A stretch of 39,009 nt of DNA from Solidesulfovibrio fructosivorans JJ] (lineage in GTDB: Bacteria; Desulfobacterota; Desulfovibrionia; Desulfovibrionales; Desulfovibrionaceae). The notes under the pieces are model-generated. The model ran no database searches. It saw only the letters and a program-made list of their open reading frames with translations, and was not told the DNA's origin. Both the position numbers and the translations under genes were made by a program. Of the stretch, positions 1 through 39,009 are shown one piece after another (within the stretch, counting starts at the first letter, position 1; every line of letters begins with the position of its first letter). Where the stretch lies: positions 1 through 39,009 of the forward strand of contig NZ_AECZ01000037.1 in assembly GCF_000179555.1 (NCBI RefSeq). Reading direction: 5' to 3'.

Positions 1-60
1 GGGAAACTTTTTGAAAAAAGTTTCCCCCCGGACCCCCCTTCAAAAACTTTCAAGGGGGGT
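1..60 (+). repeat. Double-hairpin intergenic repeat, copy 1
   Basis: Positions 1-12 and 15-26 form a perfect 12-bp stem (GGGAAACTTTTT and its complement) with a 2-nt loop. A second stem pairs 32-40 with 52-60 (ACCCCCCTT). The same two-hairpin layout recurs inverted at 2387-2451. The orientation suggests it ends a plus-strand gene lying left of the window, but that gene is not visible. The T and A tracts sit at the hairpin apex and not after the stem, so this is not a textbook intrinsic terminator. Confidence 0.6.
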
Positions 61-318
61 GCCGGAACACTCAGGAAAAAGGGGGATATTCTTCAGTGCT
101 GTGAGATGGTGGAAAGCCCGTTCCTGACGAAGGCAGGAAGGCGTTGTTTCTGGCGAAGGGATGTTCGGTGCGGGTGAGGGAAGTTGCCGGCAAGCGGCAG
201 CGTGTGCCTTGCGCCCAGGGACATCCGCCTCCGAGCCTGACGCGAGGCCGGGACAACAAAACGGAACCGCTTCCAGAGAGGGGGACGCTCGGCCGGGGGA
301 ACAGGACGACTTCCGGAG
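61..318. other. Non-coding stretch, nothing recognised
   Basis: Short open frames cross this stretch, but none has a convincing ribosome-binding site, domain or Desulfovibrio-like protein composition. It lies beyond the 3' end of gpsA. I see no RNA gene or clear promoter in it. Confidence 0.4.
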
Positions 319-421
319 ATGGGACGCCTGACCAGGGCCGGCGGGGGCGGGCGGGTCGGACGCGAAGGCGTATTCTTCAAATATGCGCCGCGCGCGGCTG
401 CCCCGCCCGCCCCCGCCGGCC
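319..421 (-). repeat. Intergenic repeat element B inside a 20-bp inverted repeat
   Basis: Positions 336-355 and 402-421 are perfect 20-nt inverted arms (GGCCGGCGGGGGCGGGCGGG and its complement). Read on the minus strand, 390-357 is identical over 34 nt to 2258-2291 on the plus strand, and similarity continues to about 319 (matching about 2328). Each copy lies downstream of a gene in the same sense relative to that gene: here about 90 nt after the gpsA stop. A 3'-end or transcript-processing role is possible; this is inference. Confidence 0.65.
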
Positions 422-483
422 GTTCAACCAATCAAATAGCAACGGCAACGCATCGACCAATCAACGAACTCAATCAGAAAAAA

Positions 484-1476
484 CTATTCGTCCTTGAGGG
501 AACGGGTCATGAGCTCGTAAACGGCCTCGGACGGGTCCTTGTCCTTATACAAAATGGCATAGACCTGCTCGCTCAGTGGCATGTCGATGCCGAGCTTGCC
601 GCACAGGGCATGGACCGCCTCGGTGGTCTTGACGCCCTCGGCCACCATCTTCATCTCGGCCAGAATGTCGAGGAGCTTTTGGCCCTTGGCCAGACGCAGG
701 CCGACCTGCCGGTTGCGGGACAGGTCGCCGGTGCAGGTGAGCACCAGATCGCCCATGCCCGAAAGCCCCATGAAGGTCTGCCGCTCGCCGCCCATGGCCT
801 TGCCGAGCCGGCTCATTTCGCTCAGCCCCCGCGTGATGAGCGCCGCCCGGGCATTGCCGCCGAATCCCAGCCCGTCGGCCACGCCGGCGGCGATGGCGAT
901 GATGTTCTTGATCGCCCCGCCAAGCTCCACCCCGCGCACGTCCGTGGAGGTGTAGACCCGGAAATACGAGGTGGAAAGCGCCTCCTGCACCTCTTTGGCC
1001 GCCTTCTTGTCCTTGCAGGCAAGCGTCACGGCCGTCGGCATTTCGCGGATGACCTCGTAGGCGAAAGACGGCCCCGAAAGCATGGCGAAACGGGGCTTGA
1101 TCGCCGCCAGGGCGTCCTCGCACACCTGGGACATGGTCATGAGGCTGTCGAGTTCGATGCCCTTGCTCGCGCAAATGATCACCGCGTTTTTGGGCAGGTA
1201 CTTGAGATAGCGCTGATAGGCGTTGCGGATGAACTGGCAGGGCACGGCGAAGACGAAATGCCTGACCCCGTCGGCGACGGCCGCCGCGTCGGTGCTGACC
1301 TCGAGATTGTCGGCCAGCTTGCGGCCGGGGAGATACCAGGAATTCTCACGGGTGGTGCGGATCTCGTTCATGACCGCCTGCTCACGCACCCAAAGCCGGG
1401 CGTCATGCCCCTTTTTCGCCAGCAGATCGGCCAGGGTGGTGCCCCAGCTGCCGCCGCCCAACACCGCTATCTTCAT
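484..1476 (-). CDS. gpsA: Glycerol-3-phosphate dehydrogenase [NAD(P)+]
   Basis: This cytoplasmic enzyme reduces dihydroxyacetone phosphate to sn-glycerol 3-phosphate, the backbone of phospholipids. The protein is 330 aa, the normal family length. It opens with the dinucleotide-binding loop GGGSWGTTLADLL (residues 7-19). It keeps the family motifs LSGPSFAYEV (substrate region), a catalytic lysine in GGAIKNIIAIAAG, and GMGDLVLTCT in the C-terminal helical domain. The ATG at 1476 is preceded by GGAGG at good spacing. It is divergent from the siroheme decarboxylase gene across about 250 nt that should hold both promoters. Nothing about the enzyme looks abnormal. Confidence 0.96.
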   Translation of the reverse strand: MKIAVLGGGSWGTTLADLLAKKGHDARLWVREQAVMNEIRTTRENSWYLPGRKLADNLEVSTDAAAVADGVRHFVFAVPCQFIRNAYQRYLKYLPKNAVIICASKGIELDSLMTMSQVCEDALAAIKPRFAMLSGPSFAYEVIREMPTAVTLACKDKKAAKEVQEALSTSYFRVYTSTDVRGVELGGAIKNIIAIAAGVADGLGFGGNARAALITRGLSEMSRLGKAMGGERQTFMGLSGMGDLVLTCTGDLSRNRQVGLRLAKGQKLLDILAEMKMVAEGVKTTEAVHALCGKLGIDMPLSEQVYAILYKDKDPSEAVYELMTRSLKDE

Positions 1477-1728
1477 GAAATGCGCCTCCGACGGGTCCCC
1501 CCGGGCGTCGCGCCCTGGCTGCCGCGTTGCTCACGAAAGACGGAAATCCGCCTCGTGATTTTTGCGAACGTACAGCCACGCGCCCCTGGCCGGCCCCCCG
1601 TTTCAGAAATCCCCGCGCGCCGGCCCATGGCCCCAAACGCGCCTCAGGCGCGGCGTCGCGCGTGGTTGCCTCTAGCATACAAAGCCGGTAGAGACAAAGG
1701 CTTTCCAACGATGCAAGCGGGAGCGGCC

Positions 1729-2217
1729 ATGACCACGAATGCGGCGAAAACCGAGCTGACGGACACCGACCGGGAAATACTCAAACGGGTGCAGGGCAGC
1801 CTGCCCGACTCGGCCACGCCCTATGCCGACATCGCCGCGGCCGCGGGCACGGACGAAGCCCATGTCATCGACCTGCTCTCCCGCATGACAGCAAGCGGGG
1901 AGATCAGGCGCTTCGGGGCCACGCTCAAACACCAGAAGGCCGGATTCGGGGCCAACGTCATGGTGGCCTGGTACGTGCCCGAGGAAGACGTGGACCGCAT
2001 GGGGGCCGTCATGTCCAAGCGCCCCGAGATCAGCCACTGCTACCACCGGATCAACTGCCTGGACTGGCCGTACAACCTTTACACCATGATCCACGGCCGC
2101 AGCCAGGATGATTGCCAGGCCGTGGTCGAGGCGCTTTGCCGCGAGACGGGCCTCGACGACTACGCCATGCTCTTCAGCCTCAAGGAACTCAAGAAAGTCA
2201 GCATGCGCTATTGCTAG
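1729..2217 (+). CDS. Siroheme decarboxylase subunit (AhbA/AhbB, Lrp/AsnC fold)
   Basis: The 162-aa protein has an N-terminal winged-helix region (about residues 12-70, DTDREILKRVQG) followed by an AsnC-type ligand domain. It carries SHCYHRINCLDWPYNLYTM, close to the SHCY-R...WPYNLY pattern of siroheme decarboxylases and the related NirD/L/G/H proteins. The family removes two acetate carboxyls of siroheme to give didecarboxysiroheme in the alternative heme pathway, which is known in Desulfovibrio. AhbA and AhbB normally work as a heterodimer; I cannot tell by eye which subunit this is, and the partner, ahbC and ahbD are not in the window. I chose ATG 1729 because GGGAG lies 5 nt upstream; an in-frame ATG at 1711 is possible. 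The long upstream open frame is antisense to gpsA and is not coding. A plain AsnC-family regulator is the alternative. Confidence 0.85.
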   Translation: MTTNAAKTELTDTDREILKRVQGSLPDSATPYADIAAAAGTDEAHVIDLLSRMTASGEIRRFGATLKHQKAGFGANVMVAWYVPEEDVDRMGAVMSKRPEISHCYHRINCLDWPYNLYTMIHGRSQDDCQAVVEALCRETGLDDYAMLFSLKELKKVSMRYC

Positions 2218-2257
2218 CGCGGCGATGCAATTTTTCCCGCTGGCTGTCGGTCGCGTG

Positions 2258-2335
2258 CGGCGCATATTTGAAGAATACGCCTTCGCGTCCGCTCAGTCCG
2301 CCCCCGCCGACCCAGGTCACGCGTCCCATTCCGGG
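2258..2335 (+). repeat. Intergenic repeat element B, second copy
   Basis: Positions 2258-2291 match the reverse complement of 357-390 over 34 of 34 nt, and similarity continues to about 2330 through a CCGCCCCCGCCGAC-like core. It begins 41 nt after the siroheme decarboxylase stop. Within it GGCG...TATT pairs with AATACGCC around a GAAG loop, with a 2-nt bulge. Confidence 0.7.
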
Positions 2336-2386
2336 AGTATTCGGAAAAGCCTCCGCCTTCACATTGGGTGACGCTACGCGTCCCTC

Positions 2387-2451
2387 GATCCCCTTGAAAA
2401 GTTTTTGAAGGGGATCCAAGGGGAAACTTTTTTCAAAAAGTTTCCCCTTGG
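2387..2451 (-). terminator. Double-hairpin repeat, likely 3' end of the crotonase gene
   Basis: Positions 2416-2432 and 2435-2451 form a perfect 17-bp stem with a 2-nt loop. Positions 2387-2395 and 2408-2416 form a second 9-bp stem. Read on the minus strand the element starts 22 nt after the crotonase stop and matches copy 1 at 1-60. It lies between two convergent genes and could act on both. T and A runs sit at the hairpin apex. Confidence 0.6.
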
Positions 2452-2472
2452 CCGCCGGAGGCGCTCTTCCTC

Positions 2473-3276
2473 CTACCCGGCCGCCTGCCGGGCGGCCCGT
2501 CGTTCGGCCATGGCCTTTTTGAATTCCAGCGAATTCACGCGGTTGAGAATCAGCAGATCCTCGAGTTCCAGCGACCGGCGCAGGTCGTCCAGGTTGCTTT
2601 TGAGCAGCTTGCGGATGGCCAGCATGGTGGAGACTTGGGGCTCCCGGTAGTTGTTGGCGACCTTGATCGCCTCTTCCTCGAGGCGGGCGGCGGGCACGAT
2701 CTTGTCCACGATGCCGAGGTCGAGGGCCTCCTCGGCGGAAAAACGCGGCCATTGGAGCACGTCCCCGGCCTTGCCGCCGCCGAGCAGGCGGGACAGGAAA
2801 TAGCCGCCGCCGCCTTTGGGGACCGTGCCGAGCTCGGCAAAGGCGTTCTCGAACACCGTGCCTTCGCCCACGATGCGGTAGTCGCAGGCCAGGGCGCCGT
2901 TTAAGTGGAAAAACGAGACATGGCCGCTATTGGCATGGATGGTGACCTTGTTGAGGCCGGCCATGGTCACGGTATAATTGTTCACGAGGTTGAACAGGCG
3001 CTGGATGAGGAAATCCTCGCGCCGCGAGGTCAGGAAGTCGTCGAAAAACTTCAAGGTGTCGCCGGCGCCGCTCGGCTGATAGGGTCCGACGAAGATGACG
3101 ACGCTCACCTGGTCGGTATGGGCGATGATCTCCAGGTGGTCGAAAAAGGTATCGATTTTTTTGAGGTCCCGGGCGTGGGTGACGAAGTGGGGCTTGGCCC
3201 GCACGATGAGCAGATTGTCGCGGCGTTCGGAGGAGAAAAATTCGTTGTCCGTGACCAGGCTGGTGGCGACTTCCAT
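2473..3276 (-). CDS. Crotonase-fold protein (enoyl-CoA hydratase/isomerase-like)
   Basis: The 267-aa protein belongs to the crotonase superfamily, whose members act on acyl-CoA thioesters. Signs are the oxyanion-hole region HLNGALACDYRIVGEG, then AELGTVPKGGGGYFLSRLLGG, and the typical SAEEALDLGIVDKIVPAARLEEEA segment. ATG 3276 has a strong AAGGAGGG at about 6 nt; an upstream in-frame start at 3354 lacks one. By eye, the two glutamates of classic enoyl-CoA hydratase (GGGCELA and PEILLG motifs) are replaced (Asn and Phe at the aligned places), with a Glu two residues further on. The usual FSAGADL segment is replaced by QPSGAGDTLKFFDDF. The reaction therefore cannot be assigned and may not be hydration. 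It stands alone, convergent with the upstream gene and divergent from the acyl-CoA ligase gene. Confidence 0.8.
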   Translation of the reverse strand: MEVATSLVTDNEFFSSERRDNLLIVRAKPHFVTHARDLKKIDTFFDHLEIIAHTDQVSVVIFVGPYQPSGAGDTLKFFDDFLTSRREDFLIQRLFNLVNNYTVTMAGLNKVTIHANSGHVSFFHLNGALACDYRIVGEGTVFENAFAELGTVPKGGGGYFLSRLLGGGKAGDVLQWPRFSAEEALDLGIVDKIVPAARLEEEAIKVANNYREPQVSTMLAIRKLLKSNLDDLRRSLELEDLLILNRVNSLEFKKAMAERRAARQAAG

Positions 3277-3488
3277 GGGACCCTCCTTGCTGGCTCGCGG
3301 CGTCCGGCCGCCGGTTCCCGGCGTCAAGTCGCCGGCTTTATTGGAACCTGCCACCGCCGCCGAAGCCTGTCAACACGACCGTCCTTCCCTCGCGCCGGCA
3401 GTCCGAAAACGCCGAAACCCCTTGCCTTGGCCGGACGAGCCTTCTATCCTTGCCCGAACCATCCCCAACCTCTGCCGCGGAGCCCTGC

Positions 3489-6188
3489 TTGAGCGCCCGA
3501 AGCCTTGACGCCCTGTTCCGGCCCAATTCCGTGGCCGTCATCGGCGCCTCCGCCGATCCCGGCCATGTGGGCGCGGTGATCATGAAAAACCTGCTTGGCG
3601 GCAAGTTCCTGGGGCCGGTCATGCCGGTCAACCCCGCCCATGACGCCATCTCCGGGGTGCTTTGCTACAAGTCGGTGGACACGCTGCCCCTGACGCCGGA
3701 CCTCGGCGTCATCGCCACCGACCCGGACTCCGTGCCCGAGTACCTGCGCGACCTCGGCCGCCGGGGCGTGGGCGCGGCCGTGGTGCTGCCGCCGGGCTGG
3801 GCCAAGCTGCCGCGCGAGGCCAAGCGCGCCTTAAGCGCCCGCATGCTCGAGGCCGCCGCGCCGTCGGGCATCCGCATCCTGGGGCCGTCGGGGCTGGGGC
3901 TGGTCGTGCCGGGGCTCGGGCTCAACTGTTCCCTGGCCACCTCGGAAGCCATTCCCGGCCGCATCGCGTTCATCTCGCAGTCCGCCTCGCTTTTTTCCGC
4001 CGTCCTCGACTGGGCCGGCACCAAGGGCATCGGCTTTTCCCACATCCTGTCGCTGGGCGACCGGGTGGACCTCAAGTACGCCGACATCCTGGACTACATG
4101 GCCCAGGACCCGCATACGCGCTCGATCCTGCTCTACATCGAGTCCGTCACCGACGCGCGGTCGTTCATGAGCGCCTCCCGGGCGGCGGCCCGCAACAAGC
4201 CGGTGCTGGTCATCAAACCCGGTCGCAAGCTCTGGAGCATCTATCCGCCCGACCCGTCCGAGGGCCGCGACGAGGTCTACGAGGAGGCTTTTCGCCGGGC
4301 CGGCATGCTGCGCGTGGGCGAGATCGACGCGCTTTTCGACGCCGCCCAGACCCTGGCCCGTTCGCGGCCCCTGCGCGGCGAGCAACTCGCCATCCTGACC
4401 AATGGCGGGTCCATAGGCATCATGGCCGCCGACGCCCTGCTCGAAGGCGGCGGGGCGCTCGCCGACTTCGACGCCGAGGCGAGCGAATCGCTTTCCGACC
4501 TGCTCGGCCCCAACTGGCTGCGCCACGGCGTGGTGGACATGAGCTTCGACGCCGCCCCGGCCGATTACGCCGAGGCCCTGCGAGCGCTTCTGCGTTCCCC
4601 GGGCGTCAACGCCGTGCTCGTCATCCATGTGCCCTTTCCCGGCATTTCCGCCGACGCCGCCGCCACGGCCATGGCCGAGGTGCTGGCCAAGACCAACCGC
4701 ACGGTGCTGGCCTGCTGGATGGGCTACGACCCGGCCTCGGGCGGAGCGCTCAAAACCCTAAACGACGCCGGCGTGCCCACCTACGAAACGCCTGATCAGG
4801 CCGTGTCCGCCTTCGTGCACCTGCTGCGCTACCGCCGCAACCAGGAACTCCTCATGGAGATGCCGGCGAGCCTGCCGAGCGAATTCGCCCCGGACCCGAA
4901 CGCGGCCCGGGCCGTGGTGGAATGCGCCTTTGCCGAGGGGCGCCTCACGCTCACCGATCCCGAGGCGAAGGAGGTGCTCGGCTACTACGGCGTCACGGCC
5001 GTGGCCTCGCAGTTCACCGAGGACGCCGACGACGCCGTGGCCGCCGCCGAGGCCCTGGGCTATCCCGTGGCGGTCAAGATCGTCTCCCCGGACATTCCCC
5101 AACCCTTCGACGTCGGCGGCATCGCCCTGGACGTCACCGGCGGGGAGGCCGTGCGCGAGGCGGCCGAGGCGGTCCGGTCGCGCGCCCTGGCCCATGTTCC
5201 CGACGCCCACATCGAGGGCTACGTGATCCAGGAGATGGGCAAGCGGACCGGCGCCCACGAGGTGACCATCCAGGCCCGGGTGGACCCGGTTTTCGGGCCC
5301 TACGTCGTCTTCGGCCAGGGCGGCATCGCCGCCAGGGTGACCCGGGACAAGGCCGTGGCCCTGACCCCGCTCAACATGTCCCTGGCCCGCGACCTCATCT
5401 TTCGCACCCGCGTCGCGGCGGCGCTCAAGGGCGCGGCCGGCCAGCCCGGCACGGACATCGACGCCATCTGCCTGACCCTCAACCAGATTTCCCAGTGCGT
5501 GGCCGACCTGGAACGCATCGCGGCCATCGACCTGAACCCGATCCTGGCCACGCCCGAGGGCGTGCAGGTCATCGGCGCGGCCATACGCCTCACCCCGGAA
5601 GAACAGCCCAATCCGCACCGCCTGGCCATCCGGCCCTACCCCCGGGAACTCGAGGAGTGCGTGACCCTCAAATCCGGCCGCCACGCCATGCTGCGCCCCA
5701 TCCGGCCCGAGGACGAACCGGCGCACTTCGCCTTTTTCAAGCACCTCTCGCCCGAGGACCTGCGTTTCCGGTTTTTCGGCGTGGTGCGCGAGCTGACCCA
5801 TACCGAGATGGCCCGGCTGACCCAGATCGACTACGAACGGGAGATGGCCTTTATCGCCACCGCGCCGGACGAGGACGGCGCGCCCGAAACCCTCGGCGTG
5901 GTGCGGGCCTCGACAAGGCCGGACAATTCCTCGGCCGAATTCGCGGTCATCGTCCGCTCGGACCTCAAGGGGCTGGGACTCGGGCGGCTGCTCATGGAAA
6001 AAATCATCCGCTACTGCAAGGATCGCGGCACAAGGGAACTGACCGGGCAGGCGCTCATGGAAAACGGCGGCATGCAGGGCCTGGCCGACAAGCTCGGCTT
6101 TTCGGTGGTGCGCAACTACGACGAGGAAGTGGCGGAAATGCGCCTTCCCTTAAACGAGCCCGGCCCCGGGGAGACGGCTCCCGCATGA
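3489..6188 (+). CDS. ADP-forming acyl-CoA synthetase/GNAT fusion (Pat-like lysine acetyltransferase)
   Basis: Domains in order in the 899-aa product: a CoA-binding Rossmann domain (NSVAVIGAS, about 9-105), two succinyl-CoA-ligase-like domains (about 130-460, including LTNGGSIGIMAADAL), an ATP-grasp domain (about 490-710, YPVAVKIVSPDI and DLNPILA), and a C-terminal GNAT acetyltransferase (about 725-890) with the acetyl-CoA loop RSDLKGLGLGRLLM. This order matches the Pat/YfiQ family, which acetylates lysines such as those of acetyl-CoA synthetase. The NGG where ADP-forming synthetases carry the phospho-histidine fits a non-catalytic ligase part. The start is TTG 3489 (GGAG 6 nt upstream); TTG 3450 would add 13 residues. 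Its stop overlaps the next ATG (ATGA). It is first in a four-gene run with an HD-GYP protein and two glycosyltransferases. A true bifunctional ligase cannot be excluded. Confidence 0.88.
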   Translation: MSARSLDALFRPNSVAVIGASADPGHVGAVIMKNLLGGKFLGPVMPVNPAHDAISGVLCYKSVDTLPLTPDLGVIATDPDSVPEYLRDLGRRGVGAAVVLPPGWAKLPREAKRALSARMLEAAAPSGIRILGPSGLGLVVPGLGLNCSLATSEAIPGRIAFISQSASLFSAVLDWAGTKGIGFSHILSLGDRVDLKYADILDYMAQDPHTRSILLYIESVTDARSFMSASRAAARNKPVLVIKPGRKLWSIYPPDPSEGRDEVYEEAFRRAGMLRVGEIDALFDAAQTLARSRPLRGEQLAILTNGGSIGIMAADALLEGGGALADFDAEASESLSDLLGPNWLRHGVVDMSFDAAPADYAEALRALLRSPGVNAVLVIHVPFPGISADAAATAMAEVLAKTNRTVLACWMGYDPASGGALKTLNDAGVPTYETPDQAVSAFVHLLRYRRNQELLMEMPASLPSEFAPDPNAARAVVECAFAEGRLTLTDPEAKEVLGYYGVTAVASQFTEDADDAVAAAEALGYPVAVKIVSPDIPQPFDVGGIALDVTGGEAVREAAEAVRSRALAHVPDAHIEGYVIQEMGKRTGAHEVTIQARVDPVFGPYVVFGQGGIAARVTRDKAVALTPLNMSLARDLIFRTRVAAALKGAAGQPGTDIDAICLTLNQISQCVADLERIAAIDLNPILATPEGVQVIGAAIRLTPEEQPNPHRLAIRPYPRELEECVTLKSGRHAMLRPIRPEDEPAHFAFFKHLSPEDLRFRFFGVVRELTHTEMARLTQIDYEREMAFIATAPDEDGAPETLGVVRASTRPDNSSAEFAVIVRSDLKGLGLGRLLMEKIIRYCKDRGTRELTGQALMENGGMQGLADKLGFSVVRNYDEEVAEMRLPLNEPGPGETAPA

Positions 6189-7264
6189 AGGCGACCGAAT
6201 CCGAAGACACCCTCCCCTCACCGGAACTCAAATCGTATTTCCCGGTAAAGACCCTCTCCCTGCGCCCCTGGGGCAACGGCCGGTTCTCCGTCTACGTGCG
6301 CAAGGGGCCCAGGCTCGTGCTCTACGCCTCACGCGGGGCCGCCTTCAGCAAGGAACAGCTGGCCCGGCTGCGGTCCACGGGCACGCCGACGGTCTATATC
6401 CACCAGGGCGAGCTGCGCCATTACGAGAACTACCTGCGCGAAAGCCTCGGCGAACTGCTCCTCGACGAATCCATTCCCCTGGCCGAGCGAGCCGAGGTCT
6501 GGCACGAGAGCGCCGTTTCCCTGGCCAAATGCGTGCTCGAAGAAAAGCTGCCCCATTCCGTAAGCCGGGCCCGGTTCGAACAGATCGGCAAGCTCGTGCG
6601 CCAGACCGTGGGCTTTTTGCACGACCCCGGCGCGGTGAAAAACGTGGCCCGGCTCGTGTCCAAGGGCTACCAGGAATACCAACACGGCCTGGCCGTCATG
6701 GTGCTCACCTCGCTTATGCTCATGGACCGAAAGGGCATAAGCGAAGACCTGCTCGTCAAGGTCGGCGTCGGGGCGCTGTTGCACGACGTGGGCAAGCTCG
6801 GGCTGGCGGAAGGGCTCCTCGATCGCCGGCCGGATACCTGGACGCCCGAGGAAGAAATCCAGTTCCGCTCCCACCCGGCGCTCGGCGTCGGCCTGTGTGT
6901 GGGCCTGCCCCTGCCGCCCGAAACCCTTCACTGCATCCTTTTCCACCACGAGCAGGAGGACGGCCGGGGCTTCCCCGCCGGGCTGCCCGCCGCCGGCATC
7001 CCGCCCTATGTCAAGGCGCTTGGCGTCTGCAACATCTATGACGCCCTGACCCGGGCCTGCGTCTGGCGCCCGGCCTATCCGCCCTTCGAAGCCCTGCGCA
7101 AGATGGAGGCCCGCAAGGAGACCCTGGACAAGGGCATGTTCAAACGCCTGATCATGATTCTGGCCGATGCGGAAATACTCAAGGAAAACGAGCAACCCGC
7201 CAAGGAAACGACACCGGCCCCGGAGCCCGAAGCCGCATCCAAGCCGTCGGCCTCCAACGGCTGA
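6185..7264 (+). CDS. HD-GYP-type phosphohydrolase
   Basis: The product is 359 aa. Residues 1-120 resemble the poorly defined N-terminal region found before many HD-GYP domains. The metal-dependent HD domain follows: H167 in EYQHGLA, HD at 200-201 in LLHDVGKLGL, and HHEQEDGRGFP at 254-264, then YDALTR. The family usually cleaves cyclic di-GMP, and GFP in place of GYP is a known tolerated variant. The C-terminal 30 residues are low-complexity (Pro/Glu/Ala/Lys). There is no transmembrane segment, so it is cytoplasmic. The ATG overlaps the stop of the acetyltransferase gene by 4 nt, showing translational coupling. The context suggests control of cell-surface glycan or motility states, but the substrate is inferred. 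Confidence 0.88.
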   Translation: MKATESEDTLPSPELKSYFPVKTLSLRPWGNGRFSVYVRKGPRLVLYASRGAAFSKEQLARLRSTGTPTVYIHQGELRHYENYLRESLGELLLDESIPLAERAEVWHESAVSLAKCVLEEKLPHSVSRARFEQIGKLVRQTVGFLHDPGAVKNVARLVSKGYQEYQHGLAVMVLTSLMLMDRKGISEDLLVKVGVGALLHDVGKLGLAEGLLDRRPDTWTPEEEIQFRSHPALGVGLCVGLPLPPETLHCILFHHEQEDGRGFPAGLPAAGIPPYVKALGVCNIYDALTRACVWRPAYPPFEALRKMEARKETLDKGMFKRLIMILADAEILKENEQPAKETTPAPEPEAASKPSASNG

Positions 7265-7279
7265 TGGCGCATCTCCGCC

Positions 7280-8503
7280 ATGACCGCATCCGTCCCTTAC
7301 GATCCCGACGCCTTCGACGACCTGCTTCCCCCGCGCGCCCGCTTCGCCGTGCGCCGCGAGCCCGGGCCGCCGCGCCTGAATATCTGCCTGCCCCATCTGC
7401 ACCGGGAACACCTGTTCGGCGGCATGGCCTCGGCCCTGGCCCTGGCCGCCCATCTGGCCCCCCGTTACGCGGCCGTGCGCTGCCTCGTGCTCACGCCCCT
7501 GCCGGAAGCCTCCGGGCGCATCGACTGCGGCGCGGCCCTGCTGCGCCGGCCCGGGGAAGTCGTCGAGACCGTATCCCTCCATGACGGCGCGGAAATCGTC
7601 TTTCACCCGGCCGACGTGCTCCTTTGCCCCAACTGGCGCACGGTGCTCGTCTGGGAGCGGGCGGCCGCGCTTTTCGCCGCCGCCGGCATGCCCCCCATCC
7701 CCTTCTACTATTTCATCCTGGACTGGGAGCCGGGCTTTTATCCCATGGGGCTCAAGCACCTGGCCGCGGAGGGGACCTACCGCCATGGGGAATATTGCCA
7801 GGCCGTCTTCCATTCCCGCGAGCTGTACCGCTTTTTCGCCGCCAGAAACTACGCCTTTGACAACCCCGTCGTGGTCAGGCCCTCCCTGGACCCGCTCCTG
7901 CGCGCCGTGCTCGGCGGCCTTGGCGGCGCTATTCCCGCAAGACAGGGCGAACGCATAAACGTGCTCGTCTACGGCCGGCCCGGACACCACCGCAACTGCT
8001 TCCCGGCGCTTATGGCCGTCATCGCCGCCTATGCCGAGGCCTATGGGGAAAGCCAGGGCCGGGATGTCGCCTTCGTAAGCGCCGGCACGCCCCACGAGGA
8101 TGTGGATTTCGGCCACGGCACGGTGCTGACAAGCCTCGGCACCCTCACCATGGCCGACTACGCCGCCGCCCTGCTCCAAAGCCATGTCGGCATGGCGCTT
8201 ATGGCCTCGCCCCACCCGTCCTATCCGCCCCTCGAAATGGCCTGCTTCGGCCTGGAAACGCTCACCAACGCCTACCCGCCGGCCAAGGACCTGTCCCGGG
8301 AACACCCCCGCATCCGCAACATCGACCCGACCGATCCGAAGGGAGCGGCGGAGATGCTGGCCCAGGCCATCGAGGCGGCCAGGGCGCGCGCCGGACGGGA
8401 AACGCCGATCGTCTTTCCGAAATCGGTCAGCCCGCTCGACTGGAGCGCCAATTTCCACCGGGCCGGTCTGCCCGTGCTTGGCGGAGGGGAGGCCGCGCCG
8501 TGA
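7280..8503 (+). CDS. WsaF-like glycosyltransferase
   Basis: The 407-aa protein resembles the WsaF rhamnosyltransferase family: an N-terminal half beginning RLNICLPHLHREHLFGGMASA, a WsaF-like centre with ILDWEPGFYPMG, and a C-terminal nucleotide-sugar domain beginning NVLVYGRPGHHRNCFPA and continuing through SLGTLTMADYAALL-type sequence to PPLEMACFGLETLTN. WsaF enzymes add L-rhamnose to surface glycans; the donor and acceptor here are unknown. The ATG at 7280 is 15 nt after the HD-GYP stop and has only a weak ribosome-binding site, which fits coupling to the upstream gene. It overlaps the next gene's GTG by 4 nt. The only other glycan genes in the window are its direct partner and a distant amylase. 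Confidence 0.78.
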   Translation: MTASVPYDPDAFDDLLPPRARFAVRREPGPPRLNICLPHLHREHLFGGMASALALAAHLAPRYAAVRCLVLTPLPEASGRIDCGAALLRRPGEVVETVSLHDGAEIVFHPADVLLCPNWRTVLVWERAAALFAAAGMPPIPFYYFILDWEPGFYPMGLKHLAAEGTYRHGEYCQAVFHSRELYRFFAARNYAFDNPVVVRPSLDPLLRAVLGGLGGAIPARQGERINVLVYGRPGHHRNCFPALMAVIAAYAEAYGESQGRDVAFVSAGTPHEDVDFGHGTVLTSLGTLTMADYAAALLQSHVGMALMASPHPSYPPLEMACFGLETLTNAYPPAKDLSREHPRIRNIDPTDPKGAAEMLAQAIEAARARAGRETPIVFPKSVSPLDWSANFHRAGLPVLGGGEAAP

Positions 8504-9504
8504 AGCGCCTGGCCTGGCTGGCCAACGGCCTGTTCGCCGCCTCCCTGGGGCCGTGTCTCGCGCCCCACGGCTGGGAGGTCCAGGCCCGGCCGGTGGCGGG
8601 GGAACGCTTTTTCACCTGGGACGACCTGACCGCGTTTTTCGGCTTCGCGCCCGACGCCCTGGTCTATGGCGACAAGAGCAGCGCGCCGTTTCTGCTGGGC
8701 CTCGAGTCCTATCCCTGTCCCACGGTCTTTCACTGCATCGATTCCCACATCCACTCCTGGTATCCGCTCTACGCCCAGGCTTTCGACCTGTGCTGCGTGA
8801 GCCTCGGCGACCATCTGCCGCGCTTCGCCGCCGGCCGTCTCGACGCCTCGCGGCTGTTGTGGTCCCCGCCTTTCGCCGCGCCGGCCGACGTCCCCCGCGA
8901 GGCGGCCAAGACCCTGGACATGGTGTTCGTGGGCAAGGACGACCCGGCGCTCACCCCGTTTCGAAGCGCCCTGCTGGCCCGATTGCGGCAGCGCTTTGCG
9001 GGTTTCGCCTCGCGCACGGGCGATTTCCGGGCCATTTTCCCCACAGCCCGGCTGGTGCTCAATATCGCCGAAGGCGGCGACATGAATTACCGCCTGTTCG
9101 AGGCGCTCGGCTGCGGCTGCGCGTTGGTGACGCCGCGCATCGGCCACGGCCAGGATACGCTTTTCACCGACGGGGAGGATTACTTCCTCTACGACCAGGA
9201 GGATTTCGAAGGATTGTGCGCCCTCGTCGACAGTCTGCTGGCCGATCCGGCGCGCCGCCGCCGCGTGGCCGCCTCGGGCCTGGCCAAAATCGACGCCGGC
9301 CATCGGGCCGAGCACCGCGCCCGGGCCTTTGCCGACTGGTTCGCGGCCCAGCCCCTGGACGCCCTTGTCGCCGGCCGTCTCGCCACGACGGACGTGGTGC
9401 ACGGCCGCTCCCTGCGCCCGCTCTACCTCCACTGGGCCGAGGCCCTTTCCGGCACGCCGGCGGCGAGGATCTATCTGGACGCGGCCAAGGGCGGCCGGCA
9501 CTAG
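8500..9504 (+). CDS. CgeB/YkvP-like glycosyltransferase
   Basis: The 334-aa protein looks like the CgeB-type glycosyltransferases with a GT4-like C-terminal domain: DMVFVGKDD near residue 145, NIAEGGDMNYRLFEALGCGC (the donor-site E-x7-E type element), then YDQEDFEGLCALVDSLLADP. The N-terminal domain has CIDSHIHSWYPLYAQAFDLC in place of a clear acceptor motif. The start is GTG 8500, overlapping the previous TGA, with GGAGGGGAGG just upstream. It is the last gene of the run and is followed by hairpin repeats. It probably modifies a surface polysaccharide or a protein together with the WsaF-like enzyme; the substrate is unknown. Confidence 0.78.
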   Translation: MKRLAWLANGLFAASLGPCLAPHGWEVQARPVAGERFFTWDDLTAFFGFAPDALVYGDKSSAPFLLGLESYPCPTVFHCIDSHIHSWYPLYAQAFDLCCVSLGDHLPRFAAGRLDASRLLWSPPFAAPADVPREAAKTLDMVFVGKDDPALTPFRSALLARLRQRFAGFASRTGDFRAIFPTARLVLNIAEGGDMNYRLFEALGCGCALVTPRIGHGQDTLFTDGEDYFLYDQEDFEGLCALVDSLLADPARRRRVAASGLAKIDAGHRAEHRARAFADWFAAQPLDALVAGRLATTDVVHGRSLRPLYLHWAEALSGTPAARIYLDAAKGGRH

Positions 9505-9530
9505 GGCGGTGACGCGGGGGGGGGGAACGC

Positions 9531-9549
9531 GGGGAGGCTCCGCCTCCCC
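9531..9549. repeat. GC-rich hairpin after the glycosyltransferase run
   Basis: GGGGAGG (9531-9537) pairs with CCTCCCC (9543-9549) around a 5-nt loop, 27 nt after the stop at 9504. Similar GC-rich hairpins occur after the SDR gene and after eno. No U-tract follows, so its terminator role is uncertain. Confidence 0.45.
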
Positions 9550-9575
9550 TGCACCCCTTCGCCAGGGGGCTTGAT

Positions 9576-9648
9576 GCCCCCCGGTCCCCCCTTCTCGGCT
9601 TTGGTCGGGTGGGGACGGGATTGGTCAGACGCGTTTTGGGAAATCGGA
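9576..9648 (+). repeat. Direct repeat D, copy 1 (upstream of the SDR gene)
   Basis: GCCCCCCGGTCCCCCCTTC and the following CGGCTTTGGTCGGG-type sequence (9576-9624) match 10542-10589 at roughly 43 of 49 positions. After a divergent spacer, GGGAAATCGGA recurs at 9638-9648 and 10595-10605. The pair brackets the SDR gene. Confidence 0.6.
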
Positions 9649-9721
9649 CAAGCGATTAGGGGCATAATCCGTCGGGGCCCCAGGAAAGTGCATCACGACA
9701 GATCCAAACAAGGAGGCGCTT

Positions 9722-10474
9722 ATGAAAATCGCGCTTGTGACCGGCGGCAGCCGGGGACTCGGTAAAAGCATGTGCCTGCATCTGGCTGAAAAAGGGCACG
9801 ATATCGTCCTGACCTACCTGCACAAGGGGGCCGAAGCCGACGCCGTGGCCGCCACCATCCGGGAACGCGGACGCAAGGCCGCCATCCTGCCCCTCGACGT
9901 CTCCCGGGCCGACACCTTCCCCGCCTTCGCCGACGCCCTCGGCGAAACCCTGGAAAAGACCTGGGGACGCAAGGACTTCGACTTCCTGGTCAACAACGCC
10001 GGCTACGGCGTCGAAGCCCCGTTTGCGGAAACCACCGAAGACCAGTTCGATCAGATGATAAACGTCCACCTCAAGGCGGCGTTCTTCCTCTCCCAGCGCC
10101 TGTTGCCGCTGCTTCGCGACGGCGGACGCATCGTCAACGTCTCCACCGGCCTGGCCCGGTTCTCCCTGCCCGGCTACGCGGCCTACTCCGCCGCCAAGGG
10201 CGGCATCGAGGTACTCACCCGCTACATGGCCAAGGAACTCGGACCGCGCCACATCACCGTCAACGCCATCGCTCCGGGAGCCATCGCCACGGATTTCGGC
10301 GGCGGCGCCGTGCGCGACAACCCCAACGTCAACGCCTTCATCGCCTCCCAGACCGCTCTCGGACGCGTCGGCGAGGCCGACGACATCGGCGCGGCCCTGG
10401 CAATGCTGCTCGACGACGGGGCCGGCTGGATCACCGGCCAGCGCATCGAAATCTCGGGCGGGATGTTTCTATAG
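9722..10474 (+). CDS. SDR-family oxidoreductase
   Basis: The 250-aa protein is a classical short-chain dehydrogenase/reductase. It has the cofactor loop TGGSRGLGKS (residues 7-16), NNAGYG, an active-site Ser in VNVSTGLARF, and the Tyr-x3-Lys pair in YAAYSAAKGG, then the conserved ELGPRHITVNAIAPGAI. The family reduces or oxidises carbonyl/hydroxyl groups with NAD(P)H; the closest look is to 3-oxoacyl-ACP reductase-like or glucose-dehydrogenase-like members, but the substrate cannot be read. AAGGAGG at about 7 nt fixes ATG 9722. It appears monocistronic and lies between direct repeats, which may mean it was inserted or duplicated as a unit. Confidence 0.9.
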   Translation: MKIALVTGGSRGLGKSMCLHLAEKGHDIVLTYLHKGAEADAVAATIRERGRKAAILPLDVSRADTFPAFADALGETLEKTWGRKDFDFLVNNAGYGVEAPFAETTEDQFDQMINVHLKAAFFLSQRLLPLLRDGGRIVNVSTGLARFSLPGYAAYSAAKGGIEVLTRYMAKELGPRHITVNAIAPGAIATDFGGGAVRDNPNVNAFIASQTALGRVGEADDIGAALAMLLDDGAGWITGQRIEISGGMFL

Positions 10475-10504
10475 GCGGGAGCGCGAAAGCGAGAGAGGCA
10501 GGAA

Positions 10505-10550
10505 CGGGGCGCTGCCCCGGACCCCGCCGGGGGGCGGGCGCGCCCCCCGG
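10505..10550. repeat. Two tandem GC hairpins after the SDR gene
   Basis: CGGGGC (10505-10510) pairs with GCCCCG (10514-10519) over a GCT loop. CCGGGGGGCG (10527-10536) pairs with CGCCCCCCGG (10541-10550) over a 4-nt loop. The same two-hairpin arrangement, including the GCT loop, occurs after eno at 16334-16380. Confidence 0.6.
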
Positions 10551-10605
10551 TCCCCCCTTCCCGGCTCTGGTCGGGCGAGGGGGGATTGGCTGGCGGGAAA
10601 TCGGA
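10542..10605 (+). repeat. Direct repeat D, copy 2 (downstream of the SDR gene)
   Basis: Matches 9576-9624 at about 43 of 49 positions, followed by the shared GGGAAATCGGA at 10595-10605. It overlaps the second arm of the preceding hairpin. Confidence 0.6.
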
Positions 10606-10616
10606 GGGGTGAAGAT

Positions 10617-10685
10617 GGAGGCGGGATTTGCCGGGACGGTGCATGTCGCTTCGCGACAAGCTCGTCCCGGACAAATCCCGCCTCC
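10617..10685. repeat. 69-nt near-perfect hairpin between convergent genes
   Basis: Arms 10617-10638 and 10663-10685 pair over 22 bp with one bulged base. Inside, TGTCGC (10644-10649) and GCGACA (10653-10658) form a second stem. It lies between the SDR gene (plus) and rnhA (minus). It has no U-tract and could be a bidirectional transcription barrier or a REP/MITE-like element. Confidence 0.6.
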
Positions 10686-10694
10686 ACCACGCCG

Positions 10695-10812
10695 TCGCCC
10701 CTGCGGGGCGAAACGATACGAGTTTTAGTTTTCGATGCCTTGCAAAAGGTCTCTACTCACCCTTTTGAAGGTTTTTCGGGAGGGTGGGGTTCCCTCCCCC
10801 GGTTCATCCCCT
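10695..10812 (-). terminator. Hairpins downstream of rnhA
   Basis: Read on the minus strand after the rnhA stop come GAACCGGGGGAGGG, then AACCCCACCCTCCCGAAAAAC, a 7-bp GGGAGGG/CCCTCCC stem. This resembles the flanks of the repeat at 38928-38973 without its long stem. CAAAAGG (10743-10749)/CCTTTTG (10761-10767) and TCGCCCC (10695-10701)/GGGGCGA (10705-10711) are further small stems. Probable 3' end of the ABC ATPase-rnhA transcript. Confidence 0.4.
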
Positions 10813-11301
10813 CTATCCCGGATACCCTTCATCAACGGGCAGATCTCTGGAATTGGCGGCTTTTTTGGCCAGCACGTCGCAGCGTTCGTTGTCCGGGTTG
10901 CCGGTATGGCCGCGCACCCAGTGGAATTTGATATTGTGGATTTTGAGCAGCGGGATGAGGCGACGCCAGAGGTCCTGGTTTTTGACCGGCTTTTTTTCGG
11001 CGTTGACCCAGCCGCGTTTTTGCCAGCCGGCCAGCCAGCGCTTTTCGATGGCGTCGTGGACGTAGCGCGAGTCGGTGATGAGCGTGACGTCGGTCGGGCT
11101 TTCCAGGGCTTCCAGCGCCTCGATGGCGGCTAAAAGTTCCATGCGGTTATTGGTGGTGAGCTTGCGCCCGCCGCACAGTTCGACGCGTTCGCCGTCGATC
11201 TCCCAGATGGCGCTGTAGCCGCCGGGGCCGGGATTGCCCAGGCAGGCCCCGTCGGTGTGGATGGTCACCGCCTGGCGCGGCGTTTTCGCTTCTTCATTCA
11301 T
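10813..11301 (-). CDS. rnhA: Ribonuclease HI
   Basis: This enzyme cleaves the RNA strand of RNA-DNA hybrids, removing R-loops and primers. The 162-aa protein has all four acidic active-site residues of bacterial RNase HI: Asp in IHTDGACLGNPG, Glu in NNRMELLAAIEAL, Asp in ITDSRYVHDAI and Asp in NERCDVLAKKAA. It also has the basic-protrusion region WLAGWQKRGWVNAEKKPVKN and the HWVRGHTGNPDN loop. ATG 11301 is preceded by AAAGGAG and overlaps the 3' end of the upstream gene by 8 nt. It is the last gene of a three-gene minus-strand set. Confidence 0.97.
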   Translation of the reverse strand: MNEEAKTPRQAVTIHTDGACLGNPGPGGYSAIWEIDGERVELCGGRKLTTNNRMELLAAIEALEALESPTDVTLITDSRYVHDAIEKRWLAGWQKRGWVNAEKKPVKNQDLWRRLIPLLKIHNIKFHWVRGHTGNPDNERCDVLAKKAANSRDLPVDEGYPG

Positions 11302-11815
11302 GCTGTACTCCTTTGCCTCGGCCCGCCGCGTGGCCGAGGGCGTCGATAAAAACTCCGAGCGCGCCGAGCACGCCTTCGCGGGAGCGTCCTTCCCGGCAGG
11401 CCGCGTCCATATGCCCGCCGCCCAGATCGTTCAAGAGGCTCTCCGGCAGGGCGGAAGCGACCAGGGCCGGCGCGACCACCCGGCTATTCCGGCACTCGGG
11501 GTCGAGGTAAACCCAGACGGTCCCGGGATCGTCCGGGGACGGCGGTTTGGGCGTTCCGCCGAGCCGCAGGCGCAGGTCCAGGCCGTAGCGCCGGCGCAGA
11601 TCCTGGGCCGCGCCGAGGACCTGCGCCCGGTCCTCCCCGGTCAGGATATGGCCGGGATCGGCAATGGTCCCCTCGGCCTCGGCCTGTTCGATCACGTGGT
11701 CGAAATGTTTTTGATAGGCCACGATGGCCAGGGCGAATACCCCGCCGAGCAGCAGCGCCCGGACCAGGCGCTCCAGGGGGCTGTGCCCGCGCGGGGAGAA
11801 AAAAAGCCGTTTCAC
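11294..11815 (-). CDS. Membrane-anchored protein with TPM-like region
   Basis: I do not firmly recognise this 173-aa protein. A single membrane segment lies near the N-terminus (about residues 17-33, VRALLLGGVFALAIVAY). After it, LTGEDRAQVLGAAQDLRRRYGLDLRLRL (about 58-86) looks like the start of a TPM (YgcG-type) domain, which is usually outside the membrane. The C-terminal part contains DPECRNSRVVAPALVASALPE. The start is GTG 11815, directly after the TAA of the ABC ATPase with no gap, and its 3' end overlaps rnhA, so the three genes are co-transcribed. Cellular role unknown. Confidence 0.6.
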   Translation of the reverse strand: MKRLFFSPRGHSPLERLVRALLLGGVFALAIVAYQKHFDHVIEQAEAEGTIADPGHILTGEDRAQVLGAAQDLRRRYGLDLRLRLGGTPKPPSPDDPGTVWVYLDPECRNSRVVAPALVASALPESLLNDLGGGHMDAACREGRSREGVLGALGVFIDALGHAAGRGKGVQHE

Positions 11816-12502
11816 TTAGGCCGCCGCCCCGTCTGTCATGCGTCCGTCGCGCAGCCTCGCCACCCGGCCGCAACGCGCGGCCAGCCCCGGATCGTGGGTG
11901 ACGAGCACCAGCGTCGTGCCGGCGGCCAGGGAAAAAAGCAGGTCCATCACCCGCCGCCCCGTTTCGCTGTCGAGGTTGCCCGTGGGCTCGTCGGCAAGGA
12001 GCAGTCGCGGCCGTGGGGCCAAGGCGCGGGCCAAGGCCACCCGCTGCTGTTCGCCGCCGGAAAGCTCGGCCGGAAAGTGGTCCAGCCGGTCGGACAGCCC
12101 CACGTCCGCCAGCGCCTCCCGGGCCCGGTCGAGAGCGTCGCGACGGCCGGCGAAATCAAGAGGCAAGGCCGCGTTTTCCAGGGCCGTCATGGCCGGCACG
12201 AGATGAAAACCTTGAAAGACGATGCCCACGTTTTCCCGGCGAAAAGCGGCGAGCGCGTCCTCGTCCATGGCCGAAAGATCGTGCCCGGCCACGCGCACCG
12301 AGCCCGACGTGGCCCGCTCCAGCCCGGCCAGGAGCATCAAAAGCGAAGTTTTGCCCGCGCCCGAAGGTCCCATGACGGCCAACCGCTCGCCCGAAGCGGC
12401 GGTCAGATCCACGCCGCGCAGGATGTTGACCCGGCCGGCCCGGCTTTGTAACGTCAGGCGCACATCGGACAGCGCAATCATCTTTTCAGCCGGACCACCC
12501 AT
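11816..12502 (-). CDS. ABC transporter ATPase, YbbA/LolD type
   Basis: The 228-aa ATPase has Walker A ([11 protein letters not shown]), Q-loop ([14 protein letters not shown]), signature [15 protein letters not shown], Walker B ([15 protein letters not shown]) and the H-loop (LVLVTHDP). The NLD after EPTG and the overall look place it in the MacB/LolD/YbbA group, which works with large FtsX-like permeases. In many Proteobacteria ybbA is followed by the permease ybbP and is divergent from tesA; here the divergent esterase is present, but the next gene is a small membrane protein and no permease is nearby. ATG 12502 has GGAAGGAGCG upstream; ATG 12481 is an alternative without one. The chosen start overlaps the esterase start. 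Confidence 0.88.
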
Positions 12503-13235
12503 GCGAAACGCTCCTTCCTTCGTCGCCGAACGTACATACCAGCTTGCCCGGAAAAGACAATTCGGGGTCGCGGCCGCCTTTGCGCTCGCGGTCTGCCTGC
12601 TTCTCGGAGGGCTTATGACGTCTTCCGCCACGGCCGCCGACATCCGTCTGGCCGCCCTTGGCGACAGCCTGACCGCCGGCTACGGCCTGCCCGCCGACGA
12701 CGCCTTTCCGGCCAAACTCCAGGCGGCGCTTAAGGCCAAGGGCCACAACGTCGTCATCGATAATTACGGCGTCTCGGGCGACACCACCATCGGCGGCCTG
12801 GCCCGCCTGGAGGGCGTCATGCGAACAACGCCCGACGGCGTCATCCTCGAACTCGGGGCCAACGACATGCTGCGCGGCCAGGATCCCGAGGCGGCCAAGG
12901 CGAACCTGAACACCATCCTGGCCCGGCTGGCCAAGGCCGGCATCCCGGTGCTCCTTTGCGGCATGCGCTCGGCCAAAAACTACGGCGCGGACTACGCCGC
13001 CGCCTTCGACGCCGTCTATCCGGCGCTGGCCCAAAAATACGACGCCGTGCTCTATCCCTTTTTCCTGGACGGCGTCACCGGCCATTACGGCCTGACCCTG
13101 GCCGACGGCCTGCACCCGACAGCCAAAGGCGTGGACGTCATCGTGGAGCGCATCCTGCCCGACGTCGAAACCTTCCTCAAACGCGTCAGCGTAGCCAAGG
13201 CCGCCAAGGCGGCCCGGGCCGACGCGAACCCGTAG
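12501..13235 (+). CDS. tesA: GDSL arylesterase / lysophospholipase, TesA-like
   Basis: This SGNH hydrolase cleaves acyl esters or thioesters and is usually periplasmic. From ATG 12501 the product is 244 aa, with a basic N-terminus, a hydrophobic core (VAAAFALAVCLLLGGLM) and a likely signal cleavage near SATAA. Conserved blocks follow: Ser in ALGDSLTAGYGLP, Gly in GVSGDTTIGGLARL, Asn in ELGANDMLRGQDP, and Asp/His in DGLHPTAKG. The start is unsure: 12501 gives a good signal peptide but no clear ribosome-binding site, while ATG 12615 has GGAGGG upstream but would remove the signal. It is divergent from the YbbA-like ATPase, as tesA is from ybbA in Escherichia coli, and lies 7 nt before coaX. Confidence 0.86.
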   Translation: MRNAPSFVAERTYQLARKRQFGVAAAFALAVCLLLGGLMTSSATAADIRLAALGDSLTAGYGLPADDAFPAKLQAALKAKGHNVVIDNYGVSGDTTIGGLARLEGVMRTTPDGVILELGANDMLRGQDPEAAKANLNTILARLAKAGIPVLLCGMRSAKNYGADYAAAFDAVYPALAQKYDAVLYPFFLDGVTGHYGLTLADGLHPTAKGVDVIVERILPDVETFLKRVSVAKAAKAARADANP

Positions 13236-13242
13236 CCGCGCC

Positions 13243-14049
13243 ATGCCCGCCCTGCTCATCGACGCCGGCAACACCAACATCAAGTTCGGCTTGGCCGAAC
13301 GTTCGGGGCTGGGGCCGTCGTTCGCCCTGCCGACCGACCATTCGGCCACTCCGGACAGCCTGGGGCTTTCCCTGGTCACAGCCCTTTCCATCCACGGCGT
13401 GCGGCCGGCCGACGTGGAAACGGCCGTGGCCTCGAGCGTGGTGCCGCCGCTGAACCCCATTCTCGCCCAGGCCGTCTCGCGCTACATCGGGGCCCGGCTG
13501 CGCTTCGTGTCCGTCGACATCCCGGTGCCGCTCAAAAACCTCTACGGCCGGCCCCACGAAGTCGGCGCGGACCGTCTCGTCACGGCCTATGCCGGCCGGC
13601 TGGCCGTTTCCGCGCCCTCGGTCATCGTGGTCGACTTCGGCACGGCCACCAACTTCGACTGCGTGCGGGACGACGCCTTTCTCGGCGGGCTCATCTGCCC
13701 CGGCATGCGCACCTCGCTTTCCGGCCTCGTCAGCAAGACGGCCAAACTGCCGCATGTGGCCCTCGATCCGGGCGACGGCGCGCTTTCCATCGGCCGCTCC
13801 ACCACCGATTGCATCAACCAGGGATTTGTGTTCGGCTTTGCCGACATGGTTTCGGGCATCACCGCCCGCCTGATGGCCCATCTGGGCGGCGAGACCCACG
13901 TCATCGCCACCGGCGGTTTCGCCGAGAAGCTCGCCCCCATCTGCCCGGCCATCCGCGACGTGCGCCCGGAACTGTTGCTCGAAGGATTGCGCCAACTCTG
14001 GCTCGGCCGGGACCTGGACCGGGCCAGGCGCGACAAACGCCTACCGTAG
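13243..14049 (+). CDS. coaX: Type III pantothenate kinase
   Basis: CoaX phosphorylates pantothenate, the first step of coenzyme A synthesis, in the cytoplasm. The 268-aa protein shows the ASKHA-fold motifs: phosphate loop DAGNTNIKFG (residues 6-15), GRPHEVGADR for pantothenate and the catalytic Asp, VDFGTATNFD, GGLICPGM, and ATGGFAEKL near the C-terminus. ATG 13243 lies 7 nt after the esterase stop and lacks a strong ribosome-binding site, so the two are probably coupled. Length and motifs are normal for the family. Confidence 0.95.
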   Translation: MPALLIDAGNTNIKFGLAERSGLGPSFALPTDHSATPDSLGLSLVTALSIHGVRPADVETAVASSVVPPLNPILAQAVSRYIGARLRFVSVDIPVPLKNLYGRPHEVGADRLVTAYAGRLAVSAPSVIVVDFGTATNFDCVRDDAFLGGLICPGMRTSLSGLVSKTAKLPHVALDPGDGALSIGRSTTDCINQGFVFGFADMVSGITARLMAHLGGETHVIATGGFAEKLAPICPAIRDVRPELLLEGLRQLWLGRDLDRARRDKRLP

Positions 14050-14089
14050 GCGCCGGGCATCCATGCCGCCGGCTCCGGGGGACCGATCC

Positions 14090-14821
14090 ATGCTGCCGGA
14101 AATTCTCGGTTGCTACCAATCGCAAAAGCTCGAACGGATGGGCAAGGCCGGGGCCGCCACCCGCGACTTCACCCAGCGCATCAACTGGCTGGCCATGCGC
14201 CTGGACGCGGCCCGTATCCTCATCTTTCCCCTGGACGACAAGACCCTGCCCATGCCGTTGCAAAAAACCGTCACCGCGGAGGAATTCCTGGCCCACTTCC
14301 TGCCGGCCCCGCTCATCTTCAAGGAACGGCTGGCCCCGGCCGCCCTGGTGCTTTCGCGGCTTTTGCGCGACGCCGGCGCGGCGGTGGACCAAAACGCCCT
14401 GCCCGACCCCGAGCGGGCGCTTTTCACGGTCATCCTGGTGGCGCTGGCCGCCGCCGGCGCGCCCGACGACGACGCCACCGCCCTGGCCGTGCTGCGCCAG
14501 GCCGGAGCCGGCGACCCGGAGGGCCATGGCCAGAAAGCCTCCATCAACGCCTTCGGCATCCGCCTGCGCAAGCAGAAAAACTACGACATCGCCGCCGCCT
14601 ACTACCAAAAGGCCCTGGAGCTGGCGCCGCGGGACGAACGGATCATGTTCAACCTGGCCCGGGTGCTCTACGAAAAGGGCGATCTGGCCGCCTGCCGCGA
14701 CATGCTGACCCAGGCCGTGGGCATCGACGCGGACTTTGTCGAGGCGAAAAAATTCCTGCGTTATCTCAAGCGACGGGAGCGGCGCGGCGACCTCCGCGAT
14801 TTTCCGGACATCACAATTTGA
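14090..14821 (+). CDS. TPR-repeat protein of unknown function
   Basis: The 243-aa product begins MLPEILGCYQSQKLERMGKA. Residues 1-150 have no domain I recognise. From about 160 there are two tetratricopeptide repeats: NAFGIRLRKQKNYDIAAAYY with QKALELAPRD, then RIMFNLARVLYEKGDLAACR followed by DMLTQAVGIDADF. The C-terminal tail is basic (LKRRERRGDLRDF). TPRs mediate protein contacts; the partner is unknown. GGGGGA about 8 nt upstream favours ATG 14090 over the in-frame ATG 14063. It follows coaX by 40 nt and may be in the same transcript. About 190 nt with the eno promoter follow. Confidence 0.75.
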   Translation: MLPEILGCYQSQKLERMGKAGAATRDFTQRINWLAMRLDAARILIFPLDDKTLPMPLQKTVTAEEFLAHFLPAPLIFKERLAPAALVLSRLLRDAGAAVDQNALPDPERALFTVILVALAAAGAPDDDATALAVLRQAGAGDPEGHGQKASINAFGIRLRKQKNYDIAAAYYQKALELAPRDERIMFNLARVLYEKGDLAACRDMLTQAVGIDADFVEAKKFLRYLKRRERRGDLRDFPDITI

Positions 14822-14941
14822 CGTCGCTGCGGCGACACTCCCGCCGCCAGGCGCCCCAAGACCCGCCAAGACTTGCTTTCCGGCCGCACCCCCCTTTGAC
14901 GGCGGGGGTTATAAATCGCCGCGAATTGCGTTACAGGCTGA

Positions 14942-16318
<1,377 letters not shown>

Positions 16319-16333
16319 GACAAAACGAAGAGC

Positions 16334-16380
16334 GAGGGGCGCTGCCCCTCGACCCCGCCGGGGAGGCATGGCCTCCCCGG
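16334..16380. repeat. Two tandem GC hairpins after eno
   Basis: GAGGGGC (16334-16340) pairs with GCCCCTC (16344-16350) over a GCT loop. CCGGGGAGGC (16358-16367) pairs with GCCTCCCCGG (16371-16380) over ATG. Same layout as 10505-10550 after the SDR gene. The first begins 16 nt after the eno stop and is a plausible 3' end. Confidence 0.65.
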
Positions 16381-16392
16381 ACCCCTCATTCG

Positions 16393-16449
16393 CGCGGCCT
16401 GGGCGTTGTCCGGCGAGGCTCTGCCTCGCCGGACAACGCCCAGGCCGCG
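16393..16449. repeat. Perfect 27-bp inverted repeat with 3-nt loop
   Basis: Arm 16393-16419 is exactly complementary to 16423-16449; the loop is TCT. The arms include GGGCGTTGTCCGGCGAGGC. It is too long and perfect for an ordinary intrinsic terminator and has no U-tract. It could be a transcription barrier, a small structured RNA or a palindromic insertion. Confidence 0.85.
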
Positions 16450-16507
16450 TCAATTGGAGTGGACGGCAACCGGACTCTCCAGCTAAGAGTTTTCGGGGAG
16501 GAGGGGT

Positions 16508-16549
16508 CCGGGGGGCAACCCCCTTTTGCAAAAGGGGGTTGCCCCCCGG
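16508..16549 (-). repeat. Perfect 20-bp hairpin of the GGAACC family before folD
   Basis: Arm 16508-16527 (CCGGGGGGCAACCCCCTTTT) is exactly complementary to 16530-16549, with loop GC. On the minus strand it is preceded by GGCAGGAACC and followed by GGACCCCTCCTCCCCGAAAA, like the plus-strand element at 38928-38973. It is 27 nt before the folD start, so read-through transcripts would carry it in the folD leader. Confidence 0.8.
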
Positions 16550-16576
16550 TTCCTGCCTTCCGAAGGAGGACCCACC

Positions 16577-17458
16577 ATGCTGCTTATCGACGGGAAAAAA
16601 GTCGCGGCCGAGCTGCGCCAGAAGGTCAAGGACGATGTGGACGCCATTGTCCGGGAATACGGCCGGGCGCCCCATCTGGCCGTCATCCTGGTCGGCGAGG
16701 ACCCCGCCTCCCAGATCTACGTCCGCTACAAGGAAAAAGCCTGCGAGGAAGTGGGCATCGTGTCGCGCATCTGGCGCCTCGATGGCGCGACCGGCCAGTG
16801 CGCCCTGGAAAAGCTCATCACGGAACTGGGCGCCAGCGACGACATCGACGGCATTCTGCTCCAGCTTCCCCTGCCCCGGGGACTCGACGTGGGCCGCTGC
16901 CTGTCCCTGGTCAACCCCAAAAAGGACGTGGACGGCTTCCACCCGGAAAACGTCGGCCGCCTCTCCATCGGCCTGCCGGGACTCAAGCCCTGCACGCCGT
17001 ACGGCGTCATCAAGCTGCTCGAATACTACGGCCTGTCCCCGGCCGGCAAAAACGCCGTGGTGGTCGGACGCAGCAACATCGTGGGCAAGCCCATGGCCAT
17101 GCTGCTCGCCGCCCCGACGCCCTTCGGCAACGCCACGGTCACGGTCTGCCACTCGCGCACCGCGGACCTCGGCGCGGCCTGCCGGCAGGCCGACCTCATC
17201 GTGCCGGCCATCGGCAAGGCCAAGCTCATCACCCGGGAGATGGTCAAGCCCGGCGCGGTCATCGTGGACGTGGGCATGAACCGCCTGCCCGACGGGAAGC
17301 TCTGCGGCGACGTGGACTTCGAGGGGGTCAAGGACGTCGTTTCCGCCATCACCCCGGTGCCCGGCGGCGTGGGCCCCATGACCATCGCCACGCTCATGTC
17401 CAACACCGTGGAGGCGTTCCGCTGGCGGCGTGAAAAGCCGCTTTGCCCGGTGGAGTAG
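16577..17458 (+). CDS. folD: Methylenetetrahydrofolate dehydrogenase/cyclohydrolase
   Basis: FolD is a bifunctional cytoplasmic enzyme that oxidises 5,10-methylene-THF to methenyl-THF with NADP+ and hydrolyses it to 10-formyl-THF. The 293-aa protein has the catalytic Lys in [38 protein letters not shown], the Rossmann segment [35 protein letters not shown] and [26 protein letters not shown] just upstream sets ATG 16577. The next gene starts 2 nt after the stop. In sulfate reducers this step serves C1 metabolism and purine synthesis. Confidence 0.97.
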
Positions 17459-17460
17459 GC

Positions 17461-19143
17461 GTGAACGTCTTCTCCCTGGCCAGCATTCCGCATCTGGCCC
17501 GAAACGCCCGGCGATTTCGGGAAATCGCCGGCGTTCTGGCCAAGTACGGCCTGGCCGAGTTCCTGGCCGTCACCGACCCCTCCTTTTTCAAGAATCATCT
17601 GACGGGGCCGGCCGGCGGCAGCCTTGCCGCCATGCGCCGCGACGAGCGGCTGCGCCTGGCGCTCACCGAACTCGGCCCCACAGCCATCAAGCTCGGCCAG
17701 ATACTCAGCACCCGGGCCGATCTCGTCGGCCCGGACCTGGCCCGGGAACTGGCCAAACTGCGCGACGACACCGAGCCCGACGCGCCCGAAACCGTGCGCC
17801 GCACCATCGAGGCCGAACTCGGCGCGCCCATGGCCGACCTCTTTCCCCGCTTCGAGGAAACGCCCATCGCCTCGGCCTCCATCGGCCAGGCGCACCGGGC
17901 GATGCTCCCGGACGGCACGGCTGTGGTGGTCAAGGTGCAGCACGCCGGCATCGAGGACGACGTGCGGGCCGACCTCGACATCGCCATGGGCCTGGCGGAG
18001 CTGGCCGAACGGGGCATCGTGCATCTGCGCCTCTACCAGCCCCTGGCCGTGGCCACGGAGATACGCCGCACCATCCTGCGCGAGCTGGATTTCGCCCGCG
18101 AGGAAAAGAACCTGCGGCATTTCGCGGCCAACTTCGCCGGCGACGCCCGGGTGGCCTTTCCCCGCCCCTTTCCCGAGCGGTGCGCCCGCCGGGTGCTGAC
18201 CATGGAGGAGCTTTCGGGCCGCACCGTGGCCGAGCTCGCCGCCGGGCCGAAGACGCCCGAGGAAAACGCCCATCGGGAAAAACTGGCCCGAAACGCGGCG
18301 GACATCTTTTTCGAGATGATCTTCCGAGACAACTTCTTCCATGCCGATCCGCATCCGGGCAACATCCTGATCCTTGGCGAGGACAGGCTGGGGCTGCTCG
18401 ACTGCGGCATGGTGGGGCGCATCGACGAACGCACGCGCCGGGCGCTGGAGGAGGCGCTCTTGGCCGTGGCCTCCGGCGACGCCGAAGCCATGACCGAGCA
18501 GGTCATGCGCCTTGGCCGGGTGCCGCCCGGACTCGACCGCGAGGCGCTTCGGGCCGACATCGAGGAATTCGTGGCCGACTATGCCGGCCAGTCCGTGGGG
18601 GAATTCGATCTGTCCGGGGCCCTTGGCGACGTCATGGGGCTGGTGCGCCGCCACGGCATTCTGCTGCCGCCGAGCGTGGCCATGCTCATCAAGGTTTTCA
18701 TCGTGCTCGAGGGCGCGGCCGCGACCCTCAATCCCGGCTTTTCCCTGATCGAGGTCATCACGCCCTATGCCTCGAAAATCCTCATGCGCCGCTTTTCGCC
18801 GGGCGAACTTTTCGGGCGGCTCAAGCGCAGCTCCCGGGACTGGAACGCGCTTTTTACCGCCTTTCCCCGCGACGTGTTGGAAATCCTGCGCCGGGGCCGG
18901 GAAGGCCGCCTCGACGTGCAGCTTTCCCACAAGGGCCTCGACGCGCCCATAAACCGCCTCGTCTACGGCATGCTCTGCGCCGCGCTTTTTCTGGGCTCGT
19001 GTCTGCTTTTGGCCAACCGCGTGCCGCCCATCCTCTTCGACGTATCGCTTTTCGGCGCCCTGGGCGGCTTCTGGTCCATCGGCCTCGGCCTGCGGCTCCT
19101 GCGCGCCATCAAGCGCTCGGGGGCACTCGGCCCCAAGCAATAG
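17461..19143 (+). CDS. UbiB/ABC1 (AarF) family atypical kinase
   Basis: The 560-aa protein has the family signatures: KLGQILSTRADLVG (the KxGQ element), an Ala-rich loop in ASIGQAHRAML, catalytic-fold Lys in VVVKVQHAG, ELDFAREEKNLRHF, and the metal-binding FHADPHPGNILI and LLDCGMVGRID blocks. Two C-terminal hydrophobic segments (about 505-525 and 528-550) anchor it to the membrane. UbiB members support isoprenoid quinone synthesis or lipid handling; in a menaquinone-using anaerobe the exact role is unknown. GTG 17461 lies 2 nt after the folD stop, with GGTGGAG upstream, so it is probably coupled to folD. Confidence 0.92.
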   Translation: MNVFSLASIPHLARNARRFREIAGVLAKYGLAEFLAVTDPSFFKNHLTGPAGGSLAAMRRDERLRLALTELGPTAIKLGQILSTRADLVGPDLARELAKLRDDTEPDAPETVRRTIEAELGAPMADLFPRFEETPIASASIGQAHRAMLPDGTAVVVKVQHAGIEDDVRADLDIAMGLAELAERGIVHLRLYQPLAVATEIRRTILRELDFAREEKNLRHFAANFAGDARVAFPRPFPERCARRVLTMEELSGRTVAELAAGPKTPEENAHREKLARNAADIFFEMIFRDNFFHADPHPGNILILGEDRLGLLDCGMVGRIDERTRRALEEALLAVASGDAEAMTEQVMRLGRVPPGLDREALRADIEEFVADYAGQSVGEFDLSGALGDVMGLVRRHGILLPPSVAMLIKVFIVLEGAAATLNPGFSLIEVITPYASKILMRRFSPGELFGRLKRSSRDWNALFTAFPRDVLEILRRGREGRLDVQLSHKGLDAPINRLVYGMLCAALFLGSCLLLANRVPPILFDVSLFGALGGFWSIGLGLRLLRAIKRSGALGPKQ

Positions 19144-19146
19144 GAG

Positions 19147-19178
19147 CGGCCGGCGGGGGAGACTCCGCCCGCCGGCCG
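19147..19178. terminator. Inverted repeat between convergent genes
   Basis: CGGCCGGCGGG (19147-19157) pairs with CCCGCCGGCCG (19168-19178). It fills the 43-nt gap between the UbiB-like gene (plus) and the amylase (minus) and probably blocks transcription in both directions. No U-tract is seen. Confidence 0.5.
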
Positions 19179-19186
19179 ACAAGGGC

Positions 19187-21034
19187 CTACCGTCCGTATA
19201 CCGCCAATTCCATGGGGGCGAGGGCCACGCGCACGGCGCGCACCGCTCCGCCGCTGACCCGGCCGTCGATGGCGCATGCGCCCGGGGCTTTCTCCGTCAG
19301 TTCGCAGGACATGGCCGCCGGGTCGTCGCGGTTGGAGTAAAGCGCCTTCCAAGCGCCGTCCACAGGCGCGTTCAGGGCATAGTCCACCAAGACCTCGCCG
19401 CTCCAGAGCGTCGTCGTGCTGGTATTGCCGACCACCAGCACCTCGCGGTCGTTGAGGATGCGCGAGAAGGCCAGCACGCCGCCGGGGTACGGCGAGATGC
19501 CGAAATCCACGCCGTCTCCGGAGACCGGCCGAAAATACTGCCGCCCGTAACGCAGGGCCGGCTGATCGTTTCGCAGTTCCGACAGCTTGCGCACGGCCTG
19601 ATAGAACGGATGCCCGGCGTCGAAGGCGGCCTCGCCGAGTCCCCACAGGGCCTCGCGCACGCAGGTGTCGCTGTCGCCCATGCCGCAAAGGCCCTGTTCG
19701 GTGCCGTAATACAGGCAGGGAATGCCCTGCAGGGTGAAAAGCAGGCCCATGGCCATGGTCAGTTGCGCGTCGTAGGCATGGGGATTTTGGGGATCACGGT
19801 AATAGAAACGGTTCTTCTGGTCGTGGTTATCGAGAAAGGTCACGAAATAGCGGCTGGCCTCGCCGTGGGAGCTCATGTGGTTGGCGAAGACGTGCTTGCG
19901 CTCCTCGAAGAAACGCGCCAGCCCGGCCGGGGTTTCCGAGCCCTTGAGCATGTCGCGCAGCTTGAAGAAAAGCGGGAAATCCAGGGCCGCGTCCACGCCC
20001 GTCACCCCGCCGGTTTCCGATGAATAGGCCCCGATGTAGCGCTTGATGGTCTCCTGGTTGTCCGCGCCCTCCCAGATTTCGCCGTAGGTGAAAAAATTCG
20101 CCTTGCCGATGGAGGCGGCGTATTCGCGCATGGCGTTGCCGAAGATGCGGGCGAAGTCCGGCTCCACGTACTTGAGGGTGTCGATGCGCAGGCCGTCGAC
20201 GTCGTAGCGCGCCACGAGATACTGGTAGGCGCGGATCAGCGTGTCGCGCACGGGCATGCGCCAGCCCCGTTGCGGGTCCTCGCAGGCGGCGTCGGTGACG
20301 AACTCCTTGAGCGAGCAAAAATCCCCGTACGCCTCGCTCCCGGCCCCCTGCCGGCGGAAATAGGCGTTGTCGCGCAGTTCCTTCGGTCCGATGGCCGCGC
20401 CCGGCGGACATTTGGCCGGGGCCTCGCTCCATTCCTTCATGGGATGGCCCTTTTCGTCGCGCCATTGGATGGGGTACTTGCCCCCGGAAAGACCGCATTC
20501 GCTGCAGACATTGCCATCAAGGTCATAGGCGAAAACGTCGCCGGCATGGTTGAGCACGACGTCGAGGATGACCCGCATACCCCGGGCATGGGCCGCATCC
20601 ACCAGATCGACCAGGTCCTGCTCCGTGCCGAAACGGGGATCGATTTCCAGCGGATTCTGAAAGCCGTAGCCGTGGTAGCCGCCCTCTTGTTCGGGGCAGC
20701 CCATGACCACGGGCGTGACCCACAGGGCCCCGACCCCGAGGCCGTGCAAGTAGTCGAGCCGCGCCGTGATGCCGGTCAGCGTCCCTCCCTGGAACCCGGA
20801 GAAGGGCGCGTCAAAGGGCATGTTCCTGGGGTCACCGTCAGGATTGTTGAACCGGTCGACCATGATGAAGTAGATCCACTCGTCACGCCAATCCACCGGC
20901 GAGGGGTAGGGCCTGGGGACGGCCACGTCCTTGCCCTTCACCTTGACCGGCCGGGAATCTGGAGTGTTCGCCTTGGCGAACGCGTCATTCACTTCCTGCG
21001 CGTACACGCTGTCCAGATGGGATGCGCCGTCCAT
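19187..21034 (-). CDS. GH13 alpha-amylase family glycosidase
   Basis: The 615-aa enzyme has the four conserved GH13 regions: DVVLNHAGD (about 158-166), GLRIDTLKY with the nucleophile Asp285, GEIWEG with acid/base Glu319, and FLDNHDQ with Asp405. The first barrel strand is WIYFIMVDRFNNPDGDPR. A beta-sandwich C-terminal domain follows from about 510 (DFGISPYPGGVLAFSRIL). There is no signal peptide, so it should act in the cytoplasm on glycogen or maltodextrins. An insert with Cys pairs (NVCSECG at 176-181, then C209, C240, C251) is unusual and might bind metal. ATG 21034 has GGAGG upstream; a longer frame has no ribosome-binding site. It stands alone behind an AT-rich upstream region. Confidence 0.92.
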   Translation of the reverse strand: MDGASHLDSVYAQEVNDAFAKANTPDSRPVKVKGKDVAVPRPYPSPVDWRDEWIYFIMVDRFNNPDGDPRNMPFDAPFSGFQGGTLTGITARLDYLHGLGVGALWVTPVVMGCPEQEGGYHGYGFQNPLEIDPRFGTEQDLVDLVDAAHARGMRVILDVVLNHAGDVFAYDLDGNVCSECGLSGGKYPIQWRDEKGHPMKEWSEAPAKCPPGAAIGPKELRDNAYFRRQGAGSEAYGDFCSLKEFVTDAACEDPQRGWRMPVRDTLIRAYQYLVARYDVDGLRIDTLKYVEPDFARIFGNAMREYAASIGKANFFTYGEIWEGADNQETIKRYIGAYSSETGGVTGVDAALDFPLFFKLRDMLKGSETPAGLARFFEERKHVFANHMSSHGEASRYFVTFLDNHDQKNRFYYRDPQNPHAYDAQLTMAMGLLFTLQGIPCLYYGTEQGLCGMGDSDTCVREALWGLGEAAFDAGHPFYQAVRKLSELRNDQPALRYGRQYFRPVSGDGVDFGISPYPGGVLAFSRILNDREVLVVGNTSTTTLWSGEVLVDYALNAPVDGAWKALYSNRDDPAAMSCELTEKAPGACAIDGRVSGGAVRAVRVALAPMELAVYGR

Positions 21035-21099
21035 TTGCCTTGTCCTCCGTGCAGAGTGTTGAAACCGGCACGCCGATACGCCTGCCCGAGACACGGAAG

Positions 21100-21195
21100 C
21101 CGCATACCACAAAATCTGTTTTTGAAACACGAAATGCATATCGCAAAACAAACATATCACCGAACATGCTGAAAATAAAACATATTTTTATAATG
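21100..21195 (-). promoter_or_regulatory. AT-rich upstream region of the amylase gene
   Basis: This stretch of about 95 nt is strongly AT-rich compared with its surroundings. It includes ATAAAA (21175-21180)/TTTTAT (21186-21191) and several TATA-like boxes on the minus strand. It probably holds the amylase promoter; I cannot fix a -35/-10 pair. The rest of 21035-21443 shows no gene. Confidence 0.4.
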
Positions 21196-21325
21196 CGCCG
21201 GGGAATCCCTCGGGCCAGCCCCCACCGCGACACTTCTCCTCCCCAAAAAACGCGGCACGAAACGCCTGCCGCACGCTGAAGCAAGGCGAAAGAATGGGAG
21301 GGCGGACAGGCCCGCGCGGGTCTGT

Positions 21326-21354
21326 CGCGGCGCGATACGGCCGCCGGCGCCGCG
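21326..21354 (-). terminator. Possible GC hairpin downstream of the NtrC-type gene
   Basis: CGCGGCGC (21326-21333) pairs with GCGCCGCG (21347-21354), about 90 nt after the regulator's stop. A GTTTTAAAAC palindrome lies beside it. No clear U-tract; weak call. Confidence 0.3.
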
Positions 21355-21443
21355 CGTTTTAAAACAGGGGGCAGGCTAAAGGGAAACAAACCTCTCCTGG
21401 CGGGACCGTTCGAGGCGCGGGGAGCTCCTTCGGGAGCGCGAGG

Positions 21444-22787
21444 CTAATCCAGGCCGTATTGCTTGAGCTTGCGCCACAGGGTGGTGCGGGGCACGCCGAG
21501 GATCTGGGCCGAGAGTCCCTTGTTGTAACCGGTGCGTTCGAGCACGCGCATGATGTAGCGCCGCTCCATCTCTTCAAGCGACACGAGCCCCTCGCCCTCG
21601 ATGGAATCGAAGGAGAGCTGGCGCAGGTCCGAGGGCAGGTCCTGGACCCGCAGCGTCTCCCCTTCGGCCAGGGCCACGCCGCGCTCGATGATGTTTTCCA
21701 GCTCCCGGACGTTGCCGGGGTAGCTGTAGGCACCCAGGATGCGCATGGCCTCGGGCTCGACCCGGGTGACGGATTTGTGGAAGGCCAGGCCGTATTTTTC
21801 CAGAAAGTAGGTGGTCAGCGGCGCGATGTCGTCGCGGCGTTCGTCCAGGCGCGGCAGGTGGATGGTCACGACATTCAGGCGAAAAAACAGGTCCTCGCGA
21901 AACGCGCCGACCGAGGCCTCGTGCTTGAGATCCTTGTTGGTGGCGGCAATAAGACGCACGTCGAGGTCGATGGGCTTGGTGCCGCCCACGCGCAGCAGCT
22001 TGCGCTCCTGGATGACGCGCAGGAGCTTGACCTGCATGGAAAGCGGCATCTCGCCGATCTCGTCGAGAAAGACCGTGCCCCCGGCCGCGGATTCGAACAG
22101 CCCGATGCGGGTGGCCGTCGCGCCGGTAAAAGCCCCCTTCTCGTAGCCGAACAGCTCGCTGCTGATGAGTTCGTCGGTAAACCCGCCGCAGTTAAACGAC
22201 ACGAACGGCCGGTCGCTGCGCTTGCTCTGGCTGTGCAGCGCCCTGGCCACCAGCTCCTTGCCCGTGCCGCTGGCTCCGAGCAGCAGCACGTTACAGTCGA
22301 TGGGGGCCACCTTGTCGATCATGGCGAAGACCTTGCGGATGGCCGGCGAGGTGCCGATCATGGCCTTGCCTTCGGGACCGTCGCGCAGCGCCTCCCGCAG
22401 CCGGGCGTTTTCCCGGCGCAGGTCGATGCGCTCCAGCGCCGCGCCGGCGAGGCTTCGCACCTCGGCCAGCTTCACCGGCTTTTGCACGTAGTGAAACGCC
22501 CCTTCCTTGACCGCCTCCACCGCCGTCTCGATGGAGCCGAACCCGGTCACGAGGATCACCTCGGTGTCGCGCGAGGCCGCCTTGATGCGGGGCAGAAGCG
22601 AAATACCGTCCTCGTCGGGCAACCGCAGGTCCAAAAAGACCAGGTCGAACGGGTCCTCGACCTGGCGGGCCAGAAACGACCGGCCTTCGGTAAAGGCCTC
22701 CACCGCGTCGCCGTCCTTGGCCAGGGCGCGGCTCAGGCGGTTGCACACGATGGTCTCGTCATCCACCACGGCGATGCGATGCTTCAT
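21444..22787 (-). CDS. NtrC-family sigma-54-dependent response regulator
   Basis: The 447-aa protein has a receiver domain (acidic pair 9-10, phospho-acceptor Asp53 in LVFLDLRLPDEDG, switch Thr in LVTGFGS, Lys in QKPV), a central AAA+ domain with Walker A GASGTGKE, the sigma-54 contact loop GAFTGA and Walker B GTVFLDEIGEM, and a C-terminal Fis-type helix-turn-helix (LSAQILGVPRTTLWRKLKQY). Such proteins, when phosphorylated, bind upstream palindromes and open sigma-54 promoters. ATG 22787 (AAGGGA upstream) overlaps the kinase stop as ATGA. Its likely target is the sigma-54 promoter at 24517-24533 that drives the divergent eleven-gene run. No sigma-54 element was found before its own operon. 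Confidence 0.95.
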   Translation of the reverse strand: MKHRIAVVDDETIVCNRLSRALAKDGDAVEAFTEGRSFLARQVEDPFDLVFLDLRLPDEDGISLLPRIKAASRDTEVILVTGFGSIETAVEAVKEGAFHYVQKPVKLAEVRSLAGAALERIDLRRENARLREALRDGPEGKAMIGTSPAIRKVFAMIDKVAPIDCNVLLLGASGTGKELVARALHSQSKRSDRPFVSFNCGGFTDELISSELFGYEKGAFTGATATRIGLFESAAGGTVFLDEIGEMPLSMQVKLLRVIQERKLLRVGGTKPIDLDVRLIAATNKDLKHEASVGAFREDLFFRLNVVTIHLPRLDERRDDIAPLTTYFLEKYGLAFHKSVTRVEPEAMRILGAYSYPGNVRELENIIERGVALAEGETLRVQDLPSDLRQLSFDSIEGEGLVSLEEMERRYIMRVLERTGYNKGLSAQILGVPRTTLWRKLKQYGLD

Positions 22788-24226
22788 GATGTCCCTTGCT
22801 CCGGGGCGTCTTCGGACGTGGCGGACGGCGCGACGGGCAGGCGCACGGTAAAGACCGCGCCGCCGCCCTCCGGGCACTCGACCTCGATGCGGCCGCCATG
22901 GCGCTTGACCAGGGAATAGGCCACGGCCAGCCCCAGGCCCGTGCCCTTGCCCACGCCCTTGGTGGTGAAAAACGGTTCGAAGATGTGCTCCCGCACGCTC
23001 GGGGCGATGCCGGGGCCGGTATCGGCCACGTTGATGCGGATATGGCCGGCGTCCCTGCCGAGGCACGTCTCCACGCGCACGACGCCGCCGGGAGGCGTGG
23101 CCTGCGCGGCGTTTTGCACGATGTTGACCAGCACCTGCTGGAGGCTTCGCATATCGCCCCGGATGGCGGGAAGCCGCGGGGCATACTCCGTTTCCAGGCA
23201 CACGCCCGCGGCCTGGATCTGGTTTTTGACCAGATTCAGGCTCGAACGCACGACCTCGGCCGGATCGAGAAGCACCAGCGGCGGACGCTCGGTGCGGGAA
23301 AAATCGAGCAGGTTGCGCACGATGTCCGCCGCCCGGTCGGCTTGCCCCGTGATGTCGTCCACAAGCTCCCGGCCGTCGGCGTCGAGGGTTTCGGCGTAAT
23401 CCTCGCGCAGCGCGTCGGCGGTCAGCGCGATGTTGTTGAGGGGGTTGTTGAGTTCATGGGCCACCCCGGCGGTGAAGGTGCCAAGCGCCGCCATCTTGCG
23501 GGCTTGCAGCAGGTCCTCCTGGTTGACCTCGATCTGGTGGGCCATGCGGTTAAACGCCCCCATGAGCCCGGAAATCTCGTCGGAAAGATCGGAGCGCAAG
23601 GCCACCGGCCTAAAATCGCCATCCCCCACCCGGCGCGTGGTCTCGCGCAGCAAGGCCAGCGGCCGCAGCACCCGGGTGGAGACGAGCGCCACCACGGCGA
23701 TGGTCACGGCCAGAAACACGCCGACAAAAGCGAACGGCAGGGCCAGCGACTGGCGGATGGTCTCGTGAATGCGGGCCCGCTTGGCCGAAAGGAGCCTGGT
23801 GGCGAAGTCGGTGAGCGCCTTGCCCTTGGTGCGCACGGCCTCGGTTTCCTCGGGCGTCGGCTTGCCCCGCTCGGACAGCCGGGACAGGGCCGTGCGGTAG
23901 GCTTCGAGATCGTTTAAAAATTCACGATAGGCTTTTTCCCCCAACTCGTGGGCCATGCCGCCAGTGAGCCCGCCGGCCAGACGGTCCACCTCGTCGAGGT
24001 AGTCGAGCCCTTCGCGAAGACTGGAAACATCATGATATAAAAGGAAATTTTTTTCAAAGCGCCGCACTTCCAAAATGTCGTTCTGCAAGTCCTCGACCCG
24101 CTCGCTGATCAGATAGCGCTCCCGAAGCGTCGACAGGCTGCCCAGGTGGAAGACGGCCAAAACCAGCACGGAGAACAGACTCACCGCGAACGCGAAGATC
24201 ATTTTGGAACGAATGGTGCGCAGCAT
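22784..24226 (-). CDS. Membrane sensor histidine kinase (HAMP)
   Basis: The 480-aa kinase has TM1 (about 8-29), a helical periplasmic sensor region (30-160) with [15 protein letters not shown] at 52-66, TM2 (about 163-183), HAMP (184-238), a dimerisation domain with phospho-acceptor His257 in [12 protein letters not shown], and an ATPase domain with [16 protein letters not shown] and [10 protein letters not shown]. The R-x2-EKN-x-L-L sensor motif resembles helical-bundle (HBM-like) sensors and recurs in the second kinase at 37141. ATG 24226 is chosen; a TTG at 24256 would add 10 residues. It is paired with the NtrC-type regulator through a 4-nt overlap and should phosphorylate it. Signal unknown. 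Confidence 0.93.
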
Positions 24227-24384
24227 GGCCTCAATCCTTGTTGCCGGGAGCGACAAGCTACCCTTTTTCGACCGCCCCGCAAAGCCGCCGGCCCCCCATG
24301 GATCGGTCGAGAAGGGTTAGCAAGCCCCATTCCAAACTTAACCCACTTATTTCATTGAATCGGCTATACCCGCCGGGACACGCA

Positions 24385-24401
24385 TGTTCCACTTCGGAAC
24401 A
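24385..24401. promoter_or_regulatory. Palindromic operator candidate 1 (TGTTCC-N5-GGAACA)
   Basis: A perfect 6-bp dyad with a 5-nt spacer, centred about 150 nt upstream of the predicted sigma-54 start site. This is a usual distance and form for an NtrC-type enhancer site. Binding by the divergent regulator is inferred. Confidence 0.5.
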
Positions 24402-24422
24402 AAGTCCGGCCGCCTCTTCGCC

Positions 24423-24441
24423 GTTTCTTCCAATCTGAAAC
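24423..24441. promoter_or_regulatory. Palindromic operator candidate 2 (GTTTC-N9-GAAAC)
   Basis: A 5-bp dyad with a 9-nt spacer, imperfectly extendable (CCG...CGG), centred about 110 nt upstream of the predicted start site. It is not the same sequence as candidate 1, so it may bind another factor or be chance. Confidence 0.35.
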
Positions 24442-24516
24442 ACGGCCGCTCCCTCCCCTGACGGCTACATTGCGGAAACGTCCGTATTCCCGCCATGTTG
24501 CCCTCTCTAAGCGATA

Positions 24517-24533
24517 TTGGCCCGCAGGTTGCT
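24517..24533 (+). promoter_or_regulatory. Sigma-54 (RpoN) promoter -24/-12
   Basis: TTGGCCCGCAGGTTGCT fits the consensus TTGGCACG-N4-TTGCT with one mismatch. GG (24519-24520) and GC (24531-24532) are separated by exactly 10 nt. The predicted start is near 24544, only about 11 nt before the UspA ATG at 24555. That leaves AAGGAAGG (24536-24543) outside the transcript and a short leader with GAG. The sequence fit is strong, the short leader is odd. Confidence 0.75.
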
Positions 24534-24554
24534 GCAAGGAAGGCGAGAACCGCC

Positions 24555-24995
24555 ATGGAACATATACTCGTTTGCATGACGCCCCGGCATGGGGCCTTTG
24601 GAGCGCTGGGGCGGGCCGTGGCCCTGGCCCGGCGCATCCCGGCCAAGGTGTCCGTGCTTTTCGTCACGGCTCCGCCCGAGGGACAGGCAACCCCGCCGCT
24701 GGCCGAGGTGGAGGCCCGGCGGCAGTTGCGCCTGCTCGTCGAACGGGCCCGGTCCGAGGGCGTCGCCATAGAGTGGTTCGTGGCCGAGGGGATATTCGAG
24801 GATGAGGTGATCCGATTCGCCAAGGACCGCAAGGTCACGCTGTTGGTGGCGGAAACCGCCGACGCGGAGGGGAGGCAGTCGGAGCGGGAAACACAGTCCC
24901 TGCGCCAGATCATGCACCGGGTCTCATGCCGGGTGGAGCTCGTCAGCCCGCGCAAGGACGCAACGGCAATGCAACCAAAAGGAAAGGCGACATGA
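24555..24995 (+). CDS. Universal stress protein (UspA family)
   Basis: The 146-aa protein starts with the UspA strand MEHILVCMTPRHG, continues through LALARRIPAKVSVLFV, and has IEWFVAEG and VTLLVAETADA strands with a final HRVSCRVELV strand. The ATP-binding G-x2-G-x9-G(S/T) motif is not evident, so it may be a non-ATP-binding member. ATG 24555 is chosen; an in-frame ATG at 24495 would lie upstream of the predicted sigma-54 start. It is the first gene of the run, and its stop overlaps the permease ATG (ATGA). In other bacteria UspA proteins next to transporters can regulate them. Confidence 0.82.
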   Translation: MEHILVCMTPRHGAFGALGRAVALARRIPAKVSVLFVTAPPEGQATPPLAEVEARRQLRLLVERARSEGVAIEWFVAEGIFEDEVIRFAKDRKVTLLVAETADAEGRQSERETQSLRQIMHRVSCRVELVSPRKDATAMQPKGKAT

Positions 24996-25930
24996 GCATT
25001 CCCATGACCATGTACCTGCCCATCGCCGGGAATTCGGTGAACATCCTGGCCGTACTCGGCCTGGGTGGGGGTGTGGGGCTTCTCTCGGGCATTTTCGGCG
25101 TCGGCGGGGGCTTCCTGATGACGCCGCTTCTGATGATGATGGGCATTCCGCCCACCGTGGCCGCGGCTTCGGACTCCAACCAGATCGTGGGCGCTTCCAC
25201 CTCGGGCACGCTGATCCACCTGCGGCTCGGCAACGTGGACGTCAAGATGGGCCTGCTGCTTCTCATCGGCGGCGTCGTCGGCGGCACGCTGGGCGTCCAG
25301 CTGATCAAGGTCCTGCGGGCCATGGGCAACGCCGACTTTCTCATCAGCATCACCTACGTGCTCATGCTCGGCAGCGTGGGCTCCTACATGTTCATCGAGT
25401 CCATCACCTCCATGCGCAAGGCCAAGAATCCGTCGCAAAAGCCGGCCGCGCCCAAAAAGCCCTCCGGCTACGCCCGGATGATGGCCAGCCTGCCCTTTCA
25501 GATGGAATTTCCCCGCTCGGGCGTGCGCATGTCGCTGATCATGCCCCTGTTTTTGGGCGGCCTGGTCGGCGTGCTGTCCGCCATCATGGGCGTCGGCGGC
25601 GGCTTCATCATGGTTCCGGTCATGGTCTACATGCTGCGCATGCCCATGCACGTGGTCGTGGGCACGAGCCTGTTCCAGGTGCTTTTCACCTGCTTAAACG
25701 TCACCATCATGCAGGCCTGGACCAACCACACCGTGGACTTCGTCCTGGCGCTGATTCTTCTGATCGGCTCGGCGCTCGGCGCCCAGATCGGCGCCCGCAT
25801 CGGCCGCAAGCTCAAGGGCGACCAGCTCAAGGTCTACCTGGCCGGCATCGTGCTGCTGGTGATGTTCAAGATGCTCTACGAACTGCTGGCCCGCCCCGAT
25901 GTGCTGCTGGCGGCCATTGGAGGACACTAG
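24992..25930 (+). CDS. TauE/SafE-family permease
   Basis: The 312-aa membrane protein has about eight hydrophobic segments and the two internal repeats of the family: GLLSGIFGVGGGFLMTP (29-45) and GVLSAIMGVGGGFIMVP (193-209). A basic cytoplasmic loop (MRKAKNPSQKPAAPKKPS, 141-158) separates the halves. Family members export sulfite, sulfoacetate or related organosulfur anions or import such ions; the substrate here is not shown by the sequence. In a sulfate reducer sulfite or sulfonate is plausible. It is coupled to uspA by a 4-nt overlap and followed after 1 nt by a TIGR02186-type gene, a pairing known from other Proteobacteria. Confidence 0.9.
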   Translation: MSIPMTMYLPIAGNSVNILAVLGLGGGVGLLSGIFGVGGGFLMTPLLMMMGIPPTVAAASDSNQIVGASTSGTLIHLRLGNVDVKMGLLLLIGGVVGGTLGVQLIKVLRAMGNADFLISITYVLMLGSVGSYMFIESITSMRKAKNPSQKPAAPKKPSGYARMMASLPFQMEFPRSGVRMSLIMPLFLGGLVGVLSAIMGVGGGFIMVPVMVYMLRMPMHVVVGTSLFQVLFTCLNVTIMQAWTNHTVDFVLALILLIGSALGAQIGARIGRKLKGDQLKVYLAGIVLLVMFKMLYELLARPDVLLAAIGGH

Positions 25931-25931
25931 C

Positions 25932-26684
25932 ATGCGCCGCGTACTTCTCGTCCTTACCCTGTGCGCTCTTCTGGTCCCGGCCACGGCCTTCGCCGTCGAG
26001 CCCCCGGCGGTTACGGTCACGCCCGCGGCCATCCGCATCGGCGCGCTCTATGACGGCATCGCCCTGACGGTCACGGGCAAGGCCCCGGCGGGCGCGCAAG
26101 TGGCCGTGCGCCTGTCCGGCGAACCCGACACCTTCCACATGAAGCAGAAGGGCAAGGCGCTTGGCGTGCTGTGGATGAACCTCGCCAAGGTGACCTTCAC
26201 CGGCGCGCCCAAGGTGTTTCTCATCGCCGCCTCGGCCGGCCTGCCGGAAGCAAGCCTGGACCATCTGGGCATCCCCGGGCTGGCCGAGCGCATCACCGTG
26301 GACGCCACCTCCCCGGACAAGGCCGGCCTCATCAAGGAATTCCTGCATTACCAGCGCAGCGAAAAACTGTATAAGGACCATGCCGGCACGGTCACCTTCG
26401 GCCCGGAAGCCGACGGCATGCGGCCCTTTACCGCCGTGCTCCACGTGCCCTCGCGCCTGTCCCCCGGCACCTACTCCGTGGAGGCCTTCGCCGTGAAGGA
26501 CAAAGCCGAGACGGCGCTCGGCGAGACGGACGTGACCGCCTCCTTCGTGGGCGTTCCGGCATTCATGGCCAACATGGCCTTCAACCACGGGCTGCTCTTC
26601 GGCATCATGGCCTCGATCATCGCCATCATCGGCGGGTTCGTCATCGGCCAGCTGTGCAGCGGCTCCAAGAGCGGGGCGCACTAA
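25932..26684 (+). CDS. TIGR02186-type periplasmic/membrane protein
   Basis: The 250-aa protein has a signal peptide (1-22, cleaved near AFAVE), a periplasmic beta-rich part with VTVTPAAIRIGALYDGIALT (about 28-47), and the family-like KQKGKALGVLWMNLAKVTF. A single C-terminal membrane segment lies at about 220-240 (FGIMASIIAIIGGFVIG). TIGR02186/Alph_Pro_TM proteins are commonly encoded beside TauE/SafE permeases and their function is unknown; a periplasmic partner of the permease is likely. GGAGGA sits 8 nt before ATG 25932. The next gene begins 30 nt later, one of the few real gaps in the run. Confidence 0.82.
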   Translation: MRRVLLVLTLCALLVPATAFAVEPPAVTVTPAAIRIGALYDGIALTVTGKAPAGAQVAVRLSGEPDTFHMKQKGKALGVLWMNLAKVTFTGAPKVFLIAASAGLPEASLDHLGIPGLAERITVDATSPDKAGLIKEFLHYQRSEKLYKDHAGTVTFGPEADGMRPFTAVLHVPSRLSPGTYSVEAFAVKDKAETALGETDVTASFVGVPAFMANMAFNHGLLFGIMASIIAIIGGFVIGQLCSGSKSGAH

Positions 26685-26714
26685 AAAGGCCCCGCGAAAA
26701 AAGGCGAAACGGCC

Positions 26715-29291
26715 ATGGGCGTGTTAAGCGGTATCCGCGACGCGGTATGCTTCTGGCGGCGGGGCAAGGCCCCGGTTCCCTTCGTGGTGCTCTTCAAGAA
26801 ATTCAAGAGCATCCTCGAGCGCAACAACCGCATCCTCACGCTCATGGCCGACATGGCCGACAAACTGGGCGGCGAATACGTCTTCGACCGCCGCTACATC
26901 GAATCCGCCTGCGAGGAACTCTCCGACCAGGTCTTCAAGCTCGTCTCCGACCTGTCCATCCTCGACCAGGGCAAAAACTTCGAACTTTTCGCCGCCTTCG
27001 AGCGCATCCGCCAGGAAATCCAGGACGAGCTCGCCGGCCGGCACCGCTTCCCGGACACGCCCCCCACCCTGCCCCTGTCCGACCTTCGCGCGGACATGGC
27101 CGAGGCCGTGGGCGGCAAGTTCGCCATGCTCGGGGAGCTCAAAAACAAGCTTTCCCTGCCCGTGCCCGACGGCTTCGTCGTCACCACCGGCGCGTTCGCC
27201 GATTTCATGGCCAAAAACAAGCTGCCGGAATTCATCCGGGAGCAGGCCAAGCTCCTTGACCTTGACGAGGAAAAAAACATCCGGGGCGTGTCCTGGGCCG
27301 TCACCGCCCATATCCTTTCGGCCAGCATTCCCCGCGGCTTGGCCCGCAGCCTGGCCGCATCCCTGGATGCCCTGGCCGAACGCCTGGGCCGCGCGCCAGA
27401 GGCCCTGGCCCTGCGCAGCAGCGCCTGGGACGAGGACGGCGAGACCACTTTCGCCGGCCAGTACGAGAGCGTCATCGGCGTGGCTCCCACGGAAATCCAC
27501 ACCGCCTTCAAGAAGGTCGTGGCCAGCCTCTATTCCCCGGAAGCCTGGCTGTACCGCCGCCGCCGGGGATTCAAGGAGCACGAGGCGGTCATGGCCGTGG
27601 GCTGCCAGGTCATGATCGACTCCCGTGTCAGCGGCGCGCTCTATACCTACGCGCCCATGACCGAAAAGGACGAAGGCGTCTTCGTCAGCGCCGCCTGGGG
27701 CCAGTGCGCGCCCGTGGTCGGCGGCGAGATCGAGACCGACACCTTCCTGCTGCAACGCCATTCCCCCTTTGCCGCCGAGTCCAAGGACATCGCGCAAAAG
27801 ACTCGGCGGATGGTGCTGACCCCGGGCGGCGGCGCGGATTTCGAGTCCGTGCCCGAGGACATGGCCGGGGTTTCGTGCCTGAGCGAAGCGGAACTGAGCC
27901 TTCTCGGCGAGGCGGCGCTCACCCTGGAGAAATATTTCAAGCGGCCCCAGGACGTGGAATGGACCTTCGACGCCGACGGCCGGCTCTACCTCCTGCAAAG
28001 CCGGGCCCTGGTCTTTTCCGGCCGGCCGGAAAAACGCACCGGGGCCATCGACGCGGCCACCAGCCAGGCCGAGGCCGTCTTTTCCGGGCGCGGCGACGTG
28101 GTCCAGCGCGGCGTGGCCATGGGCAAGGTGCAGGTGGTCCAAAACGAGGAGGACCTCGACGACTTCCCCTTCGGGGCCATCCTCGTCTCGCGCCACACCT
28201 CGCCGCGCTATTCGCGCATCATGTCCCGGGCCCAGGGGATCCTGACCGACATCGGCTCCCCGGCCGGGCACATGGCCACCGTGGCCCGGGAATTCCGCGT
28301 GCCCACCATCGTCGGCTGCGGCGTGGCCACGGAGCTGCTCAAAACCGGCGACGAGATCACCGTGGACGCCACGCAAAACGTGGTCTACCGGGGACTCATC
28401 AAGGAACTGCGCTATTTCGAGCTGACCGAGGAGGACGTCTACGAGGACTCCTACGAATACCGGCTGCTGCGCCGGCTGCTCAAAAAGATCACGCCCCTGG
28501 CCCTGGTCGATCCCCACTCCCGGGACTTCGCCCCGGCCTCCTGCCGCACGTTCCACGACATCACGCGGTTTATTCACGAAAAATCCGTGGCCGAACTGAT
28601 CGAACTGAGCGAATCCGGCCAGGGCCTGCTCGACGCCGCCGCCGCCCGGCTCAAGACCGCCCTGCCCTTAAACCTTTTCATCATCGACCTCGACGGCGAG
28701 GCGCGCGGCGGCATGGGCGAGATCGAGCCCGCCGCCCTGCGCTCCCTGCCGCTTTCGTCCTTGCTCCAGGGACTCGACGATTCCGGCATGTGGAGCACCG
28801 ATCCCGTGCCCGTGGACATGGGCAGCTTCATGGCGAGCCTCACGCGCACCTACGGCCCCCGGGACGGGGCCACGGCCAAGCTCGGACGCAACCTGGCCGT
28901 GGTGTCCGAGGAATACATGAACCTGAACCTGCACCTGGGCTACCACTTCGTGCTCGTCGACGCCTACGTCGGCGACGTGCCGGCCGACAACAGCCTGTAC
29001 TTCCGCTTTCTCGGCGGCGTGACGGACTTTCGCCGGAGGGCCCGGCGCGCGGGCTGCATCGGCAAGATCCTGGAACGCTCGGATTTTCGCGTGGAGCTGC
29101 ACGGCGACCTGGTGGTCGGCCGCATCAAGTCCCTTGACAAGGAAGCCATGCGGGCCAAACTGCGCCTGCTCGGCGGCCTGGTCGGGTTTACGCGCCAGCT
29201 CGACGTGCGCATGAGCCGCGAAGGCGACGCGCACTGCTTTGCCGAAGAATTCCTGGCCGCCATCAAACCGGTGATGGAGGATACCAAATGA
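26715..29291 (+). CDS. PEP synthase-like phosphotransferase 1 (ATP-grasp + phospho-His domain)
   Basis: The 858-aa protein has: an N-terminal helical region (28-105, FKKFKSILERNN...GGEYVFDRRYI); a PPDK/PpsA-type ATP-grasp domain (about 128-435) with VGGKFAMLGEL, RSSAWDEDGETTFAGQY and DVEWTFDADGRLYLLQSRA; a mobile phospho-histidine domain with H519 in GSPAGHMATVARE; and a C-terminal domain (about 605-850) with CRTFHD, YMNLNLHLGYHF, DAYVGD and GDLVVGR. The PEP/pyruvate TIM barrel of PEP synthase is missing, so it should autophosphorylate His519 from ATP but pass the phosphate elsewhere. It overlaps the following receiver gene as ATGA, making that receiver a candidate partner. Confidence 0.85.
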   Translation: MGVLSGIRDAVCFWRRGKAPVPFVVLFKKFKSILERNNRILTLMADMADKLGGEYVFDRRYIESACEELSDQVFKLVSDLSILDQGKNFELFAAFERIRQEIQDELAGRHRFPDTPPTLPLSDLRADMAEAVGGKFAMLGELKNKLSLPVPDGFVVTTGAFADFMAKNKLPEFIREQAKLLDLDEEKNIRGVSWAVTAHILSASIPRGLARSLAASLDALAERLGRAPEALALRSSAWDEDGETTFAGQYESVIGVAPTEIHTAFKKVVASLYSPEAWLYRRRRGFKEHEAVMAVGCQVMIDSRVSGALYTYAPMTEKDEGVFVSAAWGQCAPVVGGEIETDTFLLQRHSPFAAESKDIAQKTRRMVLTPGGGADFESVPEDMAGVSCLSEAELSLLGEAALTLEKYFKRPQDVEWTFDADGRLYLLQSRALVFSGRPEKRTGAIDAATSQAEAVFSGRGDVVQRGVAMGKVQVVQNEEDLDDFPFGAILVSRHTSPRYSRIMSRAQGILTDIGSPAGHMATVAREFRVPTIVGCGVATELLKTGDEITVDATQNVVYRGLIKELRYFELTEEDVYEDSYEYRLLRRLLKKITPLALVDPHSRDFAPASCRTFHDITRFIHEKSVAELIELSESGQGLLDAAAARLKTALPLNLFIIDLDGEARGGMGEIEPAALRSLPLSSLLQGLDDSGMWSTDPVPVDMGSFMASLTRTYGPRDGATAKLGRNLAVVSEEYMNLNLHLGYHFVLVDAYVGDVPADNSLYFRFLGGVTDFRRRARRAGCIGKILERSDFRVELHGDLVVGRIKSLDKEAMRAKLRLLGGLVGFTRQLDVRMSREGDAHCFAEEFLAAIKPVMEDTK

Positions 29292-29704
29292 CCGACGCCA
29301 ACGACGCCGCGGCCGCCAAGAAACGCCGCATCCTCATCCTCGACGACGAACCCATCGTGGTCAAACGCTTGAAACCCGCCTTCCAGAAGGCCGGCTACGA
29401 CGTGGAGACCTTCACCGACAGCGACGCCGCCCTGGCGCGGTTCACCGAGTCCCCGGCCGACATCGTCATCACGGACCTCAAGATGGACGGACTCGACGGC
29501 ATGGGCTTCCTGGAAAAAGCCAAGGCCCTTTCGCCCGCCGTAGGCTGCATCGTCATCACCGGCTTCGCCACCCTGGAGACGGCCAAGGAGTCCTTCCACA
29601 AGGGGGCCTTCGACTTCGTGGCCAAGCCGTTCAAACTGGCCGACATCCTGGACGTGGTCAGGCGCCTCGAAACCACCCTGCCGGGCGCGCGTCATGCCGA
29701 CTGA
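29288..29704 (+). CDS. Stand-alone response-regulator receiver
   Basis: The 138-aa CheY-like protein has the acidic pair at 19-20 (ILDDEP), phospho-acceptor Asp63 in DIVITDLKMDGLDG, the switch Thr in CIVITGFAT and the Lys in FVAKPFKLADI. There is no output domain, so it should act through protein contacts or as a phosphate relay. Its ATG overlaps the end of PEP-synthase-like gene 1 by 4 nt and its 3' end overlaps PEP-synthase-like gene 2 by 11 nt, so its dose is tied to both. Its kinase may be either histidine kinase of the locus. Confidence 0.92.
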   Translation: MTDANDAAAAKKRRILILDDEPIVVKRLKPAFQKAGYDVETFTDSDAALARFTESPADIVITDLKMDGLDGMGFLEKAKALSPAVGCIVITGFATLETAKESFHKGAFDFVAKPFKLADILDVVRRLETTLPGARHAD

Positions 29705-32009
29705 ATACGCCCCCCCGGGCAACGGCCCGGCCGGGGCGGATCCGAGCCGCACCGCGCGCTCGCTTTTCTCCAAATTCCGGTCGCTTCTGGAATCCAACAC
29801 CGCCGCCCTGGCCAAGATGGCGGAGATGGAACGCATGCTCGGCGGCGAATACATCTTCGACCGCAGCTTTCTGGACAAGGCCGCCCGGGAAGTGGCGGAG
29901 CTGACCCACCGGACCGTCTATGCCCTAAACGCCATGACCGGAAACGCCCACGTGGCCCTTTACGACCGCTACATGGCCGTTAACGCCGCCGTGGAGGATA
30001 TCCTGGCCGGGCGGCCGCCGAGCGGCGACGAGGAGCCGGTGCGCGGGCTTGCCGGGTTGCGCCTGGAGGACCGGCACAAGGTCGGCTTCGGCCCGGCGGC
30101 CCTGGGCGAGCTTTCCGGGCATCTGGGCCTGCCCGTGCCGTGGGGCCTGGCCCTGACCGCCGCCGCCTTTGACGAGACGGGCCTGACCGGCGCGGCCGGG
30201 CAGTCGCTCGCCCGGGCCCTGGCGAAGCGCGGCGACAAGGACGCCCCGGCGGACGTCGCGGTCTCCATCGAAGCCGCTTCCGGCGAGCGCCTCGGCTTCT
30301 GGCGCGGCGCGGCCACGCCCGACGCCGTCATCCCGGCCCTGGGCAGAGAAATGCGAAAGGCCCGGCAGCACGCGCCGCAGGAACAGCCCACGGCCCTGAT
30401 CCTGGCCGAAACGCCGGCGGTCATGGCCGGACAGGTCCGCACCCTGGACGCCGCCCCGGACGGCGGGGAATTTCTGGTCATCGAGGCCGCCCCGGCCGAA
30501 TCCCCGGACGCCCCGGACGTCTTTTACCTGGAGCGGGCCCACCCCTTTGCCGTGCGCCGCTCGCGCCTTTCCCCCAAAGCCCTGGACGCGCCCCTGCCCG
30601 ATGGCGAAAAGCCCTTGTCCCCGGCCTCAAACGGCCACCTGCGCGGCACGGCCCTGCTTCCCTTCGACGCGGCCGCCGCCCTGGCCGGCCTGGCGCTCGC
30701 CGCCGAGCGGCTCCTCGGCGGCCCGCTTCGCCTCGATTTTTTCCGCGACGCCGGGGGCGCGTTTCATTTCACCCGGGCGGCCATGCGGGCCTGCCAGAAC
30801 TGCGGCGAGACGGCCACCCCGGAGGGCGAACTGATTCTTCGCGGCGGCGAGGCCGCCTGCCTGGGACGCGGCAGCGGCGCGGTCATCCACGTCACGGACC
30901 GCACCGTGCCGACGGATTTTCCCTTCGGGGCCGTGGCCGTGACCCGATCCGCCTCGCCGGTCCTGGCCCCGGTGCTGCGCCGGGCCGGAGCCATGGTGGC
31001 CGAGGTGGGCGACGCGGCCGGGCATCTGGCCGCCGTGGCCCGCGAATTTCGCACACCGGCCCTTTTCGGCCTGCCCGGGGCGCTTGCCGCCCTGCCCGAG
31101 GGCCTGGTCGTCACCGTGGACGCCGAGATGGGCGAGGTGCGCAAGGGGGCCAGCCCCGGCCGCGTCGCCACGGAGGCCGGGCTTAACCCGGACGACCCCG
31201 AATACCTGACCCTGCGGCGGCTTCTGCGCCGCATCGCCGGGCTCAACCTGACCGATCCCGACGCGCCGGGTTTCACCGAGGAAGGCTGCCGCACCTTCCA
31301 CGACCTCATCCATTTTTCCCACGAAAAGGCCGTGACCGCCCTGGCCGAGATGCGCCTGGCCGGGGTGTCGCAGTCCCTGGCCAAGCCGCTGGCCCTGCCC
31401 GTGCCGCTTTTTTTGCGCGTGCTCGACATCGGCGGCGGGCTCACCCCCGGCGTCGAGGGGATCGATTCGGTCCGCAGCCGGCCGCTTCGCGCTTTCCTTA
31501 ACGGCGTCGTCTCCCCGGGCATGTGGGACCAGGCTCCGGCCCGGGTGGGCCTGCGAGAAATTCTCGGCGGCATGGACCGCACCATGGCCGCCATGACGGG
31601 CATGACCGGCAAGTCCGGCGGCAATCTGGCCATCGCCGCCCGCTCGTATTGCAACATCAGCCTGCGCCTGGGCTACCACTTCAGCGTGGTGGACGCCTAC
31701 TGCGGCGACAATCCGGACAAGAACTCCGTCTACTTCCGGTTCGTGGGCGGCATGGCCCACGCCACGGCCCGGGCGGCCCGGGCGGCCTTTTTGCTGCGCC
31801 TGCTGTCCCGGTTCGATTTCAAGGCCTCGGCCGAAGGCGACCTGGTGGTGGCCCGGCTCAAGATGGTCGAGGCCGAGGTCGCGGAAGCGGCGCTGACCCT
31901 GCTCGGCCGGCTGACCGCCTTTACCCGCCAGCGCGACGTGGGGCTTTCCGGCCCGGACGACGTGGACGCGCTGGAAGCCGATTTCGAAGCCGCCGGGAGA
32001 AGCGCGTGA
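29694..32009 (+). CDS. PEP synthase-like paralogue 2 with degenerate ATP-grasp
   Basis: The 771-aa protein repeats the layout of the first paralogue: N-terminal helices (FSKFRSLLESNT...LGGEYIFDRSFL, 25-60), an ATP-grasp remnant (about 115-365), a mobile domain with H444 in GDAAGHLAAVAREF, and the C-terminal domain with CRTFHD (532-537), YCNISLRLGYHF, DAYCGD, YFRFVGG and GDLVVAR. The GGK loop is reduced to VGFGPAALGEL, and the RSSA-x-ED block is gone, so ATP phosphorylation is unlikely. The phospho-His stays, suggesting a phosphate acceptor or scaffold role. Its stop shares one base with the next ATG (TGATG). It is not a random pseudogene: the frame is intact over its whole length. Confidence 0.8.
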   Translation: MPTEYAPPGNGPAGADPSRTARSLFSKFRSLLESNTAALAKMAEMERMLGGEYIFDRSFLDKAAREVAELTHRTVYALNAMTGNAHVALYDRYMAVNAAVEDILAGRPPSGDEEPVRGLAGLRLEDRHKVGFGPAALGELSGHLGLPVPWGLALTAAAFDETGLTGAAGQSLARALAKRGDKDAPADVAVSIEAASGERLGFWRGAATPDAVIPALGREMRKARQHAPQEQPTALILAETPAVMAGQVRTLDAAPDGGEFLVIEAAPAESPDAPDVFYLERAHPFAVRRSRLSPKALDAPLPDGEKPLSPASNGHLRGTALLPFDAAAALAGLALAAERLLGGPLRLDFFRDAGGAFHFTRAAMRACQNCGETATPEGELILRGGEAACLGRGSGAVIHVTDRTVPTDFPFGAVAVTRSASPVLAPVLRRAGAMVAEVGDAAGHLAAVAREFRTPALFGLPGALAALPEGLVVTVDAEMGEVRKGASPGRVATEAGLNPDDPEYLTLRRLLRRIAGLNLTDPDAPGFTEEGCRTFHDLIHFSHEKAVTALAEMRLAGVSQSLAKPLALPVPLFLRVLDIGGGLTPGVEGIDSVRSRPLRAFLNGVVSPGMWDQAPARVGLREILGGMDRTMAAMTGMTGKSGGNLAIAARSYCNISLRLGYHFSVVDAYCGDNPDKNSVYFRFVGGMAHATARAARAAFLLRLLSRFDFKASAEGDLVVARLKMVEAEVAEAALTLLGRLTAFTRQRDVGLSGPDDVDALEADFEAAGRSA

Positions 32010-34600
32010 TGTGGACTCCCTGGCGGGCGCTCAAGGACCGGCGCGAGGCCAGGCGGCGGGCCGCCCTGGACGCGCTCAAGGTGCGCTACCACACCTTCCG
32101 CATCCTGCTCGCCAACAACGAACGCGCCCTCGACCGGCTGGCCAGGGTCGAGGCGGCCCTGGAAACCGGGGCGTCCACAGCCGAGCTGACCGGCCTTGTG
32201 GAGGACTTGCAGGCCGTGACCTTCGAGCTGGTCGACGGGGTGAGCCGCCTGACCGACGGCGGGCATCAACTCCTCTACGCCCGGCAGTTGCGCCTGGAAG
32301 AGGCCCTTCGCGCCGCTCTCGAAACCATGGAGGAGACGGCCCGCCAGCCGTCGTGCCAGCCGCTCGGTCGCGACCTTGCCACCGAGCGCGTGGGCGGCAA
32401 GGCGGCAAGCCTGTCGCGACTTAGGCAAAACGGCTTTCCCGTGCCGGACGGATTCGCGGTCACGGCCCGAGCCTGCCGGGATTTTCTGCGCGAAAGCGGC
32501 CTCGAGGCGCGCATCCGCAAAATGCTCCACGCCGCCGGTTCCGAAGGCCCTGGTCTGGCCGAGGCCTGTGAAAAGGCCCGCGAGGCCGTCATGGCCGCGC
32601 CCCTTCCCGACTGGCTGCGCGAAGACCTGCGCCAGGCCGGGGAAAAGCTGGCCGCAAACGGCTCCGCCAGGCTGGCCGCCCGCAGCAGCGCGCTGACCGA
32701 AGACACGCTGGAGCACTCGTTCGCCGGCCAGTACGTCACCGTCCTCAACCTCACCCCCGACACACTGGAGCGCGGCTTCCTTGAGGTCATGGCCGGGGTC
32801 TTCGGCCAGCGGGCCGTGGCCTACCGCCTGCAGGCCGGACTTCCCGCCGCCGCCTGCGACATGGCCGTGCTCGTTCAGGAGATGGTGCCGGCCGTGGGCG
32901 CCGGCGTGCTCTTCACCCTGGACCCGGTGCGCCCCGCCTCCGGGCGCATGCTGGTCTCGGCCGTGCCCGGCCTCGGCATCCTGGCCGTGGACGGCGAGGC
33001 CCCGACCGATATTTTCCGCGTCTCCCGCGACGACCTCGCCGACGTGGCCGGCCGGCCGGCGACAAAGACCATCCGGGCCGTGCCCGATCCGGCCGGGGGC
33101 GTGCGCCGCGAGGCCGTGCCGGAAGACGAGCGGGAGCGACCGGTCATCCCGCCCGAGGTCCTCGCCCGGTTGTGCCGGCTGGGGCTGGCCTCCGAGGCCC
33201 TGGCTGGGGCTCCCCAGGACATGGAGTGGGCCGTGACCGCCTCGGGAGAGCTGCGCGTCCTCCAGTCCCGGCCGGTGCGCCTGACCGGGCAGGCCGGGGG
33301 CGCGGCACCCGCCACCTCCGGCAACGCCTATTTCCACGGCGGCATGGCCGCCTGTCCCGGCCGATGCCTGGGCCACACCCGCCATGTGCGCGGCCCGGAG
33401 GACCTCGACGCCCCCGTTTGCGGCCCGGTCATCGCCGTGCTCGCGGCGGCCACGCCCGAGGCGGCCCGGTTGCTCCCCTCCTGGCAGGGCGTGGTCGCGG
33501 CCGGGGGCAACCCCACCGATCACCTGTCCACCGTGGCCCGGGAACTGGACCGGCCCATGCTCACCCGGGCCGCCGGAGCCGTGAGCGCCATTCCGGACGG
33601 CGTGCCGGCGGTGCTGGACGCCACGGCCGGAGCGGTCCTTCCCGTGCCCGCCGCCGTGGGCGAGCTCTCCGACCTGCTCGCCGCGCCGCGCCCGGAAACG
33701 GCCAAGGCCCCGCGCGTGGCCCTGACGCCCGGCCGGGTCAGGGTGCGCGAACTGACGGTGCCCCTAAACCTCACCGACGCCTACGGCCCCACCTTTTCGG
33801 CCGTGGAATGCCAAAGCCTCCACGACATCATCCGCTTCGCCCACGAGGCGGCCATCCTGGCCCTGTTCGAGGCCGGGGACGAGCTTTTGGACGAGGCCTT
33901 TTCCCATGTGCGCATTCTGCGCGGCGACGCGCCCTTCGAGGTCATGGTCATCGACCTCGGCGGCGGCGTGCGCGAGGGAGCGACCGATCGATTCATCACC
34001 CCGGACGACGTGACGAGCGCCCCCCTGGCCGCCCTGTGGCAGGGGCTCAACGCCCAGGCGACGCCCTACGCCGCGCCGCCCTCGGGTCCCGGCGGCCGTG
34101 ACGTGGGTGGGGTCATGGGAAGAGGGATCACCGACGCGCGCGGCAAAAGGCCCGTGGGCGAACCCAACTACGCCCTGGCGGCGCGGGACTACGTCAACGT
34201 CAACGCCCGGGTGGAATTTCATTTCGCCATGATCGACGCCGTGTGCGGCCCGAGGGCGCGCGGCAATTACGCGCGGCTGCGGGTCAAGGGCGGCGGCGCG
34301 GCCACGCCGCTTCGCGAGCGCCGGGCGACCTGCCTGGCCGATATCCTGGGTGCGGCCGGATTTTACGTCGACAGGCGGGGTGACCTCGTCACCGCAAACC
34401 TGACCGACGTTTCCGGCGACGACGCCGCCAAGGGACTTGTGTTGCTCGGCCGCCTGCTGTCCTTTATGCGGCTTTTGGACGCGGCCATGACCGATGATGA
34501 CGCCCCGGCCCGAGCGGCCGCCGCCTTCTGGGCCCAGGCCGAGGAAACAGCCATACCCGCCGACACCCCGGCGCGGGAAGCAGCAAGAGAGGGGGCATGA
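32009..34600 (+). CDS. PEP synthase-like phosphotransferase 3
   Basis: The 863-aa protein has N-terminal helices (about 25-105, YHTFRILLANNERAL), an intact ATP-grasp domain (VGGKAASLSRL at 128-138, RSSALTEDTLEHSFAGQY at 225-242, DMEWAVTASGELRVLQSRP), a mobile domain with H505 in GGNPTDHLSTVAREL, and the C-terminal domain with CQSLHD (601-606), YVNVNARVEFHF and GDLVTAN. There is no PEP/pyruvate barrel. The C-terminal domain is the most diverged of the three: FHD becomes LHD, YHF becomes FHF, and DAY becomes DAV. ATG 32009 overlaps the previous stop by one base; GTG 32006 is an alternative. The 3' end overlaps the DUF202 gene as ATGA. Confidence 0.83.
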   Translation: MWTPWRALKDRREARRRAALDALKVRYHTFRILLANNERALDRLARVEAALETGASTAELTGLVEDLQAVTFELVDGVSRLTDGGHQLLYARQLRLEEALRAALETMEETARQPSCQPLGRDLATERVGGKAASLSRLRQNGFPVPDGFAVTARACRDFLRESGLEARIRKMLHAAGSEGPGLAEACEKAREAVMAAPLPDWLREDLRQAGEKLAANGSARLAARSSALTEDTLEHSFAGQYVTVLNLTPDTLERGFLEVMAGVFGQRAVAYRLQAGLPAAACDMAVLVQEMVPAVGAGVLFTLDPVRPASGRMLVSAVPGLGILAVDGEAPTDIFRVSRDDLADVAGRPATKTIRAVPDPAGGVRREAVPEDERERPVIPPEVLARLCRLGLASEALAGAPQDMEWAVTASGELRVLQSRPVRLTGQAGGAAPATSGNAYFHGGMAACPGRCLGHTRHVRGPEDLDAPVCGPVIAVLAAATPEAARLLPSWQGVVAAGGNPTDHLSTVARELDRPMLTRAAGAVSAIPDGVPAVLDATAGAVLPVPAAVGELSDLLAAPRPETAKAPRVALTPGRVRVRELTVPLNLTDAYGPTFSAVECQSLHDIIRFAHEAAILALFEAGDELLDEAFSHVRILRGDAPFEVMVIDLGGGVREGATDRFITPDDVTSAPLAALWQGLNAQATPYAAPPSGPGGRDVGGVMGRGITDARGKRPVGEPNYALAARDYVNVNARVEFHFAMIDAVCGPRARGNYARLRVKGGGAATPLRERRATCLADILGAAGFYVDRRGDLVTANLTDVSGDDAAKGLVLLGRLLSFMRLLDAAMTDDDAPARAAAAFWAQAEETAIPADTPAREAAREGA

Positions 34601-36105
34601 CCGACAGGATTTTCACGCCGGAGACCTTCGATCCGGCCGGTCCGGACGAAGATTTCGCCGTGCCCAAGGCCTTTCGCGGCCGGGGGGCGCTCGCCGCCAT
34701 GCGCGAAGGACTGTGGGTCCCGGTCGCAAGCGACGGCGACACGGCCGTCATCTGGGCCGCCCGCGTAAACGACGCCCTGGAGGCCACCGCCAAGGCGGCC
34801 CTCGGCGTGGCCGACGCGCGCCTCGTCGCGGCGGACCCGGCCATCGTGCGCCATATCCTCAACAACACCCTGGACGTGTGCCCCGGCTTTCCGCCCGAGG
34901 CATCCCGCACCGATCTGGCCAAGGTGCGCACCTATCTGGCGGCGCGCCGTTCGTTTCTGGCCGGGTTTCGCACCACCCTGGCCCGGGGCCGCACCGGGTT
35001 GGCCATGTTCCGCACGGGCATCGCCTTTTTGACCGTGGTCTTGGTGCTGCTGCGGGTCCTCGGCCTGGGTTACACCTTGCCGCTCGAGGCCATTATCCTG
35101 TGCGCCGGCATTTTTTTCATTGTCGACGGCGTCATCTGGTACCTGCCGGCCCGACGCGCCTCCCACCGGGGCATGCCCGATCCCGTTCCCCTGCCCGATC
35201 CGGAGCTTGGCAACACCGGCATTCTGGCCGTGTCCGCCGATCCGCTCTGGCCGTGCTTCCGCTGGCTGCCGGCCGTGCCCGGGGCCAGGGCCCTTCGCGC
35301 CGCCTGGGGCCTGCTCTCGCCCACGGCCCGCCGCCGGTTTCTGGCCATGGACCGCACAAGCCTGGCCCTGGAGCGCACCACGCTGGCCGAACTGCGTTCG
35401 GTCATGGCCTGCTCCCGCACCGGTCTGGCCCTTGGGCGCACCGGCATCGGCGTCTCCGGCGTCGGCATCGCCATGATCCGCCAGTTTCACCACGGCCCCT
35501 GGGACGTGGCCAGCTTCGGCCTTATCGGCGTGGGCACGATCATGGCCCTGGAAGGGCTCGCCTGGTACCTGCCGGCCAGACGGGCCGGGCGCATGTGCCA
35601 GGACGCCGTCTGCCGGGCCGCCGCCTGCCCGAGTCCCCGCACCATGGCTTCGCCCGAGGCCGCGCCGCCCCCGAACCCGGAGACGCCCCCCCCCTCCTGG
35701 CCGGAGGCCGCGCCGGGCGTGCTCGGGTCCACCGGGCTGGCGCTGACGCGCACCACCCTGGCCGAGGAACGAAACGTGTTGGCGAGGCTGCGCACCCAGA
35801 TGGCCCGGGGCCGCACCGGACTTTCGCTGATCCGCACCGGCAACAACGCCGTGGCCGTCGGCCTGGGCCTGCTCGCCTGGTTCGGCACGGGTTCGACCGG
35901 CTGGACCATCTTCAACCTCGTGCTGATTGCCGGCGGCGTCATGCTGCTTACCGACGGCCTGCGCGCCACCCTGGCGGCCAGACGCGCCAGGAAGGCCACG
36001 AACGTGTGCACGGCGGACTTCGAACTGGCCGTACCGGACTACACCATGCCCGAAGAAACCTGGGGCCGGGCCAGCGCCGGATTGGGAGGGGACAATGTCG
36101 CCTGA
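34597..36105 (+). CDS. Membrane protein with three DUF202 units and a GspE-N-like start
   Basis: The 502-aa protein begins with a soluble part (1-100, GLWVPVASDGDTAVIWAARV...LGVADARLVAADPAIVRHIL) resembling the N-terminal domain of GspE/MshE secretion ATPases. Three DUF202-type units follow at about 105-187, 246-330 and 376-465. Each has a heptad of Arg-Thr repeats (for instance FRTTLARGRTGLAMFRTG) leading into two membrane helices and ending LPARR- or LAARR-like. Two Pro-rich linkers separate them. DUF202 function is unknown. The gene overlaps its neighbours by 4 nt upstream and 11 nt downstream. It is probably the membrane platform of the locus; this role is inferred. Confidence 0.8.
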   Translation: MTDRIFTPETFDPAGPDEDFAVPKAFRGRGALAAMREGLWVPVASDGDTAVIWAARVNDALEATAKAALGVADARLVAADPAIVRHILNNTLDVCPGFPPEASRTDLAKVRTYLAARRSFLAGFRTTLARGRTGLAMFRTGIAFLTVVLVLLRVLGLGYTLPLEAIILCAGIFFIVDGVIWYLPARRASHRGMPDPVPLPDPELGNTGILAVSADPLWPCFRWLPAVPGARALRAAWGLLSPTARRRFLAMDRTSLALERTTLAELRSVMACSRTGLALGRTGIGVSGVGIAMIRQFHHGPWDVASFGLIGVGTIMALEGLAWYLPARRAGRMCQDAVCRAAACPSPRTMASPEAAPPPNPETPPPSWPEAAPGVLGSTGLALTRTTLAEERNVLARLRTQMARGRTGLSLIRTGNNAVAVGLGLLAWFGTGSTGWTIFNLVLIAGGVMLLTDGLRATLAARRARKATNVCTADFELAVPDYTMPEETWGRASAGLGGDNVA

Positions 36106-37144
36106 TGCCGCCACCTCCCTCGCTTTCGACGAACGCCTGCGCATTCCGCCGCTGCTTCTGGCCCGGGTCCCGGCCGAAGCCTTCGCCAGGGCCGACTGGC
36201 TGCCGGTCGCCCTTTGCGACGACAACGCCGTGGTCGTGGCCGCGACGAGCCCGGACGACGCCGCCATGCGCGAAGCGGCCGCAACCGCCTTTCCCGAATA
36301 CGCCCTGCGCTTCGTGCCGGCCGCCCCGCTCGACCTGCGCCGGCTGGCCGCCGACTTCGCCCCGTCCGTGACCGGCGCGCCGGTCGGCGTCGTGCGCACC
36401 AATCTGGCCTACTGGCGCAACACCATGGCCCACTGGCGCACGCGCCTGGCCTGCTGGCGCACGGACATGGCCACGGGCCGCACCTGGCTTAACGTCATGC
36501 GCTTCGGCCTCGGGCTCACGGCCCTTGGCAACACGCTCTTGCGCTCGGCCAAAACGCCCGGGCAGACGGCCCTCGACGTCGCCGGACTGGCCATCGGCCT
36601 GATCCTGGCCGCCTTTGCCGTGCGGGCCTACCTGCGCCTTCGCCTGTCGCGGCACCGCCTGCCCGGCATCCAGACCCTGGTCGAGGTCTCGGCCGCCGCG
36701 CTCCAGTTTCTGGAGGAATACCACTTCATCGAGGAGCCCGGCCGGCCACGTCCGGTTTCCAAGCACACCATGCTGGCGCGCCTCGGCGACATGCTCGAAA
36801 ACCACGCCACCATCCTCGAAATCGCCTCCGGCGCGCCGGAACGCATCCATCTGGCCCGGGAACGCAACGTCCTGGCCGCCCAGCGCACGGTCTGCGCCTG
36901 CTACCGTACCATCGCCGCCCGGGCCCGCACCGGCCTGGCCTTCATCCGCACCGGCGTGGCCATCCTGGGCCTCGGGCTCGGCTTACTGCGCTATTTTGCG
37001 ACCGGCGCCCTGTCCATCGTGGATTGGCTGCTGGTCGTCGCCGGCGTGGCCATGATCGTCGACGGATTGCTCTGGTACTGGCCCGTGCGCAAGGAACCGG
37101 TGCGCACGCCCCGGTGCATGGACCCCGAAGGGGACGCGGCATGA
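36095..37144 (+). CDS. Membrane protein with two DUF202-type units
   Basis: The 349-aa protein has a soluble N-terminal part (1-90, LARVPAEAFARADWLPVALC...DDNAVVVAATSPDD) that resembles the GspE/MshE N-terminal domain, then a first DUF202-like unit (about 97-185, VRTNLAYWRNTMAHWRTRLA and two helices). A linker with a possible helical region (195-250) follows, then a second unit (about 252-333, AAQRTVCACYRT...ARTGLAFIRTGVAI) ending WPVRKE. GGGAGGGG at 3 nt supports ATG 36095, inside the previous gene. Its stop overlaps the kinase ATG by 4 nt. It is a paralogue of the preceding gene. Function unknown. Confidence 0.8.
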   Translation: MSPDAATSLAFDERLRIPPLLLARVPAEAFARADWLPVALCDDNAVVVAATSPDDAAMREAAATAFPEYALRFVPAAPLDLRRLAADFAPSVTGAPVGVVRTNLAYWRNTMAHWRTRLACWRTDMATGRTWLNVMRFGLGLTALGNTLLRSAKTPGQTALDVAGLAIGLILAAFAVRAYLRLRLSRHRLPGIQTLVEVSAAALQFLEEYHFIEEPGRPRPVSKHTMLARLGDMLENHATILEIASGAPERIHLARERNVLAAQRTVCACYRTIAARARTGLAFIRTGVAILGLGLGLLRYFATGALSIVDWLLVVAGVAMIVDGLLWYWPVRKEPVRTPRCMDPEGDAA

Positions 37145-38559
37145 AAATCAAGACCAAGCTAATCGTCGGCAGTTGCGTGAGCCTCGCGCTCATCCTCGTC
37201 CTGGCCCTGCTGGCCCAAAACGACATGAACCGGGTGGTGGACAAGCTGCGCTTCGTGGAAGTCCAGGACGACCTCAACGCCGATTTCCTGGAGATGCGGC
37301 TGTCGGAAAAAAACCTGTTTCTCTTCAAGGACAAGGGCGCGCTGCGGGAGATCGCGAGCAAGATCGAGGAGACCCGCGACACCCTGGCCAAATCCCGCGA
37401 CCGCATCGTGCGCGGGGCGGGCGAAGGCAACTACCTGGCCCTGCGACGCCGCCTGGACGCCTACGCCGCCGCCGTGGACAAGGCCGCCGCCAGCGGCAAT
37501 GCCGGCCCGGAAACGGAACAGTCCATGCGCGAAGCCGGCCGGGCCCTGCGGGAATTCTCCACCGCCCTGGTCAGCCGCGAACGGGAGCAGGTGAGCGAGA
37601 TCATCGCCCTGTCCCGGCGCACCATGACCGTGTCCCTGGCCGCCGTGGTCTGCACCGCCGTGCTGGCCGCGCCGCTTTTATTCCGCAAGGTGCTGCTTTC
37701 CCTGGCTAAGGTCGAGCGGCTGGCCGGGGCCATCGCCGAGGGCAAGTTCGAGAGCATCGAAGAGCCCCACAGCAAGGACGAACTCGCCTCGGTCATCCGG
37801 GCCGTCAACAGCATGTCGCAGCGCCTGAGCTCCCGCGAGGCCGAGATCCTGCAATCGAAAAAACTCGCCTCTCTCGGCACCCTGACCGCCGGCGTGGCCC
37901 ACGAGATCACCAACCCCGTCAACAACATCTCCATGATGGCCGAGACCTTCGAGACCCTGGACGAGGACCTGTCCCCGGCCGACCGCAAGGACATGATGCG
38001 GCAGATCCAGGAGGAATGCGGCCGCATCCACGGCATCGTCACCAACCTGCTCGACTTCTCCAAGCCCAAGACGGCCAGCATGCGCCAGATATGCCTCAAC
38101 GACCTCGTGCAGGGCACGCTGCCGCTGGTGCGCAACATGCTTCACGTCTCCAACATCGACCTGCGCCTGGACCTCGCCCCGGACTCGCCCATGGTCAAGG
38201 CCGACGTGTCGCAAATGCACCAGGTGCTCATCAACTGCATCACCAACGCCATCCAGTCCATGAGCCCGGGCGGCGGCCTGCGCATCGCCACCCGCGCCGA
38301 CGACGGCACGGCCCGCATCGTGGTGTCCGATACCGGCAAAGGCATCCCGCCCGACGTCCTGCCCCATATCTTCGATCCGTTCTTCAGCACCAAAGGCACC
38401 GAAGGCACCGGGCTCGGGCTCTCGGTCAGCTACGGCATCGTCAAAAACCACCAGGGACGGCTGCGGGTGGAAAGCACGGTCGGCGCCGGTACCACCTGCT
38501 TCATCGACCTGCCGGCCCTGATCCCCACGGAGGAATCCCATGCAAGCGCAACCGCCTAG
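37141..38559 (+). CDS. Membrane sensor histidine kinase (HAMP), second of the locus
   Basis: The 472-aa kinase has TM1 (about 7-25), a helical periplasmic sensor region (26-160) with LEMRLSEKNLFLFKD at 50-64, TM2 (about 163-181), HAMP (182-236), phospho-acceptor His254 in GVAHEITNPVNN, and an ATPase domain with NCITNAIQSMSPGG, DTGKGIP and GTGLGLSVSYG. Its sensor motif matches that of the kinase at 22784-24226, so the two may sense related signals. ATG 37141 overlaps the previous stop (ATGA). The receiver that follows overlaps its end by 20 nt and is its likely partner. Confidence 0.93.
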   Translation: MKIKTKLIVGSCVSLALILVLALLAQNDMNRVVDKLRFVEVQDDLNADFLEMRLSEKNLFLFKDKGALREIASKIEETRDTLAKSRDRIVRGAGEGNYLALRRRLDAYAAAVDKAAASGNAGPETEQSMREAGRALREFSTALVSREREQVSEIIALSRRTMTVSLAAVVCTAVLAAPLLFRKVLLSLAKVERLAGAIAEGKFESIEEPHSKDELASVIRAVNSMSQRLSSREAEILQSKKLASLGTLTAGVAHEITNPVNNISMMAETFETLDEDLSPADRKDMMRQIQEECGRIHGIVTNLLDFSKPKTASMRQICLNDLVQGTLPLVRNMLHVSNIDLRLDLAPDSPMVKADVSQMHQVLINCITNAIQSMSPGGGLRIATRADDGTARIVVSDTGKGIPPDVLPHIFDPFFSTKGTEGTGLGLSVSYGIVKNHQGRLRVESTVGAGTTCFIDLPALIPTEESHASATA

Positions 38560-38920
38560 AATCATGATCATCGACGACGAGAAAGTGGTCGGCGATATGC
38601 TGCGCATCCACCTGACCAAGCACGGTTGCATAGTGGAAACGTTCCTGTCCGCCGCCCCCGCCCTGGCCAGGCTCGAGGAAACGCCCTTCGACCTGATCGT
38701 CACGGACTTCAAGATGAAAGGCATGGACGGCATGGAACTGCTCAAGACCGTCAAAAGCCTCTATCCCGATATCCAGGTCATCATGATCACCGCCTTCGCC
38801 CACCTCGATACCGCCATCGAAGCCTTCCGGGGACAGGTCCACGACTTCTTCCCCAAGCCCTTCAAAATCAAAGACCTCATCGAATCCATCCAACGCGCCC
38901 TGGGCCGTCCCTTGGCGTAG
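38540..38920 (+). CDS. Stand-alone response-regulator receiver, last gene of the run
   Basis: The 126-aa receiver has the acidic pair in IIDDEK (11-13), phospho-acceptor Asp56 in DLIVTDFKMKGMDG, the switch Thr in VIMITAFAH and Lys in FFPKPFKIKDL. No output domain. It begins 20 nt inside the kinase gene, the longest overlap of the locus, which argues for coupled synthesis as a cognate pair. A perfect 22-bp hairpin follows 8 nt after its stop. Confidence 0.92.
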   Translation: MQAQPPRIMIIDDEKVVGDMLRIHLTKHGCIVETFLSAAPALARLEETPFDLIVTDFKMKGMDGMELLKTVKSLYPDIQVIMITAFAHLDTAIEAFRGQVHDFFPKPFKIKDLIESIQRALGRPLA

Positions 38921-38927
38921 GCAGGAA

Positions 38928-38973
38928 CCGGGGGAGGGGACCTTTTTTTGCAAAAAAAGGTCCCCTCCCCCGG
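38928..38973 (+). terminator. Perfect 22-bp hairpin at the end of the eleven-gene run
   Basis: Arm 38928-38949 (GGGGGAGGGGACC then seven T) is exactly complementary to 38952-38973, loop GC. It is flanked by GGCAGGAA and GGACCCCCACCCTCC followed by a run of A, as in the inverse-oriented element at 16508-16549. It begins 8 nt after the last stop. The U/A tract is at the apex, so termination may be factor-assisted. Confidence 0.7.
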
Positions 38974-39009
38974 ACCCCCACCCTCCAAAAAAACTCTTTA
39001 TGGGCTTCG

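What the first reader, a model, noticed from the sequence alone, without database searches (positions are those of the whole stretch)
24517..38973. Eleven-gene candidate signalling/transport system with three PEP-synthase-like proteins
UspA, TauE/SafE, TIGR02186, three PPDK-like proteins, two receivers, two multi-DUF202 membrane proteins and a histidine kinase lie in one direction. Most junctions overlap by 1-20 nt, under one sigma-54 promoter, closed by a strong hairpin. Overlaps this consistent across unlike families point to one functional unit. The combination suggests ATP-driven histidine phosphorylation linked to two-component relays and membrane platforms controlling an anion exporter. 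I do not know of a described pathway with this make-up; function is inferred.
Basis: partly seen in the sequence, partly recalled or inferred. Interest (0 to 1): 0.88.

Follow-up and report, generated by a model that had tools for sequence, protein, structure and literature searches.

The report
Dikinase-linked anion permease of sulfate reducers
This stretch of a sulfate-reducing bacterium's genome holds a conserved set of genes that seems to join a membrane channel for a sulfur-type salt to unusual ATP-using proteins and a sensor circuit, a kind of system seen only in sulfate reducers among the genomes compared and hardly studied so far.

Summary
In detail: eleven same-strand genes behind a sigma-54 site (24518-24533), nine of ten junctions overlapping or 1 nt apart, closed by a 21-bp hairpin.

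In 98 distinct TauE-anchored loci the order TauE-TIGR02186-dikinase-receiver is nearly invariant. The DUF202a-DUF202b-kinase-receiver module lies beside this core in five arrangements, so the two belong together.

The three 'PEP synthases' are not PEP synthases: all share a C-terminal ~270-aa domain without Pfam match in place of the PEP/pyruvate barrel, and the middle one lacks a recognisable ATP-grasp. Of 198 phylum genomes 74 have the domain, all 74 with dsrA. Non-core relatives often sit beside TSUP permeases and lone receivers.

A cluster of similar make-up is the Desulfovibrio 'nitrate cluster': insertions in the permease, receiver or dikinase gene remove nitrate inhibition (PMC4001038).

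Best reading: a receiver-switched dikinase controls a sulfur-oxyanion TSUP permease, probably inward. Class and linkage rest on comparison; the mechanism is inferred.

The parts
21444..22787 (-). NtrC-type response regulator / sigma-54 activator (receiver, Sigma54_activat with GAFTGA, HTH_8)
   Evidence: Pfam; GAFTGA and coordinates
22784..24226 (-). Divergent histidine kinase (HAMP-HisKA-HATPase); 4-nt overlap with the activator
24319..24334 (-). Sigma-54-type site TGGAATGGGGCTTGCT facing the divergent kinase
   Evidence: a - strand site is only about twice as frequent as in shuffles over the loci (20 of 106 against 11)
24385..24401 (.). Palindrome TGTTCC-N5-GGAACA between the two sites, possible activator site; same form in L038, L078, L079, L099
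   Evidence: 5 of 108 loci; role inferred
24518..24533 (+). Sigma-54-type promoter site TGGCCCGCAGGTTGCT
   Evidence: conserved upstream, (65 of 96 against 8.0 expected)
24555..24995 (+). Universal stress protein (Usp)
   Evidence: PF00582; the ATG at 24555 lies downstream of the promoter site
24992..25930 (+). TSUP permease (TauE/SafE family), 312 aa, 73-88% identical to 13 diverse orthologs
   Evidence: PF01925
25932..26684 (+). TIGR02186 / Alph_Pro_TM protein: N-terminal helix, beta-sandwich part, C-terminal helix; likely outer-face partner of the permease (inferred)
   Evidence: PF09608; model pLDDT 92; Foldseek; beside TauE in 97 of 98 loci
26715..29291 (+). PpsA: N-terminal helices, ATP-grasp, swivel with His519, C-terminal ~270-aa domain (CT)
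29288..29704 (+). RR1: single-domain receiver with the usual Asp, Thr and Lys positions conserved
   Evidence: PF00072; (82 sequences)
29694..32009 (+). PpsB: no recognisable ATP-grasp, swivel His (GHLAAVARE) and CT domain kept
32006..34600 (+). PpsC: ATP-grasp, swivel His (DHLSTVARE), CT domain; GTG start 32006 or ATG 32009
34597..36105 (+). DUF202 protein a
   Evidence: PF02656; 4 of 198 phylum genomes at E <= 1e-25
36095..37144 (+). DUF202 protein b with an MshEN-like N-terminal domain
   Evidence: PF02656, PF05157
37141..38559 (+). Second histidine kinase (HAMP-HisKA-HATPase)
38540..38920 (+). RR2: second single-domain receiver
38928..38973 (.). Terminator-like hairpin, 21-bp stem with A/T tracts, readable from both strands

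Best explanation
The locus encodes a regulated sulfur-oxyanion permease system of dissimilatory sulfate reducers. A histidine kinase and an NtrC-type sigma-54 activator (divergent pair) sense a signal and switch on the operon. TauE with TIGR02186 forms the permease, with an outer-face partner. RR1, phosphorylated by a kinase of the locus, binds the CT-dikinases. PpsA and PpsC take a phosphoryl group from ATP onto the swivel histidine; PpsB, without a recognisable ATP-grasp, is a phosphohistidine partner or scaffold. The CT domain replaces the PEP/pyruvate barrel and is the receiving or sensing module, through which the complex opens the permease (or traps its cargo) according to ATP supply and the receiver's state. 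That fits organisms that must spend ATP on sulfate before they gain any. The DUF202a-DUF202b-kinase-RR2 module is an accessory membrane part with a second sensor. The cargo is probably a sulfur oxyanion such as thiosulfate or sulfite, more likely inward. Shown by comparison: gene set, order, promoter site, conserved motifs, restriction to dsrA genomes in the phylum sample, link to TSUP and receivers. Inferred: phosphotransfer, its target, gating, cargo, direction.
For: Core order conserved: TIGR02186 in 97 of 98 distinct loci, dikinase in 90, receiver in 84; the others end before the place is reached, except L123, where the receiver follows TIGR02186 and a dikinase match (36%) lies beyond the DUF202 module. 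A sigma-54 activator lies within 5.5 kb upstream in 60 of 98; 10 lack it with 4.5 kb or more of sequence, 28 cannot be judged. Sigma-54 sites in 65 of 96 against 8.0 expected. TauE ortholog (E <= 1e-90) in 34 of 198 phylum genomes, all 34 with dsrA (102 of 198). CT domain in 74 of 198, all 74 with dsrA, 0 of 96 without; a profile finds none in 79 of those 96, with G000 as positive control. Non-core CT-dikinase loci: TSUP in 17 of 33 (one of them, L175, a core-like TauE), sigma-54 activator in 13 of 33, against 0 of 20 control loci each; a lone receiver abuts 20 of 44 CT-dikinases in these loci against 8% of random intervals. ATP-grasp motifs and swivel His conserved in PpsA and PpsC. One relative is fused to a rhodanese domain. 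Genetics of a related cluster: insertions in permease, small protein, receiver or dikinase gene give the same growth with and without 100 mM nitrate; mutants in D. alaskensis were mildly sick on thiosulfate, unpublished data quoted there (PMC4001038). L200 has that cluster's gene order, and its dikinase carries the CT domain.
Against: No biochemistry. The permease of the published cluster is probably only a distant TSUP relative (27% over 115 aa for the L200 stand-in), and the window's genes lack its PhnD-like protein and phosphatase, so cargo and direction may differ. DvH sequences were not at hand; the link runs through gene order and annotation. The published mutants are insertions: those upstream could act by polarity on the dikinase gene, and the sections read report complementation only for rex. 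The DvH kinase gene DVU0248 (annotated pseudogene) gave little or no growth advantage when tested alone, against the kinase-first chain; DVU0250 and DVU0245 were inconsistent between pool, single mutant and D. alaskensis. The dsrA association is not corrected for phylogeny, and 28 of 102 dsrA genomes lack the domain. Usp was found in only 3 and TIGR02186 in only 1 of the 33 non-core loci, so the core is one flavour of the class; 16 of 33 show no TSUP gene and 24 of 44 CT-dikinases no abutting lone receiver. TauE is named from sulfite export.
Confidence: 0.45

Rival explanations
1. The CT-dikinases are metabolic enzymes. The CT domain binds a small substrate, as the acceptor parts of rifampin phosphotransferase or phenylphosphate synthase do (recalled), and the permease merely moves substrate or product; the receivers regulate it.
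For: By sequence PpsA matches PEP synthases over residues ~108-567; Foldseek ranks PEP synthase, HpeI and rifampin phosphotransferase first. The CT domain has invariant His, Glu, Asp, Arg and Gly, as an active site would. Up to 12 copies in one genome (G190) suits several substrates.
Against: 20 of 44 non-core copies abut lone receivers and 17 of 33 loci hold TSUP genes; receiver and dikinase insertions share the permease phenotype in the related cluster, polarity aside. PpsB without ATP-grasp is hard to read as a stand-alone enzyme.
Confidence: 0.28
2. A stress-induced exporter: TauE/TIGR02186 expels sulfite or a toxic oxyanion, with Usp and the signalling proteins as the stress response.
For: Usp in 65 of 98 loci; TauE named from a sulfite exporter; a DvH cluster of Usp, PSE transporter, kinase and regulator matters in molybdate stress (PMC10102598, passages).
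Against: No Usp found in 32 of 98 loci whose contig reaches (tblastn); the authors of the related cluster's genetics argue for entry, not efflux.
Confidence: 0.17
3. Co-regulated neighbours without physical or functional coupling.
For: Tight junctions alone are common in bacteria.
Against: Near-invariant core in 98 distinct loci and linkage of the DUF202 module in five arrangements.
Confidence: 0.04

Closest known systems
Desulfovibrio 'nitrate cluster' DVU0251-DVU0245 / Dde_0597-0605 (PMC4001038)
   Same: TSUP permease, lone receiver, histidine kinase and ATP-grasp/swivel dikinase together; the dikinase of the look-alike locus L200 carries the same CT domain
   Different: Has a PhnD-like protein, a small membrane protein and a DSP-type phosphatase; no Usp, TIGR02186, DUF202 or second and third dikinase listed; distant permease in L200
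Phosphoenolpyruvate synthase / PPDK
   Same: ATP-grasp and swivel domain with catalytic His
   Different: No PEP/pyruvate barrel match; PEP_synth 298.9 (PpsA), 52.7 (PpsB), 202.1 (PpsC) bits against the cut-off 739.75; extra N-terminal helices and CT domain
Rifampin phosphotransferase; phenylphosphate synthase (the latter recalled)
   Same: Dikinase logic with a non-pyruvate acceptor; phenylphosphate synthase splits the parts over several proteins (recalled)
   Different: NCBIfam cut-offs not met; CT domain has no PDB sequence match; its fold was not searched on its own
DvH DVU0539-0545 (Usp + PSE transporter + kinase/sigma-54 regulator; PMC10102598, PMC3333781, passages)
   Same: Divergent kinase/regulator pair driving a Usp + anion-transporter operon
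   Different: PSE, not TSUP; no dikinase or lone receiver described in the passages seen

Membership tests
PEP synthase (pyruvate, water dikinase) | PPDK_N ATP-grasp with conserved motifs | tested here: met
   PpsA and PpsC; not PpsB, which has no PPDK_N match
PEP synthase (pyruvate, water dikinase) | Swivel domain with catalytic His | tested here: met
   PF00391 in all three, His conserved
PEP synthase (pyruvate, water dikinase) | C-terminal PEP/pyruvate-binding barrel and full-length equivalog score | tested here: not met
   No third Pfam domain; 298.9, 52.7 and 202.1 of 739.75 bits; PpsA C-terminus without PDB sequence match
Rifampin phosphotransferase | NCBIfam equivalog cut-off | tested here: not met
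   197.4 (PpsA), 26.9 (PpsB), 169.2 (PpsC) of 999 bits
TSUP / TauE-SafE permease | PF01925 over the curated cut-off, full length | tested here: met
   162.8 bits against 32.6
TSUP / TauE-SafE permease | Sulfite export | not testable with these tools
   Needs transport assays
TIGR02186 equivalog | NCBIfam cut-off | tested here: not met
   42.4 of 255.25 bits; Pfam Alph_Pro_TM is met with 113.4 against 24.5
Sigma-54-dependent two-component operon | Adjacent activator with GAFTGA and a -24/-12 site | tested here: met
Desulfovibrio nitrate cluster | TSUP + lone receiver + kinase + dikinase with CT domain | tested here: met
   CT domain in the L200 look-alike; not checked in DvH itself
Desulfovibrio nitrate cluster | PhnD-like protein and DSP phosphatase | tested here: not met
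   No such Pfam match among the eleven genes
Desulfovibrio nitrate cluster | Loss gives nitrate resistance | not testable with these tools
   Genetics needed

The most novel reading that the evidence does not exclude
A new principle of membrane transport control: an ATP-dependent dikinase with a new acceptor domain, switched by a lone receiver, gates (or energises by phosphoryl transfer) a TSUP anion permease. The dikinase class arose with dissimilatory sulfite reduction and ties oxyanion flux to the cell's ATP budget.
Probability: 0.28. Interest if true: 0.92.

Novelty: new variant of a known kind. Interest (0 to 1): 0.75.

Why it matters
It turns proteins annotated as 'PEP synthase' in sulfate reducers into a defined class with a C-terminal domain that has no Pfam or PDB sequence match, was found in no dsrA-less genome of the phylum sample, and is physically tied to anion permeases and receivers. 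It gives a concrete handle on how sulfate reducers move thiosulfate, sulfite or similar anions, a question left open in the papers seen, and on nitrate resistance in souring.

Tried and rejected
Single-sequence scan of genome contigs with PpsB found no relative; the second scan used the TauE alignment. My first sigma-54 scan used the wrong columns and is void; one search replaces it, and repeats it on distinct loci. My first receiver-adjacency control (4.5%) used a stricter rule for the random intervals than for the genes; one search uses one rule for both (8%). The VIA-align library was not available. Foldseek gives no aligned ranges and full-length TM-scores of at most 0.34, so whether the CT domain has a known fold is open. 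The viral fold search added nothing useful. Plasmids: no CT match. The guess that DVU1030-1033 was this locus found no support. The 'gap' between kinase and Usp or TauE in short-type loci is, where checked (L121, L123), the rest of the sigma-54 activator. True PEP synthesis rejected: no barrel, below the equivalog cut-off. Not done: CT domain outside Desulfobacterota other than the plasmid search, a phylogeny-corrected association test, profile search of the last 17 of 96 dsrA-less genomes, the first 21 kb of the window.
Full report
What is there. The window is contig C37 of a 4.67-Mb genome; among named records the closest TauE is in Solidesulfovibrio alcoholivorans and a Desulfovibrio MAG (85%). 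The eleven genes run from 24555 to 38920 on the + strand: Usp, TauE/TSUP, TIGR02186 (Pfam Alph_Pro_TM), PpsA, receiver RR1, PpsB, PpsC, DUF202a, DUF202b, histidine kinase, receiver RR2. Junctions in nt are -4, +1, +30, -4, -11, -4, -4, -11, -4, -20. A sigma-54-type site lies at 24518-24533 and a hairpin with a 21-bp stem at 38928-38973 (z -6.6). Upstream and divergent are a histidine kinase (22784-24226) and an NtrC-type activator with GAFTGA (21444-22787), with a perfect palindrome (24385-24401) in the intergenic region; the same form is found in 5 of 108 loci: window, L038, L078, L079, L099.

Is it conserved? Of 40 loci fetched around dikinase hits of the family search, 27 held the core. With the window these make 108 loci, 98 distinct by TauE protein. 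TIGR02186 follows TauE in 97 of 98, a PpsA-type dikinase in 90, RR1 in 84. The only locus that lacks one of these in its usual place although the contig reaches is L123: there the receiver follows TIGR02186 directly, and a dikinase match (36% to PpsA) lies beyond an inserted DUF202 module. Usp is in 65 of 98; 32 show none although the contig reaches (tblastn, so a very divergent Usp could be missed). PpsB is in 39, and 40 lack it although the contig reaches; PpsC is in 33. A sigma-54 activator lies upstream in 60 (38 tandem, 22 divergent); 10 lack it with room by the rule used, 28 cannot be judged. Sigma-54 sites occur on the + strand in 65 of 96 distinct loci against 8.0 expected in shuffles. 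The hits include records named Solidesulfovibrio, Desulfobulbus, Desulfobacter, Desulfosarcina, Desulforhabdus, Desulfomonile and Syntrophobacteraceae. Selection of the 80 was by TauE likeness, so the counts speak for this TauE subfamily, not for all TSUP genes.

The DUF202 half. The DUF202a subfamily is rare: 4 of 198 phylum genomes at E <= 1e-25, all four among the 34 that hold the TauE ortholog. The four-gene module DUF202a-DUF202b-kinase-RR2 lies beside the core in the window and its near relative L038, in L089 (evidently the same contig as L215, by length), L121, L123 and L214: downstream and overlapping, convergent, downstream with a gap, inserted between receiver and dikinase, and divergent. 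The fourth genome (G149) has the gene at a contig end, so linkage cannot be judged. Among the 108 loci only 4 have the module on the core's strand, so most core loci do without it. Five arrangements of the same two modules argue for a shared job rather than inheritance of one operon. DUF202 is the membrane part of the yeast VTC polyphosphate complex (recalled); I did not test that likeness.

The dikinases. PpsA and PpsC keep the ATP-grasp motifs and the swivel histidine over 83 and 28 distinct sequences; PpsB (33) keeps the histidine, while its ATP-grasp region is not conserved and has no PPDK_N match. That these motifs are the catalytic ones is recalled. None has a Pfam match for the PEP/pyruvate barrel or reaches the PEP synthase cut-off. 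Instead all three share a ~270-aa C-terminal domain, here called CT, with invariant F, H, H, E, D, P, G, H, G, G, R, G, R, D over 39 copies. It has no Pfam match, and the PpsA copy no PDB sequence match. In the AlphaFold model of PpsA (62 sequences, pLDDT 82, pTM 0.70) Foldseek ranks PEP synthase, HpeI, rifampin phosphotransferase and PPDK first; by sequence the PEP synthase match covers residues 108-567. The output gives no aligned ranges, so a known fold for the CT domain is neither shown nor excluded. The TIGR02186 model (pLDDT 92) has a beta-sandwich part and a C-terminal helix; Foldseek hits are largely Ig-like proteins with low TM-scores.

Who has it? In 198 genomes of the phylum dsrA is in 102, the TauE ortholog in 34 and the CT domain in 74. 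All 34 and all 74 are dsrA genomes (Fisher 7e-12 and 3e-31, not corrected for shared descent). A profile of the CT domain found nothing in the 28 dsrA genomes without a single-sequence match (no positive control inside that call) and nothing in 79 of the 96 dsrA-less genomes, with G000 as positive control. Other phyla were not tested, apart from the plasmid collection (no match).

The class beyond this locus. Thirty-three CT-dikinase loci outside the core (13 from the family search, 20 from the phylum list, two of them in G000; several from related genomes, so not independent) were compared with 20 arbitrary control loci: TSUP 17 against 0, sigma-54 activator 13 against 0, kinase 21 against 2, receiver 22 against 2 (Fisher values). 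One of the 17, L175, reaches a core-like TauE with TIGR02186 at its edge. Usp was found in 3 and TIGR02186 in 1 of the 33. Of 44 CT-dikinase frames in these loci, 20 have a lone-receiver-size frame within 300 bp (13 on the same strand) against 8.1% of random intervals; nine further loci, picked for frame length or other reasons and not at random, give 7 of 10. One relative is fused to a rhodanese. In L066 and L071 a CT-dikinase lies next to a large sigma-54 activator without receiver domain, and L066 and L069 hold a Pfam-confirmed TSUP gene.

What is known. Korte et al. 2014 (PMC4001038; I read the abstract, the Discussion, two Results sections and passages) found that D. vulgaris strains with insertions in DVU0251 (TauE-like), DVU0250, DVU0247 (360-bp receiver) or DVU0246 (PPDK-like) grew with the same kinetics with and without 100 mM nitrate; the listed D. 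[quoted passage not shown] The insertion in DVU0246 itself counts most, since upstream insertions may be polar and loss of the next gene, the phosphatase DVU0245, left cells sensitive (its D. alaskensis homolog scored as resistant). The DvH kinase DVU0248, annotated as a pseudogene, gave little or no advantage alone. The authors suggest a leaky thiosulfate transporter and quote, as unpublished, mild sickness on thiosulfate. [quoted passage not shown] I had no DvH DNA, but L200 shows the same order, TSUP - 187-aa protein - PhnD-like - kinase - receiver - dikinase - DSP phosphatase, and its dikinase carries the CT domain (E 4e-76). So the published cluster and the window are most likely two flavours of one class. 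Other passages: nine DvH sigma-54 operons encode TSUP or PSE transporters (PMC4641369); TSUP genes in all 44 sulfate reducers examined, function open (PMC5840216); a Usp-PSE-kinase-regulator cluster in molybdate stress (PMC10102598); the DVU0542 promoter activated by its regulator (PMC3333781). The listings of ten paper searches, none of them aimed at the CT domain as such, showed no description of this gene set beyond the nitrate cluster; the library holds only open-licence papers.

How it most likely works. The chain receiver -> CT-dikinase -> permease, with a kinase feeding the receiver, is the simplest reading that uses the receiver-dikinase pairing, the dikinase-TSUP linkage and the shared mutant phenotype. 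Receiver and dikinase would act on the permease after it is made, since transcription is already served by the separate sigma-54 activator. The dikinase's use of ATP would make it a fit sensor of energy charge in cells that pay ATP to activate sulfate. PpsB, without ATP-grasp but with the histidine, looks like a partner that receives rather than makes phosphohistidine. Each of these steps is inference. Cargo and direction are the weakest points: the related permease suggests inward movement of thiosulfate with leak of nitrate, the family name suggests outward sulfite.

Verdict.

Noticed in passing
L077:7824-11267: CT-dikinase relative with a C-terminal rhodanese domain (PF00581), a hint at sulfur chemistry.
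   Followed up: no
L066:11760-14339 and L071:11388-14081: Sigma-54 activators of 860 and 898 aa without receiver domain beside CT-dikinases.
   Followed up: partly
L082:14781-16649: Two further ORFs downstream of RR1 that look Usp-like by eye, before a second kinase.
   Followed up: no
G000:C23, C3, C2 (L176, L177, L006): Three more CT-domain copies in the window's own genome outside this contig.
   Followed up: partly
G165, G169, G222, G233, G260, G276, G286, G299, G308: dsrA matches that run over one in-frame stop, perhaps only at the gene's end; eight of these nine genomes lack the CT domain.
   Followed up: no
window 1-21000: Not examined beyond the ORF list, Rfam (none) and tRNA (none) scans.
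   Followed up: no
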